From Parietichytrium sp. I65-24A (taxonomy: Eukaryota > Sar > Bigyra > Thraustochytrida > Thraustochytriidae), in the NCBI GenBank assembly GCA_012862575.1, contig BLSF01000066.1, positions 1 through 64,000 on the forward strand: a stretch of 64,000 nt of DNA. Reading direction: 5' to 3'. Positions 1-64,000 of the stretch are shown here, one piece after another. Below the pieces are notes generated by a model that did not search any database, was not told where the DNA came from, and saw only the letters and a program-made list of their open reading frames with translations. The translations under genes and the position numbers were made by a program. How positions within the stretch are numbered: the stretch's first letter is position 1; the number at the start of each line of letters is the position of its first letter.

Positions 1-480
1 TGACATTGATTGCTTTCTCGGCGATTGTCTTGAATTTGCTATTTGGCGAATCGCGTTAGCTTTGACTCCTCGCTCGCTGTCCCCATCTTCGTAATCAATA
101 TCAAAAGTCCCGTTCGCATTGGCGCGTACAATCTCGCCTTTGAAATACTTGTGGCCGCCTTTGTATCGAGCTTCAACCATGTCGCCCTTGCGAAATGTTG
201 ACAATGCCACGTCCTCGCTCTGCTCACTCAGCCTGCTCCTCGCACTGGTGGGGGAACCTGCCGCGCCAATCCCGAGCAAGGTGCAGAGTTCCTGAAACTG
301 TTCGAACGAGAACTGGTCTCTGATGCCGATCCTGTTTGCCTTGGCAAAGTCCGTAATCTGCTTCCTCTGCGAGGCTAGGACCGGCCGACCTCCCGCCTTG
401 CGCAGCACATTGCCCACATTGCTCACTGTCACCTTCGTTTCCGCCTCGAACACCATCCGAAGGTCCTCATCGTCCTCCAT
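1..480 (-). CDS. Tudor/agenet-like domain protein (5' part, runs off left edge)
   Basis: An open frame starts at an ATG at 478-480 and stays open to base 1, giving the first 160 residues. The first 90 residues are acidic and then helical, with no recognised domain. From about residue 97 comes FRKGDMVEARYKGGHKYF, followed by a strand-rich stretch with YEDGDSE. This is the pattern of the small Tudor-like beta-barrel repeats common in protist and algal proteins (basic KGD.VEAR start, D.DYEDGD core). Such barrels usually bind methylated peptides or act as protein-interaction modules. The rest lies outside the window, so the overall function is unknown. The start is chosen as the first ATG of the frame; no intron is needed within the visible part. 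Confidence 0.7.
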   Translation of the reverse strand, partial: MEDDEDLRMVFEAETKVTVSNVGNVLRKAGGRPVLASQRKQITDFAKANRIGIRDQFSFEQFQELCTLLGIGAAGSPTSARSRLSEQSEDVALSTFRKGDMVEARYKGGHKYFKGEIVRANANGTFDIDYEDGDSERGVKANAIRQIANSRQSPRKQSMS

Positions 481-1597
481 CTTTCACTCCCACTCCCACT
501 CCTCCACACTAACGCTCACGCTCACGATCACCTTCGCCAGTACTCACTACCAAACGTACCCAGCTCTACAGCTCTACTGCGCCGCGCCTCTCTTCGCTCC
601 ACAGCTCTTAGCTCTTAGCTCTTGCACCAACGTGCTCTCCTCTGACGTCGCCCTGTCTAGTCGCGTATTTGTATTCGTATTCGTATCCGTATTCGTATTT
701 GCGCACTTCCACTCTGAGCACACCTGCCAACCGCCGACCAACTTGTGCACCTGTGCACCTGTGCACGTACGCAAGTACGCAAGTACGCACGTACGCGGGC
801 AGTCTTATGTATCTGCTTGACGCAGTCTTAGCTGCGCCGGCTTGAGGGGTTTGGAGTTTGGGGAGAATCGCTGGCACTGGTGTGCACGAGGACACTTATT
901 TTTGTAAGACTGGATGGATAAAGAAGTGGAATGGAATGACATGCCATGCCACCCACGGTGGGTTCTTCCTGGGTCAGGGTCACGGGCCCGCGTGAGCGGC
1001 TGTCGGGTTCTTGGCAGGGGAACCGTCTTTTGTTGGTTTGTCGGGGACGGATGTGAGTCCCACTGGTCCCACTGGTTTCGTTGAATGGGTCCTTGGCGCG
1101 GACCCCATTGTTCAGGGAATCAAGTGGGACGGGAAAAAAATGGGAGTAAATTTCGTCACTCTCGCCGGCACCATAGCGTTCGCGGTATGAGGGTGCTACT
1201 CGTCCCATCCTTGAAAGTCTGGGCTTTGCAACCGGCTAGGGTTATCTAGGGTTAGCTGTACGTACTGGTAGGACAACGGCACGAACGTTAGGTGGACCTA
1301 GGTTGGTTTCATTGGGTGAAAAGGTAAGAGTGGCGTCGTTCATGAGAGCTTTTTTTACAAAGGGAGAGAAGTCATCAACCAGACAAACAATGGCGGAGCG
1401 CGGCAGAGTTGCAGAAACAATTAGATTTTTCAAATCTGAACGAGGAAACGAAAAGAGAAAGTGATGTAAGGAATCAAATTAAGTTATGAGAAGGAGCGCT
1501 TTCGAAGCCTTCTCGTTAGAGTAAATAGAAAATTGCACAAACTGGGTAAAAATGTATTGACAAGGGCCGGAGGGAGTTAATGCAGAGACCCATCTAT
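481..1597. other. Intergenic, repeat-rich, no supported gene
   Basis: The short open frames here are low in complexity or overlap one another. The first 320 bases contain CT-rich sequence and short tandem repeats. No RNA gene was recognised. Confidence 0.5.
664..796. repeat. Adjacent short tandem repeats (GTATTC)n, (GTGCACCT)n, (GTACGCAA)n
   Basis: Bases 664-701 are imperfect copies of the hexamer GTATTC. Bases 744-796 are imperfect 8-mers, GTGCACCT passing into GTACGCAA. They lie upstream of the minus-strand Tudor-like gene, in its presumed promoter or 5' UTR. Confidence 0.8.
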
Positions 1598-2046
1598 TCA
1601 GAGCACATTCAGAGGCGTGCCGCTCCAGAGGAGCTCGACCTTCAAGAGGCAATTGCTGTTTGGCGAGCTATTCGCAAGCCCTCCATTCTTCTTCATCTTT
1701 GCAAAGGCATCTCCCGCTCCGGGAGTTGGTGTCTTGCCATGAACCGCCGGCGCTGCGGTCTCCGCATTGCCCCTTGGTCTATACTGGCCGCCTGAAGCCA
1801 CACCGAACTCGGCTCCGGTATGTTGACGCCCTCCACCTGAACGCTCCCGAGCTCCATTAGCTTACACTCGGCGAGTTTGGAACCCTCCGTGTTGATAACA
1901 GTACCCGCAATGTTGCACATTGTTCCCAACCACACTCTGAGTTGAGGGTCTGTTCTCAAGTGAAACTCTTCAAGTGGCAACCTCAACGCATTGGGTAGGA
2001 GCATTGTAATCAGCGTCTCGTCAGATGCATTGACTGAACTGGCCAT
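1598..2046 (-). CDS. Candidate hypothetical protein, splice structure uncertain
   Basis: An ATG at 2046 opens a protein-like frame with hydrophobic/charged alternation, containing LRLPLEEFHLRTDPQLRVWLG and then NIAGTVINTEGSKLAEC. Downstream the protein-like signal moves to another frame, which ends at a stop at 1598 and contains ASGGQYRPRG and KTPTPGAGDAFAKMKK. Just where the switch is needed there is a GTAAGC donor-like and a TTCAG acceptor-like sequence only 29 nt apart; removing them joins the two frames. A 29-nt intron would be shorter than any other seen here, so a different splice pair, or no gene at all, is possible. The first part faintly resembles a small beta-barrel. I do not recognise the family. 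Confidence 0.3.
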
Positions 2047-4462
2047 CACTCCTCAAGTGGTATCGCCATTTCTCGTGTTGTGCAATGCCAAACACCAACA
2101 CTCCTGCCCAATGGGCCATACAGTGCTTATGCTCGGACCACCCCACATCCCAGAGGCCAGAAGGCCAGAGACAGTTTGATCTTCAGGCGAGTCTTGAGGC
2201 GTCTTATGGCGTCTTGTGCGAGTCCACGTGAGATGAACGTCAAGAGCCTCTCTCACTTGTGCCGTAAAAATTACGGTAAAAGTCTCGCCGCTCGAGCTGT
2301 TGTGACGCCAAACGGCTCGCCAAAACATGACCCACTCTTTGCAAGAATTGCGACGAACCTTTTTGCATGATTTAGTTGACGGACGCCTCAGGTTGCTCGA
2401 AGACTGGGAGACATGGCGAAGGTTGATGGGGTGGCAGTTGAACACGGCGGTCTCGACGTTTACAATTTTGAGCGTGTAATAACTCCAACTTCGAAAGCGT
2501 TGCGATTAACCGACCCTGAATTGTTTTCTGAACTTTTGAAAGACCTCGCACCACCATCATCAAGCTCATTACGTAAGTCGGCTCAGTGCGATTTGCAAAG
2601 TTCAAAACACGAGGCGGTCCACAGTAGACGGCTTGACGTCAGCAAGGGATTGAAAATATCCGAATTCCGTTTGCGAAAGAGGTGAAACGCTTCTTCCATT
2701 TCCCTTCTCCCTGGACTGACAGTGAGCTATGTTTATCCCATGAATTGGTTAGACACTTCAGTTGAGCATTGAACTGTGTTGCTGGACCTCACCTGAAGTG
2801 TTTGTAAATGCCCCCCACACCCAACCTAGCCCATTCATACTCGGTCAGGTGCAAGGGTTCTCTTTCCTGGAGCTGTGTCGAGCGACACCCCTCGAAAAGA
2901 CAGGCACAATTTGCGCCTGGAGTGCAGTTCGGACACTCTTGCCGTTTGGCGAGAAAAGATCCTACCGTTGTGCAACATATTTGTCAGTGACAGGGTAACC
3001 ATGGGTAACCTACGACCTGCGACGGCAACAACTTTCTCCCAATTCTAAAAAGTTTGTAGCGAAGAAGAAGAAGAAAAAGAGAGTGGAATTAGCAGTGTAG
3101 TGAGGAGCGAAAGACATCCCAACTCAGCGAGTTTTTCCGCTCCTTCTTGTCGTCCACGTCTCATCGTCAATACTTCAACATCGTCCAACCAGTGAGAGCG
3201 AGCGATGTCCGTCTCAGCACACAGGTCTCTGTAGGTGTGTTAGATAGAGAGAAACCCTGCCTTCCCAACCATAGCATAGGTTTAGGCTTTGACGTGAGAA
3301 TAAATTTTCAGCTTAGAGTTGCACTATGTTGCACTGATCTTGTAGCGTTGGGGGATTTTAGAGCGCTCTTGAGCCTTGCAAGATTTTGCCCAGAAAAGTT
3401 GTTTTGGTAACCTTTGTCTTGGTTGCATCTCTCCGCGCGTGCATGGCTGCTCTCTATGTTTGGAAGTAAGGATACATGTTCTGCTTGTGTGGGAGATCGT
3501 TGGAATGAATAGGAGATCTTTTAGATCCCACACCACAACTCTTGAATCCACCTTGTGCGCAAATTTATTTGTCGGATTTCAAGGTGACTGTAGCGAGGTA
3601 TAGTCTCCCATGAGATCTGAGCTGGTTGTACAAGTAGTAAATTCACAGTCTCAATGCTTTCGTGGTGGTGTGAAGGAAGTGGGGCCCTAAAGCATCTCCT
3701 AAAGCCTTCTAAATTCTAAACTAAATTTTGACGACGGGAAACGCTGGAGGAGCGCCGATTTTGTTTCTCCCCCACCCACCGACCGCCCCACTGGGGGGTT
3801 ACTGCTCGCTTAAGTTCGCTTCCGCTGCCCCCCCACCCCCAAAAAGCCCATGTCAACGAGGAGATGCCAGTGGCTGCACAAGTTACTCCCAAGATTGCCA
3901 GCCAGCATTGATTGGTACTGACAGTGAGTAACGGAGAACTCACAAGCTGTTGTTCGGCTAGTAGAGCGATGCGCGTCTTAAAATTAATTGAAAGATTGAA
4001 AGATGCAGTCAAGGGCAGTCAAGGCCATACCGTCTTGACCGGAAGCCGAGTGAACGTTCAGGTTGGATCCACAAGCAAGAACACAAGAAGCCACAGATTA
4101 AAAGAATAGTTCTCTCAAGATGAAAAAGAGGAAGAAAGCATGGGATGCGTAAATAAAGCAATATACAAATGTACTTGAGAAAGGTGAGCGCTCGCAAAGC
4201 ATCGACCAGTTGCAAAATAAACTGTCTCAAAGTGAGCCTTCCTTCTAAAGAAGGTTTAGCAGCTCACTCATCATGGGTTGCAACTGGGATTATGCCCAGA
4301 AAGCTTCGAGGAAGGCAGGCAAATTGTGCCATTGCGCACATTCCCTTTCATTTTGGCCAACATTGGGCACCTCTTCGTGCGGGATCTCGTCCCACAGGGC
4401 CAGCGACAAATTCACTCTTGACTTTAATACAAAGTCAAGAACTATCCGCTGGCCTTGGAACC
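2047..4462. other. Intergenic region with one weak candidate ORF
   Basis: Apart from the candidate at 2413-2685, only short overlapping frames are seen. A C-rich/G-rich stretch lies around 3760-3850. No tRNA or rRNA was recognised. Confidence 0.4.
2413..2685 (+). CDS. Candidate small hypothetical ORF or first exon
   Basis: An ATG at 2413 opens 90 codons. The first 54 residues look protein-like (VYNFERVITPTSKALRLTDP, then an acidic helix and a Ser run). The remainder is basic and less convincing. A donor-like CGTAAGT at about 2570, directly after the good part, suggests this may be the first exon of a spliced gene whose later exons I cannot identify. No family was recognised. Confidence 0.25.
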   Translation: MAKVDGVAVEHGGLDVYNFERVITPTSKALRLTDPELFSELLKDLAPPSSSSLRKSAQCDLQSSKHEAVHSRRLDVSKGLKISEFRLRKR

Positions 4463-5605
4463 TCATCCGCCAGCCGAAGCGCCGTTTGCTCTCGCGCGCT
4501 TTCGTATTTCCTCATTGGTGAGGACTTTGGCAGCGGGGCGCTTTGTCCCGTTAACTTCCTGCTTAACAACCTCAACCACGGTTCGCTGCACTGGAGCGAC
4601 GGGCTCCCACTGCTGTCCTCCCAAAAGTTGCGCCCGGTGATATTCAAGAGCATCCTCAACGAGCTTATCCACTTGACCGTACTCGGACATGCAGTCCAGC
4701 AAGGCTTTCAGCCTGATTTCATCCGTCACCGTCCACGCATTTGGATCGCTAGGTTGCGCTCCTTGAGCGCTTGCCCCTGGAGCTGGAGAAGCATCAATCA
4801 AGCTGGGTATTTCTGGTAAATACCCGTATACTCTCTTGTCGTTTTGAAACTGCGAGAAATATAGGTCGATTGACTCTTTGCACTTTTCTCGCGAGTAAAA
4901 CCCGTCAAGAGCCAGACGATTAAAAAAGGTGCCCAGAACCTTGACGCCAAAATGCTCAAAAAATACACTGTTTAGATTGAAACTGTCAACCGCGTTTCCG
5001 ACTCCTTTTGGGCACACCAACACCACCGGCGCCTTTGCTGCTTTTGCCAGCTCTGCATTTGACAGACCTACAATGGATCCAACCGCGGGGAATCCAACCC
5101 CATCCACCACAACAATTCTATCCCATGAAAATAAATATGTTAGAACGCATTCTCTTGCTCTTGCCATCCTACCTCATCCCATTTCACACACGTACTTTCT
5201 CCCCGGCTTGGAGGCCAGTCTGTCCACTGCTTTTTGTACATCTTGCACCATTTGCGCGCTGTCTTTGGTATTGCCCATGAGAAACTCACGCGTGAACCCA
5301 GACACATACACGACCGGGCCTATCGGTTCGCACTCAATCCCCCTGCTCTCGCAAAATTTTGCAACTAACTGCGTCGCCTCGCACTGCGTGGCAGGCTTGA
5401 TATACGCCAGTTCATGAGGCGCGTACCCCAGCGTGTGCACCAGGCTCGCCAAGATTCCCAAGCATACGGACGACTTTCCCACTTGCGACCTGTCCCCACC
5501 CACGAAGATTCGCGCGGCATCTCCTTCTGTCTGCTCTGCTCCCCGGCCAGCGAGAGCAATACGGGCGCACCACTCTGCCGCCGTGTAGCGCCGCGGCCCT
5601 TCCAT
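4463..5605 (-). CDS. BioD/CobB-like P-loop NTPase (two exons)
   Basis: Exon 1 is 5605-5190 and exon 2 is 5117-4463, joined across a 72-nt intron (5118-5189, GTGTGA...ATAG). The product is 356 residues. A P-loop GGDRSQVGKS lies at residues 36-45. The frame then continues through the junction as a hydrophobic strand and VDGVGFPAVGS. This matches dethiobiotin-synthetase-like domains (AAA_26 type; also found at the N terminus of bacterial phosphotransacetylases), where the VDGVG..V.S segment is typical. The last 70 residues are a divergent basic tail. Family members often lack a proven reaction outside biotin synthesis; no biotin genes are nearby, so the substrate is unknown. The splice is supported because only this donor restores both the frame and the strand motif. 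Confidence 0.75.
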
Positions 5606-5617
5606 TCCGGCCCGGCG

Positions 5618-5665
5618 CGAAACTCGAAACTCGAAACTAGAAACTAGAAACTAGAAACTAGAAAC
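5618..5665. repeat. Tandem heptamer (GAAACTA/C)n
   Basis: About six to seven copies of a 7-bp unit, GAAACTC changing to GAAACTA, lie immediately upstream of the minus-strand BioD-like gene, so within its likely 5' UTR or promoter. Confidence 0.85.
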
Positions 5666-6630
5666 GCGAGCGCTTCAGCACAAGCAGATTACAAATAGCC
5701 CGCTTCGCGCAGGCAACCGTACTCGAGGACACTTGTACTCGGGGACCGCATCGGTGGAGTGTCCGAGCCCTCGGAAAACTCAGAGAAGATTGAGACTATT
5801 GAGACCGAGAACGGGACTTTTACAGCGCCTCGCGCATACAGAACACTGGTAAATGCTATTCAGCCTGGTACGTTGTCTTATCCAACTCCAACATTCTGCT
5901 TTCCTACGCACGGACAGAACAGTCGCAGATTCATTCTTGTTGTCCTCGATCAATCAACCATAGATCCATCGCAAGAGAGATCCTGACTGAGCTTGAGATC
6001 AGATCCACGCAAACCTGCCACATGAGTACTGTGAGCCGCGGGGGTTCCAGGTTGTGCAGCATAGCTTAGACTTGCAGATTGCAACAATTTTACACTTTTA
6101 TAAGTCCACCTCTGAGCACGTCAAAATAGGTCTTTGCCTGCCTGACCGTTCTCCTTTTCGCATGGAGGGCACGGTGGAAGAGTGAGTGCTCCAACTGCTA
6201 CGTGAGTGTCACCAGAAGAAGGCAATGAACGCTTCGTGTCCGTTGTCTACGAGTCCGTCTTCGAACGTTTTCGAATCGGAATCAAAATCGGACCCGGACC
6301 TGGATGAACGAGCATTATGGCAGCGATGAACTCGATGATCTCGCAGGTCAATGGTAATGCTTTCAGTCAAGTCTGTCGGTTGCCAAGTTGGAAAAAGAAC
6401 ACCTAACAGTTAATTTTGAATCCTGAACTTCTGAAAGTTTCAAGTTTTGACTCCTGCAAGGTCATCCGGCGCCGTGCCATTGGGCTTCAGTTTCGAGCCC
6501 TTACCGAGCAGCCACGAGCGTTGGCGATTTCGATTGCCCGTTAGTGCCACAGGAGCGGCGCATTGTACCACGCTGTCTCCAGCCAGAGCTTACCTGCCTA
6601 CCCACATCCAGATGAAGACTTCGCGACTTC

Positions 6631-6651
6631 ATTGATTGATTGATTGATTGA
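6631..6651. repeat. (ATTG)n tetranucleotide repeat
   Basis: Five uninterrupted ATTG units about 510 bp upstream of the polyketide synthase start. Similar repeats lie upstream of other plus-strand genes in this window. Confidence 0.9.
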
Positions 6652-6814
6652 GGGATCGAACAAAAACCGTGACCCATGATGACAACGATGACCCAAGATG
6701 ACCCAAGTTTCTTCTGCGAGTCATTTGGTGACCCCTAAATGGGTACGCCTGAACCTGGTACTGAGACTAAGCCGACGATTGTGTGAATAAAAAGTGACTT
6801 GCCGGTGATGTGCT

Positions 6815-7087
6815 TTGAGAGAGAAAGACTGGGAAGAGTCCACCCTGAAGGACTACAGGCACTCGGAAGACGCACCTGCCACATACCTAAGCGACGCTTG
6901 GTTCGAAGCGCCAGTGGACAACCCTTAAGCGGTCAAGAGTGGAGGCGGCCAAAATGCTTTTCGACGAGCAGAAAGTGTCCCTTGGGCAAGATGGCGTGCA
7001 CACGTGGACTGGTAAAGGTTACCCTCACACCCAGAAAGCCTTCGACGATGCATGGCAAACTTATGGCATTTCATGCACGGTGAGTTG
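6815..7087 (+). pseudogene. Possible gene remnant with apparent frameshift
   Basis: Two protein-like segments abut in different frames. The first (about 6818-6932) reads REKDWEESTLKDYRHSED and onward through AWFEAPV. The second (about 6919-7087) contains VEAAKMLFDEQKVSLGQD, GKGYPHTQKAFDDAWQTYG and a TGA stop. A -1 shift near 6918 would join them. No ATG in frame precedes the first segment, so any 5' exons are unidentified. It may be a broken gene, the last exon of a spliced gene with a sequencing error, or chance. No family was recognised. Confidence 0.3.
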
Positions 7088-7163
7088 AATCTCTATTGGC
7101 GATGAAACGGCGATTCGGAGTAGACCGAGAAGGAGAACGAGGAGTGCAGTTCCCAAATAACGC

Positions 7164-10100
7164 ATGGCCAAAGGAAACGTAAAAGATCACCAAGACAGAG
7201 AAATTTGCAAGATGGCGCAGGTTCTATTTGAGGCCGGGAATGTGCTTGTTCGCACTGGGAAGAAGGATGACCTGGAAGCTTTGGTCGCTCTCGAAGAGTG
7301 GGTGAACCCCGCTTTTCAAGCGGCCAGGTCCTGCATCGCCGAACGGCTCAGCATCAATGCGGAAGGTACGCTTGTCCTTCAAGTTGGCAATCAAGTGGCC
7401 GGAGTCCTTTACTCCGTCCAAATCGGGGAGAACCGCACGACAGAGTCCAAAGACAGGGATGAATCTTTCAAGTACAGCGCGATTTACTCGCTTCACACGC
7501 CTGAGGCAGACACGGCGTACTGGATTCACCTTATAGTCATGCCAGACCATCGCCATTTGATCAAAACGTTTCACAGCAAAGCGTTGGAGTACTTTTTCGA
7601 GAATCGCAGATGTCGATCTGTTCGTGCACTTACGCACTGTGTGGGATTTAGGAGCCCTGCCGATCGAGTCGACCACCCTCGCCAGAATGATGATGACGAA
7701 GCCCTAGTGCTCGAATATGCCGAGCTGTCTCTCAAAAGCGACCGCAATCTTTTTTTTCACTCGAGTAAAGGCGCGAAGCTACTTGGGGTAGTCTGCGGCT
7801 ACAATGAGCGGGATTCAGCAAACATTGGTTGCGCTGTGGTGATGGAATACCTTCCAACGAAACCTGTTCCATCGCTTGAGCCGGAAGCGAGCTGCGAGCC
7901 ACAAGTCTTGTTGGATGCAGTGCTTCGGGTATTTGCGGTGATAGGTAGCGATTTTAAAAGTGACGATCTTGACAACTGCCTTGACGTCCCTTGGTTCCAG
8001 CTGGGCTTGGACTCGGTTTCGCTCATGACGCTCCACCATGAGCTCGAGAGAACGCTTGACACCAACCTCGATGTCTCGTTTCTGTTTGGCGTCAACACAA
8101 CTCGCAAGCTCCTTGAGACCTTTGACGGTGCTGTGAGGGATCGCCAATCTATGAAACAGGCAATGTCTCGTACAACGCCAGAGCAGGTTGCAATTCATGG
8201 TGTGGGGGTGCGCTTTCCAGGAAGAGAGGGTTCTGATGGCGACATTGAGACCTGCGAAGAGCTTTGGGAAGCTCTTCTCTCAACAGAGAAAGGTGCTGCG
8301 GCGCAACGAAGCCACAAACTCCAAAATCGCGACCGATTCGATTGTGAGTCTTTCGCAGGCTTGGTCAACGAAGACCAAGCACAGTGGATCCCCTTTATGC
8401 AGCGCATTGTGCTCGAATGCACATTGTCTGCTCTAGCAGATACTCCAGAAGAGGTTCTCACTCGTGCCGGACGCCGGGTCGGCATTTTCGTTGCTGCATG
8501 GGATGCATGCGCGAGTATTTCGGATGACTTCGGAGAATTCCTCTCAGTACACGCTGCAAGCGGCACAGCAAACTCTATCCTTGCCAACCGAGTGTCTTAT
8601 TTGTTTGACTTTGTTGGGCCAAGCATGGTCATTGACACGGCTTGCTCGGGCTCTCTGGTGGCGCTAGATTGCGCCCACAACGCGATCTTGCAAGGCAAGT
8701 GCGAAGCAGCGATTGTCATTGGCGTTAATGTAACTTTTCCGCACCGGAATCTGATTCTCGGCAAAGCAGGCTTTCTCTCCCCTAGTGGAGCTTGCCATAC
8801 CTTTGATGAAAGTGCGGATGGCTACGCGAGGAGCGAAGGTTGTGGAGCTATTTTTATTTCTCGCCACGTTGAACAAGTTCCATATCGGGCACTTCTTTGC
8901 GGGACGGCGATCAATCAAGACGGACGGACCGCAAATCTCCATGCTCCCAACCCAGCTGCACAAGAGAGTCTCATCAAGGACGCCCTGTTGATGTGCAACC
9001 TCGAGCCTGAGCAGGTTAGCTTTGTGGAATGCCATGGAACGGGAACGAAGCTTGGTGACCCAATTGAGTGCCATGCGCTCCACCACGCATTCGACTCTGC
9101 CTCGCATCGCGAGAGCAAAGTACAATTGACCGCATCGAAAGCGAAATTTGGGCACACTGAAGGCGCTGCGGGTATGCTTGGATTGATTTCTAGCATATTG
9201 GCCCTCCAGGCGTCACAGCTCCCACCAAACTCCCACATTTCCCGATACAATGAGAGCATCTCGTTCTCGAAGCTTTGTGTGTCTCCAGTTGGCCCGAAGC
9301 CACAGAATCTCGATCCCGCCGTTGAACATTATGCTGGAATATCTTCCTTTGGGTTCGGGGGAACCAATGCGCATACCATACTGCGCTCTGCTCCACAAGA
9401 AAAGAGGCGGCGCATAGTTGAGCTAAAACGTATAGACTGGCTCGCTCGCTGTAAGCAAATCCCATCTCGTTTCCCAGCAGATGCTTCTGCCCCTCTAGCG
9501 GAAAAACACGTCATTGACCCTAAACTCTACGATCTGTCGGTTCTGACGAATCACCGAGTTGGCTCCACATCGGTGTTGCCTGGCATGTTCTTCTTGTCAG
9601 CCCTCAAACTTGCTTTCAAAGGGCAAACACGTTTTTTGGAGCTCTCAGCACTACGCTTTGCCAGGTTCACTCCGATTGACGCCTCCCGAGACTTGCAGAT
9701 TCGATGGGAACGTTCGTATAATTCAGTCAAGTTTTTCTCTGATGAACAATTAGAGGCAGTGTTTGAATCAAGTTGGAGCGCAAAGGAGGCCTTGACTCAC
9801 GCGAATGTTCAGTTTGACGAGTTTCAGCACAGCTGCGCAATACCCAAAGACGTCGCTTCTCTCTACGAAAACATTGGGAATGAATATGATGGACCTTTCC
9901 GCGCCTTGAAGGAGCTATGGACCGACGAGCTGGCCACGAAAGCATTCTGTAGAGTTGATTGCTCTCATTCACTCGAGTGCCAAGAAATTATTCTCTTGGA
10001 TGCTCTGACGCATGGCTGCTTCTCTTTGACAAGCCCGGTGAATTTTGGGCGGCCACTCTACATTGAGAGTTTTGAAACTGTCTGTTTCGAAACACAGAGC

Positions 10101-13100
10101 TCCGATCCCATCGAGTGGGGTGCCATCTCGGTGAATCATGATGGTTCCTTTGACTGTGTTGCTTTTAGTCACAACCGTGAGAAGGTCTTTGCATGGACCG
10201 GATTTCGCATTGGTTTTCTTGAAAATCGCTCCCTCCGGAATCTTGTGCACACAGACGTCTGGGAGCGGATAGAAGCTTGCACCGACGAGATTGTTGCACA
10301 CGATGCAAACTCATCTTCGAAAAGTATTCGTCCTCAAAAGTCGATACTCGACTTGCACGCTTCGATACAAGCCCTGTCACTGTCATCTGTTACCTCTGAT
10401 AGTTCGCGAGTCACAGTTCAGGTTGAGAGTGAAGAGCATGCGGCGTACGTTCGGTCCATCCAGTGCGAGAATCCAGCTCTTGGATTACAGATACAGAGGG
10501 CGAAAGCATCGGAGTCTTTCAAAGCACTTCGAGAAGGGTCGGAGATTAGGGTCGATCCAGAAGGGGCGGTCGAAGAGAGAATTCTGTTGCAAAGTAACAA
10601 TTTGCTTGTGAATTCGACAAGTGATGATGTCTTGATTAGCGTCCGAAAGGGCGGGGTCTATGCTGTCACAGGTGGTTGTGGTCACATAGGTTCCGCAATT
10701 GCTCGCGAGCTTGTTGCCAGAGGTGCTGGAAGGGTGATCTTGCTCGGCCGTACCAGGCCCCTGACGTGCCCCACCTCAGACTTGATCGAGTTTCTGGAAT
10801 GTGACATCGGGCAGCGAGAAAATGTCGAGCAAGTTCTGGGTCCCATGAAAGGCCTTGTCCACGGGGCGTTCCATTGTGCAGGCACTTTGCACGATAGCAC
10901 TGCGTCTGGCCTCACAGAGGAGCACTTCGAGACCGTCTATCGCCCCAAGGTTTATGGTGCAAACAACCTCTTGAACGTACTTCAAGGGTCGTGCGATTTT
11001 ATAGTGTTCTGCTCTTCCGTAACGGCGGGATTTGGCGCACCAGCCCAAGCCAACTACGCTGCAGCGAATGGAGCAATTGACGATTTGGCTCGTCGCTCAC
11101 CCAATTTAAATGTACTTAGCGTTCGATGGGGCCCGTGGGCTGGTGGCGGTATGGCTGCCGAGTATTCGCAGCGTTGGAATCGAATGGGTTTCGAGCTACT
11201 AGATCCCAGGCATGCGCTTTTTGCACTTTTTGGTCTTTCAAAAGCTGCTCCGCAAATAGTTACGATTGCAAAACTTTCACCAGAGCGCCTTCTGGAGTAT
11301 TACACAGCGCTGGAAAAATACCTGAGTCGTGTCGCTTTCGATTCGCAAAGGACGTCAAAGGTCTCTGAGGAGGACTCACTCGTCGATACTGTAAAAACTC
11401 TCTTGGTGTCTATGGGTGTGAGTAACCCTGATCTAGACCTACCTTGGCGCGAGAGCGGGCTCGATTCCCTCTCCATGGTGGAGTTTCGAAATGCTCTCCA
11501 GCATCGCGTACAGACAAAGATTCAATTGCACGACACAATTCTCTTCGACTATCCCACCCCTCACGAATTAGTGGAGTGGTTGATGACGCAAATTCATCAA
11601 GAACAGGCACCTTCGATTGCACACTCCCAGCAACAAGCTATGACTCCCCAAGCTCAAGAACGCCGCAGCTCGTCTTCCGCCTTATCAGTAACAGGAGTTG
11701 CATGCCGTCTTCCAGGAGGCATAACGTCTCCTGAAGAGTTCTGGGATTTTCTCGTCCAAGGACAGAGCGCGATTGGCTCTATCCCGCTTGGGAGGTTCGA
11801 CTCTGAAATACACTGCTCCACCGAGTTCGCGAAGGGTCGGTCTTACACTAGTAAAGGTGGTTTCGTGGACGGACTCGAGAGGTTTGACTTTCGACAGTTC
11901 TCCATTTCTGAGCAAGAAGCCCGGCAGATGGACCCTCAGCAAAGGCTTGCGATGCAAGTTGCATTTGAGGCGTTGAGCAAAGCAAACCTACTTGAGAAGA
12001 CGAGATCCAAAAAGCGCATCGGCGTTTTCGTAGGGGTAATGACGAATGATTGGGGGAGCATGGTTCAAACCGACAGTCAAGTGGCTCGGGCAAGTAGCTA
12101 CAGTGCGTCTGGGCACATTTCTTGCATTCTGGCGAACAGAATATCTTATACGTTTGGATTGAGTGGGCCGTCGATGAGCGTTGACACAGCGTGCAGTTCC
12201 TCACTCGTGGCCTTGCATACCGCAAGCGCTGCCATTGCCCTCGGAGATTGTGATGCTGCGTTGGTTTTGGGGGTGAACGCAATGCTCAGCCCGGCAATGT
12301 ACGTTCAAGAATGTGCCGCAAGAATGCTATCTCCAACTGGAAGATGTGCAACGTTTTCTGCGAAGGCTGATGGATACGTTCGCTCGGAAGGATGTGTTGC
12401 ATTTGTCGTGGAACCAGCTACTACTGCCTTGAGGTCCGGAAAGCCCAGTTTCGCACAAATCCTAAGTACTGCAGTCAATCAGGATGCTCGGAGCGCAAAT
12501 CTGACAAGTCCTAATGGCAAAGCACAAGAAGACGTCATCCGTTCTTGCCTAGACAGAGCAAATCTTCACCCGAATGCTATTTCTTATGTGGAAACTCATG
12601 GGACGGGTACACCGCTTGGAGATCCAATTGAAGTCAGGGCCCTAGCCAATGTCTTTGGTGAGCCAGGGAGATCGGCAGATTTGTGCCTTGGAGCGGTCAA
12701 ATCCGTGCTTGGGCACGCTGAAGCAGCTGCCGGGCTCGTTAGTGCGCTGAAGGCGATATTGTGCATTCAAAACGGGTTTGTCCCTCCCAACCTACACTTC
12801 TCAGAAAAGGAAATCAACCCGAGCGTTGCGGAAGCTAGACTGCCGTGCATGGTTTTTCCCGAGAAAAACTTTCCCCTCGGCTCAAACGCTGTCGCTGGGA
12901 TATCATCGTTTGGTTTTGGAGGCACCAATGCGCACATGTTGGTTACAGCAGATCGGTTTCCAACGACTGGGGCTATCCCAACTACTCGCGAAGAAAGGTT
13001 GGATCGCTTGGGCTGGGCACAGCCTCTGGAATCTACATTGACCCTTGAGTATAAGGATTGGAAAGACGAGATGGAGCCGACTACAGGTTGGACTTTTCAG

Positions 13101-16100
13101 GTGGTGGAGAGCCTCGAAGATGTTAGCAGTCTTTTGAAAAGTCTATCGACTCAGAAACTTTTACTTGGGATTAGAGGGACGGCGCAACCACGCAACCAAG
13201 GGGCGATCTTAGGCTTTCTTCGCTCAGCTTGGCTGGAAGGGTTTTCAGGCAAATTCAGAGCAATCGTCTTCGATGTTGACGTGCAGCCACACTGTCCGAC
13301 TCAGATACCCAAAGATGAACCTGAGATCAAAATAGTCAAGGGTAATAGGTTTTGTGTCCCGCGCTTAGAGAAGATGGACAAAGACCTGGCGCCATACAGC
13401 CTTATTTGGCCGGTCGCGAGTGAACGCAATTCTCCTGTCATTGTGACGGGGGCGTCCGGCGGAATTGCTTCGGAGCTCATTAGATTCCTTCATGATGAGA
13501 TGGGGTTTCGATGCATCCTGTGTCTCTCGAGGTCCAAAACGAGCTATGGAAGTACGATGATAGGTGCCAAAGATATTTGCTGTGATGTTACGAGCGAGTT
13601 TCATGTCAAGAGCGTAGCTGCATTGTTTCCGAGAGCTCTTTTGGTCATTCATGCTGCTGGAATGCTGGTGGAACAAGATATTGCCAGCCATACTGAGGAA
13701 TGGTTGGAAGAGCACATGCGTGTCAAAGTGGAGGCTGCACAGCATCTGGAGAAGCACTTTGACCCAATACACTTTATCGCATTCTCTTCCTCATCATCGA
13801 TCCTAGGAATGAGACGCGGCGCGGCTTATGCTGCTTCCAATGGTGCTCTCGATGAGCTCGTGTCCGAATGGAACGCAAGAGAAGGTGGCGATGGAAGACA
13901 TATTAGCATTCAGTGGGACATGTGGAAGGAGGTGGGGATGGCAAGTGACAGGGGGATGACCAAAGGGGATCTCCGTGGCTTCAGTACTCTCTACGGCCTG
14001 CAAATTCTTGCGGGCATCATATTCAACATAGATCGTCTCGGGCCCAGCGTCTTTGTCGGCAGAGCGAACTGGGCTTCTTTGTACGCCAATGGACGAACGA
14101 AGATACTGCAAGATCTCGTAACTTCCAGCAGCTCTCGTCAATCGGCTTCTTTGAGCGATTTGCACGTTGTCAACCAGCAGAGACGCGATAGCGTGCCAAG
14201 AACTGTGCTCGATACCAGTATAGGTTCTGTGCTTGACTGGATACTCATCACCTGCCCGAAATTTGTTGGAGACGGTTTGACCATGGAAAGCGACAGCTCC
14301 TGGGAGGAAGTTGGCTTCGACTCGCTCAGCATGACTGACTTTATAGCGGAAGCCAACGAAAAATGGAAGCTGGCCGGCACATTACATGCTCTTCCTGAAA
14401 CTGCTCTCTTTAACTACCCGACCCCACAGCGTTTCGCCAAGTACTTGAGCGATGTACTGCTTTCTTGCCCGCAGTCTCAAGACTCAACTAAAGATGGAAC
14501 AAACTCAGAAGAGCCAGGTCCTGATAGAACAGAGCAGGATGCCTTGATCGTAGGGATGGGTCTTCGTTTTCCGGGCTCTGCGGAAAATTTCTCCCCAGAC
14601 AACTTTTGGAATTTTCTGTGCGAAGGCCGGGACGCAATGCAGACCATTCCCCCATACCGCTTCCCGGCTATCGATCAGAAGGATGTCTACGTGTCGAAGG
14701 CTGGATTTCTTCACCCAGATCGATTTCAGGACGCCTCCGTTGGAGAGCATCTTTTACAGCGCCGAGATGCCAGAATTTCTCGTGCGGAGCTAAATTTCAT
14801 TGATCCTCATCAAAAGATCGCACTCCAAGTTGCCGCAGACGCTCTTGAACAAGCTCGGCGTGCTGGAGCCAATCTGGACAAGGTAGGCGTTTTCGTCGGG
14901 GCACAGAACACTGAGTTTACTGCCACACAGCTCGATAAAGTTGGGACATTCACTGCCACAGGCACTGCGCTTTCTATTATCGCAAATAGAATTTCTTACT
15001 GCTACGGACTTACTGGCCCCTCTCTCACCGTGGACACTGCTTGTTCATCGTCGCTCACAGCGCTCAGTATTGCTGAAAAAGCCTTGCGTTCTGGAGACTG
15101 TACAGCTGCAGTTGTCCTTGGGGTCGACCTCATGCTGACCTCCCATCGATTTGAAACAACTTGTGCGGCCAAAATGCTAAGTCCGAATGGAAGGTGCGCA
15201 ACCTTTTCTGATGAAGCAGATGGCTATGCGCGAGGAGAAGGCTGTGGGGCAATTGTGCTCACTCTTGGTGACTGCAGTGACAGCCAGCCAGCTTGGGCGC
15301 GTCTTGCAAGTGTTGCCATCAATCAAGACGGCCAAAGCGCGAATCTAACGTCTCCAAACGGGCTTGCACAAGTTGCTTGCATCGAATCTGCTCTTATGAG
15401 AGCTGGTATCTCAGGCGATCTTGACGCCGTGAGGTTTGTCGAGACCCACGGAACAGGTACCGCACTCGGTGACCCGCTCGAGGTCGAGTCCTTGGCAACA
15501 GTTTTTCAAAGGCGAAATGCAAGCACCGGGCCATTAGTTCTCGGGGCAGTGAAAACAAGCATCGGTCATTTGGAAGCTGCCGCTGGCATTGCAGGCATTA
15601 TTAAGACGGTTCTTTGCTTGGTGAAGCAAACCGTCCCTCGAAACCTGCACTGTTCAACATTGAATCCCCGTCTGAAAGCCTCACTCCACCTCGCGGCCTT
15701 TGACTTTCCAGTTTCATCTTCGGTACCACTCACCGCGAAGCCCGGAACAGATGTGATTTATGCCGGAGTGTCATCCTTCGGTTTTGGGGGAACCAACGGG
15801 CATTGCATCCTTGCCTCAATTTCGCGTGATCGCTCTTTTAAAATGGAAGAAATTGCTCGAGAGTCACCCCTGTGCTTGGGTACTGGAGTAAAGCCGTATG
15901 ATGTCAAAATTCTCGAGCAAGTTGATGGGGAAGTGAGTATCCGCTTGAAGGTATCCGAAATCGCTATTGAAGTTCTGCGCAATCACAGGGTAGGGGCGGT
16001 CGAAGTTATTCCGGCAACAACCTACATTGAATTTGCCGATCCTATCTTGGATGCCTTGCAACGCCTCGAAAGTGGTCCAGCGGTAAGCAAGGCCTACCTT

Positions 16101-19100
16101 CTTGAAGACCTTGAGTTCCAAAACATGCTCCTCATTGAAGCAGAGGTTTGCGAATTGTTCTTGCGCGTTAACGCTCGCTCGTTAGACAACAGGGGGTGGC
16201 GCCTGAAAATCTGCTCGGATGACTTGGCCATCGTGTATGCCGAAGTATCTGCCCGGAGAGCCAAAGAAGAATCTGCAAATAGCTTGTTGGAGTTGGAGAA
16301 GATCAAGCGCCTTTGCAGCCAGCCACTACAAGCAGGACCTCAACTGTATAGCGAGCTGGGAAACGAGTACGGTGGTCCGTTCACGTCACTGACGGAGGCA
16401 TGGTCAAGTTTGAACGAGGTATACATGCTTGGTAAGGTGGACGTCGACGGAGCTGTGCCATCATCCATGAGGTCAGCAGTCTGGTTAGATTCTGCTTCGC
16501 ACGTGGGTATCTCTATGCTTGCACAGCACCTTAGGCGGCTTCCAGTCTACGCATCAAAGGCAGAATCGTATTATTCCGCGCCATCCTATGCCAAGCAGCC
16601 CGGTCCATCGTCCATTTGGTCACTACTTGAGCGAAAAGGTGAGAATCTGTTTGACATGAAGCTCTATGATCCCAGTGGAAAACTTCTTGCAGCGGTATAC
16701 CGCTTTTCATTTGGTTTCTTTTCCCAAGCAAAGGGCGAAGGCATTCTCAAAAACAAATTACTCTATCACGATGTGTTAGTCGACTGCCAAGTGACCGTCT
16801 CAAGTGAGCCTCCCCCAGAAGCTGTTTGGGACAAGAGCACCGTCGAGGAGCTGCATGCTGAAGTTCAATTGCACTTGCGACAGAATCGATTTCCGCGGCG
16901 AGTTCAGATCATTGCGAGAAGTGGAGCGCACATAGGTTACGCTCGAACACTTCGCAATGAAATAGGTGCTGATGATGGATCCAGAATTCAAACTGTCTGG
17001 AGCGCAAAGCACATGGCCTCCGAGGATGTGGATCCAAGAGTTGCGTGGGGCGTGAAGGAGCCAGAGGTCATGGTATCGTCCGCGGGGCGCTTGTTTTGCC
17101 CAAGGCTTTATCGTCTTCCACTCGACACTGGGAGACATGAGGCAGCCTTTTTGAAGCGCTGCAAAAGTGGGACCATTCTTGTGACCGGCGGCTTTGGAGG
17201 CCTCGGGTCAGAGATTTGTAAGGAATTTATAAGACTGGGTGCATCGAGAGTTTTGCGGATGGGCCGAACTCGTTCTCACACGGTGGAGGTTTTGCCGAGA
17301 ACCACCGCACTCGTCTGCGATGTCAGCGATTTATCGTCGCTACGAGAAGCTCTCAACCCATACCTCGCAGACATTTCAGGTGTCGTGCATTGCGCTGGAG
17401 TTCTGGAAGACTCCACAATCTTGAAAATGGAGATGGATTCCTTCGCAAGGGTTCGCTCTCCGAAAGTTCATGGGGCGCAGAACCTGCTTCGAGTAGGCCT
17501 TTCAAGCTCCACATTGTTTGTCTTTTGCTCGTCCTTGTCTGCTGGGCTCGGCCTGAGCGGCCAAGCAAACTATGCCGCTGCCAACGCCGAGATGGAAAGT
17601 CTAGTGAGAGACCACGAACCTCGTCTTAGTCAACAGAAGAATTGGTGCTGCATAAGATGGGGTCCTCTTCTTGGGGCCGGGATGGCGATGGGCCCAAGAG
17701 CCAAGACACGGTGGACGAAACTTGGACTAGACACTTTGACAATGAATGAAGCCGCTCGCATACTTGCAGATCTTTCGGTAACTTCTGAGGTTTTGACCGT
17801 GGCTAAATTTCTGCCAACCTTTGCGGAGACGTGGAATTCAACTTATCTTCTTGGGTTAGGATCCTCTCCGTCAATAGAGTCTTCTGCTTCTACAGGAAAT
17901 GTGACCCGCGATGGGTCAAAGTGGTCCGAAATTATTTTGAGTATTGCGATGGAGGTTAATCCTGAACCGGACATGGAGATGTCGATGGATACTTCTTGGC
18001 GGGACGCTGGACTAGATTCCTTGTCGATGGTGGAGTTTCGAAATATCTTACAAAAACGCTTCGAACTTTCGTTGAAGCAAACCGTACTATTTGACTTTCC
18101 CACTCCAAGGGATTTGGCAGCGCATTTGGATGTTCATTCCCCGTTGAAAACTTTGCATGGCTCCAGTCCAAGCAGCGCCAAGACTCAACAGCCAAGTCAG
18201 AACGCGGAGCTGTCTCTGAAGGCTCGGGCTCCACGCACAAGTAAGAGAGACAGCGACTTTCTGGTAACCTCTGCGAGCTGCAGACTACCTGGTGACATCT
18301 CTACCCCTGACGAGTTCTGGGAGTTGCTCTGCAGTGGAAAAGACGCGTTTTCCACAATTCCCAGCACGAGGTTCAAATGGAGAAGCCTATATCGGGATGA
18401 GGCTGGAGAGCCAGGAACCATCTACACCGACCAAGGTGCTTTTATTTCTGATGTTGAGCTATTCGATTCCAGCAAGTTCCTACTCTCAGATCAAGAGGTT
18501 CGCTATATGGATCCCCAGCATCGCATTGCTCTGGAAGTGGCTTATGAAGCACTCGTCCGCTCCGGACACATGGAGGCAGAAAACATTAAAAGCGCAAAAG
18601 GCAAGAGCATTGGAGTTTATGTGGGGCAAATGACCAACGACTGGTCGGCTCTAGTCGCGCGCGACGAGCTCGACAACGCGGTTTCATCATTTACTGCCAT
18701 TGGACATTCAGGAGCCCTGACTGCGAATCGGATATCCTTTACTTTTGGCCTCCACGGCCCTTCCATGACCATCGACACAGCTTGCAGTTCTTCCTTGGTT
18801 GCTCTTCACCTTGCAATGGCTGCAATTGACAGAGGCGATTGCGAAGCTGCTCTAGTGCTCGGTGTAAATCTTATTCTGGCGCCCGATCTTTATGTTGAGG
18901 AGTGTGGCGCGCGAATGCTGTCTAAAGATGGCCGATGCTACACGTTTTCCAACAAAGCAAATGGCTATGCTCGGGGGGAGGGTTGCGTTGCTTTGGTCAT
19001 TGAAAAGGGTTCTTCGAACACTTCTTCCTCTACAGGCGCACTAGGCTACATATGTGGCTCTGCAGTAAACCAAGACGGCCAAAGCGCAAGCATTACCTCA

Positions 19101-22100
19101 CCGAATGGTTTGGCTCAAGAAAGAGTCATCAAGCGCGCATTAGCAGCTGCAGGCGTTGAGGCAAGCGAGATTGCATTAATTGAAGCACATGGAACCGGGA
19201 CCGCTCTTGGTGATCCACTTGAAGTGTCTGCACTTAGCCAAGTCTTTACAAATAGTGAGCGCGGAGTTCCGGTGCTTGTAGCAACTGCCAAGACGTATGT
19301 TGGGCATACCGAGGGTGCTGCGGGGCTGACTGGTGTGCTAAAGGCGCTCCTCTCATTAAAATTCGGCCAGGTTCCCGGTAACCTGAGCGTGGAAAAGATT
19401 TCGGATATAAGCAGTGCGGTGTTGGAGGTTGCAGGTTCAAACATACGATTTCCTTTACGCGGAGAAACCGTAGAAATCAAGAAAGGCTCCTTTGCTGGAG
19501 TGTCTTCTTTCGGCTTTGGAGGCACCAATGCCCACGTGATCCTTCGTGGGTGCAATTCAGATGACCCAAATTGTCGCGACGTATATTCAGGTGCACAGCA
19601 TCAGCTAAGTTGGAACAGAAAGAGGCACAGCTGGAGAATCGTGGAGCATTTCTCCGACGCTGATCCGCTCGATCGCTGCGCAACACTTGATATGGACTTG
19701 TGGGGCTATAACGCAGACAGTGTGCTGCCGGCTTTTGCGGTTCTCGACCGAGCCCTGTACGAAGTTTCCAAGGTTGAGAATGGCAGTAGGCCAGTCTTGT
19801 TGTCGGAGGTTACACTCTCGCCTGTCTGGTACAGCTCAAGGTGGGACACAACCAATCTTGCGTGTCATCCTGCGGAGAATTCGCTGACTCTGACGTCCGG
19901 TGAGGAGGAGCACTTCAAAGCAAAGATGAGCTTTACCCTGCCAGAAGAACCTGAACACCAAGAAAGTCAGGGAAACCTCAGCATTGAGCTTGACGTCTCG
20001 TCTTGGCTGCATGACCGGATGAATGGTCATGGCTTGGCCTTCAAGAGCTACGTCTCAAAACGGCTCGTGACGAATGGAAGAGCCTCAGCTCGCCTGGAAT
20101 TTGGGCCATCTTCAAGTGCAACCGAGTGCTGTGTTGACCCACGAGTCCTCTGTGAGTCGCTTGAGTGCCTAGCCCTTCTTCTGCGTGAGTATGCGTCAGA
20201 GTCTCAGAACTTTCTTCAACTTGCGTCCGTTGAGAATATATCTTTCTTCGATTCCCCACGTCGGAGATATGGAGTATCCTACGCAGAGATATTTCCCTCC
20301 GAACGATTAATCAAGTACTATGATGCATCGGGAAATATTTCATTGCAGCTACGGGGGATTGAGTACAAACCAGATGCAAAGTTTGGCCCGTCCTCGTGCT
20401 TTGCAAAAGCATGGTTTGCTCACCAAGCCTTTCCATTGCGACCTCAGTTGGCAAGATTCAGGGTTAGTAGCAACGAAATTTTGGCGAAATACAAGGTAAC
20501 ATCCTCTGAAGATGGGGCAAATGACAAACTTCTGGAATCATATTGCGGATGGCACATTGCGAGAGCGTTGGAAACTGTCTCGAATACTTGTGCAAGTGTA
20601 GAGCCGGAGTATCTCAACATTTTGCGCAAGCGATGGGCGGCCAGATATTCTCAGTACAGCGGAGACATGCCAGAAAGGGGAGAAGGTGTGGAGTATGATT
20701 ACTTTGACGTTGTGAAGGAAAAACTGTCCGGTCTGATTGCTGCAGAGCTAAACCCTGTTGACGTTCTTTTCGAGGATCCCAATCTCATATCAAGGCTGTA
20801 CTCGGAGTCCGCCCCGTCGCTCCCTTGTAACAAATCAGTTGCAGACATAGTGACGGTGGCAGCCTCGAATCTGCTCCAAGCCCCAGGCGCACATCGCTCA
20901 CTACGCATTTTGGAAATTGGGGCTGGAACAGGCGGAACCACTCGGCACGTTCTTCCAACACTCAAAAGTGTGGGCGACCAAATTCAGGTGGAGTATTTCT
21001 TCACAGATATCTCCGAGTACTTTTTGCGTGCTGGCCAAACCTTTGCAGAGTATTCTCATATGCTAAGGTATGTTCTCTTTGATATAGAGAAGGATCCAGA
21101 AAATCAGGGCTTTGAAGCTGGATCCATTGATATAATCATAGCCTCCAACATTGTGCACGCAACTGCAAATTTGGAGATTACAGTGGGAAATGCGTATAAA
21201 CTGCTCTCCTCTGGCGGACTTTTCATACTGAACGAGGCGACAACCTCCACAGCCTTTCTCGACGGCACCTTCGCATTTGCTGAAGGCTGGTGGCGGTTTT
21301 TGCAATGCGACAGATTTAGGGCTGGACTGGATACTCCTCTACTCAGTTTCGATCAGTGGCGAAGTGTGATGGCGGAGTCTGGTTTTGATGGATGCTCCCT
21401 CGCCCATCAAGGTACACAAGGCCAAATTGTGATGCTTGCGGAAGTAAAAGATCGCCGTAAAACTGATTCTGTAGTGCAGAATGAGGAAGATAAAACTTGG
21501 GCCAAAACTTTAGCAGGAAAGATGACAGATATGCGGCTCTTCGATTGCAGCATGCTCGTTGCCGACGAGACTGAAGATTCACAGCAACTCGAGGAAAAGC
21601 TACGGGCTCTGCTTTTGGATCAGAGCGAAAGGAAGAAATGCGTTGTTATTAGGAGTGGTAAATATCCATGGCATTCCCTCGTGGCAGGCGTGATGAGAAG
21701 TTTTCGGAAGGAAAATGCTACAACAGGGTGGCTGCAGCTGTTTGACTTGGAAGAGGGTGTTAGCGCAGAGTCAGCTGCCGCTCTTTTGGGAGACGAATTG
21801 CAGCGCGAGAAGCCTCTAGGTCTTGAGGTCCGGTTTGATAAATTTGGCGGAAGGTTTGAGAAGCGCGTAATCCAGTACAATCCTGCCATAGAGCTCACTC
21901 CAGAGCCTCGTAAAGTCCGGTCGAATGGAACCTACTTGATCACAGGAGGGCTTGGTGGGTTAGGGCTCCTTGCTGCCACAACTCTTCTTGAGCTTGGAGC
22001 AAGAACCCTCGTGCTAGTTTCCAGGTCTGGGCAGCTCCGAGATGGCGATAAATGCTCGGCCGTTGAGAAAAAAATGTTCGACGAGCTTAAAACGTGGCCA

Positions 22101-23912
22101 GGTGCACAGGTGGTGACACTCGCCTGCGACGTTTCCAATCGAGACCAAGTGGACGGGCTCATGGATACCATATCTTTATCGCTCCCTCCTTTAGTAGGGG
22201 TTATTCATAGCGCCGGGCTGACGGTGGATTCTATCTACCTGGAGCAGACCTGGGACGAACACTTTGAGCCAGTTCTTGGAGCCAAAAGCAGAGCTGCACA
22301 GTACTTAGACGACTCCACGAGGAGAATCAGGGCTGTCTTGGACATCTTTTTGATGTTCTCCTCTGCCGCAGGTGTCTTTGGTTCTCGCGGGCAGGCAAAC
22401 CATGCTGCGGCAAACGCAGTTCTCGACGCGATCGCGGAAAACAGGCACCGAGAAGGACTTTGCGGGCAGTCAATTCAATGGGGCGGGTGGTCAGGGCTCG
22501 GAGCGGCCGAAAATAAGAAAGGTGCGAAGGAGCACATTCTGGGTTCAGGAATGGGTCTTATATCCCCAGCGCAAGGCAGGCGATTCTTAGCACAAATTCT
22601 GCAGTCGAAGGACGTAAGTCACTCTCTTTGCTTCTCGCCAATTGACTGGAGCCGATTCTCCGTGCACGACCCGGATCAGCGCTCGGTCACCAATTTCAAG
22701 GGTCATTCCAAAAAGGATAGCGCTGAGCGCCAACCTCAAGGTCTGGCAGGGAAAGCAACTAATGGCGAAGAAACACAGGGTCAGCAACAGTGGACATCCA
22801 GACACATCATGGCTAAATTGGAGACAATTTTAGATTCCTGTGGTTTAGGCGACTTGTCAAATGATTTCCAAGAAGCTGGATTGGACTCTCTGACCTCTCT
22901 GGAGCTCATTGCTATTGTTCAGCAGACGTTTGCAGTGAATCTCGTGCCCACATTCTATTTGGATTACACTACCGGACAACAACTGGGCGAGTTTCTGTAC
23001 CAGGAGATTTGCGGCACCATTCAGGAAAGTGAAGTAATGGAGCTGATCCATACGGAAAACAAACAAAATGAGCTGGCGCTCTCCTCCTGGATTGAGCCAC
23101 TCTTTAAGCCCTCCATGAGACTTTTTTGTTTTGCTTACGCTGGCGGGCATCCAAATGTATTTCACTCCTGGTTAAGACACCTCCCCGCAAGCGTGCAGCT
23201 CTGCCCTATATCTATGCCAGGGTACGGAAAGCAGACTGGCAAAGCATTCTGGCCAAGTGTACAGGAACTGGCTCACACCCTCCAAAAAGCTCTGCCTATG
23301 GACCTTCCATATGCCTTTGCAGGCTCATGCCTCGGAGCCATAGTGAGCTACGAAGTGTACAGATCTCTGGTCGGGGAGGATGGAAGTCAACTTCCTCTAC
23401 ACATGTTCACGATTGCGTGCTCCGCTCCGCAGGACTATTCCCGAGCTTTGAGAATGCTTTACAGCAACCGTCTGAAAGAAAACGAGTTCTTTGTGCCATC
23501 AGACCAGCAGCAAGCAGCCAAACGCTTCAGCGACCTCAGCCAAGAGTCTCGCGCACACACTGTCCAAGACCTCCATACTTTGGGATTTTTCGAGAATGAT
23601 GAGACTCTCGAGAATTTGATCAGCAACCAGGTATACTTTGAACATGTCATGTCTCAGCTTGCAGGCCAAATGCAGCTCGCAGAACGATACCAGTATAACG
23701 ACGCGGACGTGCCAGAGCAACTCCGAGTCGGCCTCACTAGCATCAGCGGAGCTCAAGACGAAACGATCCCGAATGGTTGGCCAGCAGAATGGAAGAGTCA
23801 GTGCCGTGCAGGCTCCTTTGAGCACGTAGTGATTGAAGACGGTGGTCACTACTTAGTGCACTCACATCCGAAACAAATTTGCGACGTGATCGTCCGCAAA
23901 CTGAACTTATAA
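7164..23912 (+). CDS. AT-less (trans-AT type) modular type I polyketide synthase, 5582 aa, intronless
   Basis: One uninterrupted frame encodes a multimodular megasynthase. Domain order by motif is: GNAT-like (about residues 25-232), ACP1 (Ser284), KS1 (Cys494/His624/His664), DH1 (His797/Asp946), KR1 (Tyr1298), ACP2 (Ser1435), KS2 (Cys1677/His1812/His1851), KR2 (Tyr2222), ACP3 (Ser2387), KS3 (Cys2627/His2762/His2802), DH2 (His2941/Asp3109), KR3 (Tyr3470), ACP4 (Ser3619), KS4 (Cys3874/His4009/His4048), degenerate DH, C-methyltransferase (about 4510-4790), KR4 (His5080 in place of Tyr), ACP5 (Ser5242) and thioesterase (about 5310-5582). No GHSxG acyltransferase motif occurs after any KS; KS1 and KS3 run into a DH within about 60-70 residues. 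Malonyl must therefore be loaded in trans by an enzyme encoded elsewhere. No enoyl reductase is seen. The nearest assigned neighbours are not biosynthetic. ATG 7164 is the first in frame; ATG 7212 is an alternative. Confidence 0.93.
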   Translation: MAKGNVKDHQDREICKMAQVLFEAGNVLVRTGKKDDLEALVALEEWVNPAFQAARSCIAERLSINAEGTLVLQVGNQVAGVLYSVQIGENRTTESKDRDESFKYSAIYSLHTPEADTAYWIHLIVMPDHRHLIKTFHSKALEYFFENRRCRSVRALTHCVGFRSPADRVDHPRQNDDDEALVLEYAELSLKSDRNLFFHSSKGAKLLGVVCGYNERDSANIGCAVVMEYLPTKPVPSLEPEASCEPQVLLDAVLRVFAVIGSDFKSDDLDNCLDVPWFQLGLDSVSLMTLHHELERTLDTNLDVSFLFGVNTTRKLLETFDGAVRDRQSMKQAMSRTTPEQVAIHGVGVRFPGREGSDGDIETCEELWEALLSTEKGAAAQRSHKLQNRDRFDCESFAGLVNEDQAQWIPFMQRIVLECTLSALADTPEEVLTRAGRRVGIFVAAWDACASISDDFGEFLSVHAASGTANSILANRVSYLFDFVGPSMVIDTACSGSLVALDCAHNAILQGKCEAAIVIGVNVTFPHRNLILGKAGFLSPSGACHTFDESADGYARSEGCGAIFISRHVEQVPYRALLCGTAINQDGRTANLHAPNPAAQESLIKDALLMCNLEPEQVSFVECHGTGTKLGDPIECHALHHAFDSASHRESKVQLTASKAKFGHTEGAAGMLGLISSILALQASQLPPNSHISRYNESISFSKLCVSPVGPKPQNLDPAVEHYAGISSFGFGGTNAHTILRSAPQEKRRRIVELKRIDWLARCKQIPSRFPADASAPLAEKHVIDPKLYDLSVLTNHRVGSTSVLPGMFFLSALKLAFKGQTRFLELSALRFARFTPIDASRDLQIRWERSYNSVKFFSDEQLEAVFESSWSAKEALTHANVQFDEFQHSCAIPKDVASLYENIGNEYDGPFRALKELWTDELATKAFCRVDCSHSLECQEIILLDALTHGCFSLTSPVNFGRPLYIESFETVCFETQSSDPIEWGAISVNHDGSFDCVAFSHNREKVFAWTGFRIGFLENRSLRNLVHTDVWERIEACTDEIVAHDANSSSKSIRPQKSILDLHASIQALSLSSVTSDSSRVTVQVESEEHAAYVRSIQCENPALGLQIQRAKASESFKALREGSEIRVDPEGAVEERILLQSNNLLVNSTSDDVLISVRKGGVYAVTGGCGHIGSAIARELVARGAGRVILLGRTRPLTCPTSDLIEFLECDIGQRENVEQVLGPMKGLVHGAFHCAGTLHDSTASGLTEEHFETVYRPKVYGANNLLNVLQGSCDFIVFCSSVTAGFGAPAQANYAAANGAIDDLARRSPNLNVLSVRWGPWAGGGMAAEYSQRWNRMGFELLDPRHALFALFGLSKAAPQIVTIAKLSPERLLEYYTALEKYLSRVAFDSQRTSKVSEEDSLVDTVKTLLVSMGVSNPDLDLPWRESGLDSLSMVEFRNALQHRVQTKIQLHDTILFDYPTPHELVEWLMTQIHQEQAPSIAHSQQQAMTPQAQERRSSSSALSVTGVACRLPGGITSPEEFWDFLVQGQSAIGSIPLGRFDSEIHCSTEFAKGRSYTSKGGFVDGLERFDFRQFSISEQEARQMDPQQRLAMQVAFEALSKANLLEKTRSKKRIGVFVGVMTNDWGSMVQTDSQVARASSYSASGHISCILANRISYTFGLSGPSMSVDTACSSSLVALHTASAAIALGDCDAALVLGVNAMLSPAMYVQECAARMLSPTGRCATFSAKADGYVRSEGCVAFVVEPATTALRSGKPSFAQILSTAVNQDARSANLTSPNGKAQEDVIRSCLDRANLHPNAISYVETHGTGTPLGDPIEVRALANVFGEPGRSADLCLGAVKSVLGHAEAAAGLVSALKAILCIQNGFVPPNLHFSEKEINPSVAEARLPCMVFPEKNFPLGSNAVAGISSFGFGGTNAHMLVTADRFPTTGAIPTTREERLDRLGWAQPLESTLTLEYKDWKDEMEPTTGWTFQVVESLEDVSSLLKSLSTQKLLLGIRGTAQPRNQGAILGFLRSAWLEGFSGKFRAIVFDVDVQPHCPTQIPKDEPEIKIVKGNRFCVPRLEKMDKDLAPYSLIWPVASERNSPVIVTGASGGIASELIRFLHDEMGFRCILCLSRSKTSYGSTMIGAKDICCDVTSEFHVKSVAALFPRALLVIHAAGMLVEQDIASHTEEWLEEHMRVKVEAAQHLEKHFDPIHFIAFSSSSSILGMRRGAAYAASNGALDELVSEWNAREGGDGRHISIQWDMWKEVGMASDRGMTKGDLRGFSTLYGLQILAGIIFNIDRLGPSVFVGRANWASLYANGRTKILQDLVTSSSSRQSASLSDLHVVNQQRRDSVPRTVLDTSIGSVLDWILITCPKFVGDGLTMESDSSWEEVGFDSLSMTDFIAEANEKWKLAGTLHALPETALFNYPTPQRFAKYLSDVLLSCPQSQDSTKDGTNSEEPGPDRTEQDALIVGMGLRFPGSAENFSPDNFWNFLCEGRDAMQTIPPYRFPAIDQKDVYVSKAGFLHPDRFQDASVGEHLLQRRDARISRAELNFIDPHQKIALQVAADALEQARRAGANLDKVGVFVGAQNTEFTATQLDKVGTFTATGTALSIIANRISYCYGLTGPSLTVDTACSSSLTALSIAEKALRSGDCTAAVVLGVDLMLTSHRFETTCAAKMLSPNGRCATFSDEADGYARGEGCGAIVLTLGDCSDSQPAWARLASVAINQDGQSANLTSPNGLAQVACIESALMRAGISGDLDAVRFVETHGTGTALGDPLEVESLATVFQRRNASTGPLVLGAVKTSIGHLEAAAGIAGIIKTVLCLVKQTVPRNLHCSTLNPRLKASLHLAAFDFPVSSSVPLTAKPGTDVIYAGVSSFGFGGTNGHCILASISRDRSFKMEEIARESPLCLGTGVKPYDVKILEQVDGEVSIRLKVSEIAIEVLRNHRVGAVEVIPATTYIEFADPILDALQRLESGPAVSKAYLLEDLEFQNMLLIEAEVCELFLRVNARSLDNRGWRLKICSDDLAIVYAEVSARRAKEESANSLLELEKIKRLCSQPLQAGPQLYSELGNEYGGPFTSLTEAWSSLNEVYMLGKVDVDGAVPSSMRSAVWLDSASHVGISMLAQHLRRLPVYASKAESYYSAPSYAKQPGPSSIWSLLERKGENLFDMKLYDPSGKLLAAVYRFSFGFFSQAKGEGILKNKLLYHDVLVDCQVTVSSEPPPEAVWDKSTVEELHAEVQLHLRQNRFPRRVQIIARSGAHIGYARTLRNEIGADDGSRIQTVWSAKHMASEDVDPRVAWGVKEPEVMVSSAGRLFCPRLYRLPLDTGRHEAAFLKRCKSGTILVTGGFGGLGSEICKEFIRLGASRVLRMGRTRSHTVEVLPRTTALVCDVSDLSSLREALNPYLADISGVVHCAGVLEDSTILKMEMDSFARVRSPKVHGAQNLLRVGLSSSTLFVFCSSLSAGLGLSGQANYAAANAEMESLVRDHEPRLSQQKNWCCIRWGPLLGAGMAMGPRAKTRWTKLGLDTLTMNEAARILADLSVTSEVLTVAKFLPTFAETWNSTYLLGLGSSPSIESSASTGNVTRDGSKWSEIILSIAMEVNPEPDMEMSMDTSWRDAGLDSLSMVEFRNILQKRFELSLKQTVLFDFPTPRDLAAHLDVHSPLKTLHGSSPSSAKTQQPSQNAELSLKARAPRTSKRDSDFLVTSASCRLPGDISTPDEFWELLCSGKDAFSTIPSTRFKWRSLYRDEAGEPGTIYTDQGAFISDVELFDSSKFLLSDQEVRYMDPQHRIALEVAYEALVRSGHMEAENIKSAKGKSIGVYVGQMTNDWSALVARDELDNAVSSFTAIGHSGALTANRISFTFGLHGPSMTIDTACSSSLVALHLAMAAIDRGDCEAALVLGVNLILAPDLYVEECGARMLSKDGRCYTFSNKANGYARGEGCVALVIEKGSSNTSSSTGALGYICGSAVNQDGQSASITSPNGLAQERVIKRALAAAGVEASEIALIEAHGTGTALGDPLEVSALSQVFTNSERGVPVLVATAKTYVGHTEGAAGLTGVLKALLSLKFGQVPGNLSVEKISDISSAVLEVAGSNIRFPLRGETVEIKKGSFAGVSSFGFGGTNAHVILRGCNSDDPNCRDVYSGAQHQLSWNRKRHSWRIVEHFSDADPLDRCATLDMDLWGYNADSVLPAFAVLDRALYEVSKVENGSRPVLLSEVTLSPVWYSSRWDTTNLACHPAENSLTLTSGEEEHFKAKMSFTLPEEPEHQESQGNLSIELDVSSWLHDRMNGHGLAFKSYVSKRLVTNGRASARLEFGPSSSATECCVDPRVLCESLECLALLLREYASESQNFLQLASVENISFFDSPRRRYGVSYAEIFPSERLIKYYDASGNISLQLRGIEYKPDAKFGPSSCFAKAWFAHQAFPLRPQLARFRVSSNEILAKYKVTSSEDGANDKLLESYCGWHIARALETVSNTCASVEPEYLNILRKRWAARYSQYSGDMPERGEGVEYDYFDVVKEKLSGLIAAELNPVDVLFEDPNLISRLYSESAPSLPCNKSVADIVTVAASNLLQAPGAHRSLRILEIGAGTGGTTRHVLPTLKSVGDQIQVEYFFTDISEYFLRAGQTFAEYSHMLRYVLFDIEKDPENQGFEAGSIDIIIASNIVHATANLEITVGNAYKLLSSGGLFILNEATTSTAFLDGTFAFAEGWWRFLQCDRFRAGLDTPLLSFDQWRSVMAESGFDGCSLAHQGTQGQIVMLAEVKDRRKTDSVVQNEEDKTWAKTLAGKMTDMRLFDCSMLVADETEDSQQLEEKLRALLLDQSERKKCVVIRSGKYPWHSLVAGVMRSFRKENATTGWLQLFDLEEGVSAESAAALLGDELQREKPLGLEVRFDKFGGRFEKRVIQYNPAIELTPEPRKVRSNGTYLITGGLGGLGLLAATTLLELGARTLVLVSRSGQLRDGDKCSAVEKKMFDELKTWPGAQVVTLACDVSNRDQVDGLMDTISLSLPPLVGVIHSAGLTVDSIYLEQTWDEHFEPVLGAKSRAAQYLDDSTRRIRAVLDIFLMFSSAAGVFGSRGQANHAAANAVLDAIAENRHREGLCGQSIQWGGWSGLGAAENKKGAKEHILGSGMGLISPAQGRRFLAQILQSKDVSHSLCFSPIDWSRFSVHDPDQRSVTNFKGHSKKDSAERQPQGLAGKATNGEETQGQQQWTSRHIMAKLETILDSCGLGDLSNDFQEAGLDSLTSLELIAIVQQTFAVNLVPTFYLDYTTGQQLGEFLYQEICGTIQESEVMELIHTENKQNELALSSWIEPLFKPSMRLFCFAYAGGHPNVFHSWLRHLPASVQLCPISMPGYGKQTGKAFWPSVQELAHTLQKALPMDLPYAFAGSCLGAIVSYEVYRSLVGEDGSQLPLHMFTIACSAPQDYSRALRMLYSNRLKENEFFVPSDQQQAAKRFSDLSQESRAHTVQDLHTLGFFENDETLENLISNQVYFEHVMSQLAGQMQLAERYQYNDADVPEQLRVGLTSISGAQDETIPNGWPAEWKSQCRAGSFEHVVIEDGGHYLVHSHPKQICDVIVRKLNL
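7236..8140 (+). other. PKS loading module: GNAT-like domain + ACP1
   Basis: The first about 230 residues resemble the GNAT loading domains of trans-AT and related PKSs: an opening VRTGKKDDLEALVALE, a VLQVGNQVAGVLYS strand, a YSLHTPEA segment and a later VRALTHCVGFRSP strand. In studied systems (e.g. CurA) this domain supplies an acetyl or similar starter to the ACP. The usual CoA-binding loop (Q/R-x-x-G-x-G/A) is replaced by PDHRHLIKTF, which lacks the glycines, so activity is uncertain. ACP1 carries GLDSVS with the attachment Ser at residue 284. Confidence 0.75.
8178..11590 (+). other. PKS module 1: KS-DH-KR-ACP
   Basis: KS1 has all three catalytic residues (Cys494, His624, His664) but is divergent: the active site reads DTACSGS instead of DTACSSS, and the usual MDPQ.R.. 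motif is replaced by WIPFMQRIVLE. DH1 shows the HxxxGxxxxP motif (NHRVGSTSVLPG, His797) and the second catalytic Asp in LLDALTHG (Asp946). KR1 has TGGCGHIG and NYAAANG (Tyr1298). ACP2 has GLDSLS (Ser1435). Expected output is an alpha,beta-unsaturated unit. Confidence 0.88.
11670..14460 (+). other. PKS module 2: KS-KR-ACP
   Basis: KS2 is canonical (DTACSSS, Cys1677; ETHGTGT, His1812; GHAEAAAG, His1851). About 200 residues without an AT signature separate it from the KR, consistent with the non-catalytic half of a KR. KR2 has VTGASGGIAS, a departure from TGGxGxxG, with Tyr2222 kept in AAYAASNG. ACP3 reads GFDSLS (Ser2387). Expected output is a beta-hydroxy unit. Confidence 0.85.
14535..18140 (+). 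other. PKS module 3: KS-DH-KR-ACP
   Basis: KS3 has Cys2627, His2762 and His2802. DH2 has HRVGAVEVIP (His2941) and an Asp in WLDSASHVG (Asp3109). KR3 has TGGFGGLG and NYAAAN (Tyr3470). ACP4 reads GLDSLSMVEFRN, identical over these residues to ACP2, which suggests that modules 1 and 3 arose by duplication. Expected output is an unsaturated unit. Confidence 0.87.
18255..23909 (+). other. PKS module 4 with C-methyltransferase, and thioesterase
   Basis: KS4 is canonical (Cys3874, His4009, His4048). The following DH-like region has LWGYNADSVLPAF, in which the catalytic His position is Trp and the Gly is Asn, so it is probably structural only. The methyltransferase has the SAM motif LEIGAGTGGTT (about 4584-4595), as in PKS C-methyltransferases. 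KR4 has TGGLGGLG but NHAAAN, with His5080 at the Tyr position. ACP5 has GLDSLT (Ser5242). The terminal alpha/beta-hydrolase resembles type II-like thioesterases, with AGSCLGA (Cys5389 at the usual nucleophile Ser), SGAQDETIP and a late GGHYLVHSHP His. Expected action is alpha-methylation, possible ketoreduction and release. Confidence 0.85.
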
Positions 23913-24288
23913 ATTTATACATACAATGGAATAGACAGAGCAGAACGAACAAAAACGAATTGTCCTTCTTATATAAAATGAAGAAAAAAAATCCGTTTCT
24001 GCAAAAGTTGAATGCGGAAAATCAAGCGGAGGAGGAAAGGGATGCGTTGCAGTGTCGTATTTGCTGAACGAGTCATTTATTAAAAAAGAACGTATTTATA
24101 AACTTTTCTTATGGAATCAAATGTCCGACTGGTTTCCTGCAACTGTTGAAGGTTGCATGGAAAGCGATCAGATGACAAAACAATATTTATCGCGGTCACA
24201 GTGACGTGAGCGAGCATTGCGTTGAAATTTTGATTGAAGAAAAAACAGAATGAGAGGCACAGGATATCGCCGCCACCCAGCATCAAGG
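23913..24288. other. Convergent 3' intergenic region
   Basis: This is the shared downstream region between the polyketide synthase (+) and the kinase gene (-). It is AT-rich, with AAAAAGAACG and TTATTAAAAA stretches, presumably UTR and polyadenylation sequence. No gene is seen. Confidence 0.5.
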
Positions 24289-25278
24289 TTACTCGCTCTT
24301 TTCTTTCTCCTCCTCAGCTGTGTGTTGCACTGCCCCAATCGTGCGCCGCATACGCTGAAGAGCTTGAATGCCTGTGACAGCGTTTTTGAACTTGCGAGTG
24401 GCATTGTACTCCTTAAGACGTACCAAGTTCTTGGAAAGGTCCGAGTTGGAGTTCCCAACCAACCAAGGATGTTTGAGTACCTCCGTAATTGATGGACGCT
24501 CCGCTGCGTTAGTGACGAGCATATAGTCGATAAAGTTCTTCGCCTCCTTGGAGACATTGTCCCAGTACGGGGAAGGAAATTCGTACTTGCCGCGCTTGAT
24601 TTGACGGAATAGCTCGGCATTGTTTGGATGATAAAAGGGCGGGAATCCGCAAAGCAAAATATAGGCGATGACTCCAAAACTCCACACATCCACTTTGTAA
24701 TCGTACTTTTCTCCATGCAAGATTTCTGGTGCGACGTACCCTGGGGTTCCGCACGCAGTCTTCATAAAAGGCTCTTCTTTGCATACCTTGGCCAAACCGA
24801 AATCAGCAAGTTTCACAACAGCATCGTCCGTTGAATCAGAGTAAAGCAAATTCTCAGGTTTCAGATCTCTGTGCACAATGTAGTTTTGGTGGCAATACTC
24901 CAGAGCTTTGGCAATTTGTGTGAGATCTCTTCTGGCCATGGCTTCTTCGTAGTGCTCCTTCTCTACTATCCTATCGAACATCTCCCCTCCGGTCATGAGT
25001 TCCATGACAAGGTATACGTTCTTCTTGGAGCGATAGGTCTCGTAGAGCTTGACGATGTTGGGGTGATCCAGGTCGTGCAATATCTGCATCTCCATCTCGA
25101 GGGCTTCTGCATCGTCGGCTTTCATTGTTGTCAAGTTCATGATCTTGACCGCTCGCACGATATTCTTGTCGTCCTTGAGAGTGCACACTTTGACCGTGGC
25201 AAAGCTCCCGGTCCCCAGCGTCTTGGACACCTTGTACTTTTTCGAGAACTCATCCGAGTTGAAGAAAAAGGACGGCAT
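24289..25278 (-). CDS. Calcium/calmodulin-dependent protein kinase (CaMKI-like)
   Basis: This is a 329-residue Ser/Thr kinase starting at ATG 25278; the frame stays open upstream but without an earlier ATG. Visible motifs are the Gly loop LGTGSFATVKV, the Lys in RAVKIM, HRDLKPEN, DFG in KLADFGLAKV, a CGTPGYVAPE activation-segment end and DVWSFGVIAY. The C terminus has a basic amphipathic segment (LKEYNATRKFKNAVTGIQAL and then RMRRTIG), matching the autoinhibitory/calmodulin-binding region of CaMKI, before an acidic end. Length is close to animal CaMKI (about 340-370). The role is calcium-dependent phosphorylation signalling. It is convergent with the polyketide synthase and has no evident link to it. 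Confidence 0.92.
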   Translation of the reverse strand: MPSFFFNSDEFSKKYKVSKTLGTGSFATVKVCTLKDDKNIVRAVKIMNLTTMKADDAEALEMEMQILHDLDHPNIVKLYETYRSKKNVYLVMELMTGGEMFDRIVEKEHYEEAMARRDLTQIAKALEYCHQNYIVHRDLKPENLLYSDSTDDAVVKLADFGLAKVCKEEPFMKTACGTPGYVAPEILHGEKYDYKVDVWSFGVIAYILLCGFPPFYHPNNAELFRQIKRGKYEFPSPYWDNVSKEAKNFIDYMLVTNAAERPSITEVLKHPWLVGNSNSDLSKNLVRLKEYNATRKFKNAVTGIQALQRMRRTIGAVQHTAEEEKEKSE

Positions 25279-27844
25279 TCTCGCCGACAGCTGTTCTTTC
25301 GCAGGCGCCAGTTGGGACACTCAAAGCTGGGCTTCCACCCAAGCAACTCTGCAAGCACCGGCAAAGCAAGTTCTTCGTCACTTGAAAAATGACGGCAAGC
25401 AAGTTTCCCACCACCAACGACAACAACAATCGGCCCCAGCTCCGTCCTTGCCACACCTGTGCTTGCTTCAGTCAGGTCTCTCCTTCGCGCGCGCTCCTTC
25501 CCCCGAGTGGCTGTTGCACCTTCAGTCTTCGCCGCGCCTTCGACGGTGATCGGCTTTTACTCTTTTGGAACACCACAGCGGGTTGCCACGGAGGTGCGTT
25601 GCAGCTGGGTGGGCTGTCTTCTGTCTTCTGACTTGTGACTATGAGGCTGGTAAGTTTCATGCACGTACTACAGTACGTGTGTGGCGGCGCAGAGGAAGCA
25701 CCTCTACGGCTCCGCTTTCTTTCCTCTTTCCCGAGGCTCCTTCAACGCCATCTTCTAGCTAGCGCATGCGTAGCATAGCGCCTTTTCGCTGTGCAGGCAC
25801 GCGAGAGGGATTAGGAGTAAGAGAAGCTGAATTGTGAGTTGTGAGATGTGAAATCTGAACGAGCAAAGGGCGAATGGAGGCAGAGTCGTCCTTGCACTTG
25901 CTACTGAGAACGCTCGCAATCGCACGTCCGATGAGAGCCGTAGTCTCAGAGGCTCCGCGGCGCTCTAACCGTCCTCTGCGACGCCGCTGCTCTCTCGGCT
26001 CTCTCTGGTTCCAACATTCTGCTCTTCATTTTGATTGGTTCAACTTCGCTTTTTTATCTGTTCTGCGCTGTTATTCGTGCTGCACCGACCACATCTCGGC
26101 CAACTTTTATGGCCATCTCATCTTTCTTATAAACATAATAGCTCATCTTCTCATTTCAAGTTGTCTGTCCACTATTACCCATATGACGGTAATTCTCGCA
26201 CCTGCCTAGAGTGCACGGGTAATGTCGCTTAAGAGTCACATGTCCGTTACGACTTTTTTTTCAATCGAGTCTTCAAGGTTTCAATAGAAAGTTGCTGTTG
26301 ATTCACATGTGTTGATTGGTTGTTTTTTTAACTTAAGTGACGATTTTGATTGTGATCGTGATGATGAAAATTTTGACGAGTAGCGCGAGTTCAAGTTGAG
26401 ACGGCATTGTGATGGTTTGTAAGAAAGATTGACCGAGTGCGACAGTGGCTTCGGTTTGCGGTTGGCGCAGCTGGTGTTTGGGAGGATGGATGTCGCGGGC
26501 AGGTCTTGCAAGTGGTCAAAATGTGACTTTTCCTTATCCTGGTATTTATTCAATGAATAGAATTGTGTCGATTTGTTAGAGGAGGGGAAAAGAGAAGTGG
26601 CCTAAGATAAAGGTTTGATCAAGCATGTGAAAGCTTGCCGGTCGGATAGGGGTGGATGTGGTTTGGTGTTGTTTGGCTCTTGTCGAGTTGAACTCGTTTA
26701 CTTTGAGTTAAGCTTGTCAAAATTGTGAATTATAGATTGTGGATGGTGAATTTTGCCCTTTGGTTTGAGGATTCGGTTTGGCAAGAGTTCAGCAGTACTT
26801 GGCATTGACTGTGCCTATCACTTTCGTTTTTACTCAACTTTCAGAGTCTCAGGTGCTGACTTTACCGGTTTGGTGGATTGGGTTCGTTTCTCTGGATATC
26901 GTAGCACGGTATCGCAGGTCATCGCGCGCCCGATTTGTAGTGTGTTGATGTCGATTTTTTCACACGCAGCTGGGAGCAAGAATGGGAGATTGAGTAGAAA
27001 ACGCTGAAGAAGAGACAGTGCAAGTATTGATTGGATGAGTCAAATTATGAAAGGTGCCGAGTTGAACCAACGCTGTTGAGCGAATGAATGAAAACCTTTC
27101 GCTTCTCTGTTTACACAATGTACGGAAGCGAGGAGCAACGAGATATGAAATGAAGGACTAGTCGACGAATTGACCGCGAGATCCGTTACATCCGACAGAT
27201 CCGAGTCCGGGTCCAACCAAAATAAAGTCTGAACAAGAAGTTCTTCGAGAAAACAGCACCACACACAGAAGAGAAGAAGAAAGAGATTGCACTATATATC
27301 CTCTGCCACGAGTCAGAAAACGCAACTCCTCTCATGTATGCGTTCGTTCTTTCATGGAAGATCAGTTTGCCTTGCCCGCTCGCCCTTGTTTTGACCACGA
27401 AGGAGTGGCTCTCCTCGGGTTTATATTGCACGTCTCGATCATGACCCGACGGCCGTACTACTGAAGCTTTCTCGAAACTGTGTTCTCGTTTTGCATTAGT
27501 CTGCGGATTTGTGTACCTTTGCAGCGGAGACTGACAAAATTACTGGAATTCATGTAATTTGAACGTGTCTGCCTTCACGTAGGAGCCTTGAGACTTTTAC
27601 TCGCAAGGTGACTGGGGTGCACCGCAAGATATCGTTCCGTGGACAAGCGACCTGTAAACGAAAGAATCACACCTTGTCATTCGATTACGTCGAAGGTCTT
27701 CGACAGAGTGCCACGGGTGTGACAGAACGAGCCGCGAGCCCGGCTGCGCAAAGGGCGTGGAAACCACCTTGGACTCTGAGAGATTCCATCGGCGGAGCGA
27801 GCTCAGCGCCACGACCTTTCTTTAAGATGAGGTGATTGCAAAAG
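25279..27844. other. Intergenic, no supported gene
   Basis: This 2.5-kb stretch separates two divergent genes, the kinase (-) and the LRR protein (+), so it must contain both promoters. The short frames lack protein character. It is T/G-rich around 26600-26950. No tRNA-like or repeat structure stood out. Confidence 0.5.
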
Positions 27845-30052
27845 ATGGAGAACGGCACCGATCCTCAGTGGTTTTACATTGTCTCGGGCGACGAGAAATT
27901 TCGCGCCAAGTTACCTAGCAGCGAGCTCAAGCAGAGCCAAGTGCTGCAGAGGATGCTTTCCTCGCCATTACGCGAAGGCAAGAGCAAGGTGGTGGTTTTA
28001 GGAGACATGGAAGGCGCCGTTGTATCGAGGCTTGCGATGTTTCTGACCGGGCAGCTCAGCGAAGAAGAGGCCATGAAATCGCCGTGGCAACTGCTACACG
28101 CTGGCGACTTTCTCGACATCCCTGAGTTGTGCAGAACGGCTTCACGGGCCATTGCCAAGGCTTTGGAAAGCTCCTTCACACAAGGAGACCCGCTTTCAGT
28201 GAAACGGAATAGATTTCTAGATCTTGCGATTGATTTAGTGCCAACGCGCTGCCTTTTACAGGTAGTAACTCATCTCGACTCAAAAGGGCTTTTGCAAATG
28301 GAACATTTGTGCGCTGAAGTGATGGAGAAGGAGAGTGCTATTTTAAGCTCCATAGAAGAAAGATGGGTCGAACTGGGGGTTTCCAGCTCCACTGCCATTG
28401 AAAGTCTCTTGCAAGCACGGGTTGCCCGCTTTTCTCGTGACATGGAACCATACCTCATGAGATCTTTCGAGAAATTTGGTGAGAAAGTGGAGTCCCTTTC
28501 GCTGAATAATTCAGATTTGTGCAATAACGTGCAACTTGTTCAGGAGATTCTGGAACACACCCCGAATCTGGAAAATTTGTGTCTGAAAGGCGCCGAGTTA
28601 ACGGGGACCTCAATGATGCGGCTTTGCAAGATGCTCAGTTCCATTTCCGGGAATCCGCAGCGCGCCAGAGAGAATAGCGCGACTCGTAACCTTTCGGGGT
28701 TGACGCTTGACCTTCAGAGCACTGGGCTCGCAGATGTGTCAATCAAGAGTTTGGTGGCGTTATTGGTGGAAAAAAGCCCCGTGAGCCATTCGAGTGGGAG
28801 GAAGAGTATAGTACATCGATTCGCACGTCTCAGTCTCGCTGACAATCAACTAGGGGATGCAGGCTTCGCGGCGCTTGCTGACTTCTTCGTCTCGAACGGT
28901 GTCGTGGTGCAGGGCTTGAACCTCAGTCACAACGCTCGCATGAGCTCGACCGGCTTGGAGTCTCTGCTTGGGTCTCTTTCCTCGGAAAAAACTTCTGTGG
29001 AGGATTTGTGCCTCTCCTCGATGAAGTGCGACGTAAACAGAGTTCTTGAGATTTTGTTTCTCAGCGCCCCCGAAAGGCTGTCATCACCGCGACGGAGATT
29101 CAAGAAACCGGAAACCGGCCACATTTCTCGCACAGGCTCTTTCAGAGCGACTGAAGGCGAATCGTCCTCAAGCAAGGGCCTCGTTTTGAGAGACATGTGC
29201 GCTGCGCCCCCGAGAAGAAACGGGCTGTTTTCCTTGGACGTTTCAAACAACTTTACCAACCTGTCTTCTGCAGTACTGCATCAGATCTGCGAGCGTGGGC
29301 GGGTGCGACATCTGTTTTCTCTGAACTTGAGTGGCAACAGGCTCGACGAAAGTGCAGTAGAAAGCTTCTGTGGAGCTCTGGCAAAGTACGGTGGGCTACC
29401 AGTACTCGGAGAATTGAGATTGGCAAACACCAACATCAACGAATCGAGTGCGAAGATGATGTCTGCAGCGCTTGTGAGATGTTCGAATATGCAATACCTT
29501 GATGTATCAAGGAACAGCCTTGCATGTAAGGGAACCGCATATTTTGCTGTTCTCTTGTCCAAGCACGAGAAGCTTCAAAAGCTCGATATTTCTGGAAATG
29601 ATTTTGACGTTCTAGTTGGCGGGGCTTTTGGAGCCGCGATCGCAAAGAACCCTGCTCGAATCGCCGAACTGAAAATGCAAATTCCAGGTCAGCAGCAGTC
29701 TCTTCGGGGACAAGGTTGTGCTGCGCTTTGTCGTGGGTTTTTGGCCGTCACGAAAGTTCCACTTGGACTAATTTCGTTGGATCTGTGCGGACAGTTCATT
29801 TCTTGCAAAGGGTGCGAGGTCCTCGCAAATGCGCTTTCGAGAGATGGGTTTCAGAGCCTGGAAGATCTTTGCTTACGATCAAATCTTATCAAAGATCACG
29901 GTGCGCTGGAAGTGGCCCGGACAGTGTTGCGCAAGTCAAAACAATTTCGTTCCAAGCTAAAGCTCGACTTGTCCTGCAACGAAATCTCTCATACGCTCCG
30001 AGAAGAGCTGATAAATAGCATGTCCACGATTAGGCAATTCGTATGGAATTGA
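27845..30052 (+). CDS. SKP1/BTB-like N-terminal domain + leucine-rich repeat protein
   Basis: This is a 735-residue protein; ATG 27845 follows an in-frame TGA closely, so the start is firm. The first about 110 residues (FYIVSGDEKFRAKLPSSEL ... LLHAGDFLDIPELC) look like a BTB/SKP1 fold; LL.A.DFLDI..L is the SKP1/Elongin C signature region. The rest is ribonuclease-inhibitor-type leucine-rich repeats (LENLCLKGAEL, LSLADNQLGDAGFAAL, LFSLNLSGNRLDESAV, MQYLDVSRNSLACKGTAYF, LDLSCNEIS). An alpha-helical spacer (about 110-220) and a low-complexity Ser/Arg insertion (about 415-455) interrupt it. BTB/SKP1 plus LRR suggests a substrate adaptor for a cullin ubiquitin ligase, or simply a scaffold. No exact homologue was recognised. 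Confidence 0.75.
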   Translation: MENGTDPQWFYIVSGDEKFRAKLPSSELKQSQVLQRMLSSPLREGKSKVVVLGDMEGAVVSRLAMFLTGQLSEEEAMKSPWQLLHAGDFLDIPELCRTASRAIAKALESSFTQGDPLSVKRNRFLDLAIDLVPTRCLLQVVTHLDSKGLLQMEHLCAEVMEKESAILSSIEERWVELGVSSSTAIESLLQARVARFSRDMEPYLMRSFEKFGEKVESLSLNNSDLCNNVQLVQEILEHTPNLENLCLKGAELTGTSMMRLCKMLSSISGNPQRARENSATRNLSGLTLDLQSTGLADVSIKSLVALLVEKSPVSHSSGRKSIVHRFARLSLADNQLGDAGFAALADFFVSNGVVVQGLNLSHNARMSSTGLESLLGSLSSEKTSVEDLCLSSMKCDVNRVLEILFLSAPERLSSPRRRFKKPETGHISRTGSFRATEGESSSSKGLVLRDMCAAPPRRNGLFSLDVSNNFTNLSSAVLHQICERGRVRHLFSLNLSGNRLDESAVESFCGALAKYGGLPVLGELRLANTNINESSAKMMSAALVRCSNMQYLDVSRNSLACKGTAYFAVLLSKHEKLQKLDISGNDFDVLVGGAFGAAIAKNPARIAELKMQIPGQQQSLRGQGCAALCRGFLAVTKVPLGLISLDLCGQFISCKGCEVLANALSRDGFQSLEDLCLRSNLIKDHGALEVARTVLRKSKQFRSKLKLDLSCNEISHTLREELINSMSTIRQFVWN

Positions 30053-30607
30053 TAGTCTCCTGACACTGCTCGATTGCGAGTGGAATTGTCTGTGGCGCGA
30101 CCTTCAATCGCATGGGTCGTTTCAGCATTGAAGTCATACTGAACATTAGAGATACTGAATATTAGAAAAAAGTATTTGTGGTTTTTTCCAAACTTTGGAA
30201 ATGTTTGCATTCCTCGCATCGGTATTTCACTAACTCCATTCATTCAATTTGAGTGCAATTTTCTCCGAGAAAGAATGGGGACGTTCTCTCGGAGTTTTGA
30301 TCGGCGGCGTGAAAAGAAATACCACTTTCAAATGGTGCTGTACGTATCACCAAGAAAAGCGAGCAAAATTAAACAAAAAAGAAAAATTGAACCTCGAGAT
30401 TTGAAATCCAACTTTTCTATGCTATTGTATGTTCATCACACTTCTCTGCCAAAGACTTCTCATGCCGAAGTTGTATGCAAAATGAAAGAAGAATGTGCTG
30501 ACTGTAAAGTCGGTTTGCGCACAATCCACAATGCCAAACAAATGATTGCTAATTTCACGCATCTCTATCGCAAACTTGGAGTATAGACCTTCGTGCTGAT
30601 TCTGTCT
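30053..30607. other. Convergent 3' intergenic region
   Basis: It lies between two convergent genes. A 136-codon frame at 30176-30586 exists but is basic, lacks domain character and is probably chance. Nothing else was recognised. Confidence 0.45.
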
Positions 30608-31467
<860 letters not shown>

Positions 31468-32801
31468 CGCCCCAAGTTGTGCGCCAGCAAGCGATGAATC
31501 GCTTTTCCCTCCGCCACAGGCGGCCCTTGCCCAACCAACCAACCAACCAACCAACTGATAAACCAATGCCCACGATTGAGCAGAGCTGGCGCACGAATCC
31601 GCCCGTCCCGAGCCGTCCCGAGGGGCTGGCTGCTTTGCAGGTGCGCTGGTCCAAGCCGCTAGTCTCTCAAGACGATGACGAGGTCTCTGTCACTGCGAGA
31701 AGAGATGAACGGGAAAGCGGTGAAGGCACGAAGGCAGCAAAGTCGTGCCAACTGCCAGCGCACGGAGCTAAGTACCGACTAACCAACTGGCCACTCTTCC
31801 ATCGAACGAACACAGATGGTCAAAGGTGATGGTAACAGAATGGTGAATGGCGAATGGCGAATGGTGCCCTTGGAGATAATGTGCGGCTGCATGCGAGCTA
31901 CAATACTCCGCACCCTTCCGATTGCCGATTGGTTTCAACTCACTTCCCGAGTCAAAATCACAGTCTCAAAGACCATAACCTCCCGACATGCCTTCGACGT
32001 TGCACTCAGTGCCCATCTCTTTCGCATTCGCATTCGCATTCGCCTCGGTTTCCAATGGCTGTGCCGCTTCCATATTACTTGCAGATGTGTGCTGAAAACT
32101 GTAAAAAGTTACCGTTACAACTCTTATTTTTGTATAATTCGCACCATCACCGGGAAGTAAGGGTGAAGACTTTATCCTATATATAGACGCGGTAGTGTAA
32201 ATGAGTCAATTATTACGTGACACGGAGGCGGTTTGACTGTTGTGCTAGTTTTCCCAAGGCAATCAATTGAAAACACTTGTTGATTGAATTGTGTAAAGAA
32301 GAAATAGAGAACTGCAGAATAAAAGGTGCCGAGGACTTGCAAGCTGCTGATGAGCGCGCTGAGTCGTCAAACATCGGCGGAGTGGAGAAAACAGGACGGC
32401 TCAGTGCGCAACACAAAGGCTGCGCCATTCTCAAACTTTCACTTGTTAACAGTAAATGCTCTGAAAGAAAGAAGAGAAGAGAAACGCTGCAGATCAACGA
32501 TGCTTGCTTGCTCCAACAGCAAGAAATACTTCTATTAATAGTTTACTCGAATCGGCAATTTGCCCACAAGGTTGCGTTAGCACTCCTCGACACTTAACTA
32601 GCTCCCATAGCCCTGGAAGCCTCCAATTGTGAGCGAGAGCAAGAGCAAGCGCGACATTCGGGCACTACCTCGCGGGCCGTGTGGAGAGCTGCGTGCAAGG
32701 GACATTCTTCGAAGCTAGCGGCGTGGGGTTCTCGTGTGGCGGCCGAAAGATATCGCTCATTTGACGGTGCTGGTCTTCAAGACCGATCTTCTTTTGTCGC
32801 A
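31468..32801. other. Divergent intergenic region between PDE6D-like and Rab23-like genes
   Basis: It presumably holds both promoters. It contains a (CCAA)n repeat next to the PDE6D-like start and a GCATTC-type repeat near 32025-32045. No gene was recognised. Confidence 0.5.
31531..31555. repeat. (CCAA)n tetranucleotide repeat
   Basis: About six CCAA units, 65-90 bp upstream of the PDE6D-like start codon on the other strand, so in its likely 5' UTR. Confidence 0.9.
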
Positions 32802-33783
32802 ATGGATCTCGGGGACGTGGAGTGTAAGTTTTCCAAAGAGAATCAGAAACGTTGGTGTGGCTGTTTGAGGTCTTGTGGGGCTGACAGCAAGTGGCGCTGC
32901 GAGTAGCATCGCTCAAGATCCTTGTTCTTGGAGCCGAAGGGGTCGGGAAGACAAGTTTGACGAGCGTGTTCTGCAGGAATGAGTTTCCCTACCAGCACAA
33001 GAAGACGATTGGAACGGAGTACAAAGAGAAGAACATCGAAAACGAAGATGGGCTGGAGGAAATCAACATGATGATTTGGGAGATTGGAGGAGAACACACC
33101 TTTGCGCCTATGAGTAGCAAGCACTTTAAGAATGCGAGCGCGGTGATTCTGATGTTCTCAACAACAGACAGGGATTCATTTGAGAAAGTGAAAGACTTGC
33201 GAGACAAGGTTTTGGAAGAAGGCGGTAACAAACCGCATATGTTGCTCGTTCAAAATAAGATTGACAAACTTGACGCAGCGGAGATGACCCCACAAGAAGT
33301 TGAGGACCTGGCACGAGAACTCAAAGTCAAGCTCTACAGAATTAGCTGCAAGGAGAAGTCTCTAGTGGACAACATATTCTCGTTTCTTGCGAACCGTGTG
33401 GCTGGTTCCTCAGTAGAGCTTGCAGACATAGGAAACGTCATTCCAAACGTGGAGGAGACATCTTCACCGCACATGGAACTTTCAAGCCCCCCTGTCCAAA
33501 CCACAGATATCGTACACGCAGATGAGTCCAAAGCCGAAGTGGATACCGCTGTCAAAGCAAGCGCTGACGGAGAATCCACGTCGCTCGCTAAGTCTAGCAA
33601 CAATGCCACCAACGTGTTTCCGCGTGATGTACAAGAGGAGTCAATGCCGGTAAGTTGCCCTTTCACTGTTCGTACTCGGCCAGTAGTGTTACTGACGATG
33701 GGTCTTATGTTTTGCAATCTTTTCAGACTGGGCCATCCAAGCAGAGAACTTCGAGCAGCCGCAAGGGCTGCGCTTGCATGTAA
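32802..33783 (+). CDS. Rab23-like small GTPase with long C-terminal extension (three exons)
   Basis: Exons are 32802-32823, 32892-33649 and 33727-33783; introns are 68 nt (GTAAGT...CAAG) and 77 nt (GTAAGT...TCAG). The product is 278 residues. G-domain motifs: P-loop GAEGVGKT, switch region KKTIGTEYKEK, NKID, and SCKE at the G5 position. The text VILMFSTTDRDSFEKV closely follows Rab23. The G3 motif, normally WDTAGQE, reads WEIGGEH, so the catalytic Gln is replaced by Glu. After the G domain comes an acidic Ser/Thr-rich region of about 90 residues, and the spliced last exon gives KGCACM, a CaaX-like prenylation end. Without the last intron the frame would end in an unrelated tail, which supports the splice. 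Rab23 acts in ciliary traffic and Hedgehog signalling in animals. Confidence 0.82.
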
Positions 33784-34014
33784 AGAGCATAACAAATACG
33801 GAAGAAACTATTTTTGACTCCTACCTAGCTTCCCAGTAGCGGTTGTGTTGGTTGTATTTCCAAATCACTAGAGCGAAGATAATAAGATGGCCTCGTCTTC
33901 GAGAGAGGTCAGCATAGGTTCCATGCAGCGTTCGAACCAGCATCTTGAATGCGCGCGACGCGATTGTTGCAGTTACATTATATTTACAAGAACACGCTTT
34001 CAAAGTTGTGATAT

Positions 34015-34605
34015 CTATGTTTTCTGAAGGTGTTCGCTGCTGTGCATTACTGGGTACTCCGCACCCTTTTTCTCTTCCTCTTCTTCGCTTTCACTATTCG
34101 ACCTGCTGTCAGGTCCGTCACCGAGATTCGTATCGTGGGAGAGCATGGAGGTGATAGCTGCTCCACAAAATGCCCACGCAACCGCCACAAGAAGCAATAT
34201 CCCGACTGGAGCAATCACAAAGTACAGAGCCCAGTTGCTCGACCCATTTTGATTGGCCGTTATGAAGCACATTTCCTGGCAATTCTTGTCTTCAGTCTCG
34301 TTGCTGGCACCGGCATTCATACACGAACTGTCTGAGCACCACACGCAGCCTTCGGCCAGCCGCTCCAAGCAGCTCTTACACGTGGTCATCTTGGCGCACT
34401 CGGATCCATTCCGAGCGAGCATATGCAGCTGCGTCAACGCGGCCTCCCTTAAACTCACCGTGCTCGCAGAGGCCACCACGGGCACAAGCTGCAGCATTGC
34501 AATTGTCAAAATTGCCCTACATCGAGCCTTCCACTTCTCTTCGCTCATATCCGCAGCCATTTGCGCGGCAAGGCGCATGGACTTGCCAAACCGTTTGCCC
34601 TTCAT
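34015..34605 (-). CDS. Single-pass membrane protein with PSI/plexin-like Cys-rich domain
   Basis: The first ATG of the open frame is at 34605 (197 residues); later ATGs at 34578, 34560 and 34548 are possible. A hydrophobic stretch ILTIAMLQLVPVVASA looks like a signal peptide, best formed from the ATG at 34548. A compact region with eight Cys follows (ECAKMTTCKSCLERLAEGCVWC, then SSCMNA, CQEMC), resembling a PSI domain. Then comes a transmembrane helix (WALYFVIAPVGILLLVAVAWAF) and an acidic cytoplasmic tail with a Glu run. Type I topology is inferred. A function is not evident. Confidence 0.68.
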   Translation of the reverse strand: MKGKRFGKSMRLAAQMAADMSEEKWKARCRAILTIAMLQLVPVVASASTVSLREAALTQLHMLARNGSECAKMTTCKSCLERLAEGCVWCSDSSCMNAGASNETEDKNCQEMCFITANQNGSSNWALYFVIAPVGILLLVAVAWAFCGAAITSMLSHDTNLGDGPDSRSNSESEEEEEKKGAEYPVMHSSEHLQKT

Positions 34606-36410
34606 TCGGCCCTTTTGCACCTTTAACACCTTTAACCATAGCAACTTCTCGCTCTCCCCACCGCAGCGATTGCCCTTCAACTTTCCCAAAGCCCTCACGC
34701 AATCAAATTATCGTGCCACTGATCACTCTAAGCTCTCTCGCCGCGTGCATCTGCGCACACTCTCAAACGTATGCCACTGACGCGATCGCGGTCCCGTAAC
34801 GGTCGAAAGCCCTCCATCTTTTCGCAGTGCAATTTTTTTCTGGGACTTGCTACGCTGCTGCTACCATGATTGCTACAGTATGCCATGCCATTACCGCCCT
34901 TATCTAGTTCTAGGATAGAAGATTGAGAAATTTTCTAATAGGTGTGATTAGCGAATAGACTATTACCCGGCGATTAAAGCCCTAACTAACTAGCGGTGGA
35001 ATTTTCCTATTAAAGTATAGGTACCGGTAGCTACTCTATTTCGATCTCAAGAATTGGATTATGTGAAGAGTTGAAGAGTTGAATAGATGATGGTGCTCAT
35101 TGAGACGGATGGATTTCGAAAGTATCGAGGAAATGCTTGATGAGAGATGTGTAAGATGGTTGAGGGAAGGGCGGAGGAATTAGGGTTTCAATCTTCGCAG
35201 CGGCCAGCGACGGTGGCGTGCCGCCATATGTGGAATTCTCATGATCTAGAGATTCTGGGAGAAGCAGAAACCTGCAATCTGAATTTTGAACGTATTAATA
35301 CCAGAATTCAGACTTCAGACCTCAGAATGCGATGTGCGAGCCAAATGTTTGAGCCGCGCGCACGCAGAACGCAGAATGCAGAATGCAGAATGCAGAACGC
35401 AGAGTTAATCTGCAGCTACTCTCGCGGTGGACTCAGCTGCATTGATTCGCAGGATCTCCCGAGTGCGAGGTGGTGGAGGAAAAGGAGCATGAAACTGCTG
35501 ACCGCGAGCTGCTTCATCGAGGGCGTCATTCCCATTTCCATCTTCACCGAGAACATTCGAGCAACTGATGTCAGTTCAACCTCATGGAAGTGAGCTGATC
35601 GGCATGTACATCCTTCGATGTCGGCAGTGTCGACAATTCGGTGAGCGTTGGTGCGGTCCAACCTGCCTCCTAATCAGTCTCACGCGTGGTACAAAGATTA
35701 TGAACCAAAGTGAAGTTCGAAAACTAGCGAGCTTTGTATGAGCCTGTCTCTTTGCATCAGCCTTTTCGTATACATATTTTATGCGGCAGCGTTCCAGAAG
35801 TTGACCCATTACTCAAGTCGTGAGATCATCAGACGTGAGTTTCATGTAAGCCTTCGGCACTTCCATCAATCAACACAGCAAGAATACTCATTATCGCAAG
35901 CCGTTCTGAAAGTGTCAACCCGAAATGTAGCGCTAGTAGCACTCGTTGCAAGACGACATGAAACAGTTCAATTGTCTCAAGAGAGATACTCCCGAGGCTT
36001 GTACCCAGAGGAGAGAATTTTGAGTGCTCATGCATACATCCGTTGAACAGGATGACTTCTAGCAGTGGTGGTAGAGTGAGTCCATCCAGTCACATACCGT
36101 GTGTCGCTCAGTACTACGGTACTGCGCGGAGTACGATACACAAAGATTAGCTTGCGATTGTTGCGAAGCTGCCATTGCACTCTCAAAAAGTTGCGCCTAA
36201 GTTGCGCTTCCGATTTTATGTGCTAGTCTTCATTCTTCTCGTAGTAATTTTGCCTTCCACGATTTCGCTTTCGTACATCCCATATGTGCTGGCACTGGCG
36301 CCGTTGCGCTTGCGCTTAACAATTAGTTAAGGATTTTCACGAGAAGGTGCGACGAAGCAAGCGAAAGGTCCGAGAGCGGTGTCTTCACAGATCAAGAATG
36401 AGAGCTCGGC
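34606..36410. other. Intergenic, no supported gene
   Basis: It contains a short tandem repeat of GCAGAAT at about 35368-35402. A 148-codon frame at 35147-35593 spans that repeat and is not protein-like. Otherwise nothing was recognised. Confidence 0.5.
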
Positions 36411-37385
36411 ATGGGGTCCAGTGTCTGCAAGCTTGACGACGACCACAGCGTGCTGGTTTTCAGTCGGTCGTCATTCTCCGCTGGCGAGTACAAGAAGGCG
36501 TACAAGGTAAGTCGACGTCTAGATTTCGCAGAGGCCCACAACGCGCAGGTGCTAATCTCAGTGTGCTCCGGGTTGTGCAGACTACGCGCGATGACGAAAA
36601 GCTCGTCGTGAAAGTATACAAGAGCAAGTATGATGTTGAAGAGAGGATGACAATGGACCTCAAGATGCACTCCCTTGCACAAGAGCTTGCCTCCGCATTT
36701 TCAAAAAAGAGCTTTGTTGGGCAGCGCAAGGTGGAGGTTCTCTTGCCACAATCAGCAACTGTCATTTCCTCGGCTCCATGTACAGGGATCGAGATAGGGG
36801 AGAAGGTCACTGTGGAGCCTTATATTCCCGGGAAATACGAAAAATTTGTTTCCAACAATGGGACATATGCGTCAGACTGCCCTCTATTAACAGCGTTTTG
36901 CCACTGGTAAGTCAGAGGACGCAGATCTCGAGGAGAAATATCTGTGACAAAATTTAGCTGATAATTTTCTCATCGCAAACCGCAGGACATATCATCAAAG
37001 CAACGGCAAGTACATGATTGTGGATCTCCAGGGGGTAGCAACAGGTGACAAGTACATTATTACGGATCCCGCATTTCACACATTTGACAGTCGCTTTGGG
37101 GAACTCGATCTTGGCGAGATTGGCATGCAGGCCTTCTTCAAGTTGCATCGTAAGTTATGATCCGCTCGAGTGACCTTCAGAATGGGCGCATCTAACTCTG
37201 CAACTATATCCATTTCGATGTGGTCTTCTGACGCCCAAAAAGGCTGTAATGACGCTTGCAAAAATTTTCGGCAGCCAAGCGTCACGAATTACAATTGGAA
37301 AGACTGCGAGAAGATTATGCTCAATCGCATTGCAAAATCCAAAGTAGCACCGAACGGAGTCGTATCTGCTCATCGTCACCAGTAA
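36411..37385 (+). CDS. Alpha-kinase (MHCK/EF2K family), stand-alone domain, four exons
   Basis: Exons are 36411-36506, 36581-36906, 36986-37149 and 37243-37385; introns are 74, 79 and 93 nt, all GTAAG...AG. The 242-residue product is little more than an alpha-kinase domain: VVKVYK (ATP Lys), the VTVEPYIPGKYEKF segment, a spliced FCHWTYHQSNGKYMIVDLQG, ITDPAFHT, DLGEIG, and the zinc-binding ending FFKLHRCNDAC. All three splices are supported by restoring conserved text across the junctions (HW|TYHQ, LHR|CNDAC). The family phosphorylates Thr/Ser in helical or coiled proteins such as myosin heavy chain or elongation factor 2; no targeting domain is present here. The protein begins MGSSVC, which could favour N-terminal lipidation. 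Confidence 0.9.
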
Positions 37386-38826
37386 CCTGTCAATTTACGA
37401 AATCAATTCAAGAAAGAGCGAAACTTCAAAGATGAGCACATGGTTCAGGGGAAACAGGTGCTCGAATGTTTGCAGTTCCCCTCATGTCATGGCTGTGCTG
37501 TGCCTCTGTAACATAAACGATAAACCAAATTGGAAACCAAATGGAGCACACCTACTTGTTGAAAGCTTGCTCGAGTTATGATCATGCGATTAAGGACATC
37601 TTTTCCTTTTCCCCTTCGCGAATCAACTCTATCCTTAACCAAATTTGACAAGACTGACTGACTGACTGACAAAGAAAGAAAAGACAGCGAAGAAGGACAT
37701 AAAGTGCTGATTACTCCCAGCTCGTGGTCCTCTCCAAAAGGAAAAGTCACGTACCGGTAGAAGGCTTCCTTCTATTCAGTCCCAGCTGAAGATCCACTGT
37801 CCTTCGGTGGGTTCTTCGAAAACGAACCGGTAGGTAAGCACACCACGGGCAAGCGAATTCTTCTCCTTTCCTTCCCTCAACACGTTCTATCGCGCTTCAC
37901 AAATAGACACTTACGATCGCATCGCCAACCTCGCACAGAACTGCCGCCCGCACCACATTGAGCTTGTAGCGATTAATCAATACGGCTCTACCGCTGGGTC
38001 TGCCAAACGTGAAGACAATCGAACCGTCGAAGGGAGGGAAGGAAGGCCCTGTTTCCATAGTTTGTTAATTTAACTTTGGATTGATAATTATCAAAACCAA
38101 ACATCGAAATTGATATCGACAGTGACATGCGCAGACTTACCATCGAGAAAACACTCATTGTGGGACGCACAGTCAATAGAATGGTCTGAATTGTCTGCAT
38201 ATGTCTGCATCCTGAACACATCCGCTTCAACTGCGAAAGAAAATGCACTCAACGCACTGTCAATGGGCCATCACATTCACCCATTTTTCTCCACCACTGA
38301 TGCAGCAGGCACAGCAGGCACCCGGCTCTCGCCTAGTACCTTCCTACCCCATCACAGTTTCGGCTACTTACTCCCCATACATTCTCTTACCACTCTTACC
38401 AGCCAGCATAGCTAGCTAGCACCACTGCTCCGTTCCTGCAATGCTCGCTCTCACACGCTCGTACAATAGCGTCCTTCTACTACAAACACTAGACTGGCTT
38501 CCTTTTCGAGGTGCCTTAGGTGACCGTGGGAAGAGTGGGAAGCGAGGAAGCCTATAGTTTATAGTAGCTGAGGGGGGCTTCCTCTTATAGCAACGCGTGG
38601 AGCCAGGAGAGAGAGCGGGGACCCACAAAAAGGAGAAAGAAGGTGTAGGTGTGGGAGAGGGCTCACTCACTCACTCACTCACTTGCTCGCGAGCCCAGTA
38701 AGCAAACCCACAAGTAACAAGTTGCAAGTTACAAGTTGGACTGCAAGTTGCGCAAGAGGAAGAAGGAGTTGTTGGTGTTTGGTTGCAGAAGTTGCAAGAG
38801 TTGAGAAGTTAAGTTGTGGTGAGAAG
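37386..38826. other. Intergenic, no supported gene
   Basis: Simple repeats occur at about 37652-37671 (GACT) and 38663-38684 (CACT). Small frames are unconvincing. Confidence 0.5.
38663..38684. repeat. (CACT)n repeat
   Basis: Five CACT units about 145 bp upstream of the ZNF706-like start codon. Confidence 0.9.
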
Positions 38827-39156
38827 ATGGGACGCAAGGGCAAGACACAGAAGCACTCTGCGAAGGAGATCGCAGGGAAACACAAGGCGGCGAAGGAGAA
38901 GGCAGGGGCAGCAGGACATGGCGCGAAAGGGCTCGATGCGCGGCAAGGGGCCATGTTGAAGATCAAGGTCAAGTGCAGAATTTGCATGCTTGAGTGCCCG
39001 CACCTGGCGGGAATGCGAATGCACTACGAGAGCAAGCACCCAAAGGAGCCGTGGACGGACGCTTTGTACGCTGGGGATTTCTCGTCGGTTAAGGACTCGG
39101 TGAAAAAGATGGACAACAAGATCAAGACTGAAGGGCGCAAGGCGGCTGGGCCATGA
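38827..39156 (+). CDS. Small zinc-finger protein of ZNF706 / 4F5 family
   Basis: This is a 109-residue basic protein. It starts MGRKGKTQKHSAKEIAGKHK, a Lys-rich 4F5/SERF-like N terminus, followed by a single C2H2-like finger (VKCRICMLECPHLAGMRMHY and ESKHPKEPW). The KC.IC....P....M..HYESKHPK spacing matches ZNF706 and the plant At2g23090-type proteins, which are usually 70-80 residues; here the C-terminal tail is longer. The start is the first ATG giving the conserved GRKGK. The exact role is poorly known (translation or transcription repression reported for ZNF706). Confidence 0.88.
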   Translation: MGRKGKTQKHSAKEIAGKHKAAKEKAGAAGHGAKGLDARQGAMLKIKVKCRICMLECPHLAGMRMHYESKHPKEPWTDALYAGDFSSVKDSVKKMDNKIKTEGRKAAGP

Positions 39157-40160
39157 AATGGAGAACCTAGTGGGCTGCTTTCGGCTTCCAGGATCATGCT
39201 GAACGCTGGCGAGAGGGAGCAGGCGTTGCTGCCGATTAGCGACAAATGTCTGTTTCCCGCCTACTTTTACTATGTATAAAGAGTGTGTCTCGCTTGTTTT
39301 CTTCGTTCAAAGCACTTAAAAAATGAGTTTATTACCTTTGTAAATGCTTACGAGTGTTGTGTTGCTTGCACTGTGCGCTGAGGCACCGGGCACACTTATT
39401 CTTCTGAGTACCAGACGAACGAGCTGCCACCTGCGCAGCCAAATCACTCATCTCTTCCGCACAGTTTTCAGTGCAACCTGGCACAAGTCCGAGCGCTTCT
39501 GACTCATCGCCAGTTACTACTAGTCTCATCATTTCTTCGACGATCATGATGAGAACCAAATCGGCAGTCAATCAACTGGAAGTCAACTTATGTCAACTTT
39601 GTATTACACCACGTCATTATCACACAGCTCTCAAATGCTCTCAATATCTCTCAATGCTCTCAACGTGAAACAACCGCGATACTGAGTACTGACTGTGGCA
39701 CGTACCTTTAATTAGCAGCTCATATACCGAACAAAGGAAAGCTTCAGCGACAAGTTGGCAGTGACTTTGCATCTACCGGTACATCATAGCAACGCATAAG
39801 CACTTACGACCACTCACCAACGCCTCTAGCGCCCATGGCATCTTACCAGTATCTGTTAAATCTCCTTAACACGACTTCGCCGTCCTGACTACCAAACTGC
39901 GTATCCACTTGCCAGCATTAGCGGGAGTGTCTAACCATGAACTAACTATCCATGAATAGGTAAGAATTGCTAGTACCGTCCATCCATCCATACTCTACCG
40001 AGTGCGGTAGATCTACTACGAGGACCAATCCGAACTCTACTGTATGCTAACACCAGTATACAACTCGCACTCACTGCTACTAGCTAGCTATCGGAGGGTA
40101 GTGGGCACTAGCGTCTCGGTGTTAGGGAGCGCTATATAAGGCTAACTCAACTCAGCTCAA

Positions 40161-40184
40161 CTCTTCTTCTTCTTCTTCTTCTTG
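40161..40184. repeat. (TTC)n trinucleotide repeat
   Basis: About eight TTC/TCT units, a pyrimidine tract 380-400 bp upstream of the Sec62 start codon. Confidence 0.9.
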
Positions 40185-40258
40185 TTTTCTGACAGAGAGA
40201 TTATGTGAGATTAGTTGGATCATGACAGGTCAGTGAGATAAGTGAGCTGCCAGATTTC

Positions 40259-40289
40259 ATTGATTGATTGATTGATTGATTCATTCATT
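40259..40289. repeat. (ATTG)n repeat
   Basis: ATTG units passing into ATTC, about 270-300 bp upstream of the Sec62 start codon. Confidence 0.9.
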
Positions 40290-40561
40290 TTGAGTCAAAG
40301 GCGAACAAGTCAAAGGCGAAGAAGAAGAAGAAAGTGAGAGAGAGGTTTGAGCAAGGGCGACACGCACGTGGACTTTGGAGCCATCGAAGCACAGAGCGTG
40401 TGCGAGAAATTTGGGCCTTGCATACTTGCATACTTGCATAAAGCAGTCGTCGGAAGGCGCCAGCAGCAAGTGGCAAACGGGATTTGACCAGGGCGGACGG
40501 GACAAGTCGTTGGATCGGCAGTGTTAGTGTTCCGTGCAAGCAGTGCGGAGGCGCGGAGAAG

Positions 40562-41509
40562 ATGGGGGAGGACCTGAAGGACGAGCAGACGGTGAGAAAG
40601 TATGCCAAATATCTCCATGCGAACATCCCGCTCAAGGAGGCTGTGCAGCTGAGCAAACGCGTGACGTACTTTCGCGGGAAGAAGCTTATCGAGGTGTTGA
40701 TGAATAATGCGGATGAAAAGTCGAACAACCCGCGATGTGAAACCGAAGAGGAGGCCAAGATGATGGGCATGGCGCTGTTGCGCATGGGCTTCATACACGC
40801 GTCCAAGGTCGGGAACAAGAAGAAGAAGGAGCTGGTGCCTGTAGATGCTACCAGCTTTGATGCTGACGGTTTTTACACGTGGATTTACGAAGGGTCTAAA
40901 ACCATGCGAAATGTGCTTCTGGCGCTGTTGGTGTTTAGTATTGCCGCAATGTGCCTCTATCCAATTTGGCCTGCCAAAGCCAAGATTGGGATTTGGTACT
41001 TTTCTGTGACCTTGCTGATCTTTTTGTTTGTTCTTTTCACTATCCGCCTCCTACTCTACATCATCTTCTGGACGATGGGATTTGAGTTTTGGATTTTGCC
41101 AAACTTTTTCGACGAAGACCTTGGCGTCATGGACTCCTTCAGGCCACTGTGGTCCTTCTCCAGGGCAGACGACAGCTGGTTATTTCGCGGAGCTGGCTTT
41201 GTTCTTTTGCTGGCGTTCTGCTACTGGTGCTATCTGCAGCCAACAGAGTTTGACGAGCTCTATGCGCAGCAAATGGACTTTCTATCTGAGCTCTACGATG
41301 GAAAGTTGCTTAGCGACCAAGCTCATTCTGAGCAGGAGCTGCTTGAAAAGGCCATTCCAAAGGTAGAGGACCTAGAGAAAGAGATCCTTGCCGAGGACGA
41401 CGAAGACGAGCAAGATCTGGACGAAGTTGACGAAGACGAGGTGTTAGAAAGGGCGGCAGCTGCCGACGACGCTGAAGAGGACGCCGAGGAAGAGGAGCTT
41501 GACATCTAA
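40562..41509 (+). CDS. SEC62: Sec62 protein-translocation subunit
   Basis: This is a 315-residue ER membrane protein. The N-terminal cytosolic part (AKYLHANIPLKEAVQLSKRV, YFRGKKLIEVLM) is the Sec62 basic domain that contacts Sec63. Two transmembrane segments follow (VLLALLVFSIAAMCLYPIW, then WYFSVTLLIFLFVLFTIRLL), with the conserved WPAKAKIGIWY between them and FWILPNFFDEDLGVMDSF after, and a weaker hydrophobic stretch at GFVLLLAFCYWCYL. The tail is strongly acidic. Sec62 assists post-translational import into the ER with Sec61/Sec63 and acts in ER-phagy. Start: the ATG at 40562 gives MGEDLKDEQTVRKYAKYL; the longer upstream frame is non-conserved. Confidence 0.92.
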   Translation: MGEDLKDEQTVRKYAKYLHANIPLKEAVQLSKRVTYFRGKKLIEVLMNNADEKSNNPRCETEEEAKMMGMALLRMGFIHASKVGNKKKKELVPVDATSFDADGFYTWIYEGSKTMRNVLLALLVFSIAAMCLYPIWPAKAKIGIWYFSVTLLIFLFVLFTIRLLLYIIFWTMGFEFWILPNFFDEDLGVMDSFRPLWSFSRADDSWLFRGAGFVLLLAFCYWCYLQPTEFDELYAQQMDFLSELYDGKLLSDQAHSEQELLEKAIPKVEDLEKEILAEDDEDEQDLDEVDEDEVLERAAAADDAEEDAEEEELDI

Positions 41510-41982
41510 GATACACTCTTTCTCTCTCACCCTCTCGTAATTCACTGTCTCTAGCGCTGCGTGTTATATTATAACAAGACCAAAATTTCAGAAGCGATTT
41601 TCTTTGATCAACGGAATCGCCTCTCTTGCCTTACTTGTCTTCCTCCCCAGTGCAAGCAAGCATCGATATTTTACATCAAGTAAACAATCTCTACTGTCTC
41701 TCGCCCAACTTGAAGCACCATTATGCGGCCAAGTCTGTCGCCGCCCACACTAATTAAGAAATGCGGTAATGCAACCTTAAGCCTGAGTCTGCATTGCTGA
41801 ATGAAAAGTTCACAGTCTGTGGCGTGCTCAACACCAATACCTCTCGCAACACGGCGCCTGTTTACAGGAATGCCTCAAGTCGTTTGAAAAGTAAAACCCG
41901 GGCGAAGCGAGATTCTAAGTGTTGCGTTCGAGGGGCGCAACTGTGACTCGTTTCGCGGCTTACGAGGGGAACCGTGAGAAGG
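41510..41982. other. Short intergenic region
   Basis: It holds the 3' end of Sec62 and the upstream region of the Mpv17-like gene in the same direction. Nothing else is seen. Confidence 0.5.
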
Positions 41983-42651
41983 ATGGCGCTGGCGTTCTAT
42001 GCGAGATGTATGGGCAAACACCCCTTGCTGACCAATATGGCCACCGCCACAGTCGCCATGAGCGTAGGAGATGGGCTGGCCCAATACACGAATTGGCGAA
42101 GATCCAGCAAAGCTGACGGTGCGCTGGGTGACAAATTCCCTTTTGAGTGGAGGAGGAATGTAATCACTTCGAGCTGGAATACCTTGGTGTTTTCTCCAGT
42201 GTTCTTCTTCTGGTTCAAGCTGCTTGACAAAAAGTTTCCTGGGTCGAGCCTGCGGGCTGCTGCGTCCAAAGTGGCGATGAACCAGCTGCTGATGGCGGTT
42301 CCGATTAATATTGGTTTCCTGGCGTACACCATGTCCCTTGAGAACATCCTCGCCCCAACTGCAGTCCCGCATAGCCTCGATCCAGATCATGCCTCACGCG
42401 CGGCTTTAAAGCGGAGGCCGTGGAGAGAGGTTTGGGCTGATATTCGCGAGAGCGTCTCGAGAAAAATCAACGAGGAGATTTGGGACATCTGGATGAAGAG
42501 CAACGTCATATGGGGAACAACCAACATGCTCAATTTCTTGTTTGTTCCCATAAAATACCGCGTGCTACCAACCATCGGCGTGAGTCTTCTGTGGAACGTT
42601 TTTTTGAGCACTGCTGCCCACCGTCCTTTCGACGAATCTCCACATCCTTGA
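41983..42651 (+). CDS. Mpv17/PMP22 family membrane protein
   Basis: This is a 222-residue protein of the Mpv17/PMP22/Sym1 family of mitochondrial inner membrane or peroxisomal membrane channels. It begins with the typical Y.....HPLLTN.AT and GDGLAQ segments. The middle has a family-like region FSPVFFFWFKLLDKKFPG, and the C terminus carries the signature: an acidic-aromatic DIWMKSNVIWGTTNMLNFLF, VPIKYRVLPTIGVSLLWNVF. The usual W..WP....FNF.FVP...R pattern is relaxed (W..W for the first part, NFLFVPIKYR kept). The ATG at 41983 is the first in frame with a conserved start. Confidence 0.88.
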   Translation: MALAFYARCMGKHPLLTNMATATVAMSVGDGLAQYTNWRRSSKADGALGDKFPFEWRRNVITSSWNTLVFSPVFFFWFKLLDKKFPGSSLRAAASKVAMNQLLMAVPINIGFLAYTMSLENILAPTAVPHSLDPDHASRAALKRRPWREVWADIRESVSRKINEEIWDIWMKSNVIWGTTNMLNFLFVPIKYRVLPTIGVSLLWNVFLSTAAHRPFDESPHP

Positions 42652-43501
42652 CTCCTCTAATCACCATTTCTCGACGGCATTTCATCCCAGCTACGAACGT
42701 GATCAGATCTTCAACTGCAAACTACGGTTTAGAATTGCCGCTCAGGCTCCTTCCAAGCCGGGCCTCCATTTCTTCAGAACTCTGTCTTCTGTCATTGACA
42801 GCGTGAGATCGAAAGCAAATGACAAACCAAGTCAAATCGCCGCCAAAGTTTCACTCTATGATCAAAAATCATCATCGACACAACTGACACAATTGACTAT
42901 TGACTGTGTCGGGTGGCATTTGCACCACGTATCTCAACACCAGACCCCGCGGACGAAACTGCCATGCACCTAGTAAAGAACCATAGTATGTTCTAGTCAA
43001 ATCTTCTGTAGAACAAGTAGAACATCTGTGCACGAAACTTCCCAAGAAATCTCTTTGAAGGCCGTCGCAAAACTTGCGCTCCGCACTCCTTTTCCTAACC
43101 TAACGCTGTCCCGTCACCTCGCCTCAGCAGCCGCGTCTCATCGCGTCGCTCTTCCTCTTGCTCTTCCTCTCCGCAACCCACTTCCTTTCTGCCTCTTCCT
43201 CCTCTTGCGCCACGCCTCACGCTCCCTTCCCTCTCTCAGACTTGCCCTCTTCCGCCCTCCCTAACCACACCTAATCACAGCTAAGACCAAATCGTTCCGC
43301 AAATTGTTCACGTGCTGTTCGCGAACCTTCGCAGACCGTTCGGGCGGCGGGTACGACGTGTCTAGGGAAATAAGTAGCAGTGGCCGGGGGGGCTGTGACT
43401 CTGCGGAAGGAGTCTTAGCGGTGGGTGGGTTAGTGCTAGCTAGATGGTGATTGCTGTTGGGGCTTTGCATGCATTCTGCCTTTACTCTTTGGTTGATTGT
43501 A

Positions 43502-43526
43502 ATTGATTGATTGATTGATTGATTGA
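43502..43526. repeat. (ATTG)n repeat
   Basis: Six ATTG units about 450-475 bp upstream of the Cdh1-like start codon. Confidence 0.9.
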
Positions 43527-43630
43527 CTTTTACAGAATCAGCATAAACAGCGCATTGTATTGTTGTGTCTGTGTGAGTAAAAGCACACAGTGTGTAACAG
43601 CAGAAGGGAAAGAAAGGAGCGCGACGGTAT

Positions 43631-43666
43631 AGTGCAGTGCAGTGCAGTGCAGTGCAGTGCAGTGCG
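43631..43666. repeat. (AGTGC)n pentanucleotide repeat
   Basis: Seven near-perfect AGTGC units about 310-345 bp upstream of the Cdh1-like start codon. Confidence 0.95.
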
Positions 43667-43975
43667 GGTTGGACGATAGGTCGAGTCGTGATCTGTGAGA
43701 AATATCGGCGATAAGTTATTGTGGTTTTGGTTTTGGCGTGGTGGAGCTCAAGTCTTTCCACGGTCGGGAGTCTGTTAGAGTCTGTTGGAGTCTGTCGGCG
43801 GCGAGGACTTGAGGACTTGGGCGTGATTTTGCGACCGTTGGCGAGGTGAAGGCTTGCGGAGGTGGTGGCGCGAAGGAGGGATCGAATCGCGGTAGTTGGA
43901 GCTGCCTGAGGCCGTTGTTTGATTTCTCTTGCCGGAAGCTCTGGAGAGGTTTGGGGTAGGTCAGTCGGCCGGAAA

Positions 43976-45713
43976 ATGTCGTTCAGCCCGCCTTCCTCGC
44001 CGGCTCGCGGCTTGGATTCCAATTACGAAGCGCGATTGAAGAGCCCTGGACGGCAATTTTGGCCGTCGCCAGGGAGGAAACAGACCAACGCGCAACACTC
44101 CATTTTGTCGCACAGCACGCCGAAGCGGGAGAGGTCGGTGTACAGCGATAGATTCATTCCTAGCCGTTCCGGGACCCAGCTGGAAACGGGATTCAGCTTG
44201 CTTGGCGGCGCGGAGGAGTCTGCACCTGGCAGCGGAAATGGCAAGTCTCAGAGCTCGTCATCGTCTTCATCGAGTGCCGCCTCAGTGAGCACCGCTCCGG
44301 GGGAGTCCAGCCAGAAGGAAGGCTTCTCAACGTACTCGATGCTGCTCCGTAGCGAGCTCCTAGGGTGCGAGTCGACACCCACAAGAGCACCTGCGCACGG
44401 ATCTAGCTCTGCCGCATCCGGGCCGGGGTCCGCAAGCTCTGAGAGCAAGGACCGAGGCAAGGATGGAATTGGTCCCGGAAAATTTACGAGCACGACTCCA
44501 GCGCGAAACTTATTCAGGTTCAAAACTCAACGCCAGACAGCTTTGGACTTGAAAAAATCCTTCTCTTTACACCCAATCGGCACGGCTTCTCAGAGCTTGC
44601 TGTCCAGCCCGCGGAAAGTCAAGCGAAAGATTAGCAAGACGCCGTTCAAGGTCCTAGACGCCCCTTCACTTCAAGACGACTTTTATTTGAATTTGGTTGA
44701 CTGGAGCTCCATGAACGTTCTGGCGGTTGGTCTGGGGTCGTGTGTATATCTTTGGAGCGCTTGTACCAGTAAGGTTACCAAGTTGTGTGATCTGGGCCAG
44801 GATGACTGCGTTACCTCGGTGTCGTGGACACAGCGAGGAATGCACTTGGCTGTAGGTACAAATCACGGCGAGGTGCAGATTTGGGATGCGACAAAGTGTA
44901 AAAAAATAAGAACGATGGGGGGCCATGCTGCTCGTGTTGGCACAATGGCGTGGAACGCTCATATCCTAGCCTCTGGTTCTCGTGACCGCCTCATCTTGCA
45001 GCGTGATGTGCGGGTTCCTGACTTTTACACGTCAAAGCTTGTGGGGCATAAGCAGGAAGTGTGCGGTTTGAAGTGGAGTAAGTTCAGTAGGCTTTGGAAG
45101 ATTGGAAGATTGGGGTGTGTGGTGGTTCATTCGTCGCTAACGGTGGCTCTTTCGTCCCATCATTAAAATGTTGTTCCTGATAGGTTTTGACGACACCCAG
45201 CTAGCGAGCGGTGGCAATGACAACAAGCTTTTCATTTGGAACGTGAAGAGCCCTAATCCAGTCCATAAGTTTTCTGATCACACCGCGGCCGTGAAGGCGA
45301 TCGCCTGGTCTCCTCACCAGCATGGACTGCTTGCGTCTGGCGGAGGTACTGCTTGCAGGTGCATCAGGTATTGGAATACTTTGACTGGTGCACCGCTTAA
45401 TTGCATAGATACTGGAAGCCAGGTCTGTGGGCTGATGTGGTCGAAGAATGTGAATGAGATTGTCAGTACGCACGGTTACTCTTTGAACCAAATTATCGTG
45501 TGGAAGTATCCGACAATGAGCAAAGTGGCGACATTGACTGGACACACCTATCGTGTCTTGTACTTGAGCATGAGCCCTGACGGGCAGACAATTTGCACTG
45601 GCGCTGGTGATGAAACGCTTCGATTTTGGAACGTATTTCCTGGTCCAAAGAACAAGGATGGATCCCGTCTAGGGACTAGTCTTTTATTTCCTGGAGGGGC
45701 CGACATCCGCTAA
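43976..45713 (+). CDS. FZR1: Cdh1/Fizzy-related APC/C activator (two exons)
   Basis: Exon 1 is 43976-45077 and exon 2 is 45184-45713, with a 106-nt intron (GTAAGT...ATAG) interrupting [15 protein letters not shown]. The 543-residue product has a Ser-rich N terminus with the C-box (YSDRFIPSR), a KFKVLDAP-type entry ([20 protein letters not shown]) and a seven-bladed WD40 propeller ([56 protein letters not shown]). It ends in an Ile-Arg tail (ADIR). C-box and IR tail are the contacts with the anaphase-promoting complex. The text is nearer Cdh1 than Cdc20. The blade motif usually reading GTADRCIRFWN has Cys in place of Asp. Role: targets cyclins and other substrates for ubiquitination in late mitosis and G1. 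Confidence 0.93.
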
Positions 45714-47762
45714 TGTTTTGATTGACTCACTTCACTCTTTCTTTTTTCTTCCTCTCTCCTCGCGATCTTTGGGCGTATGAAGACTTTGACGACCTCAGGT
45801 GTATACTCTCTCTCCTGTGAGTGCACTGTACTGCGGGCTGTCGGTTTCTCGTCCTCTCCCCTCAAGTAACGCTCTCTGTCAACTAAATAACAGAAGATTG
45901 ATATTCCTACATCCATGTGCACACTGCTTGAGCTTTCTTGTTTCACGTTCTCCAGCCCAAAGCTATCTAAATTGAGATTTGGCTAATCAGCGTTGCTGAC
46001 AATACCATTCTATCTCCACGGAGAAATTGGAAACAAGTGTTTCTTCTTCTATCTTGCACTTCCAGATTGCTGATTTGGAATCATCGGGCTCCGCGTCGAG
46101 CTCCTGCCTAAACGATTGAATGTATGAACCTTGGACAATTCAGCGCCGCAGTTTGTCTGCACTGTAAGTAAGCCTGCAGAGTCACGGACACCAGATGCAT
46201 TGCGCAGCGATCAGCGTGCCGCGGTAGGCAGGCCATTCTCATGGTTGAGACTTGGTCGACATAGAGTCGCGGGCAGCCCCAAGCAAGGGAGCACTCAGGT
46301 TTGCACAGCGTTCGCTCTCGCATTCACATTCACATCGGCGTTCGGTTTCCTCAATTCTTGTTGCCCTCTTTCTTCCAAATTCCACATCTCAACTTTCCCA
46401 AAAGTAAAAGCGACCAAAAAGAGAAAGGTCAAGACGCGAACGCGCTCTGCATTCACGCTTCTCGCTCTGTCAGTCAGTGCGTTTCTTCCCACGACCATTT
46501 CCAACTCTTTACTTCTTACTTCTCAAAACATCTCCAAACCCAGAATACATCAATACAACCATTGCCATTGCCATTCTTCCAAATTCCAAATAGTTCCAAG
46601 TCTGTCAGATTTCTCAGATTTCTGTCACTCCAAAAATTTTCCTGCTTCTATCTAGAGCTATAGTATCTCCTAATAGCCCTTGAACTTTCCTCCCATCCTA
46701 CGCTGCATACTAATCAAAATTACTTAACAGTGTAAATTATTAGATTAGATACTAATTGTTCGTTTATTAAAATCAAATAATAATTAATTAGGTTAAATTA
46801 TAGTATTTTAAACCTTTGCATAACTCAGTACAATCGGGACCCATTCCTCTAGGCCTCCCTTAGGGACGGAGGCCGGTATTACTGAAACGTCTATCATCGA
46901 GGTAGGAATGCTTTGCTAGAGTCCCACGACGATGAACCCACAAGGAACTCGGAGGAGAGTGTAGTGGTGATTAGCGCTTCACTAGCACCATTGGTCCCCG
47001 GAATCATGATCAAGTGAAGGAAAGAGCGCGCTCAGTGTGGAAAGAGAAAAGTGTCCTCGCTGCGGACACCCGTAATTGAAAGATAAGAGTACTAGCTGAA
47101 GGTGAGTAGGACTGGGAAATGGCGGAAGGGCCACGTGTGTCTGTGTGTCTGCATGTCTGCGTGTCTGTGACGGAAAATGGACGATGGCTCGGTATTTGTT
47201 TGTGAGATGTATGGGTTGAGTCTGTGCGGGGTTCGCTATGATTGGTTTGAATGTGCGGTTGTTGGCTTGATTGATTGTTTATGATCGCTTGCGTTTGAGC
47301 GTTTTGGGATGATTCGTTTGCGTGGTGTGGGGATTGGAGTGGGATGGGATGCAATGGGCGTGATGGCAGAGTGTGCTCTGACGATGTTTGTGGAATTTGT
47401 ATCTGTTTGTTGCATGTATCACAATCTGTGATCTGTGATCTGTGGTCTGTGATTGTGAAATGTTGAAATGTTGAAACACCGCACTGCGAAATGCTGGATT
47501 GAATGTTGTTGGCGACGAATTGTGCACTATTCTCGTCGGCATCGATTGGGAACGAAATCAAAACTGATTGGAAACGAAAAACATGAATCTCCCTCGTTGG
47601 CGTTGCGATAGAAAGAAATCTTATTGATTGGGGTTTATCGAAGGCAGAAGGTGGAGGCAATTCGAGACCGTCAAGGGCCTTTATAACGACTGAGCAGGTA
47701 CAATAGCCTGGACGAGAGCTTGTAGGAGAACATCAGGAGGACGAGTACTCCTGCACGTGAAG
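45714..47762. other. Intergenic; AT-rich block followed by a hairpin
   Basis: Bases 46730-46810 are strongly AT-rich, in contrast to the surroundings. A perfect 7-bp inverted repeat lies just after, at 46852-46874. A 216-codon minus-strand frame (47010-47660) is low in complexity and judged spurious. A short TTGATTGATTG run is at 47269-47279. Confidence 0.45.
46852..46874. other. Short perfect inverted repeat (hairpin)
   Basis: GGCCTCC (46852-46858) and GGAGGCC (46868-46874) are perfect complements around a 9-nt loop. It stands just downstream of an AT-rich block. It could be part of an unrecognised RNA or chance. Confidence 0.6.
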
Positions 47763-48815
47763 ATGGCCGACGTAGAAGCTCTAGCTGCCGAGGCCGCCAA
47801 GGTCAAGTTGGAGGATGACGGAGCGTTCGCTGACGCTGAAAATGGTGAGGAGGACGAAGAAGGCACGGATGTGGAGACGGAGAGTGGGGGCGATGGAGAA
47901 GAGTTGGGCGGGGAATCGGCCAGGTATGATGGGCCAGCTTGGACGATGGGCTCGCCTACGCTCTACACTTACGAAAAGGAGTACTGCACGGACGGGGAGG
48001 TAGACGACAGCGTGGAGAGACCAGATCTACAGAATCACTACACAAATGTGCCAGCCAGGCTATTTGACCTGCGAGGTCCAGATTATTTGACGGAGAGCTC
48101 CACCAACAACAAGAAACTGAAAAGGCCTTCTGCTCAAGCGGCATATGCTTGCATTGGGCTCAAGGTCTTCCAGGCCAAGATGGATCTCAAGCATGGAGCC
48201 GAGAAGATCCAAGCTCTGAAGAAGTTCCTGGAGGATCAAGCAGAGTACGATGCCAAACATGGCAAGCCGGAGGGAGACGCGCCCATGTACCTCATCTTTA
48301 GCTGGAACTTTAGCAACTTTTTCAAAACCGAGTACACGTCGGTTGTCCACGTGCTCCGTCGGTGTATTAAAATAGACTCCTCGGAGACCGGGGAGGATCC
48401 AGCGCTTGATCGCGCGTTTTCAAGGTGGCTCAAGCTGTCGGATTCAGAGAAGAATAACAAGCTCAAGTATGCTTGTCAGCTGCGGGAAGCTAATGCTCAG
48501 TTAAAAGGTGCCATAGACATGCTCGGTGGCGAGCGCCCGGTCCTCATCGGCCGTAGGCTCACCACGTCTTACCACGCAGGAGAAAACTACTTGGAAGTGA
48601 ACATGGATGTGGGATCGTCAAACGTAGCCTCCATGCTAAACGGTATTTTGTTGAAATCTAGTGGCACACTGGTGGTCGACGAGTGCTTTTGCATTGAAGG
48701 CCAGGAAGCCGATGAGCTCCCGGAGCGGGCGCTTTTCGCTTGCCGCTGGAACCATTGCTCCTTGGAGAACGTTAAGTTCGTGCTTGACGACATGGGCAAC
48801 ATTCTTCCGCAATGA
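47763..48815 (+). CDS. EDR2 C-terminal (DUF1336) domain protein
   Basis: This is a 350-residue protein with a very acidic first about 60 residues. The DUF1336/EDR2_C domain follows: W..G.P..F.LRGPDYLTES, then KKLKRPSAQAAYACIGLKVF, MYLIFSWNFSNFF, FSRWLKLSDSEKNNKLKYAC, PVLIGRRLTTSYHAGENYLEV, DVGSSNVASMLNGILL and a final VVDECFCIEGQEADELPERA. In plants this domain occurs at the C terminus of ENHANCED DISEASE RESISTANCE 2 after PH and START domains; it is also found alone in many protists. No lipid-binding PH or START domain is present here. Function unknown; membrane lipid sensing is only a guess by association. The start is the second Met codon of the frame, at 47763 (MADVEALA). Confidence 0.85.
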   Translation: MADVEALAAEAAKVKLEDDGAFADAENGEEDEEGTDVETESGGDGEELGGESARYDGPAWTMGSPTLYTYEKEYCTDGEVDDSVERPDLQNHYTNVPARLFDLRGPDYLTESSTNNKKLKRPSAQAAYACIGLKVFQAKMDLKHGAEKIQALKKFLEDQAEYDAKHGKPEGDAPMYLIFSWNFSNFFKTEYTSVVHVLRRCIKIDSSETGEDPALDRAFSRWLKLSDSEKNNKLKYACQLREANAQLKGAIDMLGGERPVLIGRRLTTSYHAGENYLEVNMDVGSSNVASMLNGILLKSSGTLVVDECFCIEGQEADELPERALFACRWNHCSLENVKFVLDDMGNILPQ

Positions 48816-49563
48816 TCAGAGAGGAGCCCTTTTGCGTCCGCCTTAGTTGCCAGCTTGCGTGCAAGCTTCCCGAGATACCATACACATAGCGCGCCCGCAC
48901 AGCGACAATTTCAATCAACCCATTCACTTATCTATCTTATCATCATCCTTCCATCACCTGCACCTCTCCCATAGCAAACCGGGTCGCGGACCATCACCAC
49001 TCGGCAGTCCATCTCGCGCTCACAAGAACCCCCCGGCTTCTTTACGGTCTGCACAACATTCCCATCTCCTTTCTCATGTTCATTCTCGTCCTCGAGCTCG
49101 TCCTTACTTTCATTCGCAGCCTGGGAAAGCCTTCGATGATCTTCGATGCCTTCGGAGCGCCGCACCCGTTCTCACAGAGTCTCAAAACGCCAAAACGTAT
49201 TGCGCAATATGCTTTCGTCGCTCATGATTCATTGACACTCATTGATTGACACTCGTTGATCATTGTCACGCATTGATTGATGGTTGATGGATGATTGATG
49301 ATTGATTGACACCGATTGTCACTCATTGGCTCATTGACAGTGAATCTCATTGATTTGATCGATTGAGATAGAATGAGATAGACTGAGTAGCAGGAAAAGT
49401 AGAGAACAAACACATACTTGAGCACACGCCTCTCTCCTCTTGTCTCTTGCCACTCTTGCCACTCGTGCCACTCTTGCCTCGACCAGAGAAGAAGAAGAAG
49501 CATAAGGAGAAGGAGAACTCAGAGTGCATATCGTCATCGTGTTCGTCACCATCGGCACGTGGG
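48816..49563. other. Intergenic, CT-rich then ATTG-rich
   Basis: Bases 49225-49360 carry many scattered ATTGATTGA/ATGATTG words, an eroded version of the repeat seen upstream of other plus-strand genes. No gene was recognised. Confidence 0.5.
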
Positions 49564-51162
49564 ATGGCGGCGTACTTGCAGCGCTGCCAGCTCGACAGCC
49601 ATCAGCAGCGTCTCAGCGCACGGGTTGTGCGCGTGGCGCTCGTTGAAAGCTGTTCAGGGAGCGCTGGCAAGAAGGGCAAGTCGAAATCGAACTCGAAATC
49701 GAAGGAGAATGAGAATGAGAATGAGAAGGCGACGGTGCGCGTGCAGCTGACGGACACGGTGCTGTTCCCAACGGGCGGAGGGCAGCCGTGCGATACGGGT
49801 ATCTTGCGCGTCTTCTCAGCGAAAGGAGGTTTTGACGGCGAGGGAAAGAGAGAGGTGGCCGCTCTGCGCGTGGCAGCGGTGGAGAGAGACGCGGAAGATG
49901 GCAGCGTGTGGCACGAAATTGACACGACGGATGTGGAGTCTAACGTCGGTTTGAGTGGCAGTTCAACCTCCTATTGCGACGCTGATGCTGATGCGAATGC
50001 GAATGCGAACGCGAACGCGAATGCGAATGCGAATGCAGGCGAAGGCGCGTTGCAGGCCCTGGACGTGACGGGCATGCTAAGCGAGGGCACGGAAGTGGAG
50101 GTGGAGCTGGACTGGGTTCGCAGGTTCGACCACATGCAGTGCCATTCGGGCCAGCACCTGCTCAGCGCGACGGCGCTGCGCGAGGCGGACATGGCGACGC
50201 GCGGGTGGTCGTTGACGGCGTGGCCGGAGCCGTGCTACGTGGACCTTGAAGGCGGCAAAGGGCTGGACGAGGAGCTGCGCGAGAGGCTGGAGACGGCTGT
50301 GAATGAGAGTATCCGCTTAAACAAGCGGTACAGCGCCAAGGCAATGAGCGCGGACGAGTTCAGGGCGATGGGAGATGGCGTGAGGGCCAAAGCAGAGCCG
50401 GACGGGAGGTTTCCCGTGCGCGTGGTGGACATCGATGGGCTCGACTCGAATGCGTGTTGCGGAACGCACGTAGCTTCGGCGGGCGAGCTGCAATGCCTGA
50501 GGCTGCTCAGGACCGAGCCTATTGGACAAGATGCCGTTAGACTGTACTTTGTATGCGGCGAGCGCGAGCGGTACCTGTTCAGCAAGTTGTACGCAACGTC
50601 GTGCGCGGTCACCGAGAAATTGTCCTGTGGGCCGGATTTGCACCAAGAGCGCATCGAGGCACTCATCACCGGCAACAGATCTACCACGAAGGCCATCAAG
50701 ACTCTGCAGAAAGACCTGGCCGAACTCTTGGGCGAGCGCCTCGTGCGGGATGCTCGCAAGCAGCGAGAAGCCTCTTCTGTCGAAACCGATGGAAAACCTG
50801 CCTCGTCGCTATTGCTCTTCTGCCATCGACGCGAAGTCGGTCCCGAGTTTCCAGAGATGGTCTCTAAGTCGGTGAGCGCTTCTGCGAGTGCAGGGGAAGA
50901 GTTTATTACCTTGGTCATTATTGGCGATGAAGCCGTCAAAGGAGGCGGCACCGGCGCATTCCTCTTGACCTGCACTTCAAAGCGCCTGGAGACCGCTTTG
51001 AAAGCGATCAATGAACAGGTGGTCCAAGCCTTGGGTGCCAAAGGCGGAGGCAAAGGCTCCAAGTTTCAGGGCAAAGTATTGCCTGGAACCTTGACCGCCA
51101 AAACCATCGCTGCCGCGCAGCAGGCTGCTCAAGAGGCATTGCTCGCTGCGGATTCTGTTTAG
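49564..51162 (+). CDS. AARSD1: AARSD1-like alanyl-tRNA editing protein
   Basis: This is a 532-residue stand-alone editing protein of the AlaX type. It hydrolyses Ser (or Gly) wrongly attached to tRNA-Ala. Motifs: TDTVLFPTGGGQPCDTG (the family TPFYPEGGGQP.D equivalent), the zinc site HSGQHLLSA (His194, His198) and CCGTH (about residues 298-302). The C-terminal half (YFVCGERERYLFSKLYATSC through to GGGTGAFLLTC, GAKGGGKGSKFQGK) matches the DHHA1-like end of AARSD1, including the GGGKG..FQGK signature. Two low-complexity insertions break the editing domain: a Lys/Ser/Glu/Asn stretch near residue 40, and an Asp/Ala-Asn run near 140-158 coded by a GCGAAT hexamer repeat. ATG 49564 gives the conserved LQRCQLDSHQQ. 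Confidence 0.9.
   Translation: MAAYLQRCQLDSHQQRLSARVVRVALVESCSGSAGKKGKSKSNSKSKENENENEKATVRVQLTDTVLFPTGGGQPCDTGILRVFSAKGGFDGEGKREVAALRVAAVERDAEDGSVWHEIDTTDVESNVGLSGSSTSYCDADADANANANANANANANAGEGALQALDVTGMLSEGTEVEVELDWVRRFDHMQCHSGQHLLSATALREADMATRGWSLTAWPEPCYVDLEGGKGLDEELRERLETAVNESIRLNKRYSAKAMSADEFRAMGDGVRAKAEPDGRFPVRVVDIDGLDSNACCGTHVASAGELQCLRLLRTEPIGQDAVRLYFVCGERERYLFSKLYATSCAVTEKLSCGPDLHQERIEALITGNRSTTKAIKTLQKDLAELLGERLVRDARKQREASSVETDGKPASSLLLFCHRREVGPEFPEMVSKSVSASASAGEEFITLVIIGDEAVKGGGTGAFLLTCTSKRLETALKAINEQVVQALGAKGGGKGSKFQGKVLPGTLTAKTIAAAQQAAQEALLAADSV
49978..50037. repeat. In-frame hexamer repeat (GATGCT/GCGAAT)n coding Asp-Ala/Ala-Asn
   Basis: About ten 6-bp units lie inside the AARSD1-like coding sequence. 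The unit length keeps the frame, so copy number can vary without disruption. Confidence 0.9.
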
Positions 51163-51370
51163 CTTGCCAGATGGTCTGGTAGCCTTGTAGTGTGCTCGGA
51201 GATGGTGACTTCGGCATGTAATTGACACGCAACGCAAGGATGCACAAGGTTCTTTCACCACAACCTTTTCAGCTACTTCCTAGTAAATGAGCTTCTCTAC
51301 AAACATATGCTGAGCGCATTAAAAATAATATGGATTTACATTTTTCTTTGTTTTTTTTTTGGAAGATCGC

Positions 51371-54300
51371 TCAAACCCCTACCATGCAACGAAAGAGGCG
51401 ATCATACTGAGCACGTTTCTCGTCGTCACCTAGCACAGAGTACGCCTCACTAACCAACTTGAACTGGATTTCCTTGGCCCTTCGCTCCTCCTCAGAATCT
51501 GACTGATTTTTGTCCGGATGAAGCTTGAGAGCCAACTTGTGGAAGCTCTTTTTAAGTGCCGCTCTCTCTGCGCCAGTCTCAAGGCCCAGACACTTGTAAT
51601 AGTTCTTTAAGGCTCCACGACCATCCAGCCACTCCCCGCAGTTGCTACCCGCGGACGACGAGGAGAAGCCCCGCGGCCTTCCGCGCGGCCCTGCGCCAGG
51701 ACCCGAACTTCGCTTCCCGGATCCTGAGGTAGGTCGCGAGCCGCGCTGCTGGTTCTCGGACGATCCGCTGGACTCACTTCTCTTCTTCTGGAACCACTCC
51801 TTCCAGTACTCCTCCTGCTTCTCCTTCCAGGTTTTCTTTTGCGCCGGTGTGCCGCTTTCCGGACCTTTGGCTGAGCTACTACTGGTACCTTTCTTGCTGG
51901 CGCTTGCTGCCCCAGTTTTCTTTCGCGGTGTGTGAGTGCTTGGATTGTTGATTGTGCTGCTGCTGCTACTATTACTCTCAGCACCCATGCTCTTTGCCCT
52001 CTCCTTCCGAGCTCGAGTTTTGGTACGGCTCGCTGCACTTGATTGCTTCTCCAAGGAGACAATTTTCACCTCGAGGTCTAGGAACTCCTTCTTGAGACTG
52101 TCTAGCAGCCCTGGATCTAGAGCAAACAAGTTCTCAAAGTCGCCCTTTGCCTTCCGTAGTGCTGGGAGCGCATCAAGTTGTGCTCCTGCCTTTGCTCGCC
52201 GAAGCATCGCCTTCTTGTAATCAGGTTTCAGCTCCAAAGCAATGTCGCAGTCGCGGACAGCAAGTGCATAATTTCCGAGAGACATGTATGACGCAGCCCT
52301 GTTGCAGTATAACACTGCGTTGAACGGATCATTTGATTTGTCTACTCCAAGCCCGCTCGTGTACGAAGAAATTGCCTTATTGAAGTCTCCACTTGCAAAC
52401 GCCTGGTTCCCGGACTCTTTGCACTCCAACATTCTCTTCATCTGCTGTAACTTGGATGAATCCGCAGAACCGAGAAAGGCGGACTCCACCTCCTCTCTTG
52501 CAGCAATGGCGCCGGGCAGATCTCCAGTCTTATAGAGGCACTCACTCTGGACGATTGAAATATTTGCCCAAAGACGCTTGTCAAGCGCTTTTCGCAAACG
52601 GGACTTCACTTGAACGCAGTAAGACTGGCATACTTCGATCTGTCCGTCCATCTGCAGAGCTTCTGCATGAGCTGTGCTCGCGCGTACTGAAAATGGACTT
52701 TCCTCCAAAACTGGCGCAACGATTCGAAGACATGCCTTGGGCTTTTTCTGCTTGAGCGATTCCTCTGCTTTTTGAATCGCACGCTCGAGCTTTTCGGCGC
52801 GCTGCAAGGTTTCGGAGGCTTCACCTTCAAGGTAGTGTAAGCCCCATACTGCAAGTGACGACTTGGACTTTTGATAGCTCGCCAAACCTTTACGAATATT
52901 CTGTTTCGCGTTCGAAAAATGCCCGTTTTGCAAGTCAATCATCCCGCGAACAACAAGAGCGATGCCGCATATTGCTGCGGGCTGGGCGCCTTCGCCCTCA
53001 AAGCACTCGTCATTGACATGCAAACAGTCCACACGAGCGGATTTGAGGCGATGGCCCTTATCTTCATAATTTGGAGAGCACAAACTCCACTTTACGAATG
53101 CAAAAGCTCTCTGTACCAGGATTGGCAATCCCCATTTTTTTGGCGCTGTGTCTAGTGACGATAAGCGCTGTTGCATAGTATTGCAGTGGGCAATTGCTTT
53201 TGCGTAATCTTTCACTTGCATTGCAAAGTTGAAATCTGTTCGCCAACCTTCAATTTCCTTCAAGTGCTTCTCTTCTGCCGCCTGAAACGAATTCTCCATT
53301 ATGTTTTCCTTGTCCTGAGCACCCTGATCATTGGCTTCGACATTTCCACTACTACCTCGTTTTGGAGATATTTTAACGGGCGGGGGAGGCTCCGCAGAAT
53401 CCTTAACCTCTGTCTCTTCCTTGGCCGGATTTGTCGCGGACGTGGTGGACGAAGGCAAGGAGGAGAAGAGCTTTAATAGCTCCTCTTCGCTCTTCAGATT
53501 CATCTCTCGCTCCTCCGCTTCATCGACTCTACTCTTATTCGACGCTGACTGCGGGCGAACCCTCGCGGGAGATTTCTTCGGAGAAGCGGCCTTTGTTTTG
53601 GGCGAGTTTATGCGCTCAGCTTGCAACGCAGCACGCTTTGCCTGCTGATCCGTCTCAAAATTGGCTTTTGCTCGCCGAGCCTCAGCTTCCGCTTGAGCCG
53701 CTTTTGTCTTCTCCTCGGCGAGTAATCTTTTCTGTTCTAAACTCTTTTTCTTCAGCTCCTTCTCTGCCTCAAGGCGGCGCCTCTCCAGGTCGGCACGCTC
53801 TCTTCGAACTTGTTCAGCACGTTGCCTCTCAGCTTGAATCTCTTTCTTTTGCTGGTCCTCGGCCCTCTTTCGTTCCAGTTCAAGCTGTTGCAGCCTTTCT
53901 CGCTCAGCCTTGAGTTCAGCTCGCTCCTTCCGAGCCTGTTCAGCACGCTGCTGTTCTGCTTCCGTCTCCCTTTTATGTTGTTCCTCAGCCTTTTTGCGCT
54001 CTTCCTCAAGCTGCAGCAAGATTTTGCGCTCAGCCTCCAATTCGGCGCGCTCTTTGCGAGCTTGCTCGGCGCGTTCTCTTTCTGCTTCAATATCTCTTCT
54101 TTGCTGCTCCTCGGCTCTACGATGCTCGAGCTCAAGCTCTTGCAACTTTTGGCGCTCACTCTCAATTTTAGCTCGCTCCTTGCGTGATTGCTCGGCACGT
54201 TGCCTCTCGGCTTCGAGGTCTTTCCTTTGTTGCTCCTCGACTCTCTTGCGTTCTTGCTCGAGGCGCAAAAGCTTCTCGCGCTCGATCTCCAGCTCTTTAC

Positions 54301-56092
54301 GTTGTGCTTCGTTTGCAGCACGGATTTTCTCAAGCTCAAGCTTCTTTTCTTTCTCGTCGCTGGCCATTCGGGCTTGCTCGAGATCCCTTTTCTGCTTTAG
54401 TTCATTATTGAGCTTCTCAAGCTTCCTCCTTTCCGCCTCTAACAGCATGGTGCTTTCCTCCTCAATTTTTCGTCTGGATGCTTCTTCGCGCCGCCGTTCT
54501 TGTTCCAAGAGCCTATTCTCCTTCTCTAATTCGGACTTCTCTTTCTCTAGTCTTCTCTTCAACTCTTCCCGTTCTTGTTGAGCTCTTCTCTCATTTTCCA
54601 TTTTCTCCCGTTCGAGCCGTTCTTGCTTTTTTAATTCAATAGAGAGGGCCGCACGGCGACGAGCTTCAAATTCCTTTGCTTCGCGCTCGTGAGCTCGGCG
54701 TTGTTGCTCAATTTCGCTTTCTAGCTGCTTTCGTTTTAGCTCATTCAGCTTCATCTCTCGCTGCTGCTTCTGCTCTTCGTCGTGCAAGTGGTCCAGCATT
54801 TGCTTTTGCTTCAGAGCTTCTTCCTCAAGCCTTTTAGTAGCTTCTCTCTCCCTCGCAAGCAACCGTCTATGTTCATCGCTTTCCTGTTTGCGTTTTGCAA
54901 ACTGCTTCTGCTGTAACTCCCACTCCCTCTGCAGCTGACACTGCCGTTCCTTTTCTGCTGCAAGCTTGGCCAACTCCTCTTCAGCAAGCGCAATCTTTTC
55001 AGCTTGCAAAAGCCGATGCCTTTGAAGCATTTCTTGTTGCTTGGTGTTCTCTGCTTCAAGCTCACGCAGCTTCTTTGAGTCCTCGGCCACTCGGCTCTCA
55101 AATACTTTGTTTTTCTCCTCAAAAGCCCGAAGATTATTTTCCTCATTTCGGCCAATGTTCTCCTGCGCAACCCGGTTAGGCGTCCTCAAAACATCTCTGG
55201 CAGGCCCATGTCTTGCCTTGTCAGCTCGCTTTGGGGTTAGCACGCGTTCATGTTTTTTATATTCAGCAGGAGTGACACTTCTCTTGGTTTTGCCCCGAGA
55301 AGGAGATGTGCTTAGCTTCGCATTTATCTTTAGGCTCCTTGTTTCAGCAGGCGGCGGCTGGCCAGCCTCTTGTAAATTGTAAACCGCATTCTCTATGCCA
55401 CTCATATTTTCAGAAGAATCAATCGCCGCATCTCCTGCTCCATGAAACATCGATTTCGCATTCGGCAGAGCCTGCTCCTTTCTGAGATTCGCCACCCCGG
55501 CGTTTCTGTTCTTCCGGCCAATAACGACCTTCCGTTTTGGAGCCTCTCGTACCGCTCGACCCGGTTCAGTACGTGTAACATCTTCGCCGGCATTAGTACG
55601 TCCTTCTTGATCTTTAAACTTTCCATTGCTGCTGTCCCGTGGACCATTGCGATTCTCTGCATGTTTTGCATTCTCAACATCTTGTGCATTTTGTTTATCT
55701 TGTTCATCTTGTGCAATTTGTACATGCTGCACCAATCTCTCGCGAACCCGATCGTCCAAATAACTCAATTCGCCGAGCGCGCCTTCACTTTCCCCGCCTC
55801 TGCTCCCACTCGCGCCCCCTGCCCCCCACTTCCGCTTCGCAAGCGCTCGGAACCGCCTCATGCTATCAAGAACCCGTTTCAAATCGGTGGGTTCTTCGGG
55901 GATGCGGCGCCTTCTGTGCCGGTTCCCGGGACAGCCACAACCCTTGCAGGATTCCCCGGAGAACCCGTCGGAGCACCCGGCGAAGAACCCGATCGAGAAC
56001 CCATCGCAGCGGCCGCAACGGCAGCGCCCGCGCTCCACGCCGAACCGGTCCTCCGTTGGGTTCTCCGCGGAAGAACCGAACGGGGAAGTCAT
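51371..56092 (-). CDS. Giant coiled-coil / TPR / DnaJ co-chaperone
   Basis: This is a 1573-residue protein from ATG 56092 (MTSPFGSS; the frame extends 21 codons further to 56155). Order: a Cys-rich N terminus (GRCRCGRCDG ... SCKGCGCPG), a charged region, a long continuous Glu/Arg/Lys/Gln coiled coil of roughly 550 residues (repeats such as EEQQRKDLEAERQRAEQ), a disordered Lys/Pro stretch, TPR repeats (NFAMQVKDYAKAIAHCNTM, then CKESGNQAFASGDFNKAISS, NRAASYMSLGNYALAVRDCD), a Ser/Gly-rich linker and a C-terminal J domain (YYKCLGLE, LKLHPDKNQSDSEEE, SVLGDDEKRAQYD). HPD is intact, so it should stimulate Hsp70. The TPR-J order is like DNAJC7 (about 490 residues); the coiled coil and Cys-rich part are additions. 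Intronless. It may act at a cytoskeletal or centrosomal site, by inference only. Confidence 0.85.
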   Translation of the reverse strand: MTSPFGSSAENPTEDRFGVERGRCRCGRCDGFSIGFFAGCSDGFSGESCKGCGCPGNRHRRRRIPEEPTDLKRVLDSMRRFRALAKRKWGAGGASGSRGGESEGALGELSYLDDRVRERLVQHVQIAQDEQDKQNAQDVENAKHAENRNGPRDSSNGKFKDQEGRTNAGEDVTRTEPGRAVREAPKRKVVIGRKNRNAGVANLRKEQALPNAKSMFHGAGDAAIDSSENMSGIENAVYNLQEAGQPPPAETRSLKINAKLSTSPSRGKTKRSVTPAEYKKHERVLTPKRADKARHGPARDVLRTPNRVAQENIGRNEENNLRAFEEKNKVFESRVAEDSKKLRELEAENTKQQEMLQRHRLLQAEKIALAEEELAKLAAEKERQCQLQREWELQQKQFAKRKQESDEHRRLLAREREATKRLEEEALKQKQMLDHLHDEEQKQQREMKLNELKRKQLESEIEQQRRAHEREAKEFEARRRAALSIELKKQERLEREKMENERRAQQEREELKRRLEKEKSELEKENRLLEQERRREEASRRKIEEESTMLLEAERRKLEKLNNELKQKRDLEQARMASDEKEKKLELEKIRAANEAQRKELEIEREKLLRLEQERKRVEEQQRKDLEAERQRAEQSRKERAKIESERQKLQELELEHRRAEEQQRRDIEAERERAEQARKERAELEAERKILLQLEEERKKAEEQHKRETEAEQQRAEQARKERAELKAERERLQQLELERKRAEDQQKKEIQAERQRAEQVRRERADLERRRLEAEKELKKKSLEQKRLLAEEKTKAAQAEAEARRAKANFETDQQAKRAALQAERINSPKTKAASPKKSPARVRPQSASNKSRVDEAEEREMNLKSEEELLKLFSSLPSSTTSATNPAKEETEVKDSAEPPPPVKISPKRGSSGNVEANDQGAQDKENIMENSFQAAEEKHLKEIEGWRTDFNFAMQVKDYAKAIAHCNTMQQRLSSLDTAPKKWGLPILVQRAFAFVKWSLCSPNYEDKGHRLKSARVDCLHVNDECFEGEGAQPAAICGIALVVRGMIDLQNGHFSNAKQNIRKGLASYQKSKSSLAVWGLHYLEGEASETLQRAEKLERAIQKAEESLKQKKPKACLRIVAPVLEESPFSVRASTAHAEALQMDGQIEVCQSYCVQVKSRLRKALDKRLWANISIVQSECLYKTGDLPGAIAAREEVESAFLGSADSSKLQQMKRMLECKESGNQAFASGDFNKAISSYTSGLGVDKSNDPFNAVLYCNRAASYMSLGNYALAVRDCDIALELKPDYKKAMLRRAKAGAQLDALPALRKAKGDFENLFALDPGLLDSLKKEFLDLEVKIVSLEKQSSAASRTKTRARKERAKSMGAESNSSSSSTINNPSTHTPRKKTGAASASKKGTSSSSAKGPESGTPAQKKTWKEKQEEYWKEWFQKKRSESSGSSENQQRGSRPTSGSGKRSSGPGAGPRGRPRGFSSSSAGSNCGEWLDGRGALKNYYKCLGLETGAERAALKKSFHKLALKLHPDKNQSDSEEERRAKEIQFKLVSEAYSVLGDDEKRAQYDRLFRCMVGV

Positions 56093-56889
56093 ACTATTGA
56101 AGTTCAATAGGCAGTCAAGAGTCTTTTGGCACAGTGCGCGCGAGGACACAAACACTCACCGAAGGCTGTTTGGCGGGCGAGACGGGAGAGATGAGAGCAG
56201 CAGAACGTAAACGCTTTCGTCTTCTACACTCTAAAAATCCAGCGGCGAGTTCAATCTAGCTGCGTTTGACAGTGCTTGGCAATCTGACTTCGACGGCCCA
56301 GAGTCGCAAATCCTCACCCAGTCCGCCAGGCAACGGCTCGAGCGAACGGGAAACGCCACGGAAACTAGCACATGCCGCCCTGCAATGCCGCAAGCTGAAG
56401 CTTCCAGAGTTAAATAGCAAGTAAAAGAACAAAACTCCGCAGATTGGAGACGTCAAATCGCCTGTGCTGAAAAATGATCCCTCCAGCTCCGCAAGGAGAG
56501 AGAGAACGCTGCCTTGTTCGTGTTGCCACACTGACTTGTACCCCAATGCTTCCGCGGCGCCCGTTTCCTCGTGTCCTCGAGTACCCCTAAACTCGGAGTT
56601 TTCGTACTTTTCGGCAAATTGGACGCAAGTTAATTGTAATGACCGTTGCAGAAATTAGTGGGCTAGAGTAAATGCTGGGTGATGGATAGGACTAGGTGTG
56701 CGAAGACTTTGGTCAAAGCATGTCAAAGCATCAAACAAGGAAGGATTGCAGAGAATGGAATGAAATGGATTGAATGTTGAGAGATCGAGGGCGTGCATGA
56801 GAAGTATGAGGAGTATGAGGAGCATGAGAAGCAATGCCGAGAAGATGATGTGATGCCATGATGTAATGATAAATTGAGGATTTGGAAAG
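56093..56889. other. Intergenic between two minus-strand genes
   Basis: It holds the 5' region of the DnaJ gene and the 3' end of the aminotransferase gene. Frames here are short and not protein-like. Confidence 0.5.
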
Positions 56890-58125
56890 TTAGGAAGAAA
56901 GCTTGGCCTGGTATGCACGGATGGCCTCGCCGAGGCGCTGCGCGCCGACCTTGAGGTCTTCGGCATCGTAGTAGGAAAAGGACAGACGAAGAAAGTTTTT
57001 CATGCTCTCCCCAAAGCTGGTGCCTGGGAGAAAGCAAACTTTGTGGTTGTCAATTGCCTCCTGCAAAAGGTCTGCCGCGACCTGGCCCTCGGGGAGCTTG
57101 ACTAGCACGAAATATCCTCCTTGAGGCACCTCAAAGGTGGTGTTCTCTGGCAGAGACTCCTTGAGCGCTGCGGAAAGAGTGTCGTAGCGAGTCTTCAGAG
57201 TTTCTCGAACAAAGTCCAAGTGCTTGTCTTGAAGGCCCATATCGATAGCCATCTGGACAATGCCGAAGGCGACTGGGTTCAGCCCGCCGCTGCTGTCCAG
57301 CTGGCCACAGTCTGCAATCTGCTTGAGGATAGCCTTATCGCCCTGAATCCATCCTACACGAAGAGCAGGGGCAAGAATCTTGGAGAAGGATCCCAGAGCA
57401 AGAATCTTTCCGTGTGTATCGTATGCAAACATTGGTGGTGGTGGGTTGATGCCCGGGAAAGTGAGCATCTGATATACCTCATCGCACACAAGCAAAAAAT
57501 CGTACTGCGCACTGAGCTGCGCCAGCTTTTCTCTGCGCTCCGCAGTCAGGGTCCTTCCGGTTGGATTGTGAGCGGTAGTGACCACATACATGAGCTTCGG
57601 TACCGGGCCAGCCTTGAGAGCCTCCTCGAGTTTGTAAACGTCCAGGCCGTCTTCGTCCATCGGAATTTGACGGCAGTCGAGCTTGAAGTCCTTGAAGATA
57701 CTCTTTGCCAGGAAATAGGTTGGTTCTTCGGCGTAAACGATGTCGCCTGCCTTGCAGAACAAGGAGCAGATCATTGCAAGACCTCCCGTGTTCCCGTTAG
57801 TAGCCATGAGCTTTTCAGGGTCCACTTCCTTTCCGTACCGCTGGGTGAGAAACCTGGACAAGGAAGCGCGAAATTTTGGGAACCCATAAATATGACCGTA
57901 CTGGAGAAACAATGGATCCTCCTCTGCATGGCATCCAAGAAGCAACGAGTTCAGGTTAGATGCTCAAGTGCGTTCATTCCGCCACACCAGCTTTGCTAGA
58001 AACGAAAACGCACCTTTGAACTTCTGGTTCGCAGCCTGGCGAATCAGATCAAGAGGGAGCAAGCTTGGCGCCGGCTGCCCTACCTTGAAGTTAACCTGTG
58101 TCTCCACGGTTGGAATATCTATCAT
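56890..58125 (-). CDS. PLP-dependent class I/II aminotransferase (two exons)
   Basis: Exon 1 is 58125-58014 and exon 2 is 57962-56890, joined across a 51-nt intron (57963-58013, GTGCGT...TGAG), the shortest clear one here. The product is 394 residues. Exon 1 gives MIDIPTVETQVNFKVGQPAP, then LLPLDLIRQAA, the usual family opening. Exon 2 has QYGHIYGFPKFR (YG...G), TNGNTGGLAMIC, the NPTG motif in TTAHNPTGRTL, CDEVYQML, the PLP Lys in SFSKILAPALRVGW (about Lys232) and RLSFSYY. This is the fold type I group that includes 2-aminoadipate/kynurenine and aromatic aminotransferases (ARO8-like). The exact amino donor cannot be read from sequence. No mitochondrial presequence is evident. Confidence 0.88.
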
Positions 58126-60024
58126 GCACCATCACAAGTCAGCCCAGGGGTCGCGTATCACAGCCGTGCCAATCCTCACTCGCTCGTCACTTACCATACT
58201 ACGCTCCCATCGATCGCCACCGAGTCCATCGCACGGATTGCCAAAACACGACTCCCCATCTGTCAGTCCACTTTCCACTCACCATCTTCGAACCTTTTCC
58301 CGGCAACCACCGCGGCCCTGCGGAGCAACGTACCTGTCCATACTCGCCCATTTTCCTTTCACTTCCTTTCCGCTCTTTGCCGCAATATGCTCGACTCTTG
58401 CTGCTCTCCTAGTTGCAAGGCTTCTTCAAGTTCGTCTCTCAACCAACACCACCTCCCGCGTTTACAGTTCTGCTCTCCGCGTTCAAAGTTGCGTCTTTCG
58501 TTTCGTGAATCCTGGCGAATTCTGCGAGTTTGTTTGCCCTCATGTCTATCCATCTGTTCTATCTCCCACGTAGACTCGCCGAAGATGTCTTGGACGGCGG
58601 CCATTCTAATTGCTTCACTTGTGACTTTTTGCATCCTCTTTTTTGATCAATCCACACTCATCTCAAGAACAAACATTCGCTTTTTTATTTTATTTTCTTT
58701 TTACGAGTCGTGGACTGCTCTCAAAGGCTCCTTTTCCACTTCTTCTTCTCTTACTCTTCACACATTTGCTTCATTTGGTCTCAAGACATGGACAGAATTG
58801 AAAACAACTCATGCAAAACTATCTTTTCGGTGACCAAGTCATTCCTACGTGTTTTGCTTAAAGTGGAGTATTGCTTTGCGGTGCGAGACAGTAGCTACCG
58901 AGCATCTAGATATTGCGCCCCGGTGTTAGCACTGTGAATAGAGAATAGGATAGGAGTGAGGTGATTTTGTGCGTCGATCGTTCGTGTTGGGTACTAGTAA
59001 CGAGGGTCTTGATTGGCAGAATGGTCGCATGCTTGTTGGTTTCTTTGTTTGTTTGTGTTTGTTTGTTTGTCTCTTGCATTGTCAGTTGTTTTCCCCCGCT
59101 TTCCCGACGCGCGATCGTGAAGCTTTTACAACAGTATTAATTAAAAATAAATAAGTTAAATACGCCTTGGTTTTGTGCTCCGTGCGGCTTTACCGAGATT
59201 TTGTTCCGATTCCGAGCAAATTTGGCATCGACGGACACAAGCGATTCACGTTGTTCGCGAGGCTTCTTTTGTTCATTGATACCGGTACTGGTTGGATTGG
59301 CAGCAGGCAAACTGTGGCTCATATTCCCTGCCATCACCAACCGCCTCCTCCGTCCATGGATCAAAAGGTTGTCGTGAACGACCTGACCTCTCTCTCTACT
59401 GGCAAATAAACTTTTATTGTCTTCCTTCCTTCCTTTCTTCCTGAATCGAAAGCAATCAGCCAGGAGGTCGCAGCGCTCATCACACATCATACATCACACA
59501 TCACATATCACCTGCTTTCCCTGCCACAGAACATCAGCTCAGAAGACAGAAGACAGAGTACAGAGCAGAATGATTGAATCAACCTATATTCTGATTCATC
59601 TTAGACAACCACTTCGTAAACGATCCTCCGCTCGACGCAGTTGACTTCGCATCACGCTCTCGAGTGACTCGAGTGTGTTGCCACTCTTCTGGTCGTCGTC
59701 GGCCCAGCGTTCTTTTGACTTTAACTTCGATTAATTTTGACTTTTATATACAAACTACAAAAGAATTCTCCCTCAAAATGGTAAAATTGCCAAATCAACA
59801 ACAAGAACGCACTCTGCTAGTTCTGCTCGTCGCCATGGGAGCAGTAGCACCTGAATAGGACCTCGCAACGTAACGCACATATGACGTCACACATTGAGAT
59901 GCTTATGCTCGATGACGCAAGAGTGTCCGTTTTGGGCGACAGTGCGGTGAGCAGCGAGCACCAGATCATAGAGATGGAGGCGAAGAAGACTAGTCACTGG
60001 TGCCAGGCACCAGCCTATCAGCGG

Positions 60025-60063
60025 AAGAGAGAAAGAGAAAGAAAGAGAGAGAAAGAGAGAGAT
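60025..60063. repeat. GAGA/GAAA purine repeat
   Basis: A purine-only tract of GAAA and GAGA units. Confidence 0.9.
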
Positions 60064-61118
60064 GAGATAGGCGCGCCACGGATGGCACAAGGAGGTGGAA
60101 ATGGCCTGTTTGGTTTGAAACGTCGCGATAAGCAGCTCTATGGTTGCTTACTCGTGGGAAGGACGAGGACAAGGACAAGGCCAATGCCAAGGCCACTCGC
60201 CACTCAGCACTTGGCACTCAGCGCGCAGTAATCAGTAATCAGTAAGCAGTAAGCAGTAAGCAGTAACTCTCCTAGGCTGGCGAGTCGTGAGGCGGAGAGA
60301 ATGAAGCCGTTTTCTACGCGACTCTCATCTTGATGCAAATTGTAGAAATGTAGATATACTGTTAGAACGTAGAATGTCAAGTGGAAAAGGCAGCCCAGCG
60401 ACTCCCGATTAAATGCCGAGACTGGCTATGATGATGTGGGTGATGATGGCAGCCAACCTGCCAGGCAGCAATGAAGGACGGGCTGGTGAAAATGAGGAGG
60501 CACGTTTACACCATTCGGAATCAGTACCACCGGGATGTTCTCAACAATCGCACTGCGAAGCCGCGGCGTTTCCTGCTGGACCCAAATAGCTGCAAACCTA
60601 GCAACCTGCATCCAAGTCCAGCCCATAGGCGCGCGCGATGCTGGCATATGGACCGATGCATAAACAGTGGTTTCCCCAACGTAAAGCCCTCCTGGCATTG
60701 CATCCTTACTCTTCTTTACCCTCCCTGTTTCTACAATCAAATGCTTTCACCTTTTGTCTTTCTGTTCAGAAGTTTGCGCTAATAGAAACCTCCTCCCTCC
60801 GCCTGCACTCGTCTCCTTTAAGCGCTCCACTAGCCACGCCCACGGGGTCTGCTCCTGTTCGTTGGACCGCGTCTCCGGAGCTTCAAGCTCAAGCGCAGAG
60901 AGCACCAAAAGCGAGCCAGGAATAGCAGAGAATCAGAGGTCAGCTAGACGTGGTTGGACTGGTTGATACACAAACCAAGAGATTCATCAAACGATAATAA
61001 GGAACAACCATTTCCTCCTGCGTTCGGCCAGACAGAACGAACGAAAGAAAGAAAGCACAGAAAAGAAAGGAAGAAAGAAAGAGCACATGTATACATCAGA
61101 TTTAGACTTAGACAGAAA

Positions 61119-61150
61119 GAGTGAGTGAGTGAGTGAGTGAGTGAGTGAGA
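61119..61150. repeat. (GTGA)n repeat
   Basis: About seven GTGA units about 450 bp upstream of the metallo-beta-lactamase gene start. Confidence 0.9.
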
Positions 61151-61204
61151 GCCAAGTCATTAAGCGCCTCGCAACAGACAATTCGCGGTAGCAACATAGC
61201 CGAC

Positions 61205-61244
61205 CACGCCACGGACATCCACGGACGGGCCACGGACATCCACG
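61205..61244. repeat. Tandem duplication of about 20 bp
   Basis: The unit CCACGGACATCCACGGACG occurs twice in tandem, separated by GG. Each unit itself contains two CCACGGAC copies. Confidence 0.85.
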
Positions 61245-61593
61245 GACGCACGAGGTGGGAGCAGTAGTGGCTACCATCCGAGACATTCGACATCGTCATT
61301 GTCATTGTCGTCGTCGTCCTCATCCGCCAGCGAGGCTCGCGGCGATAGTCGGAGTGGTATTTCAGAAGCAACCGGGCTCTTGACGAGAGAGGCCTGCAAG
61401 CGAATCAGGTGTGGCAAGCGAAGGCAGTATATTGGAGACGAGTTGACATTGATTGGGAAACGGCGAACGGACGACGGTCTGCTCTTCTCGGAGGGTCGTG
61501 TGCAGGGCCGGCGAGGACGGCCCCGGTCACCAGTGTCGGTCGAGGAGTTCAGATTAGGGAGCAGGAGAAGTTGCGGTAGAGCCGCTTTGCACG

Positions 61594-64000
61594 ATGGGCG
61601 GGGCGGTGTCGAGCCGAAGACGGACACCAGATTTATCCCACCATCCGATTCGCGTCGGGCCGGGAGGCGGCGGTGCGCTCGAAGCAGACGAAAACGGTGG
61701 TGTGAAGGTCCCGACGGAGGTTGAAACACAGCACTCCGAGTCAAAGCTGGAACGCCTTTCGCTACAGTCCGACGATATTGAAGAGAGCAAAGAGTCCACT
61801 GCAGAGAGTTTGCCAAACATATCCGAGTCGTCAGGGTCAAATCGGCGAAAGTCCACGGCGTCGACACCAAAGAGACAGTCCACCAATGAGCGTCTCAACG
61901 ACTTGGCACGCGGGGCTGCTGTGTTCCATCCAGTAGACACTGGGATGAACGATCTCACGAAAAAGTATGTGACAGTCCTTCCCAAAGGTGGGCATTGGCT
62001 CAAGCTCGGAGACACAGTCATGCAGTTTGGGTGTCCCCCAGAGACAATCAAAGACTCTATGACACTCGGCCTGGATGTGCCAAGGTACTTCGTGGTGCTT
62101 GGGGACCTTTTTTCAAGAACAAAAGGGGTCAACTACGCGGAACTAGAGTTTCCGTGCTATTTCAACTTTTTTATTCGCAAGCAAAAGACTATTGTGCTCA
62201 CCACTAAAATCATCGAGCAGAGAATACGCGCTCTATTCCGCGAGACACTTCTCGGCCCAAGTCCAGAGGACTTTAAAATTGCGGCAGATTTCCCACCAGG
62301 TTGCCCTCCCGACCATTTTCCGGACTTTGTGAGGGAAGGAGAATGGCTTGACGCCGCACGAAAGACACTAAGCGTCGACTCACTTCTGGAATTTAGAATT
62401 TTTGATGCTGTGGAGTGGGACAGCACCGGGTATGCGCATGTATATCAAGTAGACCTCCCTGACGACATTTCTGTGAAATACTACCGGGACCAACGCGCAT
62501 ACCACGTGAGTTCTCCAATCATCAGGCGGAACGAGGAATCCGCCACAACGGAAGGCGACCAAACCTCGGAATCCACCTCAGAATCCGTGAACAGCGCAAC
62601 AAGCGATGACTCCATTTTTGCGCCAGTAGCGAAGTGTGATGCTGATTTCGAACTCGTGCTTCATGTGGAGGAAATTATTCGGCGCATTGAAGAAGAACCC
62701 GCTTCCGCGGAATTACGCGCCTCGCTTCTAGAAACTCAAACACCAATAACCGAGCTCCCAATGTTTGGGGTTACAATGCTCGGGACTTCGCATGGGTTTG
62801 ATCCGAAAGGGCAAACCACAGGTTTCGTGTTGTGGGCGAACAGAAGAGGCACGATGGTGGACCCCCCACCAGCGGCTTTAGATTGTCTTCTGGCGCTCGG
62901 AATCTCCAGTCGCACAATAGACTCTATTGTCCTAACCCACTGCCACAGTGACCACGACGCAGGAGCCTTTCGAAGGCTCCTTTTTGACCAGCACATTACT
63001 ATTTACACCACTCGCACAATTTTTGATAGCTTCGTGCGCAAATATTCGAATGTAAGCGGGTTTTCGCAGGACTTTCTTCAGCAACTGCTGTTAGTCAGGC
63101 TAGTTCTTATTGGAGAGGAGGTTTTCATCCACGGAGCATCGTGGCGATTCTTCTACTCGCTTCACACAATTCCGTGCATCGGTTTCGAGGTCAAGCTTAG
63201 TGGAAAGTCCATCGCGTACAGCGGAGACACCAACTCCTCTCCAGATCTATTCAAGAGAATGCATGCAGAAGGAATTATTGGCGATGGCCGGTACAACTCC
63301 TTGGCCTCGTTTCCTTGGGACGCCGACATGATCCTGCATGAAGCTGGGGTCCCACCTATTCACACACCAATGACAGAACTTCTCAAGCTCCCCGCTGAAG
63401 TAAAGGAGAAGCTTTATGTCGTTCATGTGGCCAAGAAAGACGTACCAAAAGACGCCGGATTCCATACTATCAATCAAGGAGAGACGAAGATTGTATCCGT
63501 GCCCCGTAACGAACTCGATGTCTCAATCGAGATTCTGGACGTTCTCAGCACAGCTGATCTACTTCGAGAAGCATGCGAGTCTTTTCGCGATGCTTTGGGG
63601 TGTATGTATCTCGTGCAGATTGAAGAATTTCAGCCAAACGAGCTTATTGTAAAGGCTGGCGACCCAGGAGATAGAATATTTATTCTTACAAAGGGTACTG
63701 CTGTTGTCTCTTGGGAGAACAATGGGGTGAAAGGGTCCAAGAAATTTCACGTTGGGGATTATTTTGGGGAAGCCAGCCTTGTTACCGGGGAGCCACGAAA
63801 CGCTGACGTCACTGCCAAAGACCACGTTCGGGCCGCAACGCTGTCAAGGCAGCACTTTGAGCATCTCATTGGCGGAACCAACATCAAAGAGAAGCTGATA
63901 GCGCTGGCGCGTATTCGCAAGAAGAATACCTGGCAGCTCATCTCTAACAACTCTGTCACGAAGCTATTGACTTCCACCGCAAAGACGCAGCTTGAAACAG
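61594..64000 (+). CDS. Metallo-beta-lactamase + cyclic-nucleotide-binding protein (3' end beyond window)
   Basis: A frame opens after a TAG at 61555, has its first ATG at 61594 and stays open to the right edge (about 802 residues visible). The start MGGAVSS fits the N-myristoylation pattern MGxxxS. Residues 1-110 are polar and Ser-rich; about 115-330 carry a conserved-looking but unrecognised region (VTVLPKGGHWLKLGDTVMQF). From about 385 comes an RNase Z-like metallo-beta-lactamase fold: MLGTSHGFDPKG, the metal motif THCHSDHD (His449, His451, Asp453, His454), IAYSGDTN, ILHEAGVP, VVHVAKK. From about 650 a cyclic-nucleotide-binding domain follows (IVKAGDPGDRIFILTKG, GDYFGEASLVTGEPRNADVT), with the GE and R needed for ligand phosphate contact. 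Together these suggest a membrane-tethered, cAMP/cGMP-regulated hydrolase; substrate unknown. A 5' exon cannot be excluded. Confidence 0.85.
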   Translation, partial: MGGAVSSRRRTPDLSHHPIRVGPGGGGALEADENGGVKVPTEVETQHSESKLERLSLQSDDIEESKESTAESLPNISESSGSNRRKSTASTPKRQSTNERLNDLARGAAVFHPVDTGMNDLTKKYVTVLPKGGHWLKLGDTVMQFGCPPETIKDSMTLGLDVPRYFVVLGDLFSRTKGVNYAELEFPCYFNFFIRKQKTIVLTTKIIEQRIRALFRETLLGPSPEDFKIAADFPPGCPPDHFPDFVREGEWLDAARKTLSVDSLLEFRIFDAVEWDSTGYAHVYQVDLPDDISVKYYRDQRAYHVSSPIIRRNEESATTEGDQTSESTSESVNSATSDDSIFAPVAKCDADFELVLHVEEIIRRIEEEPASAELRASLLETQTPITELPMFGVTMLGTSHGFDPKGQTTGFVLWANRRGTMVDPPPAALDCLLALGISSRTIDSIVLTHCHSDHDAGAFRRLLFDQHITIYTTRTIFDSFVRKYSNVSGFSQDFLQQLLLVRLVLIGEEVFIHGASWRFFYSLHTIPCIGFEVKLSGKSIAYSGDTNSSPDLFKRMHAEGIIGDGRYNSLASFPWDADMILHEAGVPPIHTPMTELLKLPAEVKEKLYVVHVAKKDVPKDAGFHTINQGETKIVSVPRNELDVSIEILDVLSTADLLREACESFRDALGCMYLVQIEEFQPNELIVKAGDPGDRIFILTKGTAVVSWENNGVKGSKKFHVGDYFGEASLVTGEPRNADVTAKDHVRAATLSRQHFEHLIGGTNIKEKLIALARIRKKNTWQLISNNSVTKLLTSTAKTQLET

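Follow-up and report, generated by a model that had tools for sequence, protein, structure and literature searches.

A four-module polyketide synthase without acyltransferase domains in a thraustochytrid genome

To which lineage does a multimodular polyketide synthase (PKS) belong when its modules lack acyltransferases (AT) and its gene lies in a eukaryotic genome, and what loads it with malonyl units? The question arises in a 64-kb window (the whole stretch of 64,000 nucleotides analyzed here) from Parietichytrium sp. I65-24A. Our analysis argues, with a probability of roughly 0.7, for a eukaryotic assembly-line PKS of four modules whose AT and KS-AT linker were lost, or never present, in a history separate from that of the canonical bacterial trans-AT family. 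The best reading is an AT-less assembly line that was built by module duplication and is GNAT-initiated.

Domain organization of the PKS gene

The gene of 16.7 kb encodes a four-module PKS of 5582 aa in this marine protist genome as a single uninterrupted frame, at exactly the place where the first-pass annotation had put one intronless gene (Table 1). An in-frame stop lies 6 nt upstream of the ATG start. The layout is GNAT-like decarboxylase-ACP / KS-DH-KR-ACP / KS-KR-ACP / KS-DH-KR-ACP / KS-(dead DH)-C-methyltransferase-KR-ACP-TE. Pfam analysis of overlapping protein pieces returned ACP-KS-KR-ACP-KS-KR-ACP-KS-DH-KR-ACP-KS-MT-KR-ACP-TE, that is four KS, four KR and five ACP domains with one MT and one TE. 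The N-terminal GNAT-like domain, the MT and the TE had gone unnamed in the first-pass annotation, which had DH or KR directly after every KS and no GHSxG AT. The second part of that description holds, whereas after KS4 come a degenerate DH-like stretch, the C-methyltransferase and only then KR.

Pfam found no AT anywhere in the protein, and an AT HMM that we built and ran with all filters off matched none of the ten inter-domain stretches (best E 0.49), so the AT search proposed with the annotation came back empty by both routes. The GHSxG motif is absent from the protein, and matches to the looser GxSxG are confined to KR2 and KS4. From the end of KS to the catalytic His of DH we measured 53–54 aa in modules 1 and 3, close to the 60–70 residues counted previously. 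The AT-less state of this multimodular KS-ACP protein, in a eukaryotic context, is confirmed.

Table 1. Coordinates of the PKS gene, its domains and one intron of the adjoining gene, numbered from the first letter of the window.
Feature	Position	Strand	Evidence or remark
Whole PKS gene	7164..23912	+	single uninterrupted ORF, 5582 aa
GNAT-fold decarboxylase-like loading domain (aa 28–230)	7245..7853	+	phmmer: SxtA 1.6e-11, GphF 1e-5, CurA 5.8e-4
Loading ACP (GLDSV)	7911..8153	+	PF00550 3.6e-8
KS1 (TACSGS)	8187..9395	+	PF00109/PF02801, motifs
DH1	9486..10313	+	weak alignment to DH3; NHRVG..LP, NEYDGPF, LLDAL motifs; no Pfam or PDB match
KR1 (NYAAAN; LHD, B-type-like)	10653..11141	+	PF08659 2e-61, motifs
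ACP1	11415..11582	+	PF00550
KS2 (TACSSS)	11682..12956	+	PF00109 2e-77
KR2	13434..13943	+	PF08659, TGASGG
ACP2	14280..14447	+	PF00550
KS3 (TACSSS)	14541..15824	+	PF00109 1.6e-58
DH3 (NHRVG..IP, LDSAS)	15906..16718	+	PF21089 1.6e-5, slightly below curated cut-off
KR3	17169..17669	+	PF08659
ACP3	17934..18128	+	PF00550 2.7e-12
KS4 (TACSSS)	18258..19556	+	PF00109 9.7e-71
Tentative degenerate DH-like stretch, module 4, catalytic His lost (LWGYNADSVLP)	19641..20483	+	sequence comparison, weak alignment
C-methyltransferase (EIGAGTG; NIVHAT)	20715..21389	+	CurJ C-MT 2.4e-44; PF08242
KR4 (NHAAAN), His replacing catalytic Tyr	21927..22493	+	PF08659 6e-51
ACP4	22851..22997	+	PF00550
Thioesterase (GSCLG, Cys for Ser nucleophile)	23118..23900	+	PF00975 2.1e-19; matches solved thioesterases, e.g. 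RifR
Intron, 78 nt (GT...TTCTAAC...AG), in upstream AAA_26-domain gene, outside the PKS	5118..5195	-	context

All four KSs retain intact active-site Cys/His/His motifs. The catalytic His is kept in DH3 and, more tentatively, in DH1. The catalytic Tyr is kept in KR1–KR3, and the Asp of B-type KRs is found in KR1, KR3 and KR4 and is absent from KR2; KR4 and the TE carry unusual active-site residues. Single-sequence AlphaFold models, run for the N-terminus and for the stretch from KS4 to MT, were poor (mean pLDDT 33–37).

The N-terminal 230 aa gave no Pfam matches. By phmmer, however, this region is homologous to characterized GNAT-fold decarboxylases and, as in the CurA/GphF type, an ACP follows it; in its FFHSSKGA motif, the His lines up with the one in FHVSGGA and FHLGHGA. 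Similarity extends to the MT-decarboxylase in entries 7uci/7ucl, deposited as a polyketide synthase-related protein, which we take to be SxtA. The nearest relative of the module-4 MT by sequence is the C-methyltransferase of CurJ. CurA, GphF, SxtA and CurJ are parts of other assembly lines whose overall layout is different. In CurA and GphF, the GNAT domain is described as a malonyl-ACP decarboxylase (PMC10127204).

The gene lies on a 226.8-kb contig and has eukaryotic neighbors on both sides, namely an AAA_26 gene upstream, then kinase, Ras, Sec62, Cdc20-like (with a WD40 match that is partial within its frame) and EDR2 genes. The eukaryotic flanks described in the first-pass annotation are thus real, with an intron located in the upstream gene, as is the lack of cluster partners, since the window holds no biosynthetic neighbors. 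GC is even along the window, with the PKS resembling its neighbors, and PKS codon usage correlates with that of the neighboring genes (r 0.67–0.91). Searches of the window for tRNAs and Rfam families gave no matches. On the minus strand, positions 51371–56155 hold a 1594-aa frame that encodes TPR and DnaJ domains, in a region where AT and GC base skew is strong (52–56 kb).

KS phylogeny and the KS-AT linker

We placed the KSs in a tree of 76 rows, composed of bacterial KSs and, as sole eukaryotic PKS entries, those of the same genome. KS1–4 form a single clade (100/95) that is sister to four KSs of an NRPS-PKS on a Vibrio nigripulchritudo plasmid (NZ_AP027051) (100/97). As the tree holds no other eukaryotic PKSs, this sister is the nearest among the sampled bacteria only, and algal, dinoflagellate or other protist KSs may be nearer. 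The canonical trans-AT KSs of Bacillota, Eleftheria and Photobacterium are placed elsewhere, and a tree constrained to put the PKS KSs in their group is worse by 62 log-likelihood units (AU p=0.0002). The loci were classed as canonical by the absence of AT from their modules and by what is generally known of the family, and not by named clusters. KS1 sits on a long branch, and when the divergent KS of a second PKS on contig C68 is in the set, KS1 leaves its clade and joins it (100/95). We discarded this grouping, which vanishes when rows change and looks like long-branch attraction; the position of the C68 KS wanders once KS1 is removed.

Similarity searches returned distant relatives. The best bacterial KSs share about 48–50% identity with those of the PKS, and a scan of genome contigs yielded KSs at 38–44% only. 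Across 282 and 398 genomes scanned by phylum, no KS exceeded 50% identity, and viral contigs gave no match above 35%. An apparent close kinship to PDB chain 7zma (522 bits) was rejected as the sum of two KS domains of ~260 bits each, below CurL at 340.

The region after each KS also sets the PKS apart. In all four modules the PF16197 match stops at profile position 47–56, whereas a canonical module (L047) matches PF16197 from 2 to 83 together with CurL-like and RhiE-like KS-MAT linker models. A linker HMM built from 48 cis modules matched nearly all sampled bacterial KSs, those of cis and of AT-less modules alike. It gave no match in any of the four PKS modules or in any Vibrio module. The linker is also missing after two near-identical Myxococcota KSs, one Janthinobacterium KS and one Bacillota KS. 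As these are unrelated, the linker was lost more than once and its absence alone is not diagnostic. The Myxococcota pair (L081 and L066, from genomes G004 and G072) lacks AT as well and lies elsewhere in the KS tree, a separate linker loss. On the Vibrio plasmid, the KS-AT modules lack the linker, with the AT starting 2–9 aa past the KS, and other modules, among them KS-DH ones, lack the AT altogether.

The canonical bacterial loci (L036, L047, L053 and L054) resemble the PKS in having modules without AT; L047 uses a discrete AT in trans, and L053 and L054 contain GNAT-like stretches. They differ from it in KS clade and in linker retention. The designation as a trans-AT synthase in the sense of the bacterial family is not supported, and the KS tree of sampled bacteria speaks against it. 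The first-pass interpretation thus holds in part: by the tests made here, the PKS works like a trans-AT PKS and does not belong to the canonical bacterial family.

Origin of the AT-less assembly line

Eukaryotic AT-less PKSs are less rare than the first-pass annotation supposed. AT-less multimodular PKSs are established in chlorophytes and haptophytes and predominate among chlorophyte type I PKSs, and algal PKSs have undergone duplication of modules accompanied by displacement of the AT (Shelest et al. 2015, PMC4661987). Such PKSs are discussed for dinoflagellates too. The layout itself is already known: gene Mn4_04057 of the thraustochytrid Mn4, weakly expressed at FPKM 3.52, reads PP-KS-DH-KR-PP:KS-KR-PP-KS-DH-KR-PP:KS-MT-KR-PP-TE without AT (Song et al. 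2018, PMC6050695). This domain string is identical to that of our PKS, and we infer orthology from layout, not sequence. As that paper lists the gene in a table as PKS-like only and goes into neither GNAT domain nor linker loss, phylogeny or mechanism, the new elements here are the GNAT loading domain, the loss of the linker, the placement outside the canonical trans-AT family, the relation to Vibrio and the candidate loaders.

Might bacterial DNA have been joined to a protist contig? A long uninterrupted bacterial-like ORF is what contamination or a chimera would produce, yet eukaryotic genes on either side of a 226.8-kb contig, the same GC and similar codon use, and the identical domain string in Mn4, independently assembled from PacBio/Illumina reads, leave this next to no credence. 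Recent horizontal transfer of a canonical bacterial trans-AT gene is very improbable too. Two features common in bacterial assembly lines, loading by GNAT-ACP and modules with a C-MT, would suit such a transfer, as would the single frame and the GNAT-like stretches of two AT-less bacterial loci. The AU test, the absent linker, the low identity to the best bacterial KSs and a codon use resembling that of the neighboring genes all speak against it.

An older transfer between the protist lineage and a marine bacterium of the Vibrio-plasmid type, whichever way it went, would explain the sister relation and, by descent, the linker-less state of both, including the Vibrio mixture of AT-less and KS-AT modules. 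We regard it as rather unlikely, as identity to the Vibrio KSs is only about 43–48%, the overall layout differs (the Vibrio system is an NRPS-PKS hybrid spread across several genes, some of whose modules have an AT), and the sister placement stands among the bacterial KSs sampled. Membership in an AT-less lineage of chlorophytes, haptophytes or dinoflagellates, inherited vertically or moved between protists, is similarly doubtful. Compared by description only, the algal PKSs share with ours the eukaryotic host, the multimodular build, an AT displaced in trans and module duplication, and in chlorophytes the AT-less type prevails, but they are mostly without MT domains and GNAT is unmentioned for them (PMC4661987). 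Slightly more credible, and still tentative, is a linker-less, AT-less PKS class found in a marine bacterium as well as in a protist. Its AT and linker would have been lost independently of the canonical trans-AT family, and its modules, with no docking remnant, would be served by discrete malonyl transferases borrowed from fatty-acid synthesis. Independent loss or primary absence of AT and linker in a eukaryotic assembly line remains our preferred reading.

Candidate partners and predicted product

We surveyed the genome (42.5 Mb, 172 contigs) for AT, KS and phosphopantetheinyl transferase (PPTase) loci. Three discrete FabD-type ATs are present, on contigs C6, C12 and C68, in agreement with the earlier suggestion that a FabD-like enzyme might act from elsewhere. 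They share a clade, separate from cis ATs (100/98), with a discrete AT encoded at a Paenibacillus AT-less (trans-AT) PKS locus. The C68 enzyme is fast-evolving, and the C6 and C68 reading frames show no obvious presequence; upstream exons might add one. Of the two PPTases, one lies within the type I FAS and one stands alone (AASDHPPT/Sfp-type) on C72, so that the genome search proposed with the annotation found candidates for both kinds of partner. Given the three discrete ATs and the stand-alone PPTase, loading of the PKS ACPs with malonyl in trans appears feasible.

Judged from its motifs, the assembly line might work as follows. The stand-alone PPTase would arm all five ACPs, and a discrete malonyl transferase, with C12 or C6 as best candidates and C68 next, would load malonyl onto each. 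The GNAT-fold domain would decarboxylate malonyl on the first ACP to acetyl. Modules 1 and 3 would each extend the chain by an enoyl C2, with module 2 contributing a hydroxy C2 and module 4 a C-methylated C2, probably left as ketone or alcohol because KR4 lacks the catalytic Tyr, before the TE would release the finished chain. An acetyl starter supplied by GNAT decarboxylation and extended by four malonyl units would yield a C10 chain, to which one methyl is added. The predicted product is a roughly C11 methylated hydroxy-dienoic acid, about 7-hydroxy-2-methyl-3-(oxo or hydroxy)deca-4,8-dienoic acid or a derivative. Thraustochytrids are culturable and industrially used, so product and loading partner could be found directly. 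A single-gene eukaryotic AT-less PKS with candidate loaders is thus a tractable case for studying how malonyl transferases are recruited without AT or linker, and it also suits the question of whether AT was lost independently in PKSs that are not of the bacterial trans-AT family.

The remaining AT-family loci are a fused type I FAS and the AT of the second PKS on C68. KS-family loci comprise the four PKS KSs, a 432-aa type II-like frame on C1, the C68 KS and the FAS; KS-search matches on C9 and C76 are thiolases by sequence. The FAS, at about 212500–228500 on C40 (L021, L027), is a 4180-aa frame with AT, KS and the embedded PPTase. No PUFA-synthase KS or MAT was found in the searchable stretches of this thraustochytrid assembly, whose gaps mean that absence is not implied; the PKS itself differs in architecture from thraustochytrid PUFA synthases (Pfa KS/CLF/MAT, tandem ACPs).

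The second PKS, at C68:15906–21776 (L022 7907–10000 with L026 1–3774), is an uninterrupted 1956-aa ORF with the order AT-ACP-KS-ACP that also carries cobalamin-independent methionine-synthase-like (PF01717) and flavin-monooxygenase-like domains. We know of no described PKS with this domain combination. Beside it, on the opposite strand, lie a discrete AT and an SDR. The pair of AT-KS-PP gene and adjoining discrete AT resembles the consecutive Mn4 genes Mn4_10925 (AT) and Mn4_10926 (AT-KS-PP), the latter highly expressed at FPKM 308.75 (PMC6050695).
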